Positions 1 to 64,000 of a stretch of 64,000 nt of DNA are shown piece by piece. Source of the DNA: a virus; the IMG/VR virus record IMGVR_UViG_3300044614_002617, positions 1 to 64,000 of that record. One strand, given 5' to 3'. The translations under genes were made by a program, and so were the position numbers. The notes under the pieces are model-generated. The model searched no databases. It had not been told where the DNA came from and saw only the letters and a program-made list of their open reading frames with translations. Each line of letters opens with the position of its first letter. Positions within the stretch are counted from its first letter, which is position 1.

Positions 1-1
1 C

Positions 2-1318
2 CGCGCAGGCGTTGGCTCTGTTGAGCAAATGGCAAGTAACGTGTTTGGTATTTCTGCTGTTTCAGGTAAACAGGGAGACACTAAGCAACTTGAAAATATC
101 TTTGCTAAGGCTTTTGAGGCAGGACTCAAAGGTGCTCCAGCTATTCAAAGATTTTCACAAGCCGCCATGGAAATGTCCCAAGCGCTAAAGTTACAGTCGG
201 CCACAGGTGCATCGGGAATGTTGGGTACTCTGACAGGAGCTATGGCTGGCGCTAAAGGCTCTGCTGCTTTTTATATGGAAGAAGCCAGAAGTGGCTTAAC
301 GGGTCTTGCAGGAGCCACGGGCGCTACAACTGGACTTATGGGAACTTTGAAAGTTCTCTCAGGCGCTGCTTCTGGATTAGGTATGGGCACAGGCTTGGGA
401 ATGGTCAGCCGTTCTAATATAGTTCAAGCTCAAGAGGCTCTACAGCAGCTTCAAAAGAGCGACTATACTGAGATGACGGGCTTGGCTCGCAAGATGGTTG
501 GTTCTCAGGTCGCTTCGGGCGTGTCGCCAGCTCAAGCTATTGCAAATGTTCGCAGAGCGCTAGAAGGTCAAGTTGCGGCACAGGCAGCTCCTTTTTCAGC
601 GCAACTTGAGATGAGATACGGAGAAACCCTTTCTTCTTATCAAGACAAAGCAAAGCAGCTCGTTGCTCTATCAAAAAGCAAAGACCCCAAGGTAGCCGCA
701 AAAGCTAAAGAAGATTTAAAAAACCTAATGTTCCAGTTTGAAGACAAGACTACGGGTATGGCCGGCCTTGAAGCCGAAGGCTCTTCAACTGCCCTATTGT
801 TAGGTAAAGTTGAAACTGGAGACTTTAAACGCGCAAAGCAAATACTGGAACGTGAAAAAGGCAAAGGAGCAGCAAAAGCAGCAGCAGACTTCTCTACTGT
901 TCAATACAAGAAGGTTTTGAACCAAGCGGCCCTCGCAGCTCAAGGAGCAATTAGCGGAGTAGTTTCTGAAAAAGACTTGTTGGAAACTGCAAAATCTTTG
1001 GGTCTAGAAGGAACTCCCGCAGAACAGATGAAACAGCTTAGACAAGCTGCAGGTATTTCTAAAAATGAAGAATTTACTTTTAGTAAGCTTTCTGGTGCAA
1101 TGTCTGTGTTGGCAAACAAAGAAGGCGGGATTGGCGGCAGAATCAGTATGCTTGAAGATATTGGCGACGAAGCCTTAAGAAAATTAGCCGCTGCTATAAA
1201 AGGAGTTCCGCCGCCAACCAGTAATGCAATGCCCGCAAAACCCGGCGTTGGCTCTAAAGTAGTTCCAGCAAACGCACCACAAAATTTTGACGTACTTAGG
1301 AATATTAAGGCAGAGTAA
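2..1318 (+). CDS. Probable tape measure protein, C-terminal part (5' truncated by window edge)
   Basis: The reading frame is open to the first bases of the window. The first ATG at 29 has no ribosome binding site, so the gene starts upstream and only about the last 438 residues are seen. The protein is rich in Ala, Gly, Gln and Lys and looks mostly helical, with a Gly/Ala-rich hydrophobic stretch near residues 75-130 (counted from the first ATG) and a Pro-rich tail. Tape measure proteins set tail length and often have hydrophobic and helical segments. Its place just before hub and spike genes is where tape measure genes usually lie in contractile-tail phages. The call rests mainly on that position; another tail or internal virion protein is possible. 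Confidence 0.55.
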   Translation, partial: RAGVGSVEQMASNVFGISAVSGKQGDTKQLENIFAKAFEAGLKGAPAIQRFSQAAMEMSQALKLQSATGASGMLGTLTGAMAGAKGSAAFYMEEARSGLTGLAGATGATTGLMGTLKVLSGAASGLGMGTGLGMVSRSNIVQAQEALQQLQKSDYTEMTGLARKMVGSQVASGVSPAQAIANVRRALEGQVAAQAAPFSAQLEMRYGETLSSYQDKAKQLVALSKSKDPKVAAKAKEDLKNLMFQFEDKTTGMAGLEAEGSSTALLLGKVETGDFKRAKQILEREKGKGAAKAAADFSTVQYKKVLNQAALAAQGAISGVVSEKDLLETAKSLGLEGTPAEQMKQLRQAAGISKNEEFTFSKLSGAMSVLANKEGGIGGRISMLEDIGDEALRKLAAAIKGVPPPTSNAMPAKPGVGSKVVPANAPQNFDVLRNIKAE

Positions 1319-1335
1319 CAATAAGGTGGATTTTT

Positions 1336-3261
1336 ATGAAAGTGAAATATTTAAATAATTCAACAAGATGGGAAGTTATCCTATTTGATTATATTGACGA
1401 TGTTCCAACTTCAGACCCCCCTAAAGTTGCAGTCTATAGCGGAAACAGAGGCGTTGTTGGAATTAGCGTATCAAGGTCAAAAGCCTCTATTCAGAGTACA
1501 GCCAGTATCAGTATTGTAGGCGAACTCAATGCTGCCTACACAGTTGGTAACTGGGTGATTATCAAGTCAAAAGTAGGTAAATTTAAAGAAAAGAGCGATG
1601 AAAAAAGCGCTTTTAAAGACGTGTCTCCTCTAAAAGAGGGAATCATTAGATTTATTGGACAAATTACTACTATTCAGAACTCATACTCTGTTGATGGTTC
1701 GGGCTTGTTAGTAAAAAGAGCCACTGTTCATATCAGAGAGTGGTCTAGTCTATTAAACATCCCTGTCCGTATTGATGCGTATTCAGTTTCTAGCTATACT
1801 AATCAAACCCAAGAGGCGTTGGGTAGACTTAGTTTTGTTGACGGCAATGTTTCAAAAGTAAACTACGTTCAGCCTAGAAATATTCAGTTTCAAAAACTTG
1901 CACAGCAGCTTATTGACCCATTTGTGGGCGCTGGATTGGTGTTGTCCATTATTGGTGGACTAAACACAGACTCTCAGACCGGAGCAAGTTTAGGTGTAGA
2001 CTTAGGAGAGTATCAAAAGGTAGTTAGTATGTCTAGACTAACCTCAAGGATGCCTAGTCTCCCTCAAGAACTGCTAGACTATTTAGAATTGCCTAAGACA
2101 ACTCAAACCAACAATGCGTTTGCAACGGGCTTTACTAATACACTACTAGGCGTAATGTACGCAAATTCATCTTTTGAGGGGTCTAAGTCAGGCGCGTTAG
2201 ATGGATATGGCAAAGAGGAACGCGACCCAAAATCTTTTAATGGATACTTTAATAGTTACAGTCAGTTAAAGTCAATGTTTTCAAATTATCAAGACAGGCC
2301 AGTAAAGTCAAACTTCTTTTCTTCTTTAGGGAAGGGTGCTTCTGCTTGGAGTCTAATTCAAGAGCACATTGACACTACGATTAATGAAGCCTTTACTGAC
2401 ATCTGGTATTTCAAGACAGAATCAGGAGCTACTACCTCATTGCCGATGATTATTTTGCGAGACAAGCCTTTTGCCCTCAAGACTTTTTTAACAGACCCAG
2501 ATAACCAAATTAAGCACACAAAGTGGACGGCGTTTGATGACCTTCCCAGAGTCTTTGTAGATGACGTAATGATACAAAGCGTGTCTACAACAAACAGCTT
2601 CTTTACTTCTCCTAACTTTATTGAGCCTCAGTTGCAAACAGGCGAAGTCGGCTCGTCAAGAACAGATGACCCTACGACAATCCTAACAACAGCCGTACAT
2701 CGTATTATTGATGATGGAGCGATTAATAGATTTGGAACTATTGAACATTATTGGAATACTGTTTATAGTGCTCCAACAGCTAAAACAAGTGAATCTGGCA
2801 CTGTATATGTTCCATGGTTTGAAGACACTAAAAAACTAATGTACTATTGGCATGCCTTGAGTTATCGTTTTGGAGATGCTAGTCTTACTTTGAAAGACAA
2901 TGACTTGCCAATCATGGTTGGTTGCAATCTATCTTTCCCTATGGGCAAGAATGTATTGTGCGGCCACGTTGAGTCGGTAAGCTGGAGTTTTAGTATTGGT
3001 ATGGACGGTTCGGCATCGACAACAACAAACGTCCAGCTTTCTTACTTGTGTAAAGTAAAGAGCAAGCTAGAAGATGATAAAGATGCAGGAGGGTTAACTT
3101 TGATTGGACCAGCAGGCTTTACTGATTTGACTGACCCAGAGCTTGCTGACTCTAACATTAGAGAAACATTTAAGTTTCCAGAATTTAAAACAGAAATACC
3201 TAAAACACAAGAATTATTACCAAAATTAAATTTACCTAAGTTACCGAAAGCGCCATTCTGA
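1336..3261 (+). CDS. Probable baseplate hub protein (gp27/gpD-like position)
   Basis: The start at 1336 follows an AAGGTGG ribosome binding site. The 641-residue protein has an N-terminal part rich in beta-strand-type sequence and ends in a Pro/Lys/Leu-rich tail (about residues 610-641). It lies between the probable tape measure gene and an OB-fold spike gene, the usual place for the hub protein that connects tail tube and spike. The stop overlaps the next start (TGATG), which suggests translational coupling with the spike, a normal physical partner of the hub. No diagnostic motif was recognised, so the function is inferred from order and size. Confidence 0.5.
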   Translation: MKVKYLNNSTRWEVILFDYIDDVPTSDPPKVAVYSGNRGVVGISVSRSKASIQSTASISIVGELNAAYTVGNWVIIKSKVGKFKEKSDEKSAFKDVSPLKEGIIRFIGQITTIQNSYSVDGSGLLVKRATVHIREWSSLLNIPVRIDAYSVSSYTNQTQEALGRLSFVDGNVSKVNYVQPRNIQFQKLAQQLIDPFVGAGLVLSIIGGLNTDSQTGASLGVDLGEYQKVVSMSRLTSRMPSLPQELLDYLELPKTTQTNNAFATGFTNTLLGVMYANSSFEGSKSGALDGYGKEERDPKSFNGYFNSYSQLKSMFSNYQDRPVKSNFFSSLGKGASAWSLIQEHIDTTINEAFTDIWYFKTESGATTSLPMIILRDKPFALKTFLTDPDNQIKHTKWTAFDDLPRVFVDDVMIQSVSTTNSFFTSPNFIEPQLQTGEVGSSRTDDPTTILTTAVHRIIDDGAINRFGTIEHYWNTVYSAPTAKTSESGTVYVPWFEDTKKLMYYWHALSYRFGDASLTLKDNDLPIMVGCNLSFPMGKNVLCGHVESVSWSFSIGMDGSASTTTNVQLSYLCKVKSKLEDDKDAGGLTLIGPAGFTDLTDPELADSNIRETFKFPEFKTEIPKTQELLPKLNLPKLPKAPF

Positions 3262-4133
3262 TGAGTAATATACCTTATGCACCATCAATTTCGGTTGGAG
3301 AGATAGTCGCTGTTCAGGAGCCAACTTCTGATACAGATAGAGTGACCAAGTATTTTGTAAGGATTGAAACAGATAACGGAACATCAACATTTGTGTCAAA
3401 CGTCGTTGCGTCTACCTTTATTGGTGGAGTTGCAGACGGCTTTAAGATTTATCGTCGTCCAACTACAGTTGATGATAAACCATATGAAATCGACAATAAG
3501 ACTCCATTTGGCGTAGGCGAAAGAGTTATCGTTGCCTTTATCAATAACGATATTAGACGTGGAATTATTATTGGCGGCTACAACAGAATCGTAGACCTAA
3601 TAGAGCTCCCTGAGCCAGAAGAAAAGAAACCTCAAATGCGTTTTCAGTATTTGGGCATGATTTTTGATATTGACACTAAGGGACAACTTACGATTACCCA
3701 TACAGGTGCCCCTAAGATTACAGACAGCCCTAGCGATGTCCCTGAAATAGACGAAAAGAAAGTTTCAGTCTTAACACTAAAAGATGATTCAAGTTTTGCT
3801 TTTGTGGACGCTAATAAGCAATCTATCGTGGTAGATGCAACTAAGAAAAAGATAGAAATATCTTCAGACAAAGAAAAAGTATCTATTGACCAAAAAGGCA
3901 CTATTAAAGTCGAGTCGTCTAAAGAAGTTATCGTTAAGGCACCCAAGGTTGCACTAGGGACTTCTTCTGCAGAACTACTTGATTTAATTGATAAATTATT
4001 AGAGGCATTACAAAAGTCAGCCCCTCAGCTAGTACAAACAGCAGTAGGGCCAGGAGCCATGGACCCTAATTTGATTACTGCCGTAGCAGAAATAAAAACT
4101 AAATTGTCTCAAATTAAAGGAAAAGTCGAATGA
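3261..4133 (+). CDS. Baseplate spike protein with OB-fold domain (gpV/gp45-like)
   Basis: This 290-residue protein begins with an OB-fold-like region (about residues 8-110) ending in a RGIIIGGYNR-type strand typical of gpV/VgrG/gp5 N-terminal domains. Residues about 150-235 contain short alternating strands (for example VSIDQKGTIKVESS) as in the intertwined beta-helix of membrane-piercing spikes. The C-terminus is helical. Such proteins form the trimeric tip that pierces the outer membrane when the tail contracts. It overlaps the hub gene by one base. No lysozyme domain is present. Position, length and domain order agree; the beta-helix assignment is from pattern only. Confidence 0.7.
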   Translation: MSNIPYAPSISVGEIVAVQEPTSDTDRVTKYFVRIETDNGTSTFVSNVVASTFIGGVADGFKIYRRPTTVDDKPYEIDNKTPFGVGERVIVAFINNDIRRGIIIGGYNRIVDLIELPEPEEKKPQMRFQYLGMIFDIDTKGQLTITHTGAPKITDSPSDVPEIDEKKVSVLTLKDDSSFAFVDANKQSIVVDATKKKIEISSDKEKVSIDQKGTIKVESSKEVIVKAPKVALGTSSAELLDLIDKLLEALQKSAPQLVQTAVGPGAMDPNLITAVAEIKTKLSQIKGKVE

Positions 4134-4171
4134 CCTGCGTCTCTTAAAATAGATGTAAGGGAGAGTGTAGC

Positions 4172-5254
4172 ATGAATTTAAAAGCTTTGGTAAAAGAAGC
4201 GATAGCGGGCGGCAAACGTGCCGTTGATTCTATGTTAGGAATTAAACCGCCTACACCTAAGCCCGATGGAGGCGCCAACTCCGTTGCTCAATTATTGAAA
4301 GAGGCTTATTCAAAAAAATCTCCTTTTTATTCTGTGACAGCAGAAGATTGGTATAAGACATTTCCTTATAGATTTAAGATAGTTGTAAAAGGTAAGCCTA
4401 CTTATTACTCCCTACCTATTCCCCCAGAAGCCCTCAGTTATCAGATGGTATCGGCGTCTCAGCTTATTCCGACTCTTGGCGGAGTTGTAGAAGAAACATC
4501 ACCAACTGTATTTTGGCAAATTGCACTGTCGGGAACAACAGGTATCGGCATCAGTCGTCCATATTCAGACGAAACAGACACTTTAGATAAGCCGGCCTCT
4601 GGTGAAAATAGTTTTAGAACTGTCCTAAAGGGCGGCCTTCTTGCTAACACTTTTAATAAAGTATTAAACGCAACCGACGCCGTCAAGGGCGCGTGGGGTC
4701 AAGGAGCTGAAGGCGCATTTGGTCTATTGGAAGGTCTAGCCTCAACAGCCCAAAGATATAATACTTCGGCGGTTAAGAATTACATACCCGAAGAAAGCCC
4801 CGGCTCTAAATTAGCCTCTGCCGTAGGATTAGACTTTTCTCGATTTGGTTCGCAAAAGCCGAACGCAACCAACGGCTACGTAGAAATTCATTTGTTGCAT
4901 AACTTTTTAAACTCATATTCACACTTGAAAGAAAACGACCCCGATAATGTTAGTCTTTATTTTGAATCACAAAAAGACAACATGCAATGGCAGGTTATCG
5001 TAAAGAATTTTGGATTTCAAAAAAACGCAGCACAACCTTATTTGTATAAATACAATATTGTTTTGCAGGGATTTGACTTATCTCAAGTCGGCGGAGGGGC
5101 TAGAACTCCAGTAGACAGATTCGGGACAGACGGCGACCTTGGAGGCGTTAGTTCTTTTACCCTTAGCGGAGCGAGCGAGCGTGCTCAGTCCTTAACACGT
5201 AAAATAAGCACAAACCCACTAGGGTTGATTGCTTCTAAACCACCAATTATTTGA
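4172..5254 (+). CDS. Baseplate / tail tube initiator-like protein
   Basis: This 360-residue protein starts at ATG 4172 after a GGGAGAG ribosome binding site. Residues about 72-130 contain a pattern (IPPEAL, then TLGGVVEET, then WQIALSGTTG) that recalls tube-initiator or XkdP/GpU-like baseplate proteins, where a Pro-containing strand is followed by an axis segment and an SG-TG strand. It sits between the spike and the gp25-fusion gene, so a role at the tube-baseplate junction is likely. The link to the named families is by motif impression only. An A/T-rich TAAAAT box lies just upstream at about 4147-4152. Confidence 0.5.
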   Translation: MNLKALVKEAIAGGKRAVDSMLGIKPPTPKPDGGANSVAQLLKEAYSKKSPFYSVTAEDWYKTFPYRFKIVVKGKPTYYSLPIPPEALSYQMVSASQLIPTLGGVVEETSPTVFWQIALSGTTGIGISRPYSDETDTLDKPASGENSFRTVLKGGLLANTFNKVLNATDAVKGAWGQGAEGAFGLLEGLASTAQRYNTSAVKNYIPEESPGSKLASAVGLDFSRFGSQKPNATNGYVEIHLLHNFLNSYSHLKENDPDNVSLYFESQKDNMQWQVIVKNFGFQKNAAQPYLYKYNIVLQGFDLSQVGGGARTPVDRFGTDGDLGGVSSFTLSGASERAQSLTRKISTNPLGLIASKPPII

Positions 5255-5262
5255 GGCTCGCA

Positions 5263-6819
5263 GTGGCTTATACGTATTTAGACCAAGTAATGACTGACTA
5301 TCTGGGGTACGTGAAAGTATCAAAGAATAGCCCGTTTACGTTGGCCGACGTACAGACGATAGCAATCAATAGATGGGATTGGGTTGTTCAAAACTGGGAA
5401 CTCAAACTACATCCTGAATTTAAAAGAACTTTGCCTAAATCTGACTTTTTTATTAATCTTCTTAAAGACTTAAACAACGAAATTACAACTCAAAAAATAT
5501 TCCCAACAACAAGCACCAATCCTTTTATTAACTTAACTAAGTTTATTAAATATAAGCCCATTCTCTCCTACATATCCCTGTCTGATATCTCTTTGACACA
5601 ATCAGAAGCACTGGTTCTTAAAGAAGAACAGAAACGCCTGTCTAACCTTTCTATTACTGAATTTACAGACATGGCATTCTTCTTGCGCAGTAGTGCAGCC
5701 ACAGCAGCTCAGATTGTCGGCTTAGGCGATGACGATGGTGCAATCGTACAGGGCTTTTCTATTACAGAAGCACAAAGAGGCTACTCTCCGCAAGAACTAG
5801 AGCAAGTCAGTGATATATTTGACTTAGCAGACGAAGTTGATGGTATTATTTATTTTCTACAGCAACAGACAGTGCAGCAACCTAACTTACTTGCCGTAGC
5901 TAATAGAAACACAGACCCAGATTCAAAAGTTGTCTTTAATCAATCCTACACGACCGCCGTATCTCTTCCATTTGTGACCTCTCTAGAATACATGGCAGAG
6001 CAGTTTATGGGCAATAAGGACTATTGGTTTGATATTGCAAGCATCAACAATCTGCAGCCTCCGTACGTAGACACCACAGGAACAAAAGAGTTTCTGTTAG
6101 GGCCGGGTACATTAGCTTCAGTCAAGATTTCATCAAATAAAGCAAACGATATAAAAGTTGGAACAAAAGTTAAGGTTGGTTCGTATACTGTAAGAGAAGA
6201 AACTCGTTCCGTCTTAAAAATTGTTAAATTTGACGACGGCACAATGATTCTTTCTCTGTCTGGCGCTCCAGACCTAGCCAAACTAAAAATCTCTGAAAAA
6301 GCCTATGTCAAAATCTACAAGCCACAAACAGCCAATGAAGATACGCTGCTTCTAATCCCTATTGACGCCGAGTCTGCGTTGGTTGAGGGTAAGCAGCCGT
6401 CCCTTGATGTGCTCAAGCGCCTAGACAAAGCCCTATTGGACTTTGGTGTTGATATTCGCAGGGACGAAAGAACAGGCGAAATTCAGATTGGCAAGAATGG
6501 AGACTTTGATATTGTTTATGGAATGCCAGCAGTCCGTCAAGCCATTCATTCTTTAATGTCTACTAATATCAATGAGTTGCCTTTTCATCCAGATTATGGC
6601 GTTCCGTTTGCCAACTCAATTGGCGACAGATTCTATGGCAACGTAGAGCTTGCTGCAGCTTTTTCCGAAGTATTACAAGAAGTTATTCTTGCTGATGGTA
6701 GGTACTCAAACGTCGTTATCCAAGATTTGACAGTGACAGAAACCTCTGTGTCTATCAATATGATTATCACTGTAGACGGCTCTAATGTCATAATTCCCCT
6801 GAGCTTTGTTTCAGGATAA
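5263..6819 (+). CDS. Baseplate wedge protein with LysM-like segment fused to gp25-like domain
   Basis: A TTG at 5251 is possible, but GTG 5263 is preferred because TGAGG lies six bases before it. The upstream gene's stop forms part of this ribosome binding site. Residues about 240-270 (EYMAEQFMGNKDYWFDIASI) look like a LysM or tail protein X segment. The last 140 residues match the gp25/gpW family: a LDKALLDFGVDIRRDERTG start, conserved PFHPDYG motif and a final beta strand. gp25-like proteins form the baseplate wedge core and help nucleate the sheath. The N-terminal 240 residues are not recognised. gp25 proteins are usually about 110-140 residues, so this is a fusion with extra N-terminal parts. 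Confidence 0.75.
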   Translation: MAYTYLDQVMTDYLGYVKVSKNSPFTLADVQTIAINRWDWVVQNWELKLHPEFKRTLPKSDFFINLLKDLNNEITTQKIFPTTSTNPFINLTKFIKYKPILSYISLSDISLTQSEALVLKEEQKRLSNLSITEFTDMAFFLRSSAATAAQIVGLGDDDGAIVQGFSITEAQRGYSPQELEQVSDIFDLADEVDGIIYFLQQQTVQQPNLLAVANRNTDPDSKVVFNQSYTTAVSLPFVTSLEYMAEQFMGNKDYWFDIASINNLQPPYVDTTGTKEFLLGPGTLASVKISSNKANDIKVGTKVKVGSYTVREETRSVLKIVKFDDGTMILSLSGAPDLAKLKISEKAYVKIYKPQTANEDTLLLIPIDAESALVEGKQPSLDVLKRLDKALLDFGVDIRRDERTGEIQIGKNGDFDIVYGMPAVRQAIHSLMSTNINELPFHPDYGVPFANSIGDRFYGNVELAAAFSEVLQEVILADGRYSNVVIQDLTVTETSVSINMIITVDGSNVIIPLSFVSG

Positions 6820-6826
6820 ATTCTTC

Positions 6827-6855
6827 TTGAAAAATAACATAGTTCATCTTAAAAT
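6827..6855 (+). promoter_or_regulatory. Sigma70-like promoter before the J gene
   Basis: TTGAAA at 6827-6832 and TAAAAT at 6850-6855 are separated by exactly 17 bases, in the gap before the giant J gene. The same arrangement recurs at 50890 and, with TTGACT, at 35263 and 60897. Confidence 0.65.
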
Positions 6856-6889
6856 AGACTCACCTGAATCTTATTGAGGAGTTGGGCCT

Positions 6890-9800
6890 GTGACCGTTAC
6901 TATTAAATCAAAAGAGCAATTACTTGGCACTTGGGTCAGAAGAATCAAGAATAATACAGATATTACTGACTTTCAGCCCGGTGGTGCCCTTGTAACATTA
7001 ATGGAAGCAGTCGCTCAGCAAGTCTATCAAGCACAACTCTCTGTTCTCAAAGTTCTTGAAGTTACAGAAGTAGATAACCTTACAGACAAAAGACTAGATG
7101 ACCTTGCTGAGTCTCTTAAGATTCCAAATGGTCAGGGTGGAGTGGGCCGTCAGGCAGCGTTGCAGGCAACTGGCTCCGTTGTTATTAGCTCTGGGTTTAA
7201 AAAGATTTCAACACGCGCATATGCGGGTAAGCCAGCTCCTTATGCAGGCTCGAAGACTCTGTATGTTCAAGATGCTTCTGAAATGTTTGCTAAGACCCCA
7301 ACCAACGGCAAGATTTATATTGGCCGCAATACAGTAGACTCTTTTGAAGGCCCAATTTCTTATTCAAGTATTTCATCAACGGGTACATACTGGATTATTA
7401 ATCTTGTTGACCCTCTGACTAAAGACCACCCCTATACAGACGAGATTGTTCTTGCTCAAGGCGGCGACAGAAACATTAACGCATCAACAACTGTGCAAGT
7501 GCCAGCTTATTCAGATGCTCCTGCCATTCAGTTCACAACCGACGCTGCTGTTGTTCTTCCTGATGGAGAAGATTTGGTTACGGTTCCCGTTACGTGCACC
7601 CAATTTGGCGTCATTGGAAATGTTGCCTCAGGTGCCATCACAGAATTTTCTTCCGAACCGTTTGCTGGCGCAACTGTTATCAACAAACAACCATTCGTTA
7701 ATGGTTTTGATACAGAGTCTGACGCTTCGCTTCGTCAGCGCATTAAAGATTACCCAAACACCCTTGCTCGCGGAACCGTTGGTGCAATCAACTCCGCTCT
7801 TTTGTCAGTTGTAGACGCTGATACAAAGAAAAAAGTTGTATCAGCTTCTGTTATTCGACCACTTGAAAAAGGCGAGCCAACAACTGTCTACATCGACGAT
7901 GGCTCACTACTAGAGCCGGTTTTTCTTGGGCAAGACTATGAGCTATTGCTTGCAAAGGCTTCCGGTCTAGAGCAGAGTTTCAGAACCGCTCAGGCGCCAG
8001 TAACTCCCGCCGTTGTAACCGGTGCCCAGTCGGCTCCATATGTATTACAAGCCGGCATGTCGATTACTTTTCTTATCGACAATATTCCATATGTGTATAC
8101 AATCACCCCATCAAATTACAAAGACCTAACCGCCGCAACCGCCTATGAAGTGGTTCGAGATCTTAACTCGGATGCAGAAGGTATTTTGGATTTTCGTGTT
8201 ATTGAGAATGGCACGAAAATTGTTGCGATTGACAGAACCAATGCAGCCGAAGAGATTCGTGTAATTTCTGGTCAGCTACAGGCTGCACTAGGATTTCCGA
8301 CTATCGCTCAACGCCCTATTTATTTGTACAAAAATGGTATCCTGCAGTCTTTTAAGGGTAAAACAGCGACTATTTCGTCCAATCCTTTTTCTAACTGGTC
8401 AATCACAGGTGCTCCCTATACCGGACTAGAAGTCGTGATTGATGGTGTTTCAGTCGATGTTGCTGACATCACCAATGCGGACTTTTTGTCGCGCTTTGGT
8501 GTTGCGATGACAGCCGCTACGGCAGAAAACTGGCGAGAAGTTTTGCAAGCAAAAATTCCCGGAGTTACTGTAATTTTTCAAGACAATCGTTTTATTATTA
8601 GCTCAAATAAAGAAAACAACTCTTCCAGTGAAGTCACGATTAGTGCGGGAACTTGGATTGGGCCTGCTTCTGTCTTTTCGACAGAACTTGAGGAAAGGAC
8701 CTCTGTAGGTGCCTCAAAAGATTATACTTTCAATAGATATACCGGAGACATTCGTTTTGTTTCAAGATTGCAAGCCGGAGATATTGTTGAAATTGCTTCC
8801 GTAAATACTCGCGCCTTTATTAAGTCTACAACAACTTCTACTGGTCTGTATGATCTATCTAATGATTATCCGGGGTTTGGTCAGTCTAAGTTTATTGTTG
8901 CTATAGACGGCGATGTAAATGTCAAAACAACCGGAAGCGTTACAAATGGCTTAATAGAAGTAACGAATATTGATTTAAATGACCTAACCGTTTCACTTAA
9001 AGATTACTTAGGAAATGGGCTTTTTATCAATACAGAAATAGACGATTATATTTATCTAACCGCTATTAAAGAGAGTGAAACCACCCCTCTCGCTGGATTC
9101 TCTTCTTTTTCAGATGAGGCCGTGGGTTTTTACAGAATTAAAAAAATTGTGCGTGGCACTTCTCCCGCTAACTCAGACACAATCGTCGTTGAAGTGTCTT
9201 CCTATCAAGCAGCCTCTGCTTTTATCCTTGGAGACAAATACGACACTGCGTACTTAGGCGCACCGACTTTTAAGCTATTTTCATCCACGGTTGTTCCTCA
9301 GGTTGTATCGCTCATTCCGACTGCAGCCGCAATCGTAGAAGAGGTTGCCAATCAAATTAACGAACAAATCGTTGGAGGCGTGGCTGAAAGAAGCACCGGT
9401 CAGTATTTCTTTTTAAGAACAAATACTTATACAGGCGGGCAAATCTCTATTATTGCAACCTTTGGAAAAGCTAATAATCTGTTTACATCGGCATCGGGAT
9501 CGAACCTACAATCACACGTAGGCTCATCTTCTTCTTTGTATTTGGACGGCGGTTTTCCAGTTGTTACGGAAACAGTTTTACCATCGCAGCCTGCAGATGG
9601 ATACGCAGCCCGTGACTATTTAAAAGTTACTCCAAATTACACAGAAATCACTCAAACCACGGTAAATCCAATTGTACAGGCCGCTTCCGTTGTTGCTGAC
9701 TATCCAGTTGGCTTTCAAGAAACTTGGGTTACGGGTAAGTTGTCGGGGTGGACTGGTCGTGTTTATAACACAGAAACAACTGCACCTTTTGAAGGCTTTC

Positions 9801-12800
9801 TAAGAACTGATAGCTCAATTAAACCAATCGGTGCGATTAGTATAACTACTGACAACCTAGATAGATATTCCAATATTTCTTTTAGATTACAGGACTTGTC
9901 AGTAACTCCTTTTGATAAATTTGTTGTGGAAATGGATTTGGATTCTGCCAACAAAACGATTGCTTTACCTTTGTATAAAAAAGCAATTATTTCTGATGAG
10001 CAACAAATCGCAGTTTCTGGCAAAGGTCAAAAATTTCAGTTTACTTTAAAAGATCCAGAAGATTTTGAAAAAGAGTTTTTTGATATTACAAGTCCATTTA
10101 GAGACTTTGATTTCAACGACTTTAAAGTAGTCGGTAAGTCTGTCGGTGTGTATAAGCTAGACAGTGCAAGTGCTGGCTCAAACGAGCCCGCTCTTGTGAT
10201 TCGTTCGACGTCTTTTGGTGGAACAAATAGAATTAAGTTGAATGTTCTTTATCCTCAAACGCCGTCAAAAGGCGATATTACAATTAGTCATTCAAATGTT
10301 TATGAAAATGAAGAGGTGCAGACAACCGTAGTTGCCGAAATGGCTTCGCAGGCTGTCATTCCTTCTACTATCTTTAATTCCGGTACATACACGGTTACCA
10401 ACCTATCTACGTCAAATAATCTTACAGATATCACGCTGTCTACTTTTCGACCATCAACTACGGCAGTTGCAAAGTTTGAATCACTTAGCCCTGCGTTTGG
10501 ATTTTCATTTGGAGCTAGGTCTGCTGGCTATCCCGGAGTATTGGGCAATAATATTGAGCTTGTCATTCAAGATAGTGGAAAGCTAGGGGCTACAGCCGAA
10601 CCAGTTGCAATGATTGCGCAATCTACCAAAAAAGTAATACTTGATCTAAAGGGTTCCACGCCTACCGCTGCTCAGTTGACCAGCGCATTGAGTGTTAGTA
10701 CATACTTAGAAACAGTTACGGAGATGATTGTTGGAAGCGTCCTGTCGCTTGTAAAAATTCCAAACACTTACGGATACGCACCCGAAGTCGCTGCAAAAAT
10801 CTCAAACCCATTTTTTACCATTTCTTTTAATCAAGTGGACTACAACCCACGCTTAAGGGGCGCTGCAGGAAATGGATGGTCATTTAAGTGTATTAGTACG
10901 GGTACAGGCACACCAACTGTATTTATTAACACTGCACAAAAACTAATCGAGATTAACCTAAGAGGCTCTAGTCTTCTGTTAACCGATTTGGAAAATCTAC
11001 TAAATGGCAGTTCCGGATTTAATTCCGAAGTAATGAAGGTGGAAGTTTCAAACGGAAGTCAATATTTAGCCCCTTTTGGCCCAACATTTTTTTCCGGCGG
11101 AGTAACTGCATCAAATACAATTTATACTTCCGACGGCGCTGACGAAACAAATGGCGTTTTTGATGGTTTGTATTTAACAAATAATTTGTTGCAAGTTACG
11201 GGTACGCAATCGGTAGTCTCTATGCCAATCGGAGTGTGGCCGATTGTAGACAAGCCAATGCCAGCAGAACTAACAATTAGAGTTCCTAATTACAATGGGT
11301 TAGCTTCAGCGGTTGCAATTGGCACTGTTTTTAATGCTGCCCACTATCAGCTTCAGTCTTTTGCCGTTGCGCCAAAAACCCTTAAAGATTTGGCAGACGC
11401 CATTAATGCGTATTTACCCGAAACTCCAGTAGCAACAGCATCTATTTTGGGCCTAGAGACAACGGACGCGCTTATGCCCGGCAGCCCTCAAGTGCCTAGA
11501 GCTTCTTATATTAACTATACAAATTTAAATTCTTTGCCAAGTGTTGTGAACAATCCAAATTCCGCTCTATTGTTCCACGCTTTTTGGGCAAATCGCTCAG
11601 AAGGCTGCTCTATTTATGATTATGATTTGTTGGGCAACGCTATTAAAACGGTTGTTCAGTCAAACGACGCAATGTTTCCAAGCGGAAATGCTATTTTGGG
11701 GACAGCCTATTCTTCGGTAGGCGAAGAAGTTTATTTGCTACCAACCAATACAGCTACTTTTAGTCGATGGGCAAACTTTGCTCCCGCTTCTTCGTTGCCC
11801 ATTCAGGCAGACGTTGTGCGCGCTGAAGGCGCAACTAAGGTGCAAATCTCTTCAAAACTTCGTGGTACAAAGGGCGCCGTATATCCAAAAAGCACCTTAG
11901 CAAATAACTACAAGACAGCCACCCTTGAAGCTGCTTCTGCAGAAAACGGTTCTGCTTATTTCCCTCTATTGGTTTCTCAAACCAAACAATTACCCAAAGG
12001 GTCAGTTGTAAAAGTAACCAATGCACTTGTTTCTGATTTGCTAAGACCGTTTAGGGTTGTGTCTCCATTGGCAAACCTAACTCCGGCTAATACCGCAAAT
12101 GAAAAAACTTGGTTTAGAACTGGAACAAACATTATTTATGAACAAGCGAGCTCTACTCGCGGAAGATTGTATTTCCTCAGGCATGGCCAGTCTGTTACAA
12201 TCGGAAGTGTTTCCGTAACAGACACTGAGCCGTTGACCCCCGGAACAACGATTGATGTTATTTATAATACTCCATCAGTTGGTCTTGCTACAGTTTCTTG
12301 TTCAGCCGGCACCCTATCCGCACGAATTGGCGATATGATGTACGTGCGTTCTGCTGCATTTCCGAGTGAATTGAACTGCCCTCCGCTTGACTCAGGTCGT
12401 TGCATGAGCAGCAGTTTGTATGACAACCCGTATGGACTTACGGGCTATCCGGGCTATCCAGTTGTGCAGGTTAACAGCTCCACAGAAGTTGTAGTGATGG
12501 CGCCTAATCTAACACAAGATCATACAGGATTACCTTTGGCTGCAAGCACTGATTTGGTTTTTGTACCCAGTGTTTATGCAGAAAAAAATATTAAAACAAA
12601 TTACAAAGCTGGCCCTCAAGGGGTTGAAGTCTTGGGCAGTGTTGCTACACAGGGAACATCGGCGCAAGCTATTTCGGGTGTTTATTCTTATGGAATTGTT
12701 AAAAAGCTGTCAGATGGCTTTTCTGCTTTGATACTCTCTAATACATCAGATGGCGTTTCTGCTCCGGATCGGCCAAATGACACAATGCTTCTTGCTGAGT

Positions 12801-13888
12801 GCGGTGCTAATACAGATGACTATGTGTTTTTAAATGGCTTTGGACAAGGAGTTGATGGACAATATCAGCTCGTCGCTCATGATGGAAAAAATACAGCTAT
12901 TCTTTATAATCCAATTCTTCCAATTCAGGACGTTGTGCAAGACACTGCAACTCGTTCAAATGATATAGGAAAAAATTGGTGGGGCAGGGAGTTGCAGGTA
13001 ATCGACAACGATCCCGCCGACTATACAATTGACCCTCGTCCAGTGCGCGTTGTTGATGCTGAGTCGGTACTGCCTGGATGTAAACTATCGGTCGCTTCCG
13101 CTGCAGAGGGCACAAGCAATTGGTTTCCGCAGGCACTCGTTGGAATTTGGACTATAACAGAAATTGGTTTTTATGGGTCTTCGGCTAATATTTGTTCATA
13201 TATTGAATTTGATATGCCAACAGGTGCCCCCGCCGCAGCACAGTTAATTACAATTGCCGCTGCAAACGAAGAGAATATTGGATTTTTGGAAAAAGAACCG
13301 TTTTCTGGGTTTAGACTTGTGCAAGGATGGGCAATTGACCCTAAAAACGAAGAAAACGCTCAGGTTTATCTAACTCCAGCTAAATCTTATCAAAAAATTT
13401 CAAATTACTTGGGCTCAGAGATTGAATGTGTGCATAAGTTGGGTTACGAAACGGTTCCAAAAACTGGAATCGACGGATATAAGATTTTTGGTGGCTTGAT
13501 TCGAGAAGCGCAAAGAACCGTTGACGGTGTTCCGACATCAATCACTAGATATCCCGGAATTAAATCCACAGGTACAGACGTATCAATTTTGCCTCCAATT
13601 CCGCGTTCCGTTTCAGTTTCTTTCCGAGTTCGTGCTCGCGACGGTATTTCAATTAACACAATTGCTGCGGTTGTTCGTTCGGCGGTTGTTTCTTTTGTTG
13701 GAAGTTTGGGAATTGGTCAGTCGGTCATATTGTCTGAGCTCATTGGCCTAGTACAAGATATCCCCGGCGTGGTTTCTGTAGAAATTATTGAAACTCTACC
13801 ATTTGCAGTTGACGGACGCATTCCGGTCGCAGATAATGAAAAGGCCGTGGTAATAGACTCAGAAAATAACATTCTTGTTGGGCAATAA
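6890..13888 (+). CDS. Giant baseplate J-like protein
   Basis: GTG start at 6890 follows GAGGAG. The 2332-residue protein has the Baseplate_J signature near residues 200-310: a GVIGNV turn, then a NGFDTESDASLRQR motif and an LARGT motif. The final 95 residues also match the family end (a segment with IGQSVILSEL followed by a PGVVSVEI strand). J-like proteins (T4 gp6, P2 gpJ, Mu gp47) form the wedge ring around the hub. Family members are usually about 300-500 residues. Here roughly 1,900 residues lie between the two conserved parts, rich in Ser/Thr/Asn and beta-strand-like sequence, as in appended carbohydrate-binding or fibre modules. No internal frameshift was seen. J assignment is strong; the role of the insert is unknown. 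Confidence 0.88.
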   Translation: MTVTIKSKEQLLGTWVRRIKNNTDITDFQPGGALVTLMEAVAQQVYQAQLSVLKVLEVTEVDNLTDKRLDDLAESLKIPNGQGGVGRQAALQATGSVVISSGFKKISTRAYAGKPAPYAGSKTLYVQDASEMFAKTPTNGKIYIGRNTVDSFEGPISYSSISSTGTYWIINLVDPLTKDHPYTDEIVLAQGGDRNINASTTVQVPAYSDAPAIQFTTDAAVVLPDGEDLVTVPVTCTQFGVIGNVASGAITEFSSEPFAGATVINKQPFVNGFDTESDASLRQRIKDYPNTLARGTVGAINSALLSVVDADTKKKVVSASVIRPLEKGEPTTVYIDDGSLLEPVFLGQDYELLLAKASGLEQSFRTAQAPVTPAVVTGAQSAPYVLQAGMSITFLIDNIPYVYTITPSNYKDLTAATAYEVVRDLNSDAEGILDFRVIENGTKIVAIDRTNAAEEIRVISGQLQAALGFPTIAQRPIYLYKNGILQSFKGKTATISSNPFSNWSITGAPYTGLEVVIDGVSVDVADITNADFLSRFGVAMTAATAENWREVLQAKIPGVTVIFQDNRFIISSNKENNSSSEVTISAGTWIGPASVFSTELEERTSVGASKDYTFNRYTGDIRFVSRLQAGDIVEIASVNTRAFIKSTTTSTGLYDLSNDYPGFGQSKFIVAIDGDVNVKTTGSVTNGLIEVTNIDLNDLTVSLKDYLGNGLFINTEIDDYIYLTAIKESETTPLAGFSSFSDEAVGFYRIKKIVRGTSPANSDTIVVEVSSYQAASAFILGDKYDTAYLGAPTFKLFSSTVVPQVVSLIPTAAAIVEEVANQINEQIVGGVAERSTGQYFFLRTNTYTGGQISIIATFGKANNLFTSASGSNLQSHVGSSSSLYLDGGFPVVTETVLPSQPADGYAARDYLKVTPNYTEITQTTVNPIVQAASVVADYPVGFQETWVTGKLSGWTGRVYNTETTAPFEGFLRTDSSIKPIGAISITTDNLDRYSNISFRLQDLSVTPFDKFVVEMDLDSANKTIALPLYKKAIISDEQQIAVSGKGQKFQFTLKDPEDFEKEFFDITSPFRDFDFNDFKVVGKSVGVYKLDSASAGSNEPALVIRSTSFGGTNRIKLNVLYPQTPSKGDITISHSNVYENEEVQTTVVAEMASQAVIPSTIFNSGTYTVTNLSTSNNLTDITLSTFRPSTTAVAKFESLSPAFGFSFGARSAGYPGVLGNNIELVIQDSGKLGATAEPVAMIAQSTKKVILDLKGSTPTAAQLTSALSVSTYLETVTEMIVGSVLSLVKIPNTYGYAPEVAAKISNPFFTISFNQVDYNPRLRGAAGNGWSFKCISTGTGTPTVFINTAQKLIEINLRGSSLLLTDLENLLNGSSGFNSEVMKVEVSNGSQYLAPFGPTFFSGGVTASNTIYTSDGADETNGVFDGLYLTNNLLQVTGTQSVVSMPIGVWPIVDKPMPAELTIRVPNYNGLASAVAIGTVFNAAHYQLQSFAVAPKTLKDLADAINAYLPETPVATASILGLETTDALMPGSPQVPRASYINYTNLNSLPSVVNNPNSALLFHAFWANRSEGCSIYDYDLLGNAIKTVVQSNDAMFPSGNAILGTAYSSVGEEVYLLPTNTATFSRWANFAPASSLPIQADVVRAEGATKVQISSKLRGTKGAVYPKSTLANNYKTATLEAASAENGSAYFPLLVSQTKQLPKGSVVKVTNALVSDLLRPFRVVSPLANLTPANTANEKTWFRTGTNIIYEQASSTRGRLYFLRHGQSVTIGSVSVTDTEPLTPGTTIDVIYNTPSVGLATVSCSAGTLSARIGDMMYVRSAAFPSELNCPPLDSGRCMSSSLYDNPYGLTGYPGYPVVQVNSSTEVVVMAPNLTQDHTGLPLAASTDLVFVPSVYAEKNIKTNYKAGPQGVEVLGSVATQGTSAQAISGVYSYGIVKKLSDGFSALILSNTSDGVSAPDRPNDTMLLAECGANTDDYVFLNGFGQGVDGQYQLVAHDGKNTAILYNPILPIQDVVQDTATRSNDIGKNWWGRELQVIDNDPADYTIDPRPVRVVDAESVLPGCKLSVASAAEGTSNWFPQALVGIWTITEIGFYGSSANICSYIEFDMPTGAPAAAQLITIAAANEENIGFLEKEPFSGFRLVQGWAIDPKNEENAQVYLTPAKSYQKISNYLGSEIECVHKLGYETVPKTGIDGYKIFGGLIREAQRTVDGVPTSITRYPGIKSTGTDVSILPPIPRSVSVSFRVRARDGISINTIAAVVRSAVVSFVGSLGIGQSVILSELIGLVQDIPGVVSVEIIETLPFAVDGRIPVADNEKAVVIDSENNILVGQ

Positions 13889-13889
13889 C

Positions 13890-16421
13890 ATGTCAAATAT
13901 TCGTCAATATTTACCATTAATTGCAAAACCAAACAAAGAACAAGCACCTAGGCTAAATGCTTTGATAGACGGCGTCGATGATATTGTCAGCCATCTTGAA
14001 AATTACACAGAATATGCGCAAAATCAGTTTTTCTTCACAACGGCTGATGCTGAGTATGTTTTTAAGCTTGCGGCTCGTAATGGTTTTTATCTACCTAGAG
14101 ATGCCGGCCTAAATATTGAGGGCCTTAAGCCGCTTGCCCCCTTGATGATTAATCAGCCAAAGACTTCGTTAGAGATTCTCTTGCGAGTTTTAGAGATTTA
14201 TTTTTCTCAAACCCTTACTAGGCCAAGCGTTATTTCTGCTCAAGCTGAACCGTATCGTCTCAAGGAAAAAGACGATTTAATCATAAAGACAAGAGATGCG
14301 GAACATCGCTTAACTATTGATAAAACTATGTTTTCTAATATCAAAAACGTATCTGCTTCGGAATTGGCAACTTATATAAATTCTGTACAAGATCACTATA
14401 TTGCAACTGTTTTTTACGATAGAACCGCAGAAAAAAACAAGATTCGCTTGATGCCAAGCGGCTCTGGCCTCAACGAAATTATTCAGGTTACCGGCGGCAC
14501 TCTTCAAAATCTTTTACTTTTTCCAAATGTTATTCCAACTACAAACTCATTTCAAACTCGATGGTTTGTTTCTAAGATAGCCGATCATTCAGACATAGTG
14601 ACTTTTACATATATGGATGGGCCTCCACCTTCAACGCATTTAGCAAAAGTAGGCGATATTGTTACTATTAGAGGTCAGTTTGATGTAGGTGCGTCTGGAG
14701 CTGTTCAGGTGCCAGTTCAAGATATCTTTGGAAACGACGTAATCGACAATAATGGCAACTTGGTAACAATATTAATTTATTTAATTGAAGGCAATTATTC
14801 TGTACTAAACGGCACCCACGAAATTATTGAGGTTGGGTATAACTACTTTAAAATCAGAAACAAATACTTAAGATTGCCTAACAGCAATAACGGAGAAATC
14901 GTACAACTCTCCACGAGAGATGTTATTTTTACAGAAAACACGCCACACAGAGTCTACGATCAGGAAACATTTTCGTATATTACAGAAATGACGGACGATG
15001 AGCTAAACGTCACTGTTCCGGCAGTTCCTCCAATTGTAAAACGATTTTTGCAAGGCGCTTGGCATGCCTATGGCGCAAGATATTTGGTTAATGACTTTAC
15101 AAGAAACACTGTAAGAATTGATATTTTCTCAAGTGTCCAGATACCTCCACAAGGGGTCAGTTTTGTTTTAGATTCTGGATTATTTGCGGCAAATTATGCT
15201 CAAAAAAAATACAAGATACTAAACACTAACCCCTCCAATGGGATTGTAACGCTGGATACTTCGGATGAATACGGAGTCTTACCGTATACAACCCCTGCCC
15301 TTATCGGCAAAAACAACCCATTTTTTTGCGACTTAGAATCAAATACCGTTGAGGTGGATTTTAATTATCGGCATGGGTTGGTTGTGGGCTCAGAGATAGT
15401 GATTAATGCCGCTGCGATAAATCCAGAAAGCAACATAAATATAAACGGCTCTTGGGTAGTCGATAAGGTTTTGTCTGATACAAAAATTTCTTTTAAATTA
15501 AACGAGAAAAACATAGCACCCCCATCAAGTAGTGCAGCTGTTTTGTTTTCTTTAGGGGATAAGAAATATCGTTTACAATTTCCTTCTGCCATGACTCTTA
15601 ATTTATCAAAGATAAACGTAATTGGTAAAAAATTTAAGCTATATGAAGACGGTACAGCAAATGTTTTTAATACATACGCTTGGCAAAAATTAAAAACCAG
15701 ATACCTTATAGTAACTAGCGTAGGCGCAACGAGCATAGAGTTTGAGGTAATGGAAAATTGGTCTGTTGTGCCAAATGAACTTATTGCTGCAAATGTAAGA
15801 ATACAAACAACTCAGACCAACTGGGGAGAAGACAACTCTTCTTATTATTTCGACAAATCTGCCGCCCGAAACCAAGAAGTTTTTATAAACGGCCTGATAA
15901 TGACAATTGCTGACTACATTAAGCCAAACAGTCCTTTGTATTTAGGTTCTTATTTGTATGACCCTCAAGGGAAGGTTAATAGATACTTGCCCAGCGCAAT
16001 TGGAACTATTAGCCAAGCCCCTGTTTTGAGAGGCGAAAGCGGAGTTTTGGTAACCGTTGACTCAGCAGCTGAGTTTAATCAAAATGGCGGATATGTCGTA
16101 TTTGAGTATGGAACGGCAGTTCAAGAAGGGCCAGTTCCTTACATAACTCTTTCGGGAGGCCAGATTGTTATTGATCCTGCTTATGTTTTTAAAAAAACAC
16201 ACTCAAAGGGAGCTACCGTTAGGCAGGTGGAAATCCTAGAGCCGTTTATACCATCCACTAACGGCTTAATGTTTCAGCCATTTTTGACGGGAACGTCAAA
16301 AGCAAGAGACAGTTTTTTTGAAATTATCAAAACGATAATTTCCGCTGGAGTTTTTGTTACAGACGATGTATTGTATCCAAAGCTGCGATTTGCTGACGAA
16401 AGTATTGAGCCATACAAGTAG
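13890..16421 (+). CDS. Large baseplate-associated protein downstream of J
   Basis: A TTG start at 13875 is possible, but ATG 13890, one base after the J stop, is the simpler start (protein begins MSNIRQYLPL). About 843 residues. The N-terminal ~110 residues are helical and contain a region (about 75-110) with aligned hydrophobics leading to LEILLRVLEIYFS, as in tail protein I or gp53-like components that follow J in many phages. The remainder is beta-rich with repeated strand-turn units. Order suggests a wedge or fibre-attachment component. No family was recognised with certainty. Confidence 0.5.
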   Translation: MSNIRQYLPLIAKPNKEQAPRLNALIDGVDDIVSHLENYTEYAQNQFFFTTADAEYVFKLAARNGFYLPRDAGLNIEGLKPLAPLMINQPKTSLEILLRVLEIYFSQTLTRPSVISAQAEPYRLKEKDDLIIKTRDAEHRLTIDKTMFSNIKNVSASELATYINSVQDHYIATVFYDRTAEKNKIRLMPSGSGLNEIIQVTGGTLQNLLLFPNVIPTTNSFQTRWFVSKIADHSDIVTFTYMDGPPPSTHLAKVGDIVTIRGQFDVGASGAVQVPVQDIFGNDVIDNNGNLVTILIYLIEGNYSVLNGTHEIIEVGYNYFKIRNKYLRLPNSNNGEIVQLSTRDVIFTENTPHRVYDQETFSYITEMTDDELNVTVPAVPPIVKRFLQGAWHAYGARYLVNDFTRNTVRIDIFSSVQIPPQGVSFVLDSGLFAANYAQKKYKILNTNPSNGIVTLDTSDEYGVLPYTTPALIGKNNPFFCDLESNTVEVDFNYRHGLVVGSEIVINAAAINPESNININGSWVVDKVLSDTKISFKLNEKNIAPPSSSAAVLFSLGDKKYRLQFPSAMTLNLSKINVIGKKFKLYEDGTANVFNTYAWQKLKTRYLIVTSVGATSIEFEVMENWSVVPNELIAANVRIQTTQTNWGEDNSSYYFDKSAARNQEVFINGLIMTIADYIKPNSPLYLGSYLYDPQGKVNRYLPSAIGTISQAPVLRGESGVLVTVDSAAEFNQNGGYVVFEYGTAVQEGPVPYITLSGGQIVIDPAYVFKKTHSKGATVRQVEILEPFIPSTNGLMFQPFLTGTSKARDSFFEIIKTIISAGVFVTDDVLYPKLRFADESIEPYK

Positions 16422-16453
16422 TAAAATCGCTGTATTAAGCAAGAGGAGCTAAA

Positions 16454-18928
16454 ATGTCAGTTCAGTCAAGAGTCAATTGGTTGGGTGGTCAACGCATTGA
16501 TCTTCCTGATTTGTTAGCAATTGATTCGTATATTGTAAATGACATTCGCAATTTGCTTATGTCGCTCACTGGCGGTGCTTCGTTTGTTGCAAGCGGATTG
16601 GAAGTAACCGAGTGGGCTGGCTTGTCCGTTAGTGTTAAAGTTTCGGATTGTTTGGTTTTTTGTCCAAGCAATGCTATTGCCCCCTTTTATAAAGGGCTTC
16701 CCGGAGACGCAAATCTTACAATTTCTCTTCAGTCAAACTCCGAAATCTTTTTAGAACTTGTGCTAGAGACTTCAACCAGCGGAGCTGTCTCAAAAGGTTT
16801 TTGGGATTCTCTAGCAATTACTCCAGATTCCGCAGCGGGCTCAGAATATGTAGAAACAGTCGATGCACAAAAAATCGTTGTTCCTAAATTAGTTCAAAGG
16901 TTTGGCGGATTTACCCCAAATTCCATTAAAATTGCAAAAATTAAAACAGGCGCTTCAGACATTACTGAAGTAACTGATTCGCGAGAGTTGTTTTTTAGAT
17001 TGGGCGCAGGAGGCTCTGTACCCAACCCATCGTATACTTTTCCATGGGACTCCACCTCGCGACAAGAGCCGCCTCAGAAATCAGAAATTGCTTCTCGATT
17101 GGCTCCAACCGATCCAGCATCTATTTATTATTCTAGTACCACAGACGGAACCATCCTGAACGACAAGGGACTAAAGACGTTCAAAGATTGGCTAAACGCA
17201 ATGATGTCCGTCTTGCGTGAAATTAAAGGCACACCGACTTGGTATCAAGATGCTGGAAGTTCGGTTGGCTTTCCGCTTAATCTATCTCTTTTGTCGTTGT
17301 TTTTTGATTCCACCGCTGGCCATTCAATTCTAGCGATCCCCTCAGCCACTATTTTTTGGGGCTCCACAACGGGAATTTTGGGCAACAGACTTCATAGCGA
17401 TGGAACGTCTACAGTTCAGTGGCAAGCCAACTATGGATACACTCTTAGGTGGCAGCTGGGCGGAACATATTCATCTAACCGTATTTACGACAATGTTAAG
17501 TTTACATCTCCGGAAATTGATGAGGGGGATGCTCTTTATCTAGCACTACAAAGAAATGTTCGCCTAACTGAAACCCCTGTTTTGTGGCGTCCGACCATTT
17601 CTCCGGGAGGCGGCCTAGACTCTGATAAATCCGTTGAAGGAAACGGTTTGTTTATTGGTGTCGCAGTTGGCGATTATATTAAAAAAGAATCGGAAGGGAT
17701 TCTTTCGTATTATAAAGTTACCAAGCTATACGACGGCACAACAGTTGTAGATACAGAAGGTTTCGTAGCGGGTCTTGCTGTAAGAGCGGTGGAGTTGGAT
17801 CGAACCATTCCCACTCAGTCTACCGAGCAATACAGATACTTTAGGTCTAGGTATTCAAATGTTGATTTGTATGTCCGAGGCTCAAATGACGTACCGCCAA
17901 ATGACGTCGATTGGTACTGGCTTGGTCGAAGAACTGGCTCTAGTTTTTATTTTAGAGATTACGGCAATCTTTCTCAAGGCGAAGAAATTGAAATCGTAGA
18001 TCCCGGAGCTACAGACGAAAGTCAGAACGATTTCGGAGTAGAGCCTATTTTGGTGCTACATCCAGATGTAGCCTATAAATCAAACACATTGGGATTCGCT
18101 CCTAATCCAGATTTGTCCACCCCCGCTGACGGATTGTTTTTAACTTTTTATAAAAGAAAATCAAACAATAGAGTTAATTCTGACTCTGCACAAAATCCAA
18201 CTATTTTTTCTTATGAGCTGAGCACTGCGGCTGTTTTAAATACAGATCAAGAACTCTGGGTAAAAATTTCAGATCTATATTCCGCCGCTCCATACTCTTT
18301 AACCGCCGGCGATGTGACAGATGTTACAGCAACAAACGTCTATCAGGTTAGAGATGCCACAGACTCTCCTTTAAGAAACTACGACAACCGCCAAGTCTTT
18401 ATGCTTGCTAAGCAAGTAACTATTGGCTCGGCTTCTTACGTTGTTTTCTTTGATGGAACTGTTGTGGGAGCCAAGGGTCGTGCTACTCCACAAAGACTTC
18501 AGATAGAAAATGTTTGGATTCATGACACAGAAATTGATGTAACAACGACTGCAACTCCTGCCCGTCTATTTGAAAATGCAAATTCAATTAAGATTGGTCA
18601 ACCCAGTAGTGTTACTCGAATTGAGGGCGCTCAGTCCGTCAAAAGAGCAAATGTTTCAGGTGTTTATACGGTTCAATCGACAGATCATATTCTTTCTGTT
18701 GACACCTCCTCCGCAGCTGCTACATTAACACTACCGGCTATTAGCACTGTAGGAGATGGTCATACTGTGATTGTAAAGGATAAATCAAATAATTCTTATA
18801 CAAATACAATTACACTTGCCCCCAGTGGTGGTAATACTGTAGACGGTCAACTTTCTCTCGTGATGCAATCAGACGGCGCGTCTTTTGTTCTTGTGGCTAA
18901 CGCAGCCGGAGACTGGGAACTTATGTAA
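16454..18928 (+). CDS. Probable tail fibre / baseplate fibre protein
   Basis: ATG 16454 follows an AGAGGAG site. The 824-residue protein opens with a segment (SVQSRVNWLGGQRIDLPDL) like the N-termini of phage fibres that attach to the baseplate. The last ~90 residues (about 735-824) have a strand-rich tip of the type ending in DGASFVLVANAAGDWELM, including a LTLPAIS strand and a DGHTVIVKD turn, seen in many fibre tips. Likely contacts the host surface. A TAAAAT box at 16422-16427 precedes it but without a good -35. Confidence 0.65.
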   Translation: MSVQSRVNWLGGQRIDLPDLLAIDSYIVNDIRNLLMSLTGGASFVASGLEVTEWAGLSVSVKVSDCLVFCPSNAIAPFYKGLPGDANLTISLQSNSEIFLELVLETSTSGAVSKGFWDSLAITPDSAAGSEYVETVDAQKIVVPKLVQRFGGFTPNSIKIAKIKTGASDITEVTDSRELFFRLGAGGSVPNPSYTFPWDSTSRQEPPQKSEIASRLAPTDPASIYYSSTTDGTILNDKGLKTFKDWLNAMMSVLREIKGTPTWYQDAGSSVGFPLNLSLLSLFFDSTAGHSILAIPSATIFWGSTTGILGNRLHSDGTSTVQWQANYGYTLRWQLGGTYSSNRIYDNVKFTSPEIDEGDALYLALQRNVRLTETPVLWRPTISPGGGLDSDKSVEGNGLFIGVAVGDYIKKESEGILSYYKVTKLYDGTTVVDTEGFVAGLAVRAVELDRTIPTQSTEQYRYFRSRYSNVDLYVRGSNDVPPNDVDWYWLGRRTGSSFYFRDYGNLSQGEEIEIVDPGATDESQNDFGVEPILVLHPDVAYKSNTLGFAPNPDLSTPADGLFLTFYKRKSNNRVNSDSAQNPTIFSYELSTAAVLNTDQELWVKISDLYSAAPYSLTAGDVTDVTATNVYQVRDATDSPLRNYDNRQVFMLAKQVTIGSASYVVFFDGTVVGAKGRATPQRLQIENVWIHDTEIDVTTTATPARLFENANSIKIGQPSSVTRIEGAQSVKRANVSGVYTVQSTDHILSVDTSSAAATLTLPAISTVGDGHTVIVKDKSNNSYTNTITLAPSGGNTVDGQLSLVMQSDGASFVLVANAAGDWELM

Positions 18929-18940
18929 GGAGTTATCTTT

Positions 18941-19357
18941 ATGGGTAAAATTATTGATTTAAATGGAAAAATTAGACGAAAGACGCTTGCTTCAATAGTT
19001 CGCAAAGAAACCTTGGGCGTAGATCTTACTCAAAATCAAATATACAAACTAAGAGTCGGCACTGCACTTTGGTTTGACGCAGACGACGCTATTGTCGCTA
19101 TACAAAAGAACGGCGAAGACTTTAAGGTATTACTTTGTCCGATAAACAGAGATTTATTGGAAGCACGTTGGGATACGTTTGGGCGTTTGGCGTGGTTTTG
19201 GCTTCGTCACATTAAACTTAAGAGAGTTGGCAAGCACAGAGCTTCCTCGGATGAGTTTAAGATACTACTTCAAAGGACTTCCGGAGTTGACGCAGAGATT
19301 GAGTTTGTGAGAACATTACCTCAACTTCCGGAAATCAATCCGGCTTATTCGATGTAG
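18941..19357 (+). CDS. Hypothetical protein
   Basis: Starts 12 bases after the fibre gene, with TAAGGAG at 18926-18932 as a good ribosome binding site. The 138-residue protein is basic in its C-terminal half (RHIKLKRVGKHRASS region) and has a small beta-rich N-terminal part. No family recognised. Close spacing suggests co-transcription with the baseplate and fibre genes, so a virion or assembly role is possible but unproven. Confidence 0.6.
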   Translation: MGKIIDLNGKIRRKTLASIVRKETLGVDLTQNQIYKLRVGTALWFDADDAIVAIQKNGEDFKVLLCPINRDLLEARWDTFGRLAWFWLRHIKLKRVGKHRASSDEFKILLQRTSGVDAEIEFVRTLPQLPEINPAYSM

Positions 19358-19375
19358 GTACTAAGAAAGGATTCG

Positions 19376-19394
19376 GTACATATTTAATATGTAC
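19376..19394. promoter_or_regulatory. Perfect inverted repeat upstream of 19402
   Basis: GTACATAT at 19376-19383 and ATATGTAC at 19387-19394 are perfect inverted repeats with a three-base TTA centre, ending seven bases before the next start codon. The start lacks a clear Shine-Dalgarno site. It may be an operator or an RNA hairpin that limits translation. There is no T-run after it, so it does not look like an intrinsic terminator. Confidence 0.4.
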
Positions 19395-19401
19395 TAAAAA
19401 T

Positions 19402-20082
19402 ATGGCTAAGGTCACTGAACAACAACTTGCTCAACAAAAACTCTTGAAAGAGCTTCAGGAGGCGTATGAGCGCGACCATGATTGGCTTACGGATGAGGAG
19501 CGCAATATTGCCGAAAGAGCATTAGCCGCTCAAAAGACGTTGGTTGTTAGTCCCTCTCAGGAAGCAGCCTTGTTCGGTGTGTACGCCATGGGCAGAACTT
19601 GTGTTCAGATTGCTAGACAATCAGGCCATTTGCCAGAAACTATCGTCTTGAGTCTACTGAGATACAACTGGTGCCTTCGGATGCAGATGGCCAATCAACA
19701 GGCAGATGGCAGTGTTCTAGAAGTCTTTGGAAAAGAGGCCATCGACACAATCTTTACTATGACCAAGATTGCTATTGAGAATGACTTGAAGAAAGTCTTA
19801 GCGGGCGAAATGGCAGCGGGTGAGTCTGGCTTTGTTCCCAAAAACATCAAAGAGATGAAAGATTTTTTAGGGATTGTTGGCGAGGTTCATAAGATAGACG
19901 CCTTTATGCGGCTTGGCGCTAAGCAGCCCCTTGTAAATGTCAGTAATCAAACTTTGACTCTTAATAACGGCCAGACGCAAAGCCAGACACAAGTTACAGA
20001 CGCTCAAACAGTGGAGCTACTTGAGACCTCCGAAAAACGCATCGAGGCTCTAAAAGCTCTTGAGGAAGATAGTAAAGAATAA
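19402..20082 (+). CDS. Helix-turn-helix protein, candidate terminase small subunit
   Basis: A 226-residue, largely helical protein. Residues about 58-92 (GRTCVQIARQSGHLPETIVLSL) look like a helix-turn-helix, and a Gln/Thr/Asn-rich linker precedes a C-terminal helix. This architecture (N-terminal HTH, central helices, flexible tail) fits terminase small subunits and other phage DNA-binding proteins. The large subunit is about 6.5 kb downstream, unlike the usual adjacency, but accessory genes have clearly been placed between. Start ATG 19402 has no good ribosome binding site and lies just after an inverted repeat. Confidence 0.4.
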   Translation: MAKVTEQQLAQQKLLKELQEAYERDHDWLTDEERNIAERALAAQKTLVVSPSQEAALFGVYAMGRTCVQIARQSGHLPETIVLSLLRYNWCLRMQMANQQADGSVLEVFGKEAIDTIFTMTKIAIENDLKKVLAGEMAAGESGFVPKNIKEMKDFLGIVGEVHKIDAFMRLGAKQPLVNVSNQTLTLNNGQTQSQTQVTDAQTVELLETSEKRIEALKALEEDSKE

Positions 20083-20094
20083 TTAGGAGTTTTT

Positions 20095-20355
20095 ATGTTT
20101 AAGTATTTGTTTTTATTTATTTTAGTTGCTTGTAAGTCTACTCCGGTACCGCAGACACCGACAAAATCCCCTACCGAAACTTGCACAATGGTTTATGACC
20201 CGCATTTGTGTATTATTACGATTGACAGCACGACATTTACAGGGCATGGTTCAAATAAATGTATTGCTCTTAAGAAGCTTCGTAATAGTCTTTTAGAAAA
20301 AAACCATAATCCTTTAATTCTAGTTAGGGCTGAGTGCGGCAGAGTTTTTAACTGA
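20095..20355 (+). CDS. Small lipoprotein (paralogue of 39994-40239)
   Basis: ATG 20095 follows AATTAGGAG. The 86-residue product has a short N-terminal hydrophobic segment ending in a lipobox (LFILVAC, Cys13) and a Pro/Thr-rich linker. The core reads VYDPHLCIITIDSTTF, then a GSNKC motif and a HNPLI...AECGRV ending. The core is almost the same as that of 39994-40239. Three conserved cysteines beyond the lipid Cys suggest a disulphide. Expected to be lipid-anchored in the host envelope. Small phage lipoproteins can block superinfection, but no family was recognised here. Confidence 0.75.
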   Translation: MFKYLFLFILVACKSTPVPQTPTKSPTETCTMVYDPHLCIITIDSTTFTGHGSNKCIALKKLRNSLLEKNHNPLILVRAECGRVFN

Positions 20356-20392
20356 CATTTGTTTTGACTTAGTCTTTAAATAAGAGACTTAT

Positions 20393-21028
20393 ATGATTCA
20401 TAAAGCAAAAGACCTAACTATTAGTCTATGTGATATTAAACAGATTAAAGAATTTGTTGAGAAGCATCATTACTCTCACTCTGTAAACGGCGTCAAGATA
20501 AAGTATTGTTTCAAAGTCGAGGCCGATGGTCAGTTGGTTGGCGGAGTGATTTTTGGAGCTATGTCAACCACTGCTTGGAAAAAGTTTGCTGATTCTGAAA
20601 AAAAAGTTTTAGAGCTAAGACGCTTAGTTTTGGCTGACTCTGCTGGCAGAAATTCAGAGAGTAGAACAATTGGTCATTGCTTAAGAGCTATTAAGAAAAT
20701 TGACAAAGATGTGTCGGTTATTGTTTCTTATGCAGATCCCTATCATGGCCATAGCGGAACTATTTACAGAGCATCAAACTTTACCTATGTTGGCATGAGC
20801 GGCGGCGATAACGGTTATTTAGACAAAGATACCGGAAAGGTTTATCATTCCCGCGCTTTGCGTACCAAATACAAAGGTGATTATAAGCCATTTGTTAAAA
20901 AACTTAGAGAAAAGCTAAAAAACGGCGTTTTAACTCCAATCCGTCTTCCTCCAAAACATTGTTTTATTTACAGTCTTTTAAAAAAGACAAAAAACACCTT
21001 CAATAGACTGGTCAATAGAAGTCAATAG
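20393..21028 (+). CDS. mom: Mom-like DNA adenine modification protein
   Basis: This 211-residue protein matches the phage Mu Mom family: HHYSHS at 25-30, ELRRLVL at 74-80, NSES at 87-90 and SYADPYHGHSG at 112-122, followed by YRASNFTYVG. Mom is a GNAT-fold enzyme that carries out the methylcarbamoyl modification of adenine in DNA and protects phage DNA from many restriction enzymes. The short basic C-terminal tail (about 165-211) extends into a tandem repeat. The gene sits in the accessory block, not near a com-like regulator; no Com-type zinc-finger gene is visible next to it. The family call is strong; the exact chemistry is inferred. Confidence 0.85.
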   Translation: MIHKAKDLTISLCDIKQIKEFVEKHHYSHSVNGVKIKYCFKVEADGQLVGGVIFGAMSTTAWKKFADSEKKVLELRRLVLADSAGRNSESRTIGHCLRAIKKIDKDVSVIVSYADPYHGHSGTIYRASNFTYVGMSGGDNGYLDKDTGKVYHSRALRTKYKGDYKPFVKKLREKLKNGVLTPIRLPPKHCFIYSLLKKTKNTFNRLVNRSQ

Positions 21029-21066
21029 ATTGGTCAATAGAAGTCAATAGATTGGTCAATAGAATT
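21001..21066. repeat. Three tandem 22-bp repeats at the end of the mom-like gene
   Basis: Three units of 22 bases run from 21001 to 21066. Each contains two CAATAGA words, giving six CAATAGA copies at 21001, 21013, 21023, 21035, 21045 and 21057, with alternating 12- and 10-base spacing. The first unit and a half encode the last residues and TAG stop of the mom-like gene, and the rest is noncoding. Slippage or a protein-binding array could explain it. Confidence 0.8.
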
Positions 21067-21119
21067 TTTTATTAAAGTTATTCTTGAGCGCGACGATAAG
21101 TGTTATACAGGGGGTGCTT

Positions 21120-21338
21120 ATGTACATTGTTCTTGTTGAATCCGATGCTGCTCCGATGACTATGGTAAATTGGACTGTTGGTCAATCTTACGAAGCTGAA
21201 TTTGACACCTTGGGAGAGGCAGAAGCCTACGTGCGCTCGTTGGAGCGTTGGTCAGCTATGGACGCCCATGACGAGCTGTGGGCTTCTCACGGCCCACAAT
21301 TCAGAATTTTCTGCGAAGAGTCAGGCGAATACATTTAA
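21120..21338 (+). CDS. Small hypothetical protein
   Basis: An upstream TTG at 21084 is in frame, but ATG 21120 follows a GGGGGTG site and is preferred, giving 72 residues (MYIVLVESDAAPMTMVNWTV). The protein is acidic and has an N-terminal beta strand followed by a helix (EAEAYVRSLERW). No family recognised. Confidence 0.6.
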   Translation: MYIVLVESDAAPMTMVNWTVGQSYEAEFDTLGEAEAYVRSLERWSAMDAHDELWASHGPQFRIFCEESGEYI

Positions 21339-21353
21339 CATTGGAGGCGTATT

Positions 21354-21725
21354 ATGCTTAAGTATTTGGTTTTTTTTGTTTTTTTGGTTGGTTGCGGGCA
21401 ACCGCCAACCCCAGATGAAGTAAAAGCAGAAAACCTTGTGTCTCAGTTTGCGGCTGATTGCAAAAACGTCTATGGGGATAGATGCGATATTCCTATAGTT
21501 GTCCACAGCCTTAGCGAGGCGGCCGACGATCAAACTTGTTGGTTTGAGGATGGAAATCCAGTTAGGCAACTTGTTTTACATAGAAAAATGGTAGTTCAAA
21601 ACAACAAAGAGGCTATTTATGAGTTTTTGTTTATGTGTTCTTTAAATTTAGGAACACTGGAAAAAAATCTTCTTAAGTTTGAAGAGTTTGCCTTGGTGTT
21701 GGGATTTTCTCAAATAAACGAATAA
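21354..21725 (+). CDS. Lipoprotein, apparent protease-dead relative of 24675-25274
   Basis: ATG 21354 follows GGAGG. The signal ends at lipobox FLVGC (Cys14). The 123-residue protein has an FAADC segment and a conserved Cys pair. Its later part resembles the lipoprotein at 24675: both have FAAxC near the start of the mature domain and a Cys before a strand-helix stretch. Where the other has HELAHC, this one has EFLFMC, so the metal-binding His residues are missing. The similarity is judged by eye. A scaffold or inhibitor-like partner role is possible. Confidence 0.6.
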   Translation: MLKYLVFFVFLVGCGQPPTPDEVKAENLVSQFAADCKNVYGDRCDIPIVVHSLSEAADDQTCWFEDGNPVRQLVLHRKMVVQNNKEAIYEFLFMCSLNLGTLEKNLLKFEEFALVLGFSQINE

Positions 21726-21729
21726 TTTC

Positions 21730-21758
21730 TTGAAAGACTTTTAAAAAGATAGTAAATT
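21730..21758 (+). promoter_or_regulatory. Sigma70-like promoter
   Basis: TTGAAA at 21730-21735 and TAAATT at 21753-21758 with a 17-base spacer, just before the glycosyltransferase gene. The leader to the ATG is about 25 bases and carries GAGAGGA. Confidence 0.6.
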
Positions 21759-21784
21759 ACCAAAAGTCAACGAGAGGATGCCCC

Positions 21785-22933
21785 ATGAAAAAAATCAATA
21801 TTGGAATTACTATCTTAGTTGAAGATTATAAGACTACAAATCTGTTTAGTAACGGGATTCGGCAAAATGTAATAACCCTTCAAAAACTTTTCAAAAAATG
21901 CAAAAATATAAATAATTCTTATATAATTAACACCTCTGGCATAAAAGGTAGTCCAGCCGGAACTGCGTGGGATGAGTACGCTCCGTTTATTATTACAAAG
22001 GAAGAAGCAAAACAAAAATGTGATTTAATCGTTGTTTGTCACGGCAGCCTTGCCGTAGAAGAATATGCTGCTTTTAGGGCAGCTGGCAAGAAAATAGTCA
22101 AGCAGATCCTCGGCGCGGAATTAGCAATGTTTAATGAACGAACATTATTTAATATTCCCGCTGGAGGTATCTATAAAAAAAATGAACATGTTTCCGCAGT
22201 TTGGCTTAGCCCTCACTTTTACGAGAGGGATCAGTATTTTTTTCAAGCAATCTACGGTTGCGAAACCCATATTGGCCCATACATTTGGGATAGTAAATTT
22301 ATTCAAGAGCACGTTGAGATTTTTAATAAAAATCAAAAATACAACTTTACTGCAAATTACGTCCCGAGTGGAGAAAAAGCAAAAAAAATTTCCACTATGG
22401 AGCCAAACTTAAATGTGGTAAAAACCTGCGCTGTTCCGTTAATTACGGCGGAGCTTTTGGAAAGAAAAAGTCCAGAAACCATAAAGTTTTTTAGCGTTTT
22501 TGGCGGAAAAGAAGTTATGGAAAAACCTGATATGATTCAAATGGTTAAAGACTTTGAAATTAACAAAAATAAAAAATGTTTTTTTGAGGCAAGATATCCA
22601 ATTGTGTGGACACTAAAGGAACATACCGATATTGTTTTGTGTCATCAAAATCAATGTGAATTAAATTATTTGTACTTAGATGCTGCATGGCTTGGGTATC
22701 CAGTGGTGCACAATAGTCCGATGATGAAAGAATTGGGTTGGTATTACCCGCAAAACGATTCAGAAACGGCAATTAAGCACTTAGAATACATAGCCAACCA
22801 TTTTGATACAAATGATTATGTAGACGAAAAATATTTAAAAAAATCAAGAGAATATGCGGCTCAATTCTTGCCGGATAACCCTAAGAATATTAAAGCGTAT
22901 GAAAAGCTAATTGAAAGGGTATATAACTCTTAA
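21785..22933 (+). CDS. DUF2827-like glycosyltransferase
   Basis: The 382-residue protein opens with INIGITILVEDYKTTNLFSNGIRQN, split by a short insertion, as in DUF2827 glycosyltransferases. It ends with a GT-B-like C-terminal domain: a FSVFGGKE strand near residues 238-245, a C-Q-x-x-CELNYLYLDAAWLGYPVVHNSP stretch near 295-320, and a C-terminal helix. GT-B enzymes move a sugar from a nucleotide donor; the acceptor is unknown and could be host surface sugars, DNA or virion protein. It has its own promoter and is the first of three glycosyltransferases in the window. Confidence 0.65.
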   Translation: MKKINIGITILVEDYKTTNLFSNGIRQNVITLQKLFKKCKNINNSYIINTSGIKGSPAGTAWDEYAPFIITKEEAKQKCDLIVVCHGSLAVEEYAAFRAAGKKIVKQILGAELAMFNERTLFNIPAGGIYKKNEHVSAVWLSPHFYERDQYFFQAIYGCETHIGPYIWDSKFIQEHVEIFNKNQKYNFTANYVPSGEKAKKISTMEPNLNVVKTCAVPLITAELLERKSPETIKFFSVFGGKEVMEKPDMIQMVKDFEINKNKKCFFEARYPIVWTLKEHTDIVLCHQNQCELNYLYLDAAWLGYPVVHNSPMMKELGWYYPQNDSETAIKHLEYIANHFDTNDYVDEKYLKKSREYAAQFLPDNPKNIKAYEKLIERVYNS

Positions 22934-22944
22934 GGGGAAGTGCG

Positions 22945-23193
22945 ATGAAGGAAACATGGATTAGCGCAGCTAAAATAAAAAAAATGTTCAATCTTGAGCA
23001 AGAAGATTTAAATCAACTTGAACGAGAGGGAAAAGTTCAGACGATGTTGGCAGTCGGCAATCGAAAGCTTTATCTGGCCGCAAGCTTAGAGGGATACGAA
23101 AAAAAAACAAAGACCGTCTCGGAGCCGTCAAAGCACGACTCTTCAAAAACAAAACCAAGTTTTTTAAAAAGACTCCTGTCGAAATTTTTTTAA
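22945..23193 (+). CDS. Small protein with MerR/excisionase-like HTH
   Basis: ATG 22945 follows AAGGGGAAG. The N-terminal ~45 residues (ISAAKIKKMFNLEQEDLNQL then a GNRKLY strand) have the shape of a small winged-helix of the MerR/excisionase type. The tail is Lys/Ser-rich with a basic end. It may bind DNA or RNA. Only 82 residues, no effector domain. Confidence 0.45.
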   Translation: MKETWISAAKIKKMFNLEQEDLNQLEREGKVQTMLAVGNRKLYLAASLEGYEKKTKTVSEPSKHDSSKTKPSFLKRLLSKFF

Positions 23194-23205
23194 CCAAGGA
23201 AAAAA

Positions 23206-23418
23206 ATGAAAGAATCTCAATGGCTTCTGGCGCAAAAAGCTTACGATAGAGTTCGGGAATTGTTAGCTGAAGACGGTCAGACGATGGAACAGGCGCAAAA
23301 AACGCTTGAAACGCTTGTGCTGTTTGTGGTTGGCAGTAAGCTAAATAAAGAAGAAAGCAATGTTCATCTAGCCAAGTTTTTAGAATCTGTGTTAAAAGGC
23401 GATAAGCCTCAGTGTTAG
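23206..23418 (+). CDS. Small helical hypothetical protein
   Basis: 70 residues, predicted all-helical, starting at ATG 23206 after AAGGAAA and 12 bases after the previous gene. Probably co-transcribed with it. No family recognised. Confidence 0.6.
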   Translation: MKESQWLLAQKAYDRVRELLAEDGQTMEQAQKTLETLVLFVVGSKLNKEESNVHLAKFLESVLKGDKPQC

Positions 23419-23455
23419 TTAGAAATATTTTAATTTTTTTTAAACTGGATTTTTT

Positions 23456-23794
23456 ATGAAATATTTATTTTTATGCGCATTATTGATTGGTTGTGCGACA
23501 TCTCCGCAAGTTCCAAATTCGGCCTCACAGCCAACACCCTCCCCAGCCCCAATGCCCACGCGCAAGCCAAAATATAAAACCGGAGACTGTTTGATGATTG
23601 TGGATCTACCTAGCGGCGAGATCGAATCTCGTCATAGAGTCAGGATTGAGAGGATTGGCGTAGACCGATACTACTACAGATGGCTTCTTGACGGCAATCG
23701 TTGGGACTCGGAACTGTCGAGCGGTGCTGGCAAATTTGAAGTTTTAGAAAAGATTTCAAAAAAAGTATTTGACTGCCCTAAAGTTTCACCGTAA
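23456..23794 (+). CDS. Small lipoprotein with Pro-rich linker
   Basis: 112 residues. Hydrophobic segment ends in lipobox LLIGC (Cys13), followed by a Ser/Pro/Thr-rich linker to about residue 38 and a compact beta-rich domain with two cysteines. The domain shows KTGDC, then a VRIERIG motif and a final FDCPKV. The exported protein at 62315 shares the LRIE-x-VG and ECPPKV pattern, so the two may be distant paralogues. Probably envelope-anchored; function unknown. Confidence 0.6.
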   Translation: MKYLFLCALLIGCATSPQVPNSASQPTPSPAPMPTRKPKYKTGDCLMIVDLPSGEIESRHRVRIERIGVDRYYYRWLLDGNRWDSELSSGAGKFEVLEKISKKVFDCPKVSP

Positions 23795-23843
23795 ATGGTC
23801 GATAAGTCTTATGTAAGCGGTTCAGCTTGCTAAGGAGGTTCTC

Positions 23844-24089
23844 ATGGCAATGCAGGTTTATGTAATTACATCTGTAGTCAACTCCGAGGAAAAGTCTTCA
23901 GATTACGGTGCTCCCGGCATTTGGTACGAGGTTTTTAGCAACAAAGATGCCGCAATTACTCTTCTTAAAGAATGGGGCTGCGAGCCATTACCAAATACTC
24001 CAGACGCCTTTCTTGCTAAGAAAGAGTTCAATGGAAAAATGTTCAATTTTTACTATAAGATTAACACTCAGTTTTTTGCGGGAGCCTAA
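23844..24089 (+). CDS. Small hypothetical protein
   Basis: 81 residues with a strong TAAGGAGG ribosome binding site before ATG 23844. Beta-alpha pattern with a conserved-looking GIWYEVFSNKDAA segment. No signal peptide and no family recognised. Confidence 0.6.
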   Translation: MAMQVYVITSVVNSEEKSSDYGAPGIWYEVFSNKDAAITLLKEWGCEPLPNTPDAFLAKKEFNGKMFNFYYKINTQFFAGA

Positions 24090-24092
24090 GAT

Positions 24093-24182
24093 ATGACTGA
24101 ATATCAATTGTTTTTAGTGTTTGCGGTCGTTGTTGCGGCTTTGTTTACGTTGGGGCTGACCGTTAATATTCTTCAAGACTAA
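24093..24182 (+). CDS. Tiny single-pass membrane protein
   Basis: 29 residues (begins MTEYQLFLVFAVVV), starting three bases after the previous gene's stop with GGGAG a few bases upstream. Residues about 6-25 form one membrane-spanning segment. Tight gene packing supports it. Confidence 0.5.
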   Translation: MTEYQLFLVFAVVVAALFTLGLTVNILQD

Positions 24183-24193
24183 GGGGTCTTATC

Positions 24194-24472
24194 ATGGCTA
24201 ACCACAGAATCATGCTCCAAGCTTCGAGTTTTCTGACTCAAATGGGAATCCCGTTTCAGTCAGTTAAGATGTTTGGTAACCTGTTGGTTATCCACACCAA
24301 TGATTATCAGTCCGCAGAAGTTATTCAGAGTATCCTAAATGGCTCAGGGGTTAGCAAAACAGGCATTGAAGAGCCAGACAGAGCCAACGATGACTATGTG
24401 GTTACAGGACTTATTAATGACGCTTTAGGCGAAGCTCTTGATGATTTTGATGATATGGATGAAGAGCAATGA
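24194..24472 (+). CDS. Small acidic hypothetical protein
   Basis: 92 residues starting at ATG 24194 after AAGGGG. An alpha-beta N-terminal part (QMGIPFQSVKMFGNLLVIHT) is followed by an Asp/Glu-rich tail (DDFDDMDEEQ). The acidic tail resembles DNA-mimic or chaperone-type ends, but no family was recognised. The last four bases overlap the next gene. Confidence 0.55.
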   Translation: MANHRIMLQASSFLTQMGIPFQSVKMFGNLLVIHTNDYQSAEVIQSILNGSGVSKTGIEEPDRANDDYVVTGLINDALGEALDDFDDMDEEQ

Positions 24473-24660
24473 AACACATTTATTTCGTCATTTTTTTTCA
24501 GATTTGCGGCAACACAATGGCTATTTTTGAGGACGGCAAGCCCACATTAGCTTGTCACTTGGTTAAGCAATTGTGCACAGACTTGACCGTTCCTCAATTA
24601 ATGATACTGCGTCAGACGTCTACTTGCACAAAAATAAAAGAGTTTAAAATTATTGAATAG
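24469..24660 (+). CDS. Small exported cysteine-containing protein
   Basis: 63 residues, ATGA overlap with the previous gene. The N-terminus is hydrophobic (YFVIFFQICGNTMA) like a signal peptide, and four cysteines are present. Probably exported. No family recognised. Confidence 0.5.
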   Translation: MKHIYFVIFFQICGNTMAIFEDGKPTLACHLVKQLCTDLTVPQLMILRQTSTCTKIKEFKIIE

Positions 24661-24674
24661 TTAAGAGGTAGTTT

Positions 24675-25274
24675 ATGCGTTTTGTTTTTATGTTAAGCCT
24701 GCTGGTTGGTTGCGGCACTGTGGAAACAAAAACCGTAGAAGTTGAAAAGCCTGTCCCACAGCCTTTTTACATAGACACAAAAAAAGTAGACGCTAAGTTA
24801 CTTCCCCATGTAATGGAGTTTGCCGCCTATTGTGAAAAGTTTGACACGTCCGATACATGTAAAGAAAATTTTAAAAAAATTCACTCAATACGAATTGTTG
24901 AGTCCTTTCCTGAAAAGTTTGTTATTGGTAAGTGTTATGTTTCTGCCACAAAACGCTGGATTGAAATTCTTGATTGGCGGGATACTGATTCTTTTTTGAC
25001 TAAAACCTTGGTAACTCATGAACTGGCTCACTGCGTTCTTGGCAATCCTTTCCCTCATTATGATGAGGAGGACGACATTATGAACTCTTACATCTTGTCA
25101 GAGCAAACTATTTTTCGCAGTTGGCCGCAACTTATTAAGGCTATGTTTTTGCGCGCTGGCGGCACTTTACCATTGACACAAGAAGAAAATGTCCCTACAA
25201 TTACTCAGTCAACTATTTCTGAGACGGGAGGGCTTGCCTGTGAAACCAGAGAAGATTCGCTATCAAAATATTGA
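24675..25274 (+). CDS. Lipoprotein with zinc metalloprotease motif
   Basis: 199 residues, ATG 24675 after AAGAGG. Signal ends at lipobox LVGC (Cys13). The mature domain has HELAH at 115-119, another His at 128 and a DDIMNSY segment at 133-139 that could be a Met-turn. This resembles metzincin-type zinc proteases (HExxH, later His, Met-turn), although spacing to the third His is longer than the classical HExxHxxGxxH. It would sit in the envelope on a lipid anchor. It could cut cell-wall proteins, host receptors or virion proteins. The related protein at 21354 lacks the motif. Confidence 0.6.
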   Translation: MRFVFMLSLLVGCGTVETKTVEVEKPVPQPFYIDTKKVDAKLLPHVMEFAAYCEKFDTSDTCKENFKKIHSIRIVESFPEKFVIGKCYVSATKRWIEILDWRDTDSFLTKTLVTHELAHCVLGNPFPHYDEEDDIMNSYILSEQTIFRSWPQLIKAMFLRAGGTLPLTQEENVPTITQSTISETGGLACETREDSLSKY

Positions 25275-25611
25275 AGAGCAGTTTCCGCAACTTTTACAGT
25301 GTGGACTCGAAGTTAATGAGGGGTGGCTTCCTTTAATTTGGGATATGTGTGAGCAACTTTTGGCATCAAGAGAGGCTATTAATATTCCAATTTCAAAAGA
25401 AAATCCTTTGCACTTTGTTCAAATTAAAGAAAAGTTTGGAACCCTAAGGGCTTATGCTGTTACATCTACTGAGGAAGACGAAAAAATTATCTCTATGTTT
25501 GAGGACATGAGTCAGTTTATATGCGATGTTTGTGGAGATCCGGGAAAGATTAGAGGCAAACACTGGGTATATACAGCTTGTGATGCACACACAAAACCTT
25601 CTGATAAGTAA
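25240..25611 (+). CDS. Phage protein with C-terminal CxxC zinc-binding segment
   Basis: An earlier in-frame start at 25189 exists, but GTG 25240 follows GGGAGGG and is preferred, giving 123 residues that overlap the previous gene by 35 bases. The centre contains FVQIKEKFGTLRAYAV, a phrase seen in a widespread family of small phage proteins, followed by CDVCGDPG and a later C-x-x-H (ACDAH) that could bind zinc. Function unknown. Confidence 0.6.
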   Translation: MKPEKIRYQNIEEQFPQLLQCGLEVNEGWLPLIWDMCEQLLASREAINIPISKENPLHFVQIKEKFGTLRAYAVTSTEEDEKIISMFEDMSQFICDVCGDPGKIRGKHWVYTACDAHTKPSDK

Positions 25612-25616
25612 AAGTT

Positions 25617-26519
25617 ATGAATTTTTTTAAGTTTTTACGAGTTACAGAAGCGGCAGCTATTGCCAGTTCTAAATGGATTGGTAAGATGGACAAAAATGCA
25701 GCGGACGGAGCCGCTGTAGACGCCATGAGAGCAGAATTTGAGTTTATGGACATTCAAGGCGTTGTGGCTATTGGCGAAGGTGAGTTAGACGAAGCTCCTA
25801 TGTTGTACATTGGAGAAAAGCTGGGAATGGGTTGTGGCGACAAGTGTGACATTGCCGTAGATCCGCTAGAGGGTACCGAATTGGTTGCTAAAGGTAGGCC
25901 CAACGCTATCTCCGTGATGGTCGTGGGGGAGCAGGATACCCTTATGCGAGCACCTGACTGTTATATGAACAAAATAGTTGTGGGGCCAAAAGCCAAGAAT
26001 GCTCCGGTAAGTCTGTTTAAGGCTCCTGAACAAAACCTTAAAGCAATTGCCGACACAATGAAAAAATCAGTCAAAGATCTGACTGTTTGTGTCCTAGATA
26101 GGCCAAGACATACTGATTTGATTAAAGAAATTACCGAATCAGGAGCTAAAATATCACTTATTAGTGACGGCGACGTACTCGCTGCTATTGGTGTGTGTAT
26201 TGGCAAGTACGATGTGCTGATGGGGATTGGCGGTGCTCCGGAGGGTGTTATTTCGGCTGCAGCAGTCAAGAGTCTGGGTGGAAGGATTCTGGGACGTTTA
26301 GTATTAGACACACTAGAGATCAAAGAACGAGCCGCCAAGATGTGTAAGTGCGATGATATAGAGTACGATACAGCAGATATGGCTTACGGTGAACATATAG
26401 CCTTTATTGCGACAGGAGTGACAGACTCTTTTTTGCTGAACGGAGTCACTCAAGATGAAGTTCACTCAGTCATACTGACTCCAAAAGAAAGAAGATTTAT
26501 AAAGACGACTTATGGCTAA
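25617..26519 (+). CDS. glpX: Class II fructose-1,6-bisphosphatase (GlpX family)
   Basis: A complete 300-residue GlpX protein (family usual about 320-340). It hydrolyses fructose-1,6-bisphosphate to fructose-6-phosphate, the gluconeogenic step, and in some cyanobacteria also acts on sedoheptulose-1,7-bisphosphate. Visible hallmarks are GEGELDEAPMLYIGE at 53-67, VDPLEGT at 81-87 and GIGGAPEGV at 203-211. Residues D30, E54, D82, E85 and E209 line up with acidic metal ligands of E. coli GlpX (D33, E57, D85, E88, E213). It ends inside the terminase large subunit gene (8-base overlap), so both are probably made from one message. The usual GlpX N-terminal extension is slightly shorter. The family call is firm; carbon-flux role is inferred. 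Confidence 0.92.
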   Translation: MNFFKFLRVTEAAAIASSKWIGKMDKNAADGAAVDAMRAEFEFMDIQGVVAIGEGELDEAPMLYIGEKLGMGCGDKCDIAVDPLEGTELVAKGRPNAISVMVVGEQDTLMRAPDCYMNKIVVGPKAKNAPVSLFKAPEQNLKAIADTMKKSVKDLTVCVLDRPRHTDLIKEITESGAKISLISDGDVLAAIGVCIGKYDVLMGIGGAPEGVISAAAVKSLGGRILGRLVLDTLEIKERAAKMCKCDDIEYDTADMAYGEHIAFIATGVTDSFLLNGVTQDEVHSVILTPKERRFIKTTYG

Positions 26520-28488
26520 AAAGAAAGAACCAGAGCTAACAGAAGAGCAGCGGCTACGCATTGAGATGCGTAAACGTCTTTTGTTTACTATCTGTGAATC
26601 CAAAGAAGAGCTTCAGCAATTTATCAAGACTTTCTTGAAGCTAGACTTGCCGGACTGTACAGTAGATGAACTATCTACTTCCAATCCTATGGAGTCTGTT
26701 TGGCAAATTTACTGCACCATGAAGACCAACAAAGGTGCCCACCGTGTTGTTGTGGCTGCTTCCCGTAACTCAATGAAAACCGTTATATCCGCAGTCATTC
26801 ACTGGCTGGCTATGGTTCACTTTAGGCGCTCGTGTCTACAAATTGCCGCAATTAAAGATCAGTCTTATAAAGCAATTAAATATCTCAAAAAATTTCTTCG
26901 TATTCCGGAACTTCAAGATCATTTTGAAACTAACAGAGCCGGCGAGCTTAGACTATCTAATTTGCCTCCCAACTCATATACATCTAAAGACGATGCCGAC
27001 GTATTCGTGACGGCAGCAACCCTCGAAGGTGCCAACTCATCCCGCGCCTCTATAATTATTCGAGACGAGTGTGACTTGACACCTAGAGAAATCCTTTCAG
27101 AAGTCGCCATGGTTGCCGACCCCACTCAAGACGAGCATGGTTTCGAGCCAATTACAATTTCTCTGTCGTCTCGTAAGACTTCTCAAGGGCCTTTGCAGGA
27201 ACTTATGGAAGAAGCTGAAAAAGGCGAAGATTCCGATATTAGACTAGATAAATGGTCAGCGGTAGACTTTATGAAAAAGTGTCCGCCCGAAGTTCATGGA
27301 GAAAAAAGACTCAAAGCGTATCTTCATACCGAAAATCTTAAAGTTAGATGGGATGAAGAGACGTTCCAGGACGAGCCGCAGGCGATTAAGACTAAGTATA
27401 AAGAAATACTAGCTTATGAAGGTTGTGTTACTTGTCCTGCGTTTATTGCCTGCCAAGCCCGCGCTCCCAAGCAAACAGGCAAATCGAAAACACTTAGGAC
27501 AATCGCCTTTACGGGCAACTTCATCAAAGAGACTAAAGAAGCCAACAAGATTATTGCTCAGATTCTAAATTGGCGTCCTGAAACCGGCGGCCTAGTGTTT
27601 CCTACGTTTAGTCGTCATCTTCATGTAAGAAACATAGAAGAAACTTGGTATTGGATGACTGGCCAACAATGGAAAGCCAACAGGAAATGCACTAAGCAGG
27701 ATGTCTATGCTTGGGCAGTGACTAATAAATGGGAAGTAAGTTTTGGGGTTGACTGGGGCGTTAGAGATGCCGCCGTGGTTACAGTAATTCTGTATTCACA
27801 AACTCAATCACGCTGTATTGTCTTAAGCGTTCGCGCAGCTACTGGGTATCCTAACTCTCAATGGGCTGAAACCATTAGACAAAAAGAGTGTATGACATTT
27901 CCGCCAGATATTGTGTGTCCCGATATGGCCGATGCCGGATCCGCTCACTATTTTCAACCATATGGATTTGCTGTCAAATCTAAAAAACCAGCTCAAATTG
28001 AAACCGGTGTAAGTCAAATTCAATCGCTGCTGTGGAACGTAGAGCGACAAGAGTCCGACGTAGTATTTTGTAAGGCAGAAAACGATTCCGGTATGGATTT
28101 TGCTGTTGATTGCATGATTGGGTGGATGCACAAGAAAGACCCTCGTGGAGAATTTGACACGAGCAGATACGAAGATGATGATAATACTCACTTTCCCGAT
28201 GCCTTTCGTTATGCATTGGATAAGTACAGAACTTCTATGGAAATTCGTATTGCTAGCAAGAAAAACATCGAACAGGCGCCCACAACTCGCGAGCAAGCAT
28301 ACCGCAAGGATATTGACGCCGCTATGTATGATACCTATAAAGAAATGGGTGTGCCTTTAATGCCGTCTCAACTAGCTGAAATGACTATAGACGCTTATAG
28401 AAAAGCGGGCATGGGGCATCTTATTGAGGGAGACGCCCAAGGCTCTACGCCCGAACCAAAGAAAAAACTAATTAAGTTTAGTATCTAG
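26512..28488 (+). CDS. Terminase large subunit
   Basis: 658 residues, ATG 26512. The packaging ATPase shows a Walker A-like ASRNSMKT at 83-90 (variant of the usual P-loop, as in many phage terminases) and a Walker B IIIRDECD at 181-188. The RNase H-fold nuclease begins near residue 408 (FGVDWGVRDA) and its last acidic motif is FPDAFRYALD near 560. It cuts concatemeric DNA and drives it into the prohead through the portal. The portal gene is about 8 kb downstream. The N-terminal ~60 residues are charged and precede the ATPase core. A cysteine cluster at about 305-315 (GCVTCPAFIAC) may bind zinc. Confidence 0.95.
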   Translation: MAKKKEPELTEEQRLRIEMRKRLLFTICESKEELQQFIKTFLKLDLPDCTVDELSTSNPMESVWQIYCTMKTNKGAHRVVVAASRNSMKTVISAVIHWLAMVHFRRSCLQIAAIKDQSYKAIKYLKKFLRIPELQDHFETNRAGELRLSNLPPNSYTSKDDADVFVTAATLEGANSSRASIIIRDECDLTPREILSEVAMVADPTQDEHGFEPITISLSSRKTSQGPLQELMEEAEKGEDSDIRLDKWSAVDFMKKCPPEVHGEKRLKAYLHTENLKVRWDEETFQDEPQAIKTKYKEILAYEGCVTCPAFIACQARAPKQTGKSKTLRTIAFTGNFIKETKEANKIIAQILNWRPETGGLVFPTFSRHLHVRNIEETWYWMTGQQWKANRKCTKQDVYAWAVTNKWEVSFGVDWGVRDAAVVTVILYSQTQSRCIVLSVRAATGYPNSQWAETIRQKECMTFPPDIVCPDMADAGSAHYFQPYGFAVKSKKPAQIETGVSQIQSLLWNVERQESDVVFCKAENDSGMDFAVDCMIGWMHKKDPRGEFDTSRYEDDDNTHFPDAFRYALDKYRTSMEIRIASKKNIEQAPTTREQAYRKDIDAAMYDTYKEMGVPLMPSQLAEMTIDAYRKAGMGHLIEGDAQGSTPEPKKKLIKFSI

Positions 28489-28497
28489 TGCTAAAAT
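28489..28497 (+). promoter_or_regulatory. Extended -10 promoter candidate
   Basis: TGCTAAAAT fits an extended -10 (TGnTAAAAT), about 70 bases before the giant fibre gene. No good -35 at 17 bases. The following CTCACC-GAAT also occurs after the promoter at 6850, so a shared leader element is possible. Confidence 0.4.
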
Positions 28498-28567
28498 AAT
28501 CTCACCGAATGGTATTTAAAGTCTGCGTTTTATTTGTGGGCTATACACACAAACAGTGAGAGAAAAA

Positions 28568-31500
28568 ATGGCACTAAAGGATAAAACCAAATTACATATT
28601 AGATATAGCCTAGTTAATCCAGACGCAGCCGAGGATTTGATAAATAGCGTTGAGCAAAGATCAGACGCAGATATTGCCGCCGACGCCGAGCTTTTTGCTG
28701 CAATCCAAAATGAACAGGCAGCCAGAATTGCCTCAGACTCCACAATTCACAATAAAATCAACGCAGAAGCCGCCGCTCGTAATAATTCTTTGGCCATGGA
28801 GTCTGAAGCACGTCGCACAGCTGACGACGAACTAGAAGAGCGCTTAGATGTAGTACAGGGCTCCGACGCAGTCGCAGGGTCTATAGCAAATTCTTTAAAA
28901 AATGCAAAAGCTTATACGGACAGTTCTGTTAGCACAGAAAGCGCAAGGGCAATCAACGCTGAGGCGTCTTTAAGTGCAAAAATTAACAACATGGCGTCAA
29001 ACGTAGATCCCGTTGCCTTAGACTCTTTGTCTGAGATTGTAAGCGCTTTTCAAGACGCTGACTCAAATTTAAACAGCGCTATTACTACCTTGGCTAACAA
29101 TGGCACCGCTAATCTAAATGCAGAAAAAACTGCCCGCATGGCTGCTGATGCCTTATTAAGCGGTCGTTTAGATGTTTTAGAAGGCTCTGATACTGTTACC
29201 GGTTCGGTCGCAAAAGCTCTTAAGGATGCCAAGGCGCACACAGATGCAGAGAAGGCAGAAAGAATTGCAGCGGTTTCTGTGGAAAAAAATAGCCGCATAG
29301 CCGCAATCGACGTTGAGGCGACTGCAAGAGAACTTGCCGATAATATTGAAAAATCAGAAAGAGTCGCGGCGGACTCTGCCGAAAGGGCATCCCGCACCGC
29401 AGCTATTAGTGCGGAAGCGCAGTCCCGTAGAGATGCAGACGGTTTGCTGCAAGCCTCGATCGTTAATGCAGAACTTTCTCTTGCAGAATCATTAAATAAC
29501 CAAAAAAACACACTCGAAGCTTCAATTGATAACGAGGTTTTCGCTCGTACACAAGCCGATGCAAACTTGTCATCTTCGCTCTCTAGCGAAGTAAACCGCG
29601 CACAATCCGCTGAATCTGGCTTATCGAACGCTTTATTTGCGGAAGTGGCTCGCGCACAAGCCGCCGAAGTCGCGCTTCAGTCTTCTTTAGATGTAGAGAT
29701 TTCAGCAAGGCAAATCAGTGATGCGGATATGTCCGCCCTCCTTGGCGCAGAGCAAACTGCTCGTCAAAATGCAGACGCAATTTTACAGGCCAATATTTCG
29801 TCTGAGCAAGCGGCCAGAATTGCAGCCGACAATCAACTGCAAAATGCAATCAATATTGAGTCAACCTCCCGTAAAGCTGAAATCGCTGAAGAAATGTCTG
29901 CAAGAAAAGCAAACGACGTTAATCTTCAGAATATGATTGCACTTGAAAGCACTCAGAGAGCGGAGGCCGATTCGGCAATTCAAAATAGCCTTGCCTTAGA
30001 GTCAGCTTCTCGACAGAACTCTGATAATACTATACAAAATAATCTTAATGCTGAAATTGTCTTAAGGCAAAGTGCGCTCGCAACCGAGGCTGCGGCACGC
30101 CAAAGCGCAGACTTGGTTTTACAAGGAAATCTTGACGCTGAAAAAACAGCACGCGAAAACGCTGACAATTCTTTGCAAGTATCTATCAATAATGAAGTTT
30201 TGGCTAGACAGTCCGCTGTTGCAGCCGAAGCCGCAGCTCGTCAAGCCGCTGATGCCGCGCTTCAGGCGAGTATTAATAATGTTTTGTCCAATTTAGACAC
30301 AGGTGCGCTCGATTCGTTGTCAGAAATCGTTGCAGCGTTTCAGGATGCTGACTCCAACCTTCAGGGCGCCATTTCCAGCCTTGCCGTTAATAGCTCGTCC
30401 AAAGTGGACGATGAGGCGACCGCAAGGATTGCGGCGGACAATTCTCTTGCAGCTGCTATTGAGCTAGAAGCTCAAGAGAGAGACGAAGCATATCAGTCAC
30501 TTCAAAATCAGATGGACAGCGAAATTTCAACCCGTCAAGATGAAATCGACGCAGAAATTACCGCTCGTCAAAACGCAGATTCATCTCTAGAGGCAGCTAT
30601 TGCTGCGGAGCAGTCCAGCCGAGCTTCCGGAGACAACTTTTTGCAAATTCAAGTAGACGAGCTCGCCGACTACTTTAAAACACAGCAACAAGCATCTAGT
30701 ATATCCTCTACAAATGCACTTAACGCAGAAGCATCTTTACGTCAAAGCAGCGACGAGGCTCTTCAGGCGGCGATTGATTCCGAAGCCGCTCGCGCTCTTG
30801 CTGCGGAATCTGCACTTGCAGTAAGAATTGACAATGTTCTCTCAAATATTGATCCAGATGCTCTTGATTCTTTAGCGGAAGCTGTAACCGCATTTCAGGC
30901 TGCTGATTCTGAAATTCAAGCTGCCATCTCCAGCCTTGCTTCATCGGGCGCTGCTGGCTTGGATGAAGAGCGATCTGCTCGTGCCGCCGGCGATGTTGTT
31001 TTGGAAGCAAGTTTGTCCGCAGAGGCCGCAGCTCGTGAATTGGAAGATGCAAGTATTCGATCAGCTTTAAGTGCAGAAATTGCTGTCAGAGAAGCATCCA
31101 ATTTTGCTGAAATGTCTCGTGCAATTGCAGCGGAAGTTGCTGTTCAGGAAAATCTAAATGCCGAAGTTCTGCGCGCAGTCGGAGCAGAAGCTGCGCTTCA
31201 GGTGGCGCTAAGCGATGAAGCGTCTTCTCGCGTTGCAGCTGTTACAGAAGCTCAAGACTCCATCAATATTGAAAAAACAGCTCGCATGGCGGCCGACACT
31301 CAACTTCAAGAAAAAATTGATGTTGAAGTTTCTAACCGTATCGCTGCGGACAATTCAGAAAGCGCAGCCCGTTTGGCGGCTGATAATGATTTGTCAAATC
31401 GTATTGATATTCTAGAAGGCTCGGACGCAATTGTTGGCTCAGTTGCAAAAGCCCTTAAAGACGCCAAGGCGCACACAGATGCGGAAGTGTCTACCGAACA

Positions 31501-34456
31501 ACAAAGGGCAATGACTGCAGAAGCAGCCCTTGCAGCAAGAGTCGATGCAGTTCTCTCAAATATTGATCCGGATGCTCTTGATTCCTTGTCTGAAATTGTA
31601 ACTGCATTTCAAGCAGCCGATGCTAATATTCAAGGAACAATTTCAGAGCTTGCCAATAATGGTGCTGCCGGCATTCAAGCAGAAGCATCCGCTCGTGAAG
31701 CTGCTGACTTTGCAGAACAATCTGCTCGTATGGCAGCCGACAGTGCAATCGCAGCTGCGCTTGACGCCGAGATTGCCGCAAGAACAGCCGATGTTGCGAA
31801 CGAAAGTGCAGCTCGAATTGCGGCAATAAGTGCCGAAACAGTTGCCCGTCAAACCGAAGGCTCCGAATTGCGGGCAGAAATTGAAGCAGAAGCAGCTCGC
31901 GCTAATATTGCAGAGTCTTCTCTCCAGAATGCTTTGAGCGCAGAAATCGTTCGTGCCCAGACTGCCGAAGCCGATCTTCAATCTTTACTTAGCGCAGAAA
32001 CCTTTGAGCGCCAAAATGCTATTTCCGCTGAGATGTTAGCGCGCTCAGCCGCCGATAGCGGACTGCAGAACAACATCGACGCAGTTGCAATGAGTCTTGC
32101 TCAAGAGCTTCTAGATCGCACCTCTGGTGATGCAAGTGTATTGGCGTCTGCTCAGGCATATGCTGATCAAAAAATCTCTGACCTTGTTAATTCTGCTCCT
32201 GCAGTTCTTAACACTCTCAAAGAACTTTCCGATGCACTTGGCGGCGATCAGAATTTTGCAGCTACTGTCGCCGGTCAAATCGGTGACGTTCAAGCTAATG
32301 TTGATGCCGAAGAAGCAAGAGCGATTGCAGTTGAAGCTTCATTACAGGCTTCAGTAGCTATCCTTCAGGGTGCTCTTGATTCAGAAGTAATTGCACGAGC
32401 TGCCGCTGATGATTTGATTCAAGCTTCTATCGCAACAGAAGCATCTAATCGTGCTCAGGAAGTCGCCGATGAGATGACCGCTCGTCAAGCAGCCGATGCC
32501 GCTATCGCAGCAGACCTTGCCGATGAGGCGGCTCGCGCAACAAATGCGGAAGATGTTCTCGACGCTAAGATTGATCAGGAAATTTTTGACCGTTCAGAAG
32601 CAATTACAAGTGAACAGCAATCTCGCCAAAGCGCAGACAATGCTTTGCAAAGCTCAATTACCCTAGAGGCTTCAAATCGTTCTGCGGAAGATGCTGTATT
32701 AAATACAAAAATTGTTGATATTAACTTAAATCTTAATACACAGATTATTTCGCTATTTGAAAACAATGCCGCTGTATACGCCGATGCGCTTGCTGGCACT
32801 CAAGACCCAAACAATCGAGATGGTTGGTATTTTAAAAATGCTACTCAAGGGCAGAAAATTAACTGGTATTTCTTTGACGGATCTAAAGAGAATATTTCTC
32901 TTGGAGACTTTAGTGCATACGCGGTGGTAACTTTTGACTCAGTTGTTAGTAAGCCATTCTTGGCGGTTTATACAACTCCGACTGCATCCGGAAACGCAGC
33001 CAGCTGGTATAAATCAAGAGTAGTTTACGTTGCTGACAGTTCTGCTGTGGTTGGCGTTAAGTATCTCATGCACTTTGGTCAAGACCCTAAAGTTCACCCT
33101 GAGCTGCCTCGCCTATCTATGTCTCCATCATCTAGCTCAAATGGTACAAGAGACGCTTCTGAGCGCATATTGACAGCCGCACTTGGTTCAGATTCAGGAA
33201 CTTCTGCGAATAACTGTCAATTTGTTGCCGAGTCGGTCGGCGTTTATAGCCCTGCAATTAAACGTAAATCCAAGCTTGAGATTCGCAAGTCTTCTAGGAT
33301 TGACTTAAATGCTGAAATTACCAGCAGAACGGCTGGGGATGCTCAGGCTGTCCAGACAGCTAAAAGCTACACAGATGCTCAAATTGCAGCACTTAATTAC
33401 GTTTCATCTGTCAATGGTCTAGCTGGGGCAGTTAGCTTAGGGTCTGACCAAATTACTGAAGGTTCACAAAACCTTTACTTCACGGAAATGCGAGCAAAAA
33501 GCGCCGCCGTTGTTAATAATATGTCTGGTTCGCAATCGGACTTAGCTCCGTCCGTATCCGCAGTTAAAACTTATGCTGCCCAATACATGAAAAAAGGCTC
33601 TGCAATTTGGTGTTTGGCCGGCGGCGAATACCCAACTTTGCAAGCAGCTATTGATGCGGCTTCTCCCGGACAGGTGATTCTTCTTGGCGAAGGCACTTGG
33701 GGCGACGCAACACTTAAGGGGCGCGTTGATATTATTGGTTTAGGTGCTCCTAAAAATACTAATATCGTTGTTGGTAAACTTAGTTTTGCTCCAACGAGTG
33801 GTTCTGCTGTAGACAATCAAGTGTTTCTTTCAAATATGCTTATTAGCGCTAGTTCCACTGCTAGCGGCATATCACTTGGCGGTACGGCTCCGGTTCGTCT
33901 TAATTTAAATGGCTGTTATGTATATAGAGGTTCTGGCACGTCAACCTTAGTAAGCTTAGCAAATACAGACACAACCGCAACGACTGTAAGAATGGATGGG
34001 TGTGCTGTCATTTCCGGAGGAACGGACGGAACGCTTGTTACAAGCAGCGTTAGATACTTGAGAATCACGAGTTCGGAATTTTCAGGTGCCTCAAAAGCAT
34101 TTATTGTAAATGGTGGCCTTACCCAGATTGCTATTTCTAATATTGAAACAAACTCCGCTACGGAAATTATTCAAGTTACAGCAGGTGCAACATGTACGGT
34201 TAGTACATGCCTTGTTCGTAACCTAACAACAAACGGAAGCGGCGTTTCCGTTGCAACAAACGGCGTTTTTATTGCATCTACTCTTGCTATGTTTGATGTG
34301 GCAAGCGGGACAGGATACTGTGTAAGAGGTACGGGAACAATGATCTACGATATGATTTCTTTTAATCATATTGCTGTTTTGCAGCCAAGAAACATAAAAT
34401 TGCAAAACACTCTCAGCGTTGTTCAGCTGCCTTCTACACCCACCTTAGTGCCGTGA
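28568..34456 (+). CDS. Giant tail fibre with coiled-coil repeats and beta-helix tip
   Basis: A GTG at 28556 is in frame, but ATG 28568 follows GTGAGAG and is the likelier start (1962 residues). Most of the protein (about 20-1450) is built from short Ala/Asp/Glu/Ser-rich units of the type EAxARxAADxxLQ that should form a long trimeric coiled coil. A longer unit, containing ALDSLSEIVxAFQxADS, recurs at about 29005, 30290, 30850 and 31570. From about residue 1680 (GGEYPTLQAAIDAA) the C-terminal part looks like a pectin-lyase-type right-handed beta helix, often the receptor-binding or sugar-cleaving part. It likely contacts host surface glycans. Confidence 0.8.
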   Translation: MALKDKTKLHIRYSLVNPDAAEDLINSVEQRSDADIAADAELFAAIQNEQAARIASDSTIHNKINAEAAARNNSLAMESEARRTADDELEERLDVVQGSDAVAGSIANSLKNAKAYTDSSVSTESARAINAEASLSAKINNMASNVDPVALDSLSEIVSAFQDADSNLNSAITTLANNGTANLNAEKTARMAADALLSGRLDVLEGSDTVTGSVAKALKDAKAHTDAEKAERIAAVSVEKNSRIAAIDVEATARELADNIEKSERVAADSAERASRTAAISAEAQSRRDADGLLQASIVNAELSLAESLNNQKNTLEASIDNEVFARTQADANLSSSLSSEVNRAQSAESGLSNALFAEVARAQAAEVALQSSLDVEISARQISDADMSALLGAEQTARQNADAILQANISSEQAARIAADNQLQNAINIESTSRKAEIAEEMSARKANDVNLQNMIALESTQRAEADSAIQNSLALESASRQNSDNTIQNNLNAEIVLRQSALATEAAARQSADLVLQGNLDAEKTARENADNSLQVSINNEVLARQSAVAAEAAARQAADAALQASINNVLSNLDTGALDSLSEIVAAFQDADSNLQGAISSLAVNSSSKVDDEATARIAADNSLAAAIELEAQERDEAYQSLQNQMDSEISTRQDEIDAEITARQNADSSLEAAIAAEQSSRASGDNFLQIQVDELADYFKTQQQASSISSTNALNAEASLRQSSDEALQAAIDSEAARALAAESALAVRIDNVLSNIDPDALDSLAEAVTAFQAADSEIQAAISSLASSGAAGLDEERSARAAGDVVLEASLSAEAAARELEDASIRSALSAEIAVREASNFAEMSRAIAAEVAVQENLNAEVLRAVGAEAALQVALSDEASSRVAAVTEAQDSINIEKTARMAADTQLQEKIDVEVSNRIAADNSESAARLAADNDLSNRIDILEGSDAIVGSVAKALKDAKAHTDAEVSTEQQRAMTAEAALAARVDAVLSNIDPDALDSLSEIVTAFQAADANIQGTISELANNGAAGIQAEASAREAADFAEQSARMAADSAIAAALDAEIAARTADVANESAARIAAISAETVARQTEGSELRAEIEAEAARANIAESSLQNALSAEIVRAQTAEADLQSLLSAETFERQNAISAEMLARSAADSGLQNNIDAVAMSLAQELLDRTSGDASVLASAQAYADQKISDLVNSAPAVLNTLKELSDALGGDQNFAATVAGQIGDVQANVDAEEARAIAVEASLQASVAILQGALDSEVIARAAADDLIQASIATEASNRAQEVADEMTARQAADAAIAADLADEAARATNAEDVLDAKIDQEIFDRSEAITSEQQSRQSADNALQSSITLEASNRSAEDAVLNTKIVDINLNLNTQIISLFENNAAVYADALAGTQDPNNRDGWYFKNATQGQKINWYFFDGSKENISLGDFSAYAVVTFDSVVSKPFLAVYTTPTASGNAASWYKSRVVYVADSSAVVGVKYLMHFGQDPKVHPELPRLSMSPSSSSNGTRDASERILTAALGSDSGTSANNCQFVAESVGVYSPAIKRKSKLEIRKSSRIDLNAEITSRTAGDAQAVQTAKSYTDAQIAALNYVSSVNGLAGAVSLGSDQITEGSQNLYFTEMRAKSAAVVNNMSGSQSDLAPSVSAVKTYAAQYMKKGSAIWCLAGGEYPTLQAAIDAASPGQVILLGEGTWGDATLKGRVDIIGLGAPKNTNIVVGKLSFAPTSGSAVDNQVFLSNMLISASSTASGISLGGTAPVRLNLNGCYVYRGSGTSTLVSLANTDTTATTVRMDGCAVISGGTDGTLVTSSVRYLRITSSEFSGASKAFIVNGGLTQIAISNIETNSATEIIQVTAGATCTVSTCLVRNLTTNGSGVSVATNGVFIASTLAMFDVASGTGYCVRGTGTMIYDMISFNHIAVLQPRNIKLQNTLSVVQLPSTPTLVP

Positions 34457-34791
34457 TGATTGTTGGTCACCTAAAAGATGTTGTTAAGGGAAAAGCAAAG
34501 TTTTTCTCAAGACGCTCTTCTAGGTGGCCATCATTGCGTAAATCTTATCTGGAGACTCATAACTCATGTGCGGCTTGCGGCTGCACTGAGTTTTTAGAGG
34601 TACACCACATCGAACCTTTTCATGAGAACCCCGCCCTAGAGCTAGACGCAAACAATCTAATTACGTTATGCGACAAACCCGGTAAAGATAATTGTCATTT
34701 AGAAATAGGCCATCTTGGTAGTTTTAGAAACAAAAACCCCAACGTCCGAGAAGACGCAGCCAAAATTCTTCAAGAAAAAACTAAAGAATAG
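34456..34791 (+). CDS. HNH endonuclease-like protein
   Basis: A GTG at 34453 is also possible; ATG 34456 overlaps the previous stop by one base. About 111 residues. CAACGC (a CxxC knuckle) is followed by EVHHIEPFH, then NNLITLC and NCHLEIGH, an HNH fold with four zinc-binding cysteine positions. Such proteins nick or cut DNA and can be homing endonucleases or packaging helpers. Located between a fibre gene and the portal region, not right next to a terminase gene. Confidence 0.8.
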   Translation: MIVGHLKDVVKGKAKFFSRRSSRWPSLRKSYLETHNSCAACGCTEFLEVHHIEPFHENPALELDANNLITLCDKPGKDNCHLEIGHLGSFRNKNPNVREDAAKILQEKTKE

Positions 34792-34827
34792 TTTCTACAA
34801 TCCGATAAATAATCATGGGGGTATCCT

Positions 34828-34932
34828 ATGAAATTTGTTTTGGGCGCAATCGGTGTGTTTTTTAGTTATTTCATAATTAAAATCACAATGTTCTGGATCG
34901 GATTGTGCGTGTGGATTTTAAATTTGCTGTAA
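34828..34932 (+). CDS. Tiny membrane protein
   Basis: 34 residues (begins MKFVLGAIGVFFSYF), nearly all hydrophobic, starting after GGGGG. It should span the membrane once or twice. Function unknown; a holin-like or membrane-stress role cannot be excluded. Confidence 0.5.
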   Translation: MKFVLGAIGVFFSYFIIKITMFWIGLCVWILNLL

Positions 34933-34967
34933 AATTAAGTTGGCTGCTCACCCAATAAAGGAAAGAA

Positions 34968-35288
34968 ATGAAAAATATTTACGTTTGCGCTCCGTGGCGT
35001 GACCCCAACTCTATCTTGCAGTTTAATCAAATCTGTAATAAAATCATTGAGATGGGTAATAATCCTGTATGTTGGGCTACGGCATATCACTCTCTTCTTG
35101 ACTTTTCCGATTACAAAAACAGAGACAAAGCCGTTGCCATGGGGCTAATGCTAATGCACGGATGTCACGAAATATGGGTTTTTGGAGCAAAAACGCCGAT
35201 AATGCTTCAGGAGCTAGAAGCCGCTGCCGAAAAAAACATTCAAATTATAGAATACTCTATTCTTGACTTTCTTTGCAGTTCAAGGTAA
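34968..35288 (+). CDS. DUF4406/nucleoside-deoxyribosyltransferase-like protein
   Basis: 106 residues, ATG 34968 after AAAGGAAAG. The start IYVCAPWRDPNS and the later HGCHEIWVFGAKTPIM resemble a small Rossmann-like family (DUF4406 and relatives) related to nucleoside 2-deoxyribosyltransferases, common in phages. It may bind or modify nucleotides. Catalytic residues were not checked in detail. Confidence 0.55.
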   Translation: MKNIYVCAPWRDPNSILQFNQICNKIIEMGNNPVCWATAYHSLLDFSDYKNRDKAVAMGLMLMHGCHEIWVFGAKTPIMLQELEAAAEKNIQIIEYSILDFLCSSR

Positions 35289-35291
35289 AAT
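35263..35291 (+). promoter_or_regulatory. Sigma70-like promoter
   Basis: TTGACT at 35263-35268 and TAAAAT at 35286-35291, spacer 17. The -35 lies inside the end of the previous gene. It probably serves the next gene and the portal operon. Confidence 0.65.
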
Positions 35292-35315
35292 GTCAAAGAC
35301 TATAGGAGTTTTGGC

Positions 35316-36296
35316 ATGTCCTATCTATCCTTGACTTTAAATACAGCGGCTTCTTCGGTTGAAAATCCGCTCAAATCAACGACCGCCTCGACTATGAATT
35401 TTGAGGTCGGTGGCCTAAAGTTAGATATTGCTGAAGGGTTTTCTGTTTCTCTAGACCCCTACGAAGAAAGAGTAATTGCTTCTACTCGAAAATCATTGAG
35501 TTTAGACAGCACGACCCAGATTGAAATTATTCAACCGTACAACAGCTTAGATCAAGAATCTTTGTGGAGAGTCAGATGGATTGGAGGAACTAATCCAAAC
35601 TTTCGTGTTCGTCGTGCACTAACCGTTAATGATTTGACTACCGTAAGTGTAACTAGGCTAAACGATAATGTAACTCGCGTGCAATTTTCTGGCGCAATAG
35701 GCTCTAATGTTAAACTAAACGATATTCTTTTATTTGAAAAAGATAATGATATTGGACTGCAATCTCCGTTTAATGCAGTTAATACCGGAGTTCCATGTCG
35801 AATTGTAGGTATTAGTTCCAATTATTTAGATGTAGAAGATTTTGGAGTTTTGGTAAACGATCCAAATGTTTTGATGGGTTTTGATTATTTAGATATTTTA
35901 AAAGTTTTTTCTTCGTTTGGGGCGCAAACAACGGATACTTTAAATATCACGTCTACCGCTTTCAATTACGGAAACAGAGGCGCGTTTAAAATTGTTGCCG
36001 TCTCTGCCGATTATATTGACATCGAGGCACCGTCATTGGTGCCCGAAACGGTGACTAACATTACGGAAGGGTTTAGGATTTTTATTAATACTATTTATTA
36101 TATTGCACTAAAAGCAAAAGGCTCGTTTAAGTTAATGATTGACGAAAAAGAGCTTGACCTCTCTCCCTTAAATGATACAGCTATATTTGCAAGCTCTGTA
36201 ACTTGTTCAGAGATTATTGTTAAAAATCATTCAGACGGTATGCTTATGGTTGAAGGTTTGTGGTGTGCCTCTGGAATGAACGGAACTGCTTGTTAA
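35316..36296 (+). CDS. Hypothetical structural-type protein
   Basis: 326 residues, ATG 35316 after ATAGGAG. Beta-rich with several strand-turn units and no catalytic motif visible. It is 15 bases before the portal gene and shares the promoter at 35263. Its order suggests a virion component (for example a head-associated or fibre protein) but the family was not recognised. Confidence 0.6.
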   Translation: MSYLSLTLNTAASSVENPLKSTTASTMNFEVGGLKLDIAEGFSVSLDPYEERVIASTRKSLSLDSTTQIEIIQPYNSLDQESLWRVRWIGGTNPNFRVRRALTVNDLTTVSVTRLNDNVTRVQFSGAIGSNVKLNDILLFEKDNDIGLQSPFNAVNTGVPCRIVGISSNYLDVEDFGVLVNDPNVLMGFDYLDILKVFSSFGAQTTDTLNITSTAFNYGNRGAFKIVAVSADYIDIEAPSLVPETVTNITEGFRIFINTIYYIALKAKGSFKLMIDEKELDLSPLNDTAIFASSVTCSEIIVKNHSDGMLMVEGLWCASGMNGTAC

Positions 36297-36311
36297 TAAT
36301 AGGAAATTTCA

Positions 36312-38309
36312 ATGTCAGATGATAAGAAAATTACTATCAAAATAGCAGATGGCGTAAGTCCAGACGAAAATATTAACGTCAACTCTATTGACGACGTAAC
36401 TGGAATTATTAAGCAACGTCTTGGGCGCACAATGCTGTCTAAGTCCGATGTTCAAAAAATCAACGAAGAAGAGTTTAAGAAGCGCAAATACAAACAATCT
36501 AAAGTCAAGTTTGGTTCACGTTTTAATACTCGTATTGGCGTAGGCGACTCTCTTTCAAAAGAACCTAAGCGCCTCTCAGACGCTGAGCTCAAAGAACTTT
36601 CTCTTATCGACCCCTATATTGGGGCAATCATCAATACCCGCGTTGCCCAGATTTCCAGCTTCGGCGCTCGGTCTGAGTCTAAGTTTGACAAGGGTGTTCG
36701 CGTTATTGATTTAGAAGAAATTCGCCGCGAAGATTTTGATAACGAAGAAGCCTTCGAGCGTGAACTCAAGCTCCGCGAAGCAGAAAAGAAAGCTATTCTT
36801 GAGTGGGTATTAAAGTGCGGAACTTCTGACAAAAAAGTTCTTGACGAAATGTACGAGGCCGCCGATCCTACCTTTAAACACTGTTCGCTGAAAGATTACT
36901 TTCAGGCTCAAACTCGCGCCCTGTTGACATTTGGTCGCAGCGCTCGCCAGAACCTTTTGAACGCTGATGGGACTATCTGTGCCTTCAGGCCAACTCCGAT
37001 TGAGACTATTAAGCAAGTCAAGTTTGGTTCTAAGGTTCACGTAACGGCAGTCTCTGATATCGCGCAGCAGTCAGAGGCGGACGCCGCTGAATACAACAAG
37101 ATTCCTGTCAACGAAAAGCCCATTGCCTACGTTCAAGAGGTAGATGGCGTTCAGACTGGCTTTTTTACAGAAGAAGACCTGAAAGTTGTTTACTACCAAG
37201 TCCAGTCATTCCTCGACCTCAATGGTTATCCTATGGGGCCGATTGAGTTCGCTTTGTTTTTGGTTTATATCCATCAGCACACCCTCAGCTACCTTCGTAA
37301 TCAGTTTGTTAAAGGACAGCTCTCTAAGAGTATGATTGTGGTCAGGCCCACCGACCCATCAGTCAAAATCTCCGACGAAGATATTGAGTCTTTTAAAATG
37401 GAGATTCAAAACCTAGCGACAAGAACAGACAATAGTTCTGTTATTCCGGTTATTGGCGGCCCCGTTGAGCTTGAGCTCATCAAGACAACGGAAACTCCAA
37501 AAGACATGGAATGGATGCAAGTTGAACAGACTGTTATTCGTGCGTTATGCTCCGCTTTCCAAATCTCCCCTACAGAAGCTGGCTTTGGGCAGCTTGGCGA
37601 CACCGCAGGTATGGGTCAAGGCAGTCGTGACTACGAACTCGTTCAGGGTGAAGAGCGCGGCCTCAGGCTCCTTGTAGATATCTTAATGGAAGATGTCAAC
37701 GATGCTGTTTATCAAAACTTCCCAGAAGCTAAAAAACGCTACAGGGTTGCGGCGTTTGGTATTGGTAATGAAACACGCGAAGGTGTAATTCAGCGCCAAT
37801 CTCAAGAACTACAAACAACAGCGACTCTAAATTCGCTGTTCAGTGATTCTGACAAAAATCGTCAATTTGAGTTCGGCGGCGATGTTCCCTTAGCTCCTCT
37901 GTTTCATCAGAATGTGGCTCGATACATGACTTATGGAAAGTTTATGGAGGCGTATTTTGGAATGGAAGGTGCCTCTAAGCGTCCAGAGCTAGACTTTATT
38001 ATCGACCCTAGTCTTAACCAAGCTTATCAGCAACTTAAGATGGGTATGCAGCAGATGCAGGCTCAGCAGCAAGCGCTCGGGCTGGAAGGTCAAAAAATGC
38101 AGCTCGAGGCACAGCAAGCTCAGATGCAACAAGCGGCTCAGGGCGAGCAGCAAGCTCAACAGAGCCAACCACAGCCACAACCAGAAGAGCAGCAAAAGTC
38201 AGAAGACGTTGAGCTTCAAAAGGCATGGGAAGAATCCATGAAGGCTAATCACGAAAGTCTGTTAAAATCATGGCTTAGAGTTCATGACTCGAAGATTGAT
38301 GAAGAGTGA
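36312..38309 (+). CDS. Portal protein
   Basis: 665 residues, ATG 36312 after ATAGGAAAT. The order of conserved parts (a DPYIGAIINTRVAQISS helix near 98-115, a wing with YPMGPIEFALF near 303-313, a stem with QFQISPTEAGFG-type segment near 418-430, and a helical crown) is typical of SPP1/HK97-type portals. It forms the dodecameric ring through which DNA enters, and docks terminase. The last 100 residues are Gln-rich, forming a long helix; that is common in portal crowns. A Gln/Ala-rich tail reaches to residue 640. Confidence 0.88.
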   Translation: MSDDKKITIKIADGVSPDENINVNSIDDVTGIIKQRLGRTMLSKSDVQKINEEEFKKRKYKQSKVKFGSRFNTRIGVGDSLSKEPKRLSDAELKELSLIDPYIGAIINTRVAQISSFGARSESKFDKGVRVIDLEEIRREDFDNEEAFERELKLREAEKKAILEWVLKCGTSDKKVLDEMYEAADPTFKHCSLKDYFQAQTRALLTFGRSARQNLLNADGTICAFRPTPIETIKQVKFGSKVHVTAVSDIAQQSEADAAEYNKIPVNEKPIAYVQEVDGVQTGFFTEEDLKVVYYQVQSFLDLNGYPMGPIEFALFLVYIHQHTLSYLRNQFVKGQLSKSMIVVRPTDPSVKISDEDIESFKMEIQNLATRTDNSSVIPVIGGPVELELIKTTETPKDMEWMQVEQTVIRALCSAFQISPTEAGFGQLGDTAGMGQGSRDYELVQGEERGLRLLVDILMEDVNDAVYQNFPEAKKRYRVAAFGIGNETREGVIQRQSQELQTTATLNSLFSDSDKNRQFEFGGDVPLAPLFHQNVARYMTYGKFMEAYFGMEGASKRPELDFIIDPSLNQAYQQLKMGMQQMQAQQQALGLEGQKMQLEAQQAQMQQAAQGEQQAQQSQPQPQPEEQQKSEDVELQKAWEESMKANHESLLKSWLRVHDSKIDEE

Positions 38310-38358
38310 TTAAAGTTTGTTTTTATGTGTTCCGATAGTTAATGTGGAGGTACCTGTT

Positions 38359-38661
38359 ATGGCAAATAAAGCTCAAGAGGCGCGTGAAGTGGCAGATAGT
38401 TTTAATCAACCAGAACAAAAAGCTAAGCGTATGGCTGAATTGGTTGGTCATATTGTAGATATTTTGATTGAAGATGCGTTGGCTGCCGCCAAGCGCGGGC
38501 TATACGATATGTCGTATAAGATGGAAGATATGGAAAAAGAACGTATCCGTATTGCTAACCTTCAAGAAGAAGAGGTTACTCGCGGCGTTATTGAAAAAAT
38601 GAATGAACTTGGCTTTCAGGCAGGTTTTGCTCGTCCATATATTAATGTTTCATGGAAATAA
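38359..38661 (+). CDS. Small helical hypothetical protein
   Basis: An upstream in-frame start at 38317 exists, but ATG 38359 follows GTGGAGG and is preferred (100 residues). Mostly helical and charged. Directly downstream of the portal with the same direction. No family recognised. Confidence 0.6.
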   Translation: MANKAQEAREVADSFNQPEQKAKRMAELVGHIVDILIEDALAAAKRGLYDMSYKMEDMEKERIRIANLQEEEVTRGVIEKMNELGFQAGFARPYINVSWK

Positions 38662-38888
38662 ATCAGTCTCTTGATCAGCTCATTGAGTTGGTCAAAAAAA
38701 TCCTATTAAAAAAGAAAACAAAAGTTATTGGAATTGAAGATTTAGGCAGATCTGCCCAAAAAGCAGATATAAAAGTTTTTCTTGACGAAGATAATGTTGC
38801 CGAGTTATGTTTTAGGCTGCGCGAAGAGAATATAATCGCTCGACCTCAAGGGAGGGGCATCTTTCGCCACATTAGAATTGTGGAGTAG
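38652..38888 (+). CDS. Small winged-helix-like hypothetical protein
   Basis: 78 residues overlapping the previous gene by 10 bases. Helix-rich with a beta hairpin end (RPQGRGIFRHIRIV) that could be a wing of a winged helix. DNA binding is only a guess. Confidence 0.5.
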   Translation: MEINQSLDQLIELVKKILLKKKTKVIGIEDLGRSAQKADIKVFLDEDNVAELCFRLREENIIARPQGRGIFRHIRIVE

Positions 38889-38890
38889 TT

Positions 38891-39328
38891 ATGTCTGAAC
38901 ACGAAAAAATAGTAGAAACGCTGCTTGGTCGCAAAAGTAGATTGATTGCTGGTTCTAAGTCAGGCTATAGACGCCGTCATCCCAAAAACCTTATTTGCTT
39001 TAATGCGAATGTAGTCGTTGAGGGCTTGGGCAAGGTTTGGTATGGAGACTTGGACATTACCTTAGACGAGGCCTTGTTGGTTAGGCTGGCTCAGCTTCTT
39101 GAGAGAGAAGTTTATGTGCTCCAAGAGATGGACGGGCGGTTTGACAATGAAGAAGCACCTAAAGTTGAAAAGGCTGTATATAAGGTTGCCAAAATACCTT
39201 TTTTAAGCTGGCATGTGTACGAAGGTGAGATTCGCATTGAATATTATGAAAGAAGCAAGAAGAGCGGCGTTATTCAAGAAAAATCAAAAAAACAGATAGA
39301 CAAGATTATAGAAAGGCTTAAAGAGTAG
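38891..39328 (+). CDS. Hypothetical protein
   Basis: 145 residues, ATG 38891 two bases after the previous stop. A basic N-terminal part (SKSGYRRRHPKN), a central strand region and a C-terminal Lys-rich helix. No family recognised. The block 38359-39328 looks like one operon. Confidence 0.6.
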   Translation: MSEHEKIVETLLGRKSRLIAGSKSGYRRRHPKNLICFNANVVVEGLGKVWYGDLDITLDEALLVRLAQLLEREVYVLQEMDGRFDNEEAPKVEKAVYKVAKIPFLSWHVYEGEIRIEYYERSKKSGVIQEKSKKQIDKIIERLKE

Positions 39329-39382
39329 AGCGGAAAGCAGCTTTTGTTTAAATGAAAACATACTTTTCTTTATGGTGTTTAA

Positions 39383-39997
39383 GTGAAACCAAATCTTCCT
39401 ACAGTGACTCTTATTATTGCTGATTGCGTTGATTACGACAGAGCTAGATTGTCTTTTGAGCACTGTAGGGCGTTGTGTAATTTTGGGGACGCCAAGCTTC
39501 TAACTCACTTTGATACCCAAGATTCTAATGTAGTCAAAATCCCCCCAATCAAGTCTATTGAAGAATACTCTCACTTTATGATCAAAGACTTGGCCAACTA
39601 TTTTGACACTCAGCACGTCTTGGTGGCTCAATGGGATGGGTTTGTTTGGAAGCCAGAGCTGTGGGACAACAAGTTCCTGCAGTACGACTACATTGGCGCT
39701 CCATGGCCTGAGAGCGTTCTATTCAAGGGAGTTCCTAAGCATTTCAACGTCGGTAATGGTGGATTCTCTTTAAGAAGTAAAAGACTTCAAGATTTTTTAC
39801 GAGATGACGATAAGATTACTATGCACAGGGCAGAAGATGTAGCCATCTGTCAGCTCAATAGGGCATACTTGGAAGCCAAGGGGTTTACGTTTGCTCCGTT
39901 TGAGTTGGCCGAGAAGTTTAGTTGGGAATGTTTAGAAATGAGTCCAGCGTTTGGAGTTCATGCTAGGCTAAGGCTTGTTAATAGGAACAAAAGATGA
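39383..39997 (+). CDS. DUF5672-type glycosyltransferase
   Basis: GTG start at 39383. The 204-residue protein has the DUF5672 hallmarks: QWDGFVWKPELWD, then YDYIGAPW, then NVGNGGFSLRSKRL and HRAEDVAICQ. This family adopts a GT-A-like fold and is often found in phages and in sugar-modification loci. The NGG and ED motifs are conserved. Acceptor unknown. Its last four bases overlap the following lipoprotein gene. Confidence 0.8.
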   Translation: MKPNLPTVTLIIADCVDYDRARLSFEHCRALCNFGDAKLLTHFDTQDSNVVKIPPIKSIEEYSHFMIKDLANYFDTQHVLVAQWDGFVWKPELWDNKFLQYDYIGAPWPESVLFKGVPKHFNVGNGGFSLRSKRLQDFLRDDDKITMHRAEDVAICQLNRAYLEAKGFTFAPFELAEKFSWECLEMSPAFGVHARLRLVNRNKR

Positions 39998-40239
39998 TCA
40001 GACTACTACTGTTACTACTATTGGTTGGTTGTGCAACTGCTCCAAAGCCAAAACAGCCAGACTTGTGTGCAACTGTTTATGACCCTCATCTTTGCCTTAT
40101 TACTATTGACAGCACGACATTTGCCGCCCATGGCAGTAATCGTTGTGTTGCTGTTAGAAAGTTAAAAAAAACACTCGAAGAAAGAAACCACAATCCACTA
40201 ATAGTAGAAAAAGCGGAATGCGGAAGAGTCCATGAATAA
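39994..40239 (+). CDS. Small lipoprotein (paralogue of 20095-20355)
   Basis: 81 residues, ATGA overlap with the glycosyltransferase gene. Signal ends at lipobox LLVGC (Cys13). The core (VYDPHLCLITIDSTTF, then GSNRC and NHNPLI, ending AECGRV) is nearly the same as in 20095, although the signal and linker differ. Both lie next to enzymes that modify macromolecules (Mom; glycosyltransferase). Probably envelope-anchored. Confidence 0.75.
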   Translation: MIRLLLLLLLVGCATAPKPKQPDLCATVYDPHLCLITIDSTTFAAHGSNRCVAVRKLKKTLEERNHNPLIVEKAECGRVHE

Positions 40240-40417
40240 TCTTTTGCAATTACAGAAAATTTATGATTTGGCAGTTGAGCTGTTCGGCGATAAAAAAACA
40301 GCAAATGAGTGGTTAAATACGCCAAATCATTTATTTTTTGATAAAACGCCGCTTGAGTATGCTCATAGTGTAAACGCTCAGAGTGTTATTGATACGTTGT
40401 TGGAAATGATGTTGTAA
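40232..40417 (+). CDS. Stand-alone antitoxin toxin-binding-like domain (MbcA/ParS/Xre, DUF2384)
   Basis: 61 residues overlapping the lipoprotein gene by 8 bases. The sequence AVELFGDKKTANEWLNTPNH, then TPLEYAHS and a final SVIDTLLEMM helix match the C-terminal toxin-binding domain of Xre/MbcA antitoxins of RES and MNT-type systems. These antitoxins usually have an HTH before this domain and a toxin gene next door. Neither is present, so this could be a phage inhibitor that neutralises a host toxin. The family call is by pattern. Confidence 0.6.
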   Translation: MNNLLQLQKIYDLAVELFGDKKTANEWLNTPNHLFFDKTPLEYAHSVNAQSVIDTLLEMML

Positions 40418-40442
40418 GTGAAAATGATTTTATGTCTTGTTT

Positions 40443-40505
40443 ATGTTTGAATCTGTGTATCGCAAAGCGACGGTAAACAAATGGGAGCCGGAGGACAAGC
40501 CATGA
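40443..40505 (+). pseudogene. Remnant of a WEPE-tailed gene
   Basis: A 20-residue frame (ends VNKWEPEDKP) starting at ATG 40443. Its end matches the C-terminus of 41227-41451 (VNEWEPEEKQ). The rest of a paralogue is missing, so it looks like a 3' fragment. It overlaps the start of the next gene (ATGA at 40502) and its WEPE codons contain that gene's ribosome binding site. Confidence 0.5.
40482..40495 (+). repeat. WEPE/ribosome-binding cassette, copy 1
   Basis: TGGGAGCCGGAGGA. The same word recurs at 41428-41441; variants are at 41216-41226, 41824-41835 and 42088-42101. It encodes a protein end in one frame (Trp-Glu-Pro-Glu) and supplies a GGAGG site for the next start codon. Confidence 0.7.
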
Positions 40506-40840
40506 AAGCCGTTTCAAAGTTTAGTTACATGACTATAGACGGTATCGGTTACTTCGAGCCAGAAGAAGCAATGACCTACGACGAGGCGCTGCAATGGGCA
40601 AAGATACGCGGCCTACGTCTTCTGACTCGTGGTGAGTGGTGTGATTTATGGGACCATAAGGAAGAGTTTAGAAAGAGTTGCCGAAATGCTGTTTATTGGA
40701 CGGCTTCGGTGTGTGCTAATAATGGTCTATATGTGTGGTTCTTTAATGGATTCAATGGGGACCTAGAATCCACCGGTCGTTATGGTTCTTATGTAGTTCG
40801 TGCAGTGCAAGAAGACGCAGAGGCTAATTATGGCTATTGA
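40502..40840 (+). CDS. FGE/DUF1566-like (C-type-lectin-fold) hypothetical protein
   Basis: An earlier in-frame ATG at 40481 exists, but ATG 40502 follows the GGAGG of the WEPE cassette and is preferred (112 residues). The order GLRLLTRGEWCDLWD, YWTASVCANNG and a final VVRAVQ recalls the formylglycine-generating-enzyme / DUF1566 fold, which is also used by some variable phage proteins. Two cysteines. The fold is inferred; the function (sugar or protein binding) is unknown. Confidence 0.45.
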   Translation: MKAVSKFSYMTIDGIGYFEPEEAMTYDEALQWAKIRGLRLLTRGEWCDLWDHKEEFRKSCRNAVYWTASVCANNGLYVWFFNGFNGDLESTGRYGSYVVRAVQEDAEANYGY

Positions 40841-40913
40841 AGAACGCATTGAAGTCGCCTGCGACAATGCAGCTTGGTTTGTACACCAGTACCTCGTCCG
40901 ATATGGTTGTTAA
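40830..40913 (+). CDS. Tiny hypothetical protein
   Basis: 27 residues (begins MAIEERIEVACDNA), overlapping the end of the previous gene, with AGAGG six bases upstream. Small, helical, no family. Confidence 0.35.
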   Translation: MAIEERIEVACDNAAWFVHQYLVRYGC

Positions 40914-40931
40914 TTAGGGGGAGTATGGCAA

Positions 40932-41240
40932 ATGAGACGGTCGGAGATGATTGAGCACATTGCACAAGAACTGATTGATGTGGCTGTCGATGAAAGGTCA
41001 CGCAACACAGCGTACCATGGCTACTTCCAACGCAAAGCCGCAGACCTACTGGACATGATTGAGGGGTTTGGGATGCAGCCGCCGTCTGCAGTCTTCGTGA
41101 TAGATTGGGACAGATGGGACCCTGACAGAAAAGAATGGTATCCGAGCAAAGAAAGAATCCACTCGAACAAATGGGAAAACGAGTTATCCAAAGAATTAGG
41201 AGAACTGGTAGAGAAGGAGCCAGAAGATGAAACGAAGTGA
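40932..41240 (+). CDS. Small helical protein, WEPE family
   Basis: 102 residues, start ATG 40932 after GGGGGAG. The N-terminal SEMIEHIAQELIDVAVDE and a GMQPPSAVF turn, then D-R-W-x-P and a KEPEDE end, match 41836-42264 and the start of 41227-41451 (paralogue group). Overlaps the next gene by 14 bases. Function unknown. Confidence 0.6.
   Translation: MRRSEMIEHIAQELIDVAVDERSRNTAYHGYFQRKAADLLDMIEGFGMQPPSAVFVIDWDRWDPDRKEWYPSKERIHSNKWENELSKELGELVEKEPEDETK
41216..41226 (+). repeat. WEPE cassette variant, copy 2
   Basis: GGAGCCAGAAG, directly before ATG 41227. In the previous gene it reads EPE(D). Confidence 0.55.
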
Positions 41241-41451
41241 GCTAGTTAACAAAATAAGTGAATACTTAAAAGAAGCTGGTTATAGTGCTGACATATCAGA
41301 CTACAATACAGTTCACCGGATTGTTTTTTTGGCTGAAATGGAAGGAATGCTTCCTCCAGCAATCAAAGTGCCCACAACCGGACAAGAAGATGGCGAAGTT
41401 TTTGAGCTAAACCTGCTAGTTAATGAGTGGGAGCCGGAGGAAAAACAATGA
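41227..41451 (+). CDS. Small protein, WEPE family
   Basis: 74 residues. Starts MKRSELVNKISEYLKEAGYS, similar to the starts of 40932 and 41836, has a GMLPPAI turn, and ends NEWEPEEKQ. The last WEPE codons supply the ribosome binding site for 41448. The shorter length than its paralogues suggests loss of an internal part. Confidence 0.6.
   Translation: MKRSELVNKISEYLKEAGYSADISDYNTVHRIVFLAEMEGMLPPAIKVPTTGQEDGEVFELNLLVNEWEPEEKQ
41428..41441 (+). repeat. WEPE cassette, copy 3
   Basis: TGGGAGCCGGAGGA, identical to 40482-40495, seven bases before ATG 41448. Confidence 0.7.
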
Positions 41452-41801
41452 ACAACCAACAAGCATTTAATAAGATGGTAAGACACCTGAGAAGACAGAA
41501 TAAACGTAGCTCTAACCAAGACGGCGGGATTTGTAGCTATCGTACTTACGATGGACTGAGGTGCGCGGTTGGTGCCCTGATTCCAAATCGCCTTTACGAT
41601 TCACATATTGAACATCAAACTATTGAATATGCAATGAAAACACATCCCCCTTTGGGTGAATATCTTGCAGGAGTCTCTCTTAACCTAATGAAGCACATGC
41701 AAGAAATACATGACGACGAGCCTGTGGGCAAATGGGAACAGTGCTTTGAGGAGGCTGCAAAAAAGTTCAACCTAACACTTCCGAAGAAAGCACAGAGCTA
41801 G
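41448..41801 (+). CDS. Small hypothetical protein
   Basis: A longer frame begins at 41427, but ATG 41448 follows GGAGG and overlaps the previous stop (ATGA), giving 117 residues. Helical with a CSYRTYDGLRCAVGALIP segment with two cysteines, like a family of small phage proteins. Function unknown. Confidence 0.55.
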   Translation: MNNQQAFNKMVRHLRRQNKRSSNQDGGICSYRTYDGLRCAVGALIPNRLYDSHIEHQTIEYAMKTHPPLGEYLAGVSLNLMKHMQEIHDDEPVGKWEQCFEEAAKKFNLTLPKKAQS

Positions 41802-41823
41802 CGGAAAGTGACAACAAACGAAC

Positions 41824-41835
41824 GGGAGCCAGAAA
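41824..41835 (+). repeat. WEPE cassette variant, copy 4
   Basis: GGGAGCCAGAAA directly before ATG 41836. In the WEPE frame it reads R-E-P-E with Trp changed to Arg, and the surrounding frame (NEREPENE) looks like a decayed copy. Confidence 0.5.
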
Positions 41836-42264
41836 ATGAAACGCAGTGGCCTACAGCAGATACTTAAAGACAGAATCGAAATGCGCATAAGAGAAGGTCA
41901 TTATGCGTCCGACAATACAGACTATGAAAGATGGGCGTTTGCACATTTTCTCGCGGATGAGCTAATCTCTTTGATTGAAGAGCAAGGAATGCAACCCCCA
42001 TCTGCCCCATTCCGGGTACGCAATAAACGCTGGAACCCAAAGAAAGAAGAATGGTACGAAATTGAAGAGTGGGCAATGTTAGACCAATGGGAGCCGGAGG
42101 GGGAAGCAACGCCGGATGGTTATGCTAATACTCTGCCAGATGGAGGCACTGCTGTAGGGCAGGGTGAGCCAAGTTTTACCTCTTTTAAAGACCTAACTGA
42201 AGAAGAGTGGGCGGTGCTAGACGAAAGTTTAAAACATGTAGGTCTTAGGACAAAAAATGAATAA
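41836..42264 (+). CDS. Small protein, WEPE family, with extra acidic tail
   Basis: 142 residues. Similar to 40932 across GMQPPSAPF and the RWNPKKEEWYE region, and contains WEPEG near residue 86. The tail beyond it (about 90-142) is Asp/Glu/Thr-rich. A fourth exact WEPE word at 42088 is inside the gene, not before a start. Function unknown. Confidence 0.6.
   Translation: MKRSGLQQILKDRIEMRIREGHYASDNTDYERWAFAHFLADELISLIEEQGMQPPSAPFRVRNKRWNPKKEEWYEIEEWAMLDQWEPEGEATPDGYANTLPDGGTAVGQGEPSFTSFKDLTEEEWAVLDESLKHVGLRTKNE
42088..42101 (+). repeat. WEPE cassette, copy 5 (internal)
   Basis: TGGGAGCCGGAGGG within 41836-42264. No start codon is used after it. Confidence 0.55.
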
Positions 42265-42532
42265 CAAAATCATTGATGAAATCCTTGATGAATTCGATTT
42301 TGAAAGAGTCCACAAGGTCATGAAGGCACTCAACTGGACTTGGCACGATACAGACGGCGTACCTACCATCGGCGACCTACGACGACAGGCAAGGACACTG
42401 CTGCAGGAACTGCTCAAGCACAACTACTACTGCACAGGTACGGGCGGGCTGTTTGCCTACAGAATAGCCGATACTGTGGGACTGCGATTTGAGGTCACTA
42501 GTTATGAAGTGGAAAAGGATTTGTCGGTATGA
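42257..42532 (+). CDS. Small hypothetical protein
   Basis: 91 residues, overlapping the previous gene by 8 bases. Helix-rich and contains a LNWTWHDTDGVPTIGDLRR stretch, an LNWTWxxxDGVPT-type phrase seen in unrelated small phage proteins. Function unknown. Confidence 0.6.
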   Translation: MNNKIIDEILDEFDFERVHKVMKALNWTWHDTDGVPTIGDLRRQARTLLQELLKHNYYCTGTGGLFAYRIADTVGLRFEVTSYEVEKDLSV

Positions 42533-42825
42533 AAGTCTACATCATCTGCTTCGACGGTGACCACATCTGTCATCCCACGGCATTTCTTGACCGAGAGAAG
42601 GCAGAGGAGCGTCTCAGAATTATGCAAGACGAGATGGATGCGGACGCAGATAAACATCAATGCAAGAGTTATTCGCAATGGTACTCGGTGGAGGAGTTAG
42701 AAATGGAACGCCCCATTAAGTTGAGCACCGAAGGTACTTTGAAGTTCCTTGAAATGCTAGACGGACAGGCTGAACCAAACGAAAACCTCAGAAAGGCTGC
42801 ATTGGAATCAGAAGACGCAACTTAA
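42529..42825 (+). CDS. Small hypothetical protein
   Basis: 98 residues, ATGA overlap with the previous gene. Begins with an alpha-beta unit (VYIICFDGDHICHPTAFLD) and contains a SYSQWYSVEELE segment. No family recognised. Confidence 0.6.
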   Translation: MKVYIICFDGDHICHPTAFLDREKAEERLRIMQDEMDADADKHQCKSYSQWYSVEELEMERPIKLSTEGTLKFLEMLDGQAEPNENLRKAALESEDAT

Positions 42826-42947
42826 ATTTCACATTTATGAAACTTAGATTACGCACTGACGAAATAATAGCTTTATTCTCTTTTAAAAAGAATAACTATA
42901 AAGTTATATCAATCAGAATCCGATAAATAAAACAAAGGGGGGTAGTT

Positions 42948-43127
42948 ATGTTTTACACTATTTCAGCAACGATTGATGACGAAGTTTACGTAGTTGCTAC
43001 AAATGTTCCAGATGACGAGCTTGAGGGCGAGCTACAGCATTTAACCCGCAGACATGCATTTAAGAATGTTGTAAGATTTGAAATAACACAAGAGATTGTT
43101 TTAGATCATTCCCCTATCCTAAAATAA
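42948..43127 (+). CDS. Small hypothetical protein (59 residues)
   Basis: ATG 42948 follows AAAGGGGGG, a strong ribosome binding site. The product begins MFYTISATIDDEVYVVATN and ends HSPILK, with an alpha-beta pattern. The gene is in the gap between 42826 and 43204; about 120 bases before it and 28 after it hold no other clear gene. Confidence 0.5.
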   Translation: MFYTISATIDDEVYVVATNVPDDELEGELQHLTRRHAFKNVVRFEITQEIVLDHSPILK

Positions 43128-43155
43128 CTAAAACTTAATTTTAACTTCCATCAAA

Positions 43156-43184
43156 TTGACAAATCTCTAGACATTGCCTATCCT
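43156..43184 (+). promoter_or_regulatory. Sigma70-like promoter before head-related genes
   Basis: TTGACA at 43156-43161 and TATCCT at 43179-43184 with 17-base spacing, about 20 bases before ATG 43205. The only perfect -35 consensus noted in the window. Confidence 0.6.
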
Positions 43185-43204
43185 TACTTTAAAGGAGAGG
43201 CGGT

Positions 43205-43507
43205 ATGTCTGATTTGCTTAATAATCTTGATTCGGTCGAACAAAACGCAGAAAAACAACAAGAATTCTTTAAAATGCTAGACGAAATGGTGTCTTCTTAT
43301 GGGCATCTTGTCCTGGAAGTTCAATCCATGGGGCAAAAAATTCAAGAATTAGCCGGACTTGCTCATTGGACAAAAGAACATACTGAGTATCTTTTAGCAA
43401 AAGATGAAGAGTATATGGCAGCCGTTAAAGCATTTATGGACTCAAAGGAGAGCAGCGATGGCAGCGAAGCCGACGCGGTTTCAGCAGACGTGTCCGAGAA
43501 AGCTTGA
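43205..43507 (+). CDS. Helical coiled-coil protein
   Basis: 100 residues, ATG 43205 after AAAGGAGAGG. Helical, with Glu/Gln/Lys heptads and an acidic end. Lies before genes linked to head assembly. Its overlap with the next gene (50 bases) uses a different frame. Function unknown. Confidence 0.6.
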   Translation: MSDLLNNLDSVEQNAEKQQEFFKMLDEMVSSYGHLVLEVQSMGQKIQELAGLAHWTKEHTEYLLAKDEEYMAAVKAFMDSKESSDGSEADAVSADVSEKA

Positions 43508-44105
43508 AAAGCTTCCATCGACACACTGCCCACTAGCCGTAGAGTCTATCGAAGCAATCAAGGCGGGACAGCCAGACAAAGTCACCTGTCCTTTCTTTGT
43601 TAACGACATGCATTCTAATTATTGCTTTTGGAAATTTATGGATGAGGACGGCGAGGCTATTGACTCTGCCCGCAGGATTGCACAGCTTAATGTTATACAA
43701 GAAGCAGAAGTCAAAGAAATCATTTCAAATACCGCAAAAACTATTTTAACAACGGTAGATGTAGAAGATGTTCAGCTTTTTAAAGAATCAGTCTATGAGG
43801 CCATGCCAGAAGCGTCTTATGATATTTACACTCAAGAATCGTGGGTGGAAGAAGTTGTAGGAGCGGAAGGTCTGCCACAAGAGCCGGGCAAACCGGGACG
43901 TAAAAAGAAGGTTAAAATTCAAGCACCTAAGGGGTTTTCGGGTGGACATGCTCTGCATAAGTCGGGAAAGAGAACTCAGTTGACAGGACTGTCTTCTAAA
44001 TGGCACGAGCACGTTAAGGAGTTTCAAAAAGGCGATACACCTATCCGTATGTCTTCTAATACTATGACAAAAAAGAAGAAAGACGAAAAAGATGAAGACG
44101 CATGA
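43458..44105 (+). CDS. Cys-containing HTH-like protein (possible small terminase or regulator)
   Basis: An earlier in-frame start at 43404 would lie deep in the previous gene; ATG 43458 follows AAGGAG at seven bases and is preferred (215 residues). The N-terminal part has THCPLAVESI, then VTCPFFVND and NYCFWKFM, a Cys-containing arrangement found in a group of phage proteins with a following helix-turn-helix-like segment (IAQLNVIQEAEVKEI). The middle is acidic and the C-terminus is Lys-rich (KKKKDEKDEDA). It could be a small terminase or transcription regulator. Confidence 0.45.
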   Translation: MAAKPTRFQQTCPRKLEKLPSTHCPLAVESIEAIKAGQPDKVTCPFFVNDMHSNYCFWKFMDEDGEAIDSARRIAQLNVIQEAEVKEIISNTAKTILTTVDVEDVQLFKESVYEAMPEASYDIYTQESWVEEVVGAEGLPQEPGKPGRKKKVKIQAPKGFSGGHALHKSGKRTQLTGLSSKWHEHVKEFQKGDTPIRMSSNTMTKKKKDEKDEDA

Positions 44106-44298
44106 AGCGATTGAAAAACTAAAGTCGAGTAACCCAAGCGATCGCGAAGATGGGGTATGGGTTCTCTATGTGAACTCATTACATTGTTATAAAACCTTAA
44201 AATATCACGCGGAGCGCGAAGCAGACTGGAAACTAAAAGACTTACTAAATAAAATGCTAAGCGATTTTAGGATTTTGCATGAAAAAGAAAACAGTTAA
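44092..44298 (+). CDS. Small hypothetical protein
   Basis: 68 residues, overlapping the previous gene by 14 and the next by 20 bases. Helical, charged, no family recognised. Confidence 0.5.
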   Translation: MKTHEAIEKLKSSNPSDREDGVWVLYVNSLHCYKTLKYHAEREADWKLKDLLNKMLSDFRILHEKENS

Positions 44299-45415
44299 AA
44301 ATATTAAACCAGTTTTAAAAACAATACAACATCTCAAGTTTATTAAGCAACTTGAGAAAAACGGCAATTTAGCTTACCAAATAGTCGCTGACAGGATGAT
44401 TGATGATATTGTAAGTTATCTTAAGTCAGAAAAGCTCGCTAAAGCCGAAGACTCTCACAATATTCCAAAAAATTGGACAAAGCTAGTTCCTCGTATTCAA
44501 ATCAATGTAAACAATACACTTGGTCCAATTATTGAAAAATATATGCTTGCTCTTAAGTATGCGCTATTGGGTAAGGCCGCCGGGCAAGATGCCGAAAATG
44601 CCGTTGAAGAGCTAGGACTAAAAACATATTTACCAAAAGGGCTGCTGTTTCAAGGTTTTTTTGACGCGGTGGACACTCAGTCCGATTACTTTTCCAAGGC
44701 TCTAAAGTTACCTAAAATCAAGACAGATGCATCTAAAGATCCTTTTATCGAGTATACTTTTAGGTTCATCAAAGAAAAGACGGCAAGACATCTCGATAAA
44801 ACGCTTGTCGAAATGAAGACCAAAGCCTTAACCGCAATTGAACAGGTTATCACAGAACACAACCATGAAAATACCTCAAATGTTCATCGGGTTGCCAACC
44901 AACTTGCATCTGAGCTAACAGAAACGAAGAAAAAACGCGAAGCCGTTCATGATGCTGTCAAAGCGGTTGCTGAGCATAAGCTCAGTTTGACCAAAGCAAA
45001 GCAGACCCTTAAAGATACTTTTAAAGACTATTCAACAAACTGGGACTTGGTTGTTAGAACCGAGGTAGGCATGGCATCGGCCACAGCAACAAGCCAAGCA
45101 ATCATGAATTTAGCCGGCTCTAAAGACAAGGATGTAATTGTTACTATCGTTTCGATTGAAGACGATAGGGTGTCTGAAGAGTGTAAGAATTGGTCAAGAA
45201 ACGACGACGGCTCTCTGAAATACTTTAGGCTTACATCTTTAAGGCCAGCAGGCTATAATTTGGGAAAAAAGAAAGCACAATGGGAAAACTGTCAACCACT
45301 GCGCCATTTTAGATGTCGTTGTACTTTGGTATACGTTCCAAGGGGTTACAAAGTGGATAGCTTTGGTTCGTTGGTAAAATTAGCCGAGGGCGAAGAAATT
45401 AAACTAGAGCGTTAA
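44279..45415 (+). CDS. Head morphogenesis protein (Mu gpF/SPP1 gp7-like)
   Basis: 378 residues. Helical N-terminal two thirds, then an RTEVGMASATATSQA segment near 257-275, a conserved D-R-V-S-E-E-C piece and an end HFRCRCTLVYVP near 341-355, the family hallmark (RTE..A, D-x-x-x-C, H-x-x-C-R-C). Such proteins are minor head proteins linked to portal or capsid assembly. The gene is 6 kb after the portal. It ends two bases before a reverse-strand gene. Confidence 0.75.
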   Translation: MKKKTVKNIKPVLKTIQHLKFIKQLEKNGNLAYQIVADRMIDDIVSYLKSEKLAKAEDSHNIPKNWTKLVPRIQINVNNTLGPIIEKYMLALKYALLGKAAGQDAENAVEELGLKTYLPKGLLFQGFFDAVDTQSDYFSKALKLPKIKTDASKDPFIEYTFRFIKEKTARHLDKTLVEMKTKALTAIEQVITEHNHENTSNVHRVANQLASELTETKKKREAVHDAVKAVAEHKLSLTKAKQTLKDTFKDYSTNWDLVVRTEVGMASATATSQAIMNLAGSKDKDVIVTIVSIEDDRVSEECKNWSRNDDGSLKYFRLTSLRPAGYNLGKKKAQWENCQPLRHFRCRCTLVYVPRGYKVDSFGSLVKLAEGEEIKLER

Positions 45416-45417
45416 TT

Positions 45418-45681
45418 TTACGCATCCTCTTCTCTGCTTTTAATAATATGAATTTTTTCTTGTTTTAGATATGTACTAAACACCTTAACGAGATGTTTTT
45501 CTACAGCGACTTTCCAGCTTTCGCTGAGAGGGGAAAGATTTGCTGTATTTCCAGATTGGGCATTATATGCAATTGCATGAGCCATTTTAATAAGATCTTG
45601 CGCATAAATAACTAAATGATAGTCACCTGTTCTGCCGTCTGCAATCAAATCGTCAATCTCTTCCTTTGAGTATATTTTCAT
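45418..45681 (-). CDS. Small hypothetical protein
   Basis: 87 residues on the reverse strand, ATGA overlap with 45678. Begins MKIYSKEEIDDLIADG and contains TGDYHLVIYA, which recalls TGDYRIIVHG in 49955-50506. Function unknown. Confidence 0.55.
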   Translation of the reverse strand: MKIYSKEEIDDLIADGRTGDYHLVIYAQDLIKMAHAIAYNAQSGNTANLSPLSESWKVAVEKHLVKVFSTYLKQEKIHIIKSREEDA

Positions 45682-45998
45682 TCCGCGCCCTTTCTGGATA
45701 GACTACTATTAATACTATTTTTTGCCGTTTTCCATTTGTCTGCAGAAATCCTTATTTGCCTTTCTGCTAAACCAACTATCTCCCACTGATTGTCTAAAGA
45801 CATTAAGGTGGTACGACCAAATTTAACAATTTCATCGCTTTCTGTCAATATATAAATAGTCATCTTGTTGAGCATAATAATTACCCCACAACAAGAGTCT
45901 GCTTCTTGATTTGTAAACTCAACGGTATCGCCCAGCTCAGCTTCCATTAGCTGTAGCTCATCGTAAGCCCATGGCGTTGTAACTGTTTCTGCACTCAT
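45678..45998 (-). CDS. Small hypothetical protein
   Basis: 106 residues, reverse strand, start after a GGAG site. Beta-rich centre with a CC pair and a basic C-terminus. No family recognised. Part of the reverse block 45418-48671. Confidence 0.55.
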   Translation of the reverse strand: MSAETVTTPWAYDELQLMEAELGDTVEFTNQEADSCCGVIIMLNKMTIYILTESDEIVKFGRTTLMSLDNQWEIVGLAERQIRISADKWKTAKNSINSSLSRKGAE

Positions 45999-46009
45999 AG
46001 TCTACTCCA

Positions 46010-46285
46010 TTAGGGTGCTGGTATAAGTTTCCAAAAAGGGTTGTCGCTGGAATAAGAGTAAATTAAAATTTTTTTATAATACCAACCATCCGGACGATGA
46101 ATTTTTAATCCATCAATATATTCATCTGTATACCCCTCCAGCTGGTTGCAGTCTCTCAGGACTTGCAAAATCTCTTCTTTTGAAGGCATTGAAGACATCA
46201 TCACAACAGAATGATAATCGTCTTGGTTTGTGTTCCAGTACGAAACAATATACAGCTTATATCTATGCGGAAGAGAAAAGCTCAT
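46010..46285 (-). CDS. Small hypothetical protein
   Basis: 91 residues, reverse strand, after AGGGTAG. Alpha-beta pattern with a YSSDNPFWKLIPAP end. No family recognised. Confidence 0.55.
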   Translation of the reverse strand: MSFSLPHRYKLYIVSYWNTNQDDYHSVVMMSSMPSKEEILQVLRDCNQLEGYTDEYIDGLKIHRPDGWYYKKILIYSYSSDNPFWKLIPAP

Positions 46286-46296
46286 TGTCTACCCTA

Positions 46297-47217
46297 TTAA
46301 AAAATATTAAGCCTTTCTAAGGCGCTGATAAATTTAAACGCAGACATTTTTGAAACACATTCAGCCACTTCCATTTTTCTTGGGCAATTTGAAAAATCCC
46401 AAAAGTTTAAATTCCAATCTGATTCGCAAAAATTACAAATTATATTCGGAACAACCGGAATCGTTTGGGCTATGCCTCTATACGGAATGCGCAATTCAGG
46501 CTTAATTGTAGTAAAACCGCATACCACTGGAGTTTGGGTTGTCCATGCAATGTGAATAGGGCCGCCATCCATACCAACAACGGCTCTAGACTTGCTCATA
46601 ATAGCAGCAAGCTCTCTAAATGATGTTTTATCTCTTAAGTCTACTCCAAATCCCGGATACTCAAAGTCGCTCATTGCCAAATTGTTTTTCCATATACTGA
46701 TAGATCCTGTTTTTCCTACATAAACAGGAATCAGCCCTTTTGCATAAACGTATTCCGCTATTTTTTTAATTTCGGTTGGCAGAATAGTTCTTTGCTTATC
46801 TCTGTATGTAGTTATGATTACAACCGCTTTACTGAAATCTACGCCGTACTTACTAACATCCACTGGCTTTAGGGGCACATATTGCAATTCAGCGTCGCTG
46901 AGTATTTTTGCCATTAAGCCAATACAAGCGTAGTGAGTTAACTTAAGCCTCGAAGGAGTCAGCTTACATAGATTGCCGCCCGGAGCAGGAATATTTAGAT
47001 AGCGAACTGAATAATCTTTGTCGTAACTTCCGCTGATTTCTGTAAATTTTTCTTCTGGAACAAAAGGAAACAAATCTTTAAAATCTGGATAGATTCCAAC
47101 TTTATAGTCGGTTTGCTGATGATACGTTTCGATTGCATGCTTAAGAATAGGAGCAGCGGCAATCAAGTCACCTACGGCGGCGCTATTAAGGCAATAAATT
47201 GTTTTATTCGCAAACAT
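46297..47217 (-). CDS. GT9-like (heptosyltransferase-type) glycosyltransferase
   Basis: A TTG start at 47223 is possible; ATG 47217 follows GAGG at a good distance and is preferred (306 residues). It has a GDLIAAAPIL motif near the start and a later segment (VDLRDKTSFRELAAIMSKS then GMDGGPIHIAW) with the DGGPxH motif of GT9 enzymes. GT9 enzymes add heptose or related sugars to LPS. The gene lies just after the helicase gene, with a few bases' overlap. Acceptor unknown. Confidence 0.75.
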   Translation of the reverse strand: MFANKTIYCLNSAAVGDLIAAAPILKHAIETYHQQTDYKVGIYPDFKDLFPFVPEEKFTEISGSYDKDYSVRYLNIPAPGGNLCKLTPSRLKLTHYACIGLMAKILSDAELQYVPLKPVDVSKYGVDFSKAVVIITTYRDKQRTILPTEIKKIAEYVYAKGLIPVYVGKTGSISIWKNNLAMSDFEYPGFGVDLRDKTSFRELAAIMSKSRAVVGMDGGPIHIAWTTQTPVVCGFTTIKPELRIPYRGIAQTIPVVPNIICNFCESDWNLNFWDFSNCPRKMEVAECVSKMSAFKFISALERLNIF

Positions 47218-47219
47218 AA

Positions 47220-48671
47220 TCAAACCTCTTTATAAACAATATCATCCGTTATTGTTTCATAAACGCCATATCTTGATTTAGCATACTGTTTAAAAATATC
47301 AAAGAACTTTTCGCTATCACTATTCCAAATTCCATAACCAGCAGTTGTAATATCAATAAAGATAAGTTTTTTTCCTTTCTTGTACCGTAACCCACGACCA
47401 ATAACCTGTCGAGTCAGAGCCTCCGCCGAGTTTTGAACGCAAGAAATCATAAAGTCAACATCGGGCAAGTCGATGCCCTCTCCCAGTAGGCTGCTGTTGG
47501 AAACCAGCAAATTAGTCTTTCCGTCTTTGAATTTATAAAAAGGATTTCGATAGCCACTGTGGGCGGGCTCGCAGTTTACTCCCATCTCAGTTGCATATTC
47601 ACAAAATTCTGCTGATGGCTCTACGGTTTTAAATAGTACCAAGACCTTAAGGCCTCTGTTTAGTCCACTTTTTACTAAATTAAGCACCGTATGAAGTGCT
47701 TTTTCATGAGTCGAAAGCATCTTATAAGCTGTCTGCTGATGGGTCATCTCTCGAACGCGCCCCAGTCCAGTGACCGTAAGGCAAGTGATGGCTACGGGAC
47801 AAAGGTACTCATTATCAATAGCCCACTTACTGTCTCTTTGAAAGACGATAGGCCCAACAATTCCATGAAAGCCCAACTCTAAATTATCCGCTCTAACTGG
47901 CGTTGCGGTAAACCCATAAATATATTTAGCTCGACTTCCAAAAATAGCCAGCTCTTTATACATATTAGAGGAGGAATGGTGAGCTTCGTCAATAATAATA
48001 GCATCGAAGATGTCTGAATAGTTACGGCCACTATTAACAGTAGCAATAGCAATATCAACACCCTCTTTAAATTTATGTTTTCCACCGATGCCGCAACTTT
48101 TAGGAGCAATCTGTTTGATATCTTTAAGCATCTGAGAGATAAGTTCGACAGTGGGAACAACGATGAGGACTCGGAGGCCGCGCTCGATGAGGGCGCGGCT
48201 TAGTAGACTGATACACATTGACTTGCCAGTTCCTGTAGGCAGGACAATACAACCTCTCTTGTACTGAAGGGCTGTTCTGACTGCTTCGGCTTGATAGTCT
48301 CTTGGAACTTTAGGTCCAACGGGAGATAGGTTAAGCTCTCTGTCTTTTTCTTTATGGCCTTCCATATTGGGAACAAGCCACCAGAATCCGGGAGGTACGC
48401 TCAAAGTACCGTCTTCATTATCGCCATAAAACTCAACTTTGGTTTCTAACTCTAACTGTTTAATTTCATTTTTAATTTTGATTGCGTGTTTGTCGTTGTA
48501 AGGTTTTTGGCGTTTGAGTTGTTTAATCTTTGAAATAACGCCCTTATTTTCAACCGTCAAGAGTTTCTTGACAGTTTCAAGTACGTCTGAAGAGCCAGAC
48601 AGGGTAATTTCATTATTTTTATATTCACCTATAAGACCGTGTATGGGCTCAAAGGCATTATCTTTAGCCAT
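47220..48671 (-). CDS. SF2 helicase (UvsW/SSL2-like)
   Basis: 483 residues, ATG at 48671 after GGAG. Motifs in order: a Q-like PRDYQAEAV near 126, Walker A PTGTGKS near 142-148, DEAHH near 228-232, FTATP near 255 and QVIGRGLR near 420. T4 UvsW and related SF2 helicases act on D-loops, R-loops and stalled forks. The first ~120 residues contain a basic linker and no known domain. It is the only clear DNA-repair or replication protein in the window. Reverse-strand orientation sets it apart from the structural genes. Confidence 0.85.
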   Translation of the reverse strand: MAKDNAFEPIHGLIGEYKNNEITLSGSSDVLETVKKLLTVENKGVISKIKQLKRQKPYNDKHAIKIKNEIKQLELETKVEFYGDNEDGTLSVPPGFWWLVPNMEGHKEKDRELNLSPVGPKVPRDYQAEAVRTALQYKRGCIVLPTGTGKSMCISLLSRALIERGLRVLIVVPTVELISQMLKDIKQIAPKSCGIGGKHKFKEGVDIAIATVNSGRNYSDIFDAIIIDEAHHSSSNMYKELAIFGSRAKYIYGFTATPVRADNLELGFHGIVGPIVFQRDSKWAIDNEYLCPVAITCLTVTGLGRVREMTHQQTAYKMLSTHEKALHTVLNLVKSGLNRGLKVLVLFKTVEPSAEFCEYATEMGVNCEPAHSGYRNPFYKFKDGKTNLLVSNSSLLGEGIDLPDVDFMISCVQNSAEALTRQVIGRGLRYKKGKKLIFIDITTAGYGIWNSDSEKFFDIFKQYAKSRYGVYETITDDIVYKEV

Positions 48672-48689
48672 AAGTTCTCCGTTTTGTTT

Positions 48690-48718
48690 GTATTACCAAA
48701 CACAAACATATGAGTCAA
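48690..48718 (-). promoter_or_regulatory. Reverse-strand promoter candidate
   Basis: On the reverse strand TTGACT at 48718-48713 and TAATAC at 48695-48690 with 17-base spacing. It points toward the helicase gene. The -10 is weak. Confidence 0.45.
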
Positions 48719-48727
48719 TGATAAAAT
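48719..48727 (+). promoter_or_regulatory. Extended -10 promoter candidate
   Basis: TGATAAAAT (TGnTAAAAT). It lies about 30 bases before the protease gene, next to the divergent candidate. Confidence 0.4.
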
Positions 48728-48754
48728 ATAACAAGTATTTCATAGGGGTTTCAG

Positions 48755-49537
48755 ATGGGACTAAAAGTCTTTGGATTGGGTGCAGTACAATCAGTCGATA
48801 AACAAGGCGAACTGATTGAAATTGCTAATATTGATACATCCAATCTACGTATGATTACAGACGAGCATAATTCTGACCAAAAGGGAGCTTGGTGTATTGT
48901 TGGCGGGATTACTGCCCACAAAAAGATTATGTCTGAAAAAGACTGCGAAACTCCCCGTCAAAAGAAGTGCTGGGACTTGGTAAAAGTTCCATATCTTTAT
49001 GTTGAAGGAGAACTCGCCGATGGACACCCTAACGCTGACGCCGCTGCTGCTCTTATCCGGTACACTGCTGCTAATCCTGATATTCCCCTAAAGATCGGTA
49101 TGTCAATTGAAGGGCTTATCTTGAAACGCGGTGGCCCAGAGGGCTCTGCCGAGCATAAAGTCATCAAGCAATCTTCTGCGGACGCTATCGCTATTACGGC
49201 CAAACCCTGTAATCCACAGGCCCAAATGTTTCCAATGAACGATCTTATGAAATCTTCGATTGAGCCTCCCCCTGCAGAATATCTACAGAAGTTCATGAAG
49301 TCCGAAGGGGCTACCGAGTCGTTTAAACACCGCCCAGAAATTCGTCTTCAGCAGAAGCTCCAAGAGTTGAAAAAATCTTTGGAAGATGTTTTAAAAGGTG
49401 GTACATGCTCTGTTAAGTGCTGGAACTGTGGTGACACTGAGCGCATGTTCAAAGCATCGAGAGAGTGGAGCAATCGTTGCAAAAAATGCGGAGATGCTCG
49501 TAGTATGAAAGACATCTGGAACGCTTTAAACCAATAA
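48755..49537 (+). CDS. Probable prohead protease with C-terminal zinc ribbon
   Basis: 260 residues, ATG 48755 after a GGGG site. Residues about 85-175 show a pattern of prohead maturation proteases: a VEGELADGHP strand, a helix (AAAALIRYTA), a K-I-G-M-S-I-E-G stretch whose Ser is the likely nucleophile, and IAITAKPCNP. The C-terminal ~60 residues have two CxxC pairs (CWNCG and CKKCG), a zinc ribbon that is unusual for this family. It would cleave scaffold and capsid during maturation. A scaffold and a clear major capsid protein were not found nearby. Confidence 0.6.
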   Translation: MGLKVFGLGAVQSVDKQGELIEIANIDTSNLRMITDEHNSDQKGAWCIVGGITAHKKIMSEKDCETPRQKKCWDLVKVPYLYVEGELADGHPNADAAAALIRYTAANPDIPLKIGMSIEGLILKRGGPEGSAEHKVIKQSSADAIAITAKPCNPQAQMFPMNDLMKSSIEPPPAEYLQKFMKSEGATESFKHRPEIRLQQKLQELKKSLEDVLKGGTCSVKCWNCGDTERMFKASREWSNRCKKCGDARSMKDIWNALNQ

Positions 49538-49546
49538 GAGGATGAT

Positions 49547-49924
49547 ATGCCAAACATTTTTTCTGACAATGGTGTAGCTGGACTAAAGCTAGATTACGGC
49601 GAAGCAACAAAAGCCGCTTTGGCTGCAGCCACGGAGCTTGCCCCGGTAATGTTGATTACGTTGGCAGATCAGTCTCATAAAATTATTTTCCATAATGATT
49701 CTGACCAAGAAGTGCAAGTTTTGATTGCAAACCCATCTAGCTTGGAAGGAGCTTGGCAAAAACTACTTTGTCTTGCTCCCGGGCAAAGTTTGCCAATTGA
49801 AAACTATGCTGGGCCTATGTGCCTATTTCCGCCTCGCACTAAATTTGCAGCATATTCTCTTGGATCGCATGTTGGAATCGCCGATCCGGAAGGCAAGTGC
49901 AGAGTTTACGCTTGGTTGGCGTAA
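49547..49924 (+). CDS. Possible capsid decoration or head-associated protein
   Basis: 125 residues, nine bases after the protease, ATG 49547 after GAGGATG. Beta-rich, with Ala-rich start and a compact strand pattern (KIIFHNDSDQEVQVLIAN). Size and place after the protease fit decoration proteins that often lie between protease and major capsid, but the fold is not recognised. A strong terminator follows. Confidence 0.45.
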   Translation: MPNIFSDNGVAGLKLDYGEATKAALAAATELAPVMLITLADQSHKIIFHNDSDQEVQVLIANPSSLEGAWQKLLCLAPGQSLPIENYAGPMCLFPPRTKFAAYSLGSHVGIADPEGKCRVYAWLA

Positions 49925-49930
49925 ATAATT

Positions 49931-49957
49931 AAGGGGAGCTATGCTCCCCTTTTTTTA
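49931..49957. terminator. Bidirectional intrinsic terminator
   Basis: AAGGGGAGC at 49931-49939, a three-base loop and GCTCCCCTT at 49943-49951, then a T run. The stem is perfect and GC-rich. It lies between the forward protease/decoration genes and the convergent reverse gene at 49955, so it may serve both. Confidence 0.9.
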
Positions 49958-50506
49958 TTTCTTGCCCAGTCTTGCTACTTCTTGAACTATCACATCAAAG
50001 ACAGAAGTGCTTCTCTCGTCAGCCATCTCAAGTAGTCGCTTCAGAAGAAGCTCAAGGGTTTTATTAGCTATTTGTTTATCGTAATCAGCCTGAGCAGCCC
50101 CATGAACAATAATGCGATAATCACCCGTCGTAGCAACATCCTGGGTTTTATCTTTTAGAACCTTTGAAAGAACTTCTGGCTTTTTTGACCTCGCTTTTGA
50201 TGGGGTTTTCTTAGAAGAATTATTAAGAACAAACACATCTGGCTTGGGTGTAGGCTTAGCAACGGATGCCTTCTTGGATTTATTTTTTGATTTCTTGGAG
50301 GCAAACTCAGCCCTTAGTGCACTCAAGATTGGCAGCTCTTCAGAGGCGTTTTCTTTGTTTTCTTCTTGGTTAAGTGCCTGCTTAGCCTCCTCAAGAGAGG
50401 AAAACCGTCCCAAGTAGATCCTCTTGGAGTCACGAACGACTCTGACAAGATATTTACGTTCAGTTGCGCTGTAAGAAATACCCTTAATTCCAATTTTCAT
50501 AATCAT
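49955..50506 (-). CDS. AP2-like DNA-binding domain protein
   Basis: 183 residues; ATG 50506 overlaps the previous stop, though a second ATG at 50500 also has a good site. The first ~45 residues (GISYSATERKYLVRVV, then a RIYLGRFSSLEEAKQAL end) look like an AP2/integrase-type three-strand DNA-binding domain seen in phage HNH and stand-alone proteins. A Lys/Ser/Pro-rich basic linker (about 70-125) leads to a helical C-terminal domain with a TGDYRIIVHG start. No nuclease motif visible. It may be a nucleoid-like or regulatory DNA-binding protein. Confidence 0.5.
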   Translation of the reverse strand: MIMKIGIKGISYSATERKYLVRVVRDSKRIYLGRFSSLEEAKQALNQEENKENASEELPILSALRAEFASKKSKNKSKKASVAKPTPKPDVFVLNNSSKKTPSKARSKKPEVLSKVLKDKTQDVATTGDYRIIVHGAAQADYDKQIANKTLELLLKRLLEMADERSTSVFDVIVQEVARLGKK

Positions 50507-50766
50507 TCTCCCTCTTTAACAAATCTTTTGGTTACTGCACACCACTCTCCAAACATTCCATCGCGAGCAAAACGCCTATTGTCTTCAGCGGGATCGCCCA
50601 CATGAAGATGAGCAAGCCCTAGTTCATCCAATCTATGAACAGCCAAATTGAACATAGATGGCGCGTAGGTGCTACGCTCGTCGGCGTATCTTTGAGCCAT
50701 CCACATGGTATCTTCAATAATCTGTTTTAGTTTTTCATTTTCTTCCTTTAATTTTTTCATCGTCAC
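50503..50766 (-). CDS. Small hypothetical protein
   Basis: 87 residues, reverse strand. GTG 50766 follows GGGAGG at six bases; ATG 50760 is an alternative. Lys/Glu-rich helical start (KKLKEENEKLKQII), later His-containing region. Function unknown. Confidence 0.55.
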   Translation of the reverse strand: MTMKKLKEENEKLKQIIEDTMWMAQRYADERSTYAPSMFNLAVHRLDELGLAHLHVGDPAEDNRRFARDGMFGEWCAVTKRFVKEGE

Positions 50767-50854
50767 AGGACACCTCCCTTTCGCTGATAGTTAGCAGCAG
50801 CATCAAAGAAGATACCAAAACAGTCCCAAAAATTGCAAGAAGAATATTTTGCAT
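50735..50854 (-). CDS. Small membrane protein
   Basis: 39 residues (begins MQNILLAIFGTVLVSS). One membrane segment near 3-22 and a charged C-terminus. A GGGGGG site precedes ATG 50854. It overlaps the start of the next reverse gene in another frame. Confidence 0.45.
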   Translation of the reverse strand: MQNILLAIFGTVLVSSLMLLLTISEREVSCDDEKIKGRK

Positions 50855-50889
50855 AACTTACCCCCCATATCCTTCTATTCGGAAATTGC

Positions 50890-50918
50890 TTGAAAAACTT
50901 TAGCCGTTATTGTAAAAT
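50890..50918 (+). promoter_or_regulatory. Sigma70-like promoter before the fibre locus
   Basis: TTGAAA at 50890-50895, TAAAAT at 50913-50918, 17-base spacer, 41 bases before ATG 50960. Confidence 0.7.
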
Positions 50919-50959
50919 AAGCCTATATTGTTGCACCCAAAATTCCCTAAGAGGGCAAA

Positions 50960-53900
50960 ATGTCTGAAATTTTACACAAAGACTTGATTGGCGAAGACAT
51001 TCACGAGTTGCGTATTGCGATTGGATCGTCTGCCCCTTCTTCTATGCCTTTGTTTGTCGGGCAGGGATATTACGATATTGTCAATAAAAAGTTTTATGTT
51101 TCGCAAGGAACGGCTACAATTTCTGATTGGGTTACCACGGAAATCCCTCCCTTTTTAGCATTTATGGATACAAGGACTATTACTTGGACTTCTAATACAG
51201 CTGGAAATCAAATCACTTACAGCGCAAATGTTGAAGAGGCTGAGCTAATCCTTACATCTGAAAATGTTACTGATTTTTCAAATGCTGTTTTGACTATTCC
51301 TCAAATTGTTTCCTTGTTGGCGGATCAACACACTCGTTTGATTATGAGAACCGGCGGCGAACCTCAGCCAACTGTTTGGAATCCTGTTTATTTCAATGGT
51401 CTAGAGCTCGATAGCGATTCTCAAAAAATCAGATTGTCACAAGATTTGTCGGATATTGGTACTCCTACTTTTAATGAAGTGACGCTTACTGTTAGAGCAA
51501 AAACCCCTATCCTAACTTTGACTCCGGATGGTGTGCCCGCTTCCGCATCGCTTTATCTTGATGCTGATAAAGGCATGGTTGCAAGAGGATACGCTGGTTC
51601 AACGTCTAGCTTTACGCTTCAGAACGAGGCTGGCACGGACGTACTTAACAATCCGGTTGGTTCTAATCAACTAATCGCCCCCTCGCTAGCGGCTGGAGCT
51701 GGAGCGTCGGGCGTGGTGCATTCCAACGCAAACGGTCTTTTAAGTGCATCTAAAATTGTCGATGCAGACGTTGATGCTGCAGCGGCAATTCAGGGAACCA
51801 AAATCGTCCCTGATTTTGGAAGTCAAGATATTACGACAACTGGCAGTATTTTTGTTGATACAATTGAATCGAATACTGATGATATTGGTATTTTGACAGG
51901 AAACGCAAACAAAAATATTTCGATTGGTACAGGCTCTGGATACAATACAATTACGCTTGGCGGCATAAACTCTACCGTTAATATCTCAGGAGCAACATAC
52001 ACCACTCCAATTGAGTATGTCTCTGAAGATAAAAACATTGTCGTAAACTTTAATGCATCTGGCCAGGATTCGCAGGACTCAGGCGTTTATGTTCAAGAAG
52101 AATACGCCGGTGCTCATATTGATTTGTTGGATGTCACCTGGCAATCTGGAAATACAGTTAGATATGCAGTTGACGGAGCCGGAAGCGGAGTTGATGGGCT
52201 TACTGCCGGCGAATATATTCGTGTTACTGGTTTTGTAAACAGTCAAAATAATGGAACTTTTAAGGCACTTACGGTAGATCCTGCATATATTGATGCCATT
52301 AACCCTAAAAGAACTGATGCCTCATTAGACGAAACCGGAGTTGCTGCTTCAAGCGCAGCTCGTTTGTTGCTAAACGGATATGTTCATGTGGGCTCTACTC
52401 GCATGAGCTGGGAAGTTCGAGCGCCTGCTCACTTGGGAATTATTGAACTAAAACCACAAGCAGTTGCAAAAACATTACTTTTAACTAGCGAATCCGCAGA
52501 CAACGTAACCGTTAAATTTAATACAAATTTGACGATTGATCAAGATTTGCAAAAAACCTCGGCGGTTGAGTTTTCTGAACTAACGGTTTCTGATTTAACT
52601 ACGGGCGTTCTGCATGCCGATGTGGACGGCAAGGTCTCTTCATCTTTGATTGTTAATGCCGATGTTGACGGTGCGGCTGCAATTGCAGGAACTAAAATTG
52701 TTCCTGACTTTGGAAGCCAAGATATTACAACGACTGGGCACTCTTCTTCTGCAAGTGTAAAAATTACCGGCACTGAACCAGTTGGAGGAGCTAATTTATT
52801 TTCTAGCCCCTCTAATGGATTAGTAGTTAGGGGAATTGCAGGAACAGGTTCTCAATTTAAATTTATAAGTGATTTGGGTGTAAATTTAGTAACAATTTCA
52901 GACACATCTGTTACTCTACATAACTTAACAAGTGGCCTAGTTAAATCATCCGCAGGTGTACTGTCGTCTTCCTTGCTTGTTGATGCCGATGTTGATGCAG
53001 CGGCTAATATTCAGGGCAGTAAGATTGAAGCGGCTAGTGCAACAAATGCGGGCGCCGTTACTACATCTTCGCAGTCATTTTCTGGAGATAAAACATTTAC
53101 CGGAAGCTTAACTTTTTCTAGTTTTGCTACGGCGGGAGTCGTTCATAACGATGAATACGGTTTGTTGTCTACATCGTTAATAATGAACGCCGACGTTGAT
53201 CCAATGGCAGCGATTTCTGCTTCTAAAATCGCCAATCAGCCAGCAGGAAACATTGCAGCCACGGACGTTCAAAGTGCGATCAATGAGATTGACACGGACA
53301 AAGTAGCAAAAGCCGGCGATAGTATGACCGGCAACCTATCCTTTTCCTCAAATTTTGGAATTGAGTCATCAGCCGCCTTAAGCACTTTAAATGTTGGTAC
53401 CGCTCCAAACACTTCTGTTCTTAATTTAGGAACAGGAAGCTCAACGAATGTGATTAATTTGGGAACGGGCTCTGGCGTAACCACAATTAATATTGGTGGC
53501 GCAGGCGATACAATTAATATTACGGGCACCCTAAACAGCGTTAATGTTACAGACATGGATGTAACTGATAAAAATATTACGCTCAATAAACAAGGGGCAC
53601 TAGCATCCGGAGACGGCGCCGGCCTTAATATTGAAGAAAATGCAGTTATTGCTGGATATGCTAAAGTTATAAACAGCCGAACAAGTTGGGGCTTTAAAGC
53701 GCCAGCAAATCAAGGAGAAGTTCAATTAACACCACCCGTTGGCTCATATATTGCAGAATTTAAGATCCCCGCATTAACAGCGTCGGCAGTTTATACGTTC
53801 CCCGCCGCAACCGACACCTTGGTTGGCCGAAATAGCACTGATAGTTTGTCTAACAAAACTCTTCTTGATCCGATTATTGATCAGATTAGTCCGTACAACG

Positions 53901-55867
53901 TAGATAAAACACTAAAAATTAACAGTACGGCAGCATTAAAAATTCCTGCTGGAACCGACGCACAGCGAGCTGCGTTTACTGCAGAAGACGGAATGGTTAG
54001 GTACAATACAACAAGTAATTTTTTTGAAGGTCATTCAGGCGGCGGGTGGTCACCGCTAAGCGGAGGAAAGGTTGTTACCGTATCTTCTTTTACTACTTTA
54101 TCTAATGAAATTAGATATTTAACAAACACATTTGCGGCACCGTTTGCGGTTACCTTGCCATTTGGCGTTTTAAATTCAAGAATTGAAATCAAAGATTCTA
54201 CATATACATGGAAAAACAACAACCTAACTGTTATCCCTGCATCGGGGCAAAGGATCGATGGGTTTGCGATCGATGAGCATTTAGTTTGCGATGTTGACGG
54301 TGGATGGATTACCCTAGATTGGGATTCTGCTAACTCTCGATGGAATCTTTCAACCAACGCAATTGTTGACCTAAACGACACATACGCGACTGAGAGTTAT
54401 GCCGGTATTGTTAGCACAGGGATTCAAACTTTTGCAGGCACAAAGACTTTTAACGATGGAATTGTGCTAAAAACAAATACAACTCCTGCGATTGCTCCCG
54501 CAGATGGGATTCAGGTTTACGCCAAAAATGATAACAAACTATACACGCTTAACTCTTTGGGTATTGAGCAGGCGGTTGGTTCCGGCGGATCTGTACTGTC
54601 TATTTCTCAAGCCGCACATGGTTTTACATTTAACGATATCGGTCGTCCCTTGTATCTTAACGGTTCAGTATATGCTTTTGCGCAAGCTGATACTGAAGCA
54701 AAAGCCGAAGTTGCTGCTCTGCTTAGTCGCGTTGTTGATGTTGATAATTTTGAAATTTGTCTTGGCGGGGAAGTGTCACCAGTTGGCGCAAACTTGATCG
54801 TCGGTGGCGGCGCTCTTACACCCGGAGAAGTGTATTTCCTCTCCGCATCCGAAGCTGGTAAGATTTCAACTACTCCACCTTCTGTTGTAGGTCAAATTTC
54901 CAAGCCCGTTGGTATTGCCCGAACTACGACTGAGCTTGATTTCTTCAATATGACCGGTTCTACAGTTGGCGGCACAAACGTATACACGCAGATTGGCCTT
55001 ACTAATAACGCGGTTACAACCATTCAAAATGCTTCGGCTTATGACAGCGTTGAGCTTTCTGGTTGGGTTTATGTTAACGCAACTGTTAAATATCGTTTTG
55101 CTATCAAAGTTCAGGTAACTAAAAAGGGCGATAATACTAATTATTTGGTAAGCTTCCAACATTCCGGTGACACTCCACCGTCTGGATTTGACGTTGACGC
55201 TACGGCGGCTGGTCTTGTGCAAGTCACATTACCCTCAATTGCCGGATTCACGTCTGCAGTTATTCAGTTTAATCTAAATGGCCCTGCGGTTGGCGCTAGC
55301 TTGCCGTTGCAAATCGAATCAACTAATGTAAGTTTTAGTACGGTACAGGCTAAAGATAGTACCGGTATTGCCTTTAAAAATTCATCCGGAACCACGGTCG
55401 CAACCTTAAATAATAGCGGCCATTTACTTTTGCCAAAAATTCCAGCGTTTTATGCATGGCGGCCTGGTGGCAATCAATCGACTTTAACGGGTGCGTTTGG
55501 AACGATTGCGCCCGTATTTAACACAACAAGAGTAAATGTTGATAACTGTTATAACACAACAAATGGTCGTTTTACCGCACCAGTTGCGGGTATTTATGAA
55601 TTCCAGTTTGGCATTACCGCAAGATGGGTGTCTGCGGTAGGAAATCTAGAACCAACATTCTATGTAGATGGTTCAAATGTTTCACCCAGAGGTTGTGGAT
55701 ATACAACATTAACTGCGGTTCAAGACCACGACTTTATGCATGTTTATGTAATGGTATCGCTCAATGCCGGACAATACGTTCAGTGCGGAATTCATGCTTG
55801 CTCCGCAGGTGTTGATTACTACTATGGTGAAAATTTAGCGTATTTTTCTGGTAAATTAATAGGTTAA
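50960..55867 (+). CDS. Large modular tail fibre with C1q-like tip
   Basis: 1635 residues, ATG 50960 after AGAGGGC. The first ~120 residues are probably the attachment part. The middle has repeated blocks with a GxxxxDVDxAAxIxGTKIxPDFGSQDITTTG pattern (near 270-300 and 555-595) and a related block near 680-720, plus a GDKTFTGSLTF motif. The last ~150 residues (from a PAFYAWRPGG start) form a beta-sandwich like C1q/TNF domains with FTAPVAGIYEFQFG and a final ENLAYFSGKLIG. C1q-like tips are common on phage fibres for receptor binding. It shares modules with 56802, 57882 and the end of 56334. Confidence 0.7.
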   Translation: MSEILHKDLIGEDIHELRIAIGSSAPSSMPLFVGQGYYDIVNKKFYVSQGTATISDWVTTEIPPFLAFMDTRTITWTSNTAGNQITYSANVEEAELILTSENVTDFSNAVLTIPQIVSLLADQHTRLIMRTGGEPQPTVWNPVYFNGLELDSDSQKIRLSQDLSDIGTPTFNEVTLTVRAKTPILTLTPDGVPASASLYLDADKGMVARGYAGSTSSFTLQNEAGTDVLNNPVGSNQLIAPSLAAGAGASGVVHSNANGLLSASKIVDADVDAAAAIQGTKIVPDFGSQDITTTGSIFVDTIESNTDDIGILTGNANKNISIGTGSGYNTITLGGINSTVNISGATYTTPIEYVSEDKNIVVNFNASGQDSQDSGVYVQEEYAGAHIDLLDVTWQSGNTVRYAVDGAGSGVDGLTAGEYIRVTGFVNSQNNGTFKALTVDPAYIDAINPKRTDASLDETGVAASSAARLLLNGYVHVGSTRMSWEVRAPAHLGIIELKPQAVAKTLLLTSESADNVTVKFNTNLTIDQDLQKTSAVEFSELTVSDLTTGVLHADVDGKVSSSLIVNADVDGAAAIAGTKIVPDFGSQDITTTGHSSSASVKITGTEPVGGANLFSSPSNGLVVRGIAGTGSQFKFISDLGVNLVTISDTSVTLHNLTSGLVKSSAGVLSSSLLVDADVDAAANIQGSKIEAASATNAGAVTTSSQSFSGDKTFTGSLTFSSFATAGVVHNDEYGLLSTSLIMNADVDPMAAISASKIANQPAGNIAATDVQSAINEIDTDKVAKAGDSMTGNLSFSSNFGIESSAALSTLNVGTAPNTSVLNLGTGSSTNVINLGTGSGVTTINIGGAGDTINITGTLNSVNVTDMDVTDKNITLNKQGALASGDGAGLNIEENAVIAGYAKVINSRTSWGFKAPANQGEVQLTPPVGSYIAEFKIPALTASAVYTFPAATDTLVGRNSTDSLSNKTLLDPIIDQISPYNVDKTLKINSTAALKIPAGTDAQRAAFTAEDGMVRYNTTSNFFEGHSGGGWSPLSGGKVVTVSSFTTLSNEIRYLTNTFAAPFAVTLPFGVLNSRIEIKDSTYTWKNNNLTVIPASGQRIDGFAIDEHLVCDVDGGWITLDWDSANSRWNLSTNAIVDLNDTYATESYAGIVSTGIQTFAGTKTFNDGIVLKTNTTPAIAPADGIQVYAKNDNKLYTLNSLGIEQAVGSGGSVLSISQAAHGFTFNDIGRPLYLNGSVYAFAQADTEAKAEVAALLSRVVDVDNFEICLGGEVSPVGANLIVGGGALTPGEVYFLSASEAGKISTTPPSVVGQISKPVGIARTTTELDFFNMTGSTVGGTNVYTQIGLTNNAVTTIQNASAYDSVELSGWVYVNATVKYRFAIKVQVTKKGDNTNYLVSFQHSGDTPPSGFDVDATAAGLVQVTLPSIAGFTSAVIQFNLNGPAVGASLPLQIESTNVSFSTVQAKDSTGIAFKNSSGTTVATLNNSGHLLLPKIPAFYAWRPGGNQSTLTGAFGTIAPVFNTTRVNVDNCYNTTNGRFTAPVAGIYEFQFGITARWVSAVGNLEPTFYVDGSNVSPRGCGYTTLTAVQDHDFMHVYVMVSLNAGQYVQCGIHACSAGVDYYYGENLAYFSGKLIG

Positions 55868-55878
55868 CGGAGTAAAAC

Positions 55879-56331
55879 ATGGCAAAAACTACATTAATAG
55901 AAAAAGGCCAAATACTCCAATGCGCATATTATGGGGAGTTTAACGGCAGCGGTTCTAACAACAACTGGTCTTTGGTTTTAGGAACTGCGGCATTCACTCC
56001 AAGAAAAGCAAATTCTCAAATCTTAATAATGTACAACGGTACTCTTTATAACAACTCAACGCCATCCTCCGCAGGTGGTGGAGCGCGATTAAAAAGAAAT
56101 GGAGTTGTGATTCAGTCTGCTCAAAATGCGGATGGTGGAGGAACATCGCCATATGCAATGTATGCTTCTGGGTTGGGTAATATGGCTACGAGACTTCATT
56201 ACCAATACTTAGATACACCAAATACAACATCATCAATTAATTATTCAATAGAAGTATGTTCATATACTTCACCTGGTTCATCATTTACTGCGTTTGGTTG
56301 GTCAGTAGTGATAATGGAGATAGCGGGGTAA
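55879..56331 (+). CDS. Fibre-associated small beta-sandwich protein
   Basis: 150 residues, 11 bases after the fibre gene. Beta-rich, Gly/Asn/Ser-rich, starts MAKTTLIEKGQILQ. Resembles small secreted-like sheets of fibre loci; a tip or cap protein is plausible. The start of the following gene is MAKVPLI, similar. No family recognised. Confidence 0.55.
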   Translation: MAKTTLIEKGQILQCAYYGEFNGSGSNNNWSLVLGTAAFTPRKANSQILIMYNGTLYNNSTPSSAGGGARLKRNGVVIQSAQNADGGGTSPYAMYASGLGNMATRLHYQYLDTPNTTSSINYSIEVCSYTSPGSSFTAFGWSVVIMEIAG

Positions 56332-56333
56332 GT

Positions 56334-56798
56334 ATGGCAAAAGTACCATTAATACAAAGCAGTTATCCAGTTTTCCCTGAACGACCATCATTTTTTATAG
56401 GTTGGCCTGGGGCAATGTCCTTAACTGGAACCGCTGCTCTTCCTCCTACGGGAGGAACGGTAAAATTTAATAATGGCTCTCATTTTAATACGTCAACAAT
56501 GCGATTTACTTGCCCTGTTGCTGGGCTGTATTTAATAGGTGCAAGCTATTTGCGACAAAATGCAAACAATGTTGTAGTTCGCATGAATGCTTTTAAAAAT
56601 GGAACTAATGAAAACCAACAATTGCGTTCTACTGAAGCATATACTGGTTTTAATTATACAGCTGGACAATGGTGGTTATTAAGAGCAAACATCGGAGATA
56701 TTTTAGATGTTAGGATTTCTGCAGATTCAGCAACAACTTTATATGCAGATGGTGGTAATGGTGAATATAATTGGATTTGTGGATATTTAGTGGGGTAA
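56334..56798 (+). CDS. C1q-like fibre tip protein
   Basis: A longer frame begins at 56256, but ATG 56334 follows GGGG, three bases after the previous stop, and is preferred (154 residues). It has a C1q-like pattern: RFTCPVAGLYLIGAS near 65-80 and a YNWICGYLVG end. Probably a stand-alone receptor-binding tip. Confidence 0.6.
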   Translation: MAKVPLIQSSYPVFPERPSFFIGWPGAMSLTGTAALPPTGGTVKFNNGSHFNTSTMRFTCPVAGLYLIGASYLRQNANNVVVRMNAFKNGTNENQQLRSTEAYTGFNYTAGQWWLLRANIGDILDVRISADSATTLYADGGNGEYNWICGYLVG

Positions 56799-56801
56799 TA
56801 T

Positions 56802-57509
56802 ATGTCATCGTCAGTAATTAAACAACAATCTTCGGGTATTGCGACAGAAACGCAAAGTGGACTAGTTAGCACTGATACACAATCGTTCGGTGGCGACAAA
56901 ACGTTTGCGGGCACTAAAGTAGTGGTAAATGGCAATGTTGGAGTGGGCACTGCAACGCCGGGCGCTAAAATGCAACTTTCCGCAGGAGATGCTTCGTATG
57001 CTTGGTACGGCCCAAATACAACATGGGGTGGATTTCTTATAGTTGGTGCATGTCCGAATCAAGTTACTACACTTAAAGCACAAATCATTTCAACCGATGG
57101 CAATATGCATTTAGACTCAGCAACATCAAAAAGTGCTTATATAAATTATTACTCACAAGGCAATACATATATTAATGGGCAAGCCGGAAATGTTGGAATA
57201 GGAACATTAACGCCTAGTTATAAGTTACATGTGAACGGTTCTGGATTTTTTAGTTCAAGCGTTTTTTGTAATAAAGGTGGATTTTCAAGCGGAGATGGAA
57301 ACTATCTTAACGGATTAGACGGATTCTACGGTTCAAGTTACGATGGTTATTATCTTATGAATCGACCAGGATTTAGCAGTGCATTTTGGCAACATGACCA
57401 TGGTGGTTCTACTGGAACTATTCAATGGGCAACTTCGTACGGTCAAGCTTTATATAGAAGAAATCGAACTGATAATAATACTTGGACAGCATGGAGGCAG
57501 GTTGACTAA
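56802..57509 (+). CDS. Fibre protein with pyocin-knob-like end
   Basis: 235 residues. Starts MSSSVIKQQSSGIATETQSG, almost the same as the start of 57882. The end (YRRNRTDNNTWTAWRQVD) resembles the pyocin knob tip of phage fibres. The middle has repeated VGIGT units as in collagen-like or shaft repeats. Overlaps the next gene's ATG by one base. Confidence 0.65.
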   Translation: MSSSVIKQQSSGIATETQSGLVSTDTQSFGGDKTFAGTKVVVNGNVGVGTATPGAKMQLSAGDASYAWYGPNTTWGGFLIVGACPNQVTTLKAQIISTDGNMHLDSATSKSAYINYYSQGNTYINGQAGNVGIGTLTPSYKLHVNGSGFFSSSVFCNKGGFSSGDGNYLNGLDGFYGSSYDGYYLMNRPGFSSAFWQHDHGGSTGTIQWATSYGQALYRRNRTDNNTWTAWRQVD

Positions 57510-57856
57510 TGATCTTATATTTAAACATTAAAGAAAACAGAATAGAAGCCATCTTAAAACGTCCAGACCCTAACAACCCCTTTAAACCATATTGTAAGGA
57601 GTTAGAACTTCCTGATGATTTTAATATTCAAGTTGAATATTTAAATGCTGAGGGGGAATCTCGCCTTAGGGAAATGACGGTCGAAGAGTTAGAAACTGCG
57701 TTGAGCTACAGAGAACGAAGATATAATAATTATCCAAAACTTGCAGAACAGATGGATATGCTTTGGCATGCTATGGACAAAGGGGAATTACCCAAGGTTG
57801 AATCTTTTTACAATGCTATTAAACAAGTTAAAGAACAATTTCCTAAAGATAACTAA
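57509..57856 (+). CDS. Possible fibre assembly helper
   Basis: 115 residues. The region about 70-115 (YPKLAEQMDMLWHAMDKG then YNAIKQVKEQFPKD) resembles small proteins found next to fibre genes. It may be a chaperone or tip-linked protein. Confidence 0.45.
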   Translation: MILYLNIKENRIEAILKRPDPNNPFKPYCKELELPDDFNIQVEYLNAEGESRLREMTVEELETALSYRERRYNNYPKLAEQMDMLWHAMDKGELPKVESFYNAIKQVKEQFPKDN

Positions 57857-57881
57857 TTTTGGACTATTTGTGGAGTAAGAA

Positions 57882-58826
57882 ATGTCATCCTCGGTAATAT
57901 CTCAACAATCCTTAGGGCTAGCGACCGAGACTCAGAGCGGATTGGTTGGTACTGGGACACAATCGTTCAGTGGGGATAAGACGTTTGCCGGCGCGTATAC
58001 TGTTAGGGCAATTCAGCAGGTGGGCGTGCCAAATATAGGAACGCACGCAGGATATCTTATACTTGCAAAAGCGTATGTAAGCGGATTGCAAGAAGTTTCT
58101 GAAATTACAGGAACATTTTTGTTAAGCAGAGGTGGCACCGGAACCGGCAACAGAGGAGACACTTATACAGTTGTATCAAGATCGGCATACAATGGAGAGG
58201 GCTTAACTGTTCAGGTTTCAGTTGCGGGTAATCGTTTTTTTGTGAGAACAGTCAAGGTTACTTACCAAGGAACGATATACCATGCAATAGAAACTACTGT
58301 AACTGGGGGCGAACCAAATAATGGCATTTCATTCCAAGGTGTTATCAAAAATGCAACCCCGATTTATGTAGATGCTACATATGTTTCAAGTATTTCTGCC
58401 TTTGGAAACTTTACGATTTTAGAAAACGGAATACTTCAAAAACCTCAAACTCCGTCTTTTAGTGGTTCGTTTTCTACATATACATCGAATACGTCAAATT
58501 ATAACCCCAACCTAGCGACTTCTTTTAATGTTGGATTTGCTGTAAATGCTGGGCAATCTAGGATTACGGTTCCAGTTGCAGGAAAATATTTTGTTCAGGC
58601 TCAGCAGCTTGTAAATACCGTTGGAACAAGTGTTTATTTACATATAAGGAAAAATTCAAACACAGTAAGATATGCGTATAGCAATAATGACGATACATAC
58701 GACATGAACGTGTCTGCTATGGTAGATTGTGCAGCAAACGATTATATTGATTTTTATTATTCTGGAACGACAACATATTCGTGGGCAGACCCTCACTCCG
58801 GTGTTATTTGCTATTTAATAGGATAA
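57882..58826 (+). CDS. Fibre protein with C1q-like end
   Basis: 314 residues, ATG 57882 after GGAGTAAG. Starts MSSSVISQQSLGLATETQSG. The last ~130 residues (from PSFSGSFSTYTSN) include RITVPVAGKYFVQAQ and a final GVICYLIG, a C1q-like sandwich. A second variant tip that shares its N-terminus with 56802. Confidence 0.65.
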   Translation: MSSSVISQQSLGLATETQSGLVGTGTQSFSGDKTFAGAYTVRAIQQVGVPNIGTHAGYLILAKAYVSGLQEVSEITGTFLLSRGGTGTGNRGDTYTVVSRSAYNGEGLTVQVSVAGNRFFVRTVKVTYQGTIYHAIETTVTGGEPNNGISFQGVIKNATPIYVDATYVSSISAFGNFTILENGILQKPQTPSFSGSFSTYTSNTSNYNPNLATSFNVGFAVNAGQSRITVPVAGKYFVQAQQLVNTVGTSVYLHIRKNSNTVRYAYSNNDDTYDMNVSAMVDCAANDYIDFYYSGTTTYSWADPHSGVICYLIG

Positions 58827-58839
58827 AAAGGAGAATAAT

Positions 58840-59094
58840 ATGCAGGACATAACAATAAGTCTCACGGAAACCGAGTTCAAAGCGTTGAATGTGGCAGCTC
58901 TTTCGCCTCAAGAGTGGGCTAAAAACGCCGTCAAGAGCCGTGCCCAAATCGCGATCGATGAAATTGTTCAATTGTGTGTCGCAAAAAGTCTTGAAGAACA
59001 GGTACAGATTCCTAGTTCCAAAGAAGAAATTGTAGACTTGGCAATCGCTAAGGGATGGGTTAAGATAGCTTCATCGGAGGTGTCAAATGGCTGA
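58840..59094 (+). CDS. Small fibre-locus protein
   Basis: 84 residues after AGGAG. Helical with LSPQEWAKNAVKSRA; similar small genes follow fibres in many phages. Overlaps the next start by 8 bases. Function unknown. Confidence 0.5.
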   Translation: MQDITISLTETEFKALNVAALSPQEWAKNAVKSRAQIAIDEIVQLCVAKSLEEQVQIPSSKEEIVDLAIAKGWVKIASSEVSNG

Positions 59095-59482
59095 TTTAAG
59101 TACAATTGCTACGGCTGGTAGAGATTTTCAAGATGGTGGATTTAAAATCAATTATGGCGTATATAGCCCTACCGTAACTACCGTTTCTGGAATTGCAAAC
59201 GCAAATTTTGGCAACTCCTTTAGAGATATGAGAACTGGGAACAGAACCATTAATGTTCATAATCTCAAAGATGGACAATCTTTAACAATTTTGGTTCAGG
59301 GCGCACTGAACAATGTTATTACAATAGCTGTGTTTAGCGATGCGGGAGTCACTTCCGTTCCCGTAAAATACGGAGCAGGACAAAGCGGCACCATGGCATC
59401 CGCCTACTCGCTTTTTACCGTTTATCGTGTTGGGGGGGATTTAAATTTTGCAGTGATTGGGCCAATTCACGGGATATCGTAA
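59087..59482 (+). CDS. Small beta-rich fibre-locus protein
   Basis: 131 residues; GGAGG precedes ATG 59087. Beta-rich with Gly and Thr/Val strands. No family recognised. It lies before the polyglycine adhesin. Confidence 0.5.
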   Translation: MADLSTIATAGRDFQDGGFKINYGVYSPTVTTVSGIANANFGNSFRDMRTGNRTINVHNLKDGQSLTILVQGALNNVITIAVFSDAGVTSVPVKYGAGQSGTMASAYSLFTVYRVGGDLNFAVIGPIHGIS

Positions 59483-59483
59483 T

Positions 59484-60878
59484 ATGTTTTTTAATAATGC
59501 CGTTGGTGTGCTAGCAACACAAAAAGCAACTGAAACAGAAGAAAAAATTACATCTTCTATAACAAAAACAATGACATCCGCATACGTACCTCAAAGTATT
59601 AAAGTTTGGGGCACTGGCGGGGGAGCCGGTGGAGCCAATGGAGCAAATGGGGCAAATGGTAATACCGGCGGCTCAGGAGTAAACGGAGGTACCGGTATAG
59701 CTGGATCCGGAGACAGCGGAGGTCGTGGCTGGTCGAGCGGCGGATACGGTTACGGTGGAGCCGGCGGAGCTGGCGGAGCCGCTGGCAACGGAGGAGCAGG
59801 CGGAGCCGGTGGAGCAGGCGGAGCAGGCGGTGGAAAAGGATCCGGAAATTTAAATAATTACATTTCTGAAAATTACAATACATATGATTTTTTTTCTGAT
59901 TTTATTGGCGGGGTTGATATCGCAATTGTTGTTGGAAACGGAGGGAACGCTCAAACAAACGGAAGTTCATCTGGCCTAAGTGTTAATGGGGTTCAAAAAA
60001 TTATGTATTCAGGTGGGCTCATAAACCAATCACCTGGAACGCCGGGAGCAAACGGAACAAACGGTACGGCTGGCAGCGGCGGAGCCGGTGGAGCCGGGGG
60101 TGCGCTCGTCGGAGGATCTGGAGTAAATGGCGGAGGCGCAGGAGGAGGAAGTGGCGGAGCTGGTGGCAGCGGACGAGGAGCCGGTGGAACCGGGGGCGCC
60201 GGTGGGATTGGTGGAAGCAAGAACATTGGTTTCGTCTTAAATGGTATAGAATACGGAACCGGGGGCGCCGGTGGTAACGGGGGCGCCGGTGGTAACGGTG
60301 GAATTGGTGGACTTGGTGGAAATGGCGGAAATGGCGGAAATGGTTATGGAGGGGGAGGCGGAGGACAGTCTGTTTATCAAACAGACTTTTGGTACTCTTA
60401 CGCTGGAAACTCCGGAGGTTGGGGCTGGGGCGGCGGCGGCGGTAGCGGGGCGGCTGATATCTTCGCAGCTTTACCTGGAGGAAACGGAGGCTCTTCGGTA
60501 AATGGATACAGTGGAGGAGCCGGAGGTGTGCTTCCGCCTAGTAGTTATGGAGGGGGAAGCGGAGGCGGCGGCGGTGCCGGCTCCGGCGGAAATGGCGGTG
60601 GCGGTGGCGTTGGGTATTATTCAGGAGATGTGTACTATCCGGGCGGCGGAGGCGGCGGTGGCTGGGGCGGCGGAGGAAATGGCGGACGAGGGCAAGGATA
60701 TTTGGGGCCATACTCCGGGGGCTCAGAAAGCGGCTATGGCGGAAGCGGTGGAGGATACGGAGGAGCAGGCGGAGCCGGGGGTGCTTCTGGTGGGGCAGGA
60801 ACATCCGGAACTGCCGGTCAAGCTGGACAAGCTGGCAAAAATGGCATAATAATTATTAGATATAAAGTGTTTGAGTAG
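59484..60878 (+). CDS. Glycine-rich adhesin (polyglycine-II-like)
   Basis: A longer frame begins at 59457, inside the previous gene; ATG 59484 is one base after its stop (464 residues). Residues about 48 to 450 are dominated by GGAGGxGG and GANG repeats with interspersed aromatic-containing loops, ending NGIIIIRYKVFE. This resembles the gp38-type adhesins of T-even-like phages and their polyglycine-II helix bundles, where loops bind receptors. The DNA has many GGCGGAGGC-type words and clearly higher GC than its neighbours, driven by glycine codons. Receptor binding is inferred. Confidence 0.65.
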   Translation: MFFNNAVGVLATQKATETEEKITSSITKTMTSAYVPQSIKVWGTGGGAGGANGANGANGNTGGSGVNGGTGIAGSGDSGGRGWSSGGYGYGGAGGAGGAAGNGGAGGAGGAGGAGGGKGSGNLNNYISENYNTYDFFSDFIGGVDIAIVVGNGGNAQTNGSSSGLSVNGVQKIMYSGGLINQSPGTPGANGTNGTAGSGGAGGAGGALVGGSGVNGGGAGGGSGGAGGSGRGAGGTGGAGGIGGSKNIGFVLNGIEYGTGGAGGNGGAGGNGGIGGLGGNGGNGGNGYGGGGGGQSVYQTDFWYSYAGNSGGWGWGGGGGSGAADIFAALPGGNGGSSVNGYSGGAGGVLPPSSYGGGSGGGGGAGSGGNGGGGGVGYYSGDVYYPGGGGGGGWGGGGNGGRGQGYLGPYSGGSESGYGGSGGGYGGAGGAGGASGGAGTSGTAGQAGQAGKNGIIIIRYKVFE

Positions 60879-60896
60879 AAACTAGAATACAAAAAT

Positions 60897-60925
60897 TTGA
60901 CTTTAAAAAAACTGTTTTGTAAAAT
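60897..60925 (+). promoter_or_regulatory. Sigma70-like promoter
   Basis: TTGACT at 60897-60902 and TAAAAT at 60920-60925, 17-base spacer, right after the adhesin gene and 18 bases before ATG 60944. Confidence 0.65.
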
Positions 60926-60943
60926 TTTTTTGGAGGTTCTTAT

Positions 60944-61678
60944 ATGTCAGATATTATTGTAAGAAATGCTGGCACAGCCGTTTCTACTATTCTAGAAACA
61001 ATTAAGCCAATGTCGGTCATCAAAAAAGAAGATCAGCAGTTTCTTGTTGAGCATAAAGAGCATTTTGCTCAGGTATTTGAAAAAACGCACATCTGGAGAA
61101 CAGACACACAAAAGCTTTCAATTGTTTCGGATAGCTATCACCCAACTCTACACTCTAAGTTTCATCAAGCAATTCTAGAACAAAAAGTTCAATTAGACCA
61201 GACTTTCTATTTGGCAAAAGATTTTGAAATGAAAAAAATTGAAATTGAAGAACTAATGCTAGATCTAGAGGATCTGGGCGATACCGCTAGGGACGAACTT
61301 AAAAGACGTAAATTTGAAATTGAACTTCAGTTTAAAAAGTATGAACTAGATCAAATGGTTATTTCCATGAATTATAGAATGGCGGAAGTAAAAGGTTGGC
61401 AAAAAATTCAAGAAGATCTTTTAATTAAACTGCGAGAATCGGGAATGGACGAGGAAACAATTTGGAGCAAAGACGCTGGAGAGGTGGAGTCAATGTTCTT
61501 TGGTACACTTACTCGCTTGCAGGGTCTGGCCAAAACAACGGACGGTGCCGAAGCAAATAACCTAATAGCTTTGGCTCAGTTTTACGTACAAAAAGTTCAA
61601 GAAAGTGGAAGACTTCCGGAATTAAAAAAGAAATGCAATAAGGCTCAACTGGACTCTCTTAAATTTTTAGGATATTAA
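60944..61678 (+). CDS. Helical hypothetical protein
   Basis: 244 residues, ATG 60944 after TGGAGG and its own promoter. Predicted long helices with charged heptads (about 75-150). No family recognised. A scaffold-like or internal protein is possible; it is not a capsid protein by appearance. Confidence 0.6.
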   Translation: MSDIIVRNAGTAVSTILETIKPMSVIKKEDQQFLVEHKEHFAQVFEKTHIWRTDTQKLSIVSDSYHPTLHSKFHQAILEQKVQLDQTFYLAKDFEMKKIEIEELMLDLEDLGDTARDELKRRKFEIELQFKKYELDQMVISMNYRMAEVKGWQKIQEDLLIKLRESGMDEETIWSKDAGEVESMFFGTLTRLQGLAKTTDGAEANNLIALAQFYVQKVQESGRLPELKKKCNKAQLDSLKFLGY

Positions 61679-61735
61679 TATTAAAGTTCTTGCAACAAAA
61701 GACGATAAGATTTATGGTAAGCATGGGAGGTTCTC

Positions 61736-61804
61736 ATGCTTATTAGCTTTTTTTTAATTATTTTGATGGCTTACGTATTCGCCAGAACAGGGAGAACTTT
61801 ATGA
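61736..61804 (+). CDS. Tiny membrane protein
   Basis: 22 residues (begins MLISFFLIILMAYVF), one membrane segment. ATG 61736 after GGGAGG; overlaps the next start as ATGA. Confidence 0.5.
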   Translation: MLISFFLIILMAYVFARTGRTL

Positions 61805-61989
61805 AAATGATTTATACACTAATGGATTACGAAAACGGTAAACTAAACGCAGAAGAAACAATTAAATTGTTTCAGAATTTGATTGACAGTGGGCTTATTT
61901 TTGGTCTGCAGGGTCATTATTTGGAAGTAGCTAGAGATTTGGTAGAAGCTGGCTTGGTTAATCTCACAACTGCTGACATTGAGGAGTGA
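61801..61989 (+). CDS. Small hypothetical protein
   Basis: 62 residues, ATGA overlap with the tiny membrane gene. Helical, acidic. No family recognised. Confidence 0.5.
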   Translation: MKMIYTLMDYENGKLNAEETIKLFQNLIDSGLIFGLQGHYLEVARDLVEAGLVNLTTADIEE

Positions 61990-61991
61990 TT

Positions 61992-62144
61992 ATGGTAATG
62001 GAAATGTTTGTTAATAGAATTTTAAATATCTTGCTAAATAAAAATACACTTATTCATACAACAAAAGAAATAGCAGAAGCTCAAAACATGGCTCGCCGAG
62101 CAATTGCTACCTATGAGGCGGTTGTTACAGGGAATATCTTATGA
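61992..62144 (+). CDS. Small hypothetical protein (50 residues)
   Basis: Begins MVMEMFVNRILNILLNKN. Three bases after the previous gene, with GAGGAG upstream. Overlaps the next start by four bases. Helical. Confidence 0.45.
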   Translation: MVMEMFVNRILNILLNKNTLIHTTKEIAEAQNMARRAIATYEAVVTGNIL

Positions 62145-62305
62145 CCAATAAGCATGATGACGAAGAGGGTCGTCCACCAGAAACATTAAATGAAGCTCTG
62201 ATGTTTCTGGCCTACCACACAGGAATGTTTGCTTTAAAAGTGGCAGCTATTATTGCTGTCTGGGTTATGTTAGTAGACCTTTTAAGAAGCCTTATGATGC
62301 CCTAG
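62141..62305 (+). CDS. Small membrane protein (54 residues)
   Basis: N-terminal half charged (MTNKHDDEEGRPPE), then a membrane segment near 32-50. ATGA overlap with the previous gene. Confidence 0.5.
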   Translation: MTNKHDDEEGRPPETLNEALMFLAYHTGMFALKVAAIIAVWVMLVDLLRSLMMP

Positions 62306-62314
62306 GGAGTTTTT

Positions 62315-62653
62315 ATGCTTAACATTATTATTATAGCTGGTATTGTTTTAGGTGGCATGTCTCTTTCCGCTGCAAAAAGAAAGCCATTGCCTGTAGGCAG
62401 CTGCATTGCCGATAAGTTACTCTGTAATGCAAACGACCCTAATCTTGATCCATGGCAAGTCGAGTGTTACAACGGCGCATTGCTGAGAATCGAGGCGGTC
62501 GGAAAGCATTCTTACAAAACGGGTTGCGTTGAAGAAACTTTTCATTGTAAAGGATTTGTTTCTTTTAGAGACGCAAGAGATTTTTTCTTTCCGATTGAAT
62601 GTCCACCCAAGGTGATGCGTCTTCGTAATTCCGTTCCGCTTCCAAAGGAGTAA
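62315..62653 (+). CDS. Exported protein, possible paralogue of 23456 lipoprotein
   Basis: 112 residues. A hydrophobic signal (about 1-20, IIIIAGIVLGGMSLSA) without a lipobox Cys, so it is probably cleaved rather than lipid-anchored. The mature part has six or so cysteines, an LRIEAVG motif and a FPIECPPKV end, like the lipoprotein at 23456. Confidence 0.55.
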   Translation: MLNIIIIAGIVLGGMSLSAAKRKPLPVGSCIADKLLCNANDPNLDPWQVECYNGALLRIEAVGKHSYKTGCVEETFHCKGFVSFRDARDFFFPIECPPKVMRLRNSVPLPKE

Positions 62654-62656
62654 GCA

Positions 62657-62842
62657 ATGCCACAAACACTGATCTTGCTGACTTGTGTAATGGTGTTACT
62701 AGCTTGTTTACTTTATGTTGCCGACATGGCAAATAATTTTGTTGACACAGCGACTCAAATTTATTGCGAGCAACGAGCTGATTTTAGTAAATGCTCTCAA
62801 GAATTTAAAGAAAAAATGTCAACTCTGATGAAAAGGCACTAA
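62657..62842 (+). CDS. Small membrane protein with external helical tail
   Basis: 61 residues, one membrane segment near 4-24 and a charged helix with two cysteines. Small inner-membrane spanin-like or holin-like proteins can have this shape, but no motif confirms it. Confidence 0.5.
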   Translation: MPQTLILLTCVMVLLACLLYVADMANNFVDTATQIYCEQRADFSKCSQEFKEKMSTLMKRH

Positions 62843-62856
62843 TTCTACGGTTTTTT

Positions 62857-63036
62857 ATGTCTCTAAATATTAAAAAGCTCAGAGAGCAAATAATTCTAAC
62901 AAAAGAAGGCGATGACTATGTCGCCACTCACCCTTCTCATCCTACACTTTCTGTTTGTGCACCGACAATTTTTGAAGCAGAGCAAGAAATCTTACAATAT
63001 GTTATGTATATGATTTTACTAGAAAATATAAAATAA
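62857..63036 (+). CDS. Small hypothetical protein (59 residues)
   Basis: Begins MSLNIKKLREQIILTKEG and has a GDDYVATHPSHP segment. Remotely like the start of HicB antitoxins, but not enough to name. Weak ribosome binding site. Confidence 0.4.
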   Translation: MSLNIKKLREQIILTKEGDDYVATHPSHPTLSVCAPTIFEAEQEILQYVMYMILLENIK

Positions 63037-63043
63037 AAGTTTA

Positions 63044-63090
63044 TATTTTCTGCTTTTGATTACATTCTGTGTAATCGTTAACAGAAAATA
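63044..63090. terminator. Two-part hairpin between convergent genes
   Basis: TATTTTCTG (63044-63052) pairs with CAGAAAATA (63082-63090), and inside it GATTACA (63058-63064) pairs with TGTAATC (63070-63076). It lies between the convergent genes 62857 and 63105. There is no clear T-run, so termination is likely but not certain. Confidence 0.45.
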
Positions 63091-63104
63091 CAAACCCAAG
63101 AAGT

Positions 63105-63557
63105 TCAAATCGGATTTGACATTTTTTGAATCAGACTAAGCGTTGTTTTAGCTCTGTAAATTTCGTATTTTTTACCCTCGATTGAGCATCTTTTCTCATC
63201 CTTGTGCATTGCAGCCTTAACTTGTTTTACCTCTTCTTCAATCTCAGGAGAATAGTTTTTGCCGTCCTCTAGCAGCACTTTTACGTAAACAGTAACCATA
63301 TCGTTACTTAAAGCGGCCACTGTTAGATAAGGTGCCCCAAGGGTTACGTTTGTTTTACTAGTAACCGCTGAACCAAGAGCATTTGCCATTTCGCTGGGAG
63401 AAAGCAATACAACTCCTAATGCGTCGGACGCTTTGGTTAGCTCAGCCACTTCATCAACGCAAGACGTTGTTGGCTCTTCAAGAATTTTATTAATAGCCAA
63501 ACCACTTAATGTTATTACCGCCGCTGCTGCCAAACCAAACTTTGTTACTCTTTTCAT
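63105..63557 (-). CDS. Exported or membrane-anchored hypothetical protein
   Basis: 150 residues, reverse strand, GGAGG site. N-terminal basic start and hydrophobic segment (FGLAAAAVITLSGLA), then an Ala/Val/Glu-rich mature part with two cysteines. No family. Its start overlaps the stop of 63557 (TAATG). Confidence 0.5.
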   Translation of the reverse strand: MKRVTKFGLAAAAVITLSGLAINKILEEPTTSCVDEVAELTKASDALGVVLLSPSEMANALGSAVTSKTNVTLGAPYLTVAALSNDMVTVYVKVLLEDGKNYSPEIEEEVKQVKAAMHKDEKRCSIEGKKYEIYRAKTTLSLIQKMSNPI

Positions 63558-63847
63558 TACTCACCTCCTGTTTCATTATCGTATTTTTTATTAGAAACTT
63601 TAATATTTTCTTTATCGTCGCCATTCCACTCTTTTTTTACATGCTCATCTAATTTAGGCTTGTGTTTCAGCGGATAGTAATGATTTGTAATTACGTTCAG
63701 CACCATGGCTACATGCTGAGCTTTAAAACCTTCAGGCAATTTACTTGCCAGCTCTTCAGTTAAGTGATCAAAACATAATTTTTTTGAAAACATTGGAGTA
63801 ACCATCGCGTCGCATTTTTTGCATTTTTGCCACCGCTCATTTTCCAT
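63557..63847 (-). CDS. Small zinc-ribbon-like protein
   Basis: 96 residues, reverse strand. Starts MENERWQKCKKCDAMV with CxxC and later C-x-x-H (LCFDH), a possible zinc site. C-terminus is Lys/Asp-rich. Function unknown. Confidence 0.5.
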   Translation of the reverse strand: MENERWQKCKKCDAMVTPMFSKKLCFDHLTEELASKLPEGFKAQHVAMVLNVITNHYYPLKHKPKLDEHVKKEWNGDDKENIKVSNKKYDNETGGE

Positions 63848-63858
63848 AAGTCTCCTAA

Positions 63859-64000
63859 TTAAAAAAAGATTTCTTCAAACTCTTCATAATCTTTTTCAAA
63901 AATTCGCATAGTCTTATCTTTGTCAGAAATAGCTTTTAAGATGGGGGTTTTGCCCACATTATCTATTTCCGTAAAAATCCACTTAGTTCTGGTGGACTTA
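63859..64000 (-). CDS. C-terminal fragment of a gene cut by the window end
   Basis: Reverse-strand frame open from the window end to a stop at 63859-63861. The visible ~46 residues end FEKDYEEFEEIFF. No family can be named from this piece. Confidence 0.5.
   Translation of the reverse strand, partial: KSTRTKWIFTEIDNVGKTPILKAISDKDKTMRIFEKDYEEFEEIFF

Follow-up and report, generated by a model that had tools for sequence, protein, structure and literature searches.

The gene glpX, for a class II fructose-1,6-bisphosphatase (FBPase), lies immediately upstream of the terminase large-subunit gene, terL, in a group of large, uncultured bacterial viruses. We analysed a stretch of 64,000 nucleotides (the window) that forms part of a 110,367-base IMG/VR virus record; both the locus and its gene layout (Table 1) are conserved in related viral contigs, and an apparently functional glpX maintained by selection suggests that the virus steers the sugar metabolism of its host. 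The reading that we prefer, at a probability of roughly 60%, is that glpX is a virus-borne auxiliary metabolic gene whose product would be an active FBPase, made from a common transcription unit and directing fructose-6-phosphate towards pentoses for nucleotides.

Table 1. Positions in the window of the genes and the promoter-like element discussed in the text
Feature	Position	Strand	Size	Basis
Sigma70-like promoter element TTGACA-N17-TACAAT, candidate	25173..25201	+		Motif match, conservation
Small cysteine-containing protein	25240..25611	+	about 123 aa	ORF; homologues in L001, L002, L088
glpX, class II fructose-1,6-bisphosphatase	25617..26519	+	300 aa, ATG start	Family profiles, active site, model
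terL, terminase large subunit	26512..28488	+	658 aa	Mx1 TerL homology; adjoins glpX in relatives
Portal protein, downstream head gene	36312..38309	+		PHROG portal families, Mx1 portal
GT9-family (heptosyltransferase-like) protein	46297..47223	-		PF01075, E 4e-09

The assignment of the enzyme is clear. In a Pfam profile search, its residues 5–289 match PF03320 with an E-value of 7.6e-111 (370 bits against a cut-off of 27), and the score for the NCBIfam equivalog TIGR00330 (glpX) is 309.7 bits, above the cut-off of 259.3. Its sequence relatives of solved structure are class II FBPases in every case. The catalytic residues of the Escherichia coli and Mycobacterium tuberculosis enzymes were taken from a published list, which for E. 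coli GlpX comprises D33, E57, D85, E88, T90, Y119, K164/R, R166, D188 and E213 (PMC5892879). In the alignment, all ten have their equivalents in the window protein, at D30, E54, D82, E85, T87, Y116, R162, R164, D186 and E209; R162, aligned with E. coli Lys164, is matched by an arginine in the M. tuberculosis enzyme. Also present are RPR, which forms the phosphate pocket, and DGD, motifs described as the fingerprint of fructose-1,6-bisphosphate binding (PMC10289334). An AlphaFold2 model calculated with 28 sequences has a mean pLDDT of 92.9 and compares with E. coli and M. tuberculosis GlpX (2r8t, 3d1r and 7txb) at TM scores of 0.91–0.93. A C-terminal hairpin is shorter in the phage copies than in their cellular counterparts. 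We conclude that the product is a GlpX-type FBPase with an intact active site and the predicted fold, as the first-pass annotation had proposed in describing a complete class II FBPase gene with its GlpX motifs and metal-ligand positions retained.

At the 3′ end of glpX, the stop codon and the terL initiation codon overlap by eight shared bases, ATGGCTAA, such that the ATG at 26512 lies inside glpX. The overlap had been recognised at the outset, together with the identity of the downstream neighbour, and both observations stand; the description of the two genes as fused does not, since they are distinct, overlapping genes. No Pfam or PHROG match was obtained for the downstream open reading frame (ORF). 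Its product shares 29% identity with the protein annotated as terminase large subunit in Myxococcus phage Mx1 (E 3e-51), and the name terminase is therefore correct. A structure model of TerL, with a pLDDT of 33.8, was left out of the evidence. Between terL and the portal gene, positions 28556–34456 encode a repetitive, Ala-/Ser-rich protein of 1966 residues; at the equivalent place in contigs L001 and L088 there are only short ORFs of about 87–101 aa, so that the window appears to carry a large insertion or expansion here.

A scan of 2.9 million viral contigs for GlpX and TerL revealed five with GlpX proteins 77–88% identical to that of the window (L001, L006, L002, L003 and L004), and a sixth, L088, was found through its TerL. 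The GlpX proteins of L002, L003 and L004 are identical, and these contigs were consequently counted as one lineage. In all six, glpX is situated immediately 5′ of terL and overlaps it, by eight bases in the first five and by 17 in L088; a sequencing artefact, raised in the first-pass annotation as a possible source of the overlap, is ruled out by this recurrence. Two further contigs from different samples, L089 and L092, are uninformative about glpX because their sequence opens at codon 7 of terL, only a few bases past the glpX end; variation among glpX alleles may have broken both assemblies at this point. The 43.6 kb fragment L099, whose TerL is 46% identical, is without glpX. Its TerL (L099:4983-8222) apparently contains an intein of about 400 extra residues, starting with CLAPGTLVITSQG and ending with NGVAVHN, before the conserved C-terminal part.

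Beyond these contigs, glpX is an unusual phage gene, as had been surmised: it has no family in PHROGs, no convincing copy among 50,697 phage records, and no fold match to the GlpX model in the viral structure library at E ≤ 0.001. Five phage-collection hits (H1–H5) were rejected as viral glpX, being bacterial records or short unannotated fragments. Contig L098 was likewise rejected as a further viral lineage; its glpX belongs to a chromosomal flank adjoining prophage genes and sits between sequences that, by eye, resemble the C-terminus of a homoserine dehydrogenase and recJ.

The small protein upstream of glpX has its longest ORF at 25189–25611, ending five bases before glpX, although we infer from conservation that translation starts at the GTG at 25240. 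The promoter-like element is the sole 11/12 match to a sigma70-type promoter in the window, where two sites fit the looser pattern TTGACA-N15-19-TACANT (0.24 expected). L001, L002, L006 and L088 retain its -35 box, its spacing and TACANT, the surroundings in L088 aligning poorly. In L001, L002 and L006, the element lies within the 3′-terminal coding sequence of the ORF ahead of it, and coding constraint may therefore contribute to its conservation; in a wider scan, promoter-like sites were no more frequent than in shuffled sequence. The element is evidence for a promoter of a unit comprising the small protein, glpX and terL, and is silent on the timing of expression, so that the late expression suggested in the first-pass annotation stays a conjecture.

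In the mechanism that we propose, these three genes would probably be co-transcribed from this host-type promoter. GlpX would hydrolyse fructose-1,6-bisphosphate to fructose-6-phosphate during infection, opposing glycolysis, and host transketolase and related enzymes would convert the fructose-6-phosphate to pentoses. This pentose step would depend on the host because no transaldolase or transketolase was found in the glpX phages. The pentoses would feed ribose and dNTP synthesis, for which the lineage encodes ribonucleotide reductase and dNTP enzymes: a 162.7 kb sister phage, G001, has both reductase subunits, a dUTPase, a deoxycytidylate-type deaminase and a dNMP kinase, and the reductase is also present in G003 and G007. 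The record to which the window belongs contains neither a reductase nor the GmhA-like isomerase considered below; judged by alignment to G001, it seems to stop before that region. No tie of glpX to the Calvin cycle and no cyanobacterial link was found.

The enzyme may act on sedoheptulose-1,7-bisphosphate as well, and we know of no sequence rule that distinguishes a dual FBPase/SBPase from an enzyme with a single activity. An alternative, which we regard as unlikely, is that the protein is mainly an SBPase, or a dual enzyme, and that sedoheptulose-7-phosphate would pass to a phage GmhA-like isomerase and the GT9-family transferase, serving a heptose or surface-glycan branch and not nucleotides. 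Dual-function cyanobacterial enzymes are indeed among the relatives of the window protein, a GmhA-like sedoheptulose-7-phosphate isomerase is encoded by G001, G002 and G003, each a glpX carrier, and the GT9-family protein is kept in seven of ten records (the window and six others). The GmhA-like match, however, scores slightly below its equivalog cut-off and the gene is distant from glpX; the GT9 match is weak, heptosyltransferase models being matched only far under their cut-offs, and neither a heptose kinase nor a nucleotidyltransferase was identified in these phages. A more elaborate form, in which a dual FBPase/SBPase, the isomerase and the transferase would make up the phage's own heptose supply branch with its entry enzyme in the packaging operon, strikes us as less likely again. 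The context thus leans towards nucleotide supply, with a heptose branch through SBPase and GmhA possible and less well supported. In G001, the GmhA-like gene (L119:4941-5543) adjoins aminotransferase-like and deaminase-like genes.

Elsewhere in the window, positions 20393–21028 encode a member of the Mom family of DNA modification proteins (PF25680, E 7.6e-41), a hint that the phage DNA is modified, and two proteins amid phage genes belong to DUF2827 (21785–22933, E 1.1e-81) and DUF5672 (39383–39997, E 3.2e-22). A protein of 1635 residues (50960–55867) ends in a C1q domain (PF00386, E 1.5e-08) and perhaps forms a receptor-binding tip.

Phylogeny against host GlpX had been put forward in the first-pass annotation as a check. 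In trees that included more than 50 cellular proteins, the viral copies group together in one clade with SH-aLRT support of 98–99. They are about 55% identical at best to the nearest cellular proteins, which are spread over several phyla and indicate no single donor or host. Among close viral copies, dN/dS is 0.085–0.11, and viral glpX is kept under purifying selection. A search for TerL in 369 genomes of the L011 phylum and 195 of the L022 phylum gave no hit; it had no positive control, and we draw nothing firm from it.

The histories of glpX and terL are nevertheless partly separate, since between the window and L088 the TerL proteins are 88% identical and the GlpX proteins 54%. The DNA identity of this pair is about 60% before the start of terL and 89% beyond it, and between L001 and L006 dS is 0.04 for terL and 0.28 for glpX. 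These differences point to recombination among phages on the glpX side of the junction, or to faster divergence there, with the active site still intact. Independent capture of the L088 glpX is not favoured, given the viral clade (98–99), a common IATGVTDSFLL stretch and the shared shortened C-terminus; both branches are long, and taken alone L088 has no supported place in the tree.

The faster divergence of GlpX relative to TerL would also fit a former FBPase that has been repurposed, either to dephosphorylate another metabolite or for a non-enzymatic role linked to packaging. Such a change of role would account for the close association with terL, the overlapping position being fixed in all carriers, and the lack of a close cellular relative and the shortened C-terminus are in keeping with it. 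We nevertheless consider repurposing improbable: the active site is complete, with all ten catalytic residues and the RPR and DGD motifs retained even by the L088 protein at 54% identity, and dN/dS is low. Bacterial contamination or misassembly, by which a host glpX would have come to stand next to phage genes, has in its favour that glpX is common in bacteria and that L098 and the phage-collection hits did not hold up as viral loci, but it is effectively refuted by the same junction in several distinct, independent viral contigs, the viral-only clade, the low dN/dS and a GC3 of glpX (0.397) equal to that of terL (0.395).

Claims for viral genes of carbon metabolism are frequently based on one contig and its automatic annotation, and contamination is a constant concern. 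Here, that glpX is a genuine viral gene is well supported, because several distinct phages share an intact copy at a fixed, terL-overlapping site, in a viral-only clade and under selection. Viral glpX is consequently well suited to a biochemical test of the idea that phages drive the metabolism of infected cells in the direction opposite to glycolysis, and the dNTP enzymes and sedoheptulose-7-phosphate isomerase of the sister genomes offer specific, testable destinations for the carbon.

Viral glpX is itself known from surveys. Soil and trench viromes have been reported to contain it as an auxiliary metabolic gene (PMC12615777, PMC12448302), and a table in a review lists it as not validated, crediting an ocean survey (PMC12713726) whose main text does not name glpX (PMC11360552). 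The genes in these reports are, like that of the window, virus-encoded and annotated to central carbon metabolism; in the parts of these sources available to us, they appear in annotation lists without locus, phylogeny or terminase linkage, and the likeness is drawn at the level of annotation (PMC12615777, PMC12448302, PMC12713726). In the open-access literature, we found no earlier report of a conserved glpX–terL locus. An annotated parallel for the packaging genes is Myxococcus phage Mx1, in which a single gene separates terL from the portal gene downstream and the TerL and portal proteins are 29% and 24% identical to those of the window; the complete Mx1 genome is without glpX and has hypothetical proteins upstream of terL.

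In terms of metabolism, the talC, zwf, gnd and cp12 genes of cyanophages form pentose phosphate modules and are likewise believed to divert carbon into pentose phosphates (PMC10452541); they do so with other enzymes and at another step, whereas the glpX phages lack transaldolase and transketolase. The cyanobacterial dual FBPase/SBPase (3roj, 5a5l) is alike in family and fold, at about 40% identity to the window GlpX. The solved GlpX enzymes of E. coli (3d1r, 2r8t), M. tuberculosis (6ayy, 7txb) and Francisella tularensis (7js3, 7txa) resemble the window protein in family, catalytic residues, substrate motifs and predicted fold; the latter, 40–46% identical to them, is distinguished by its shorter C-terminus and by being encoded by a phage, beside terL.
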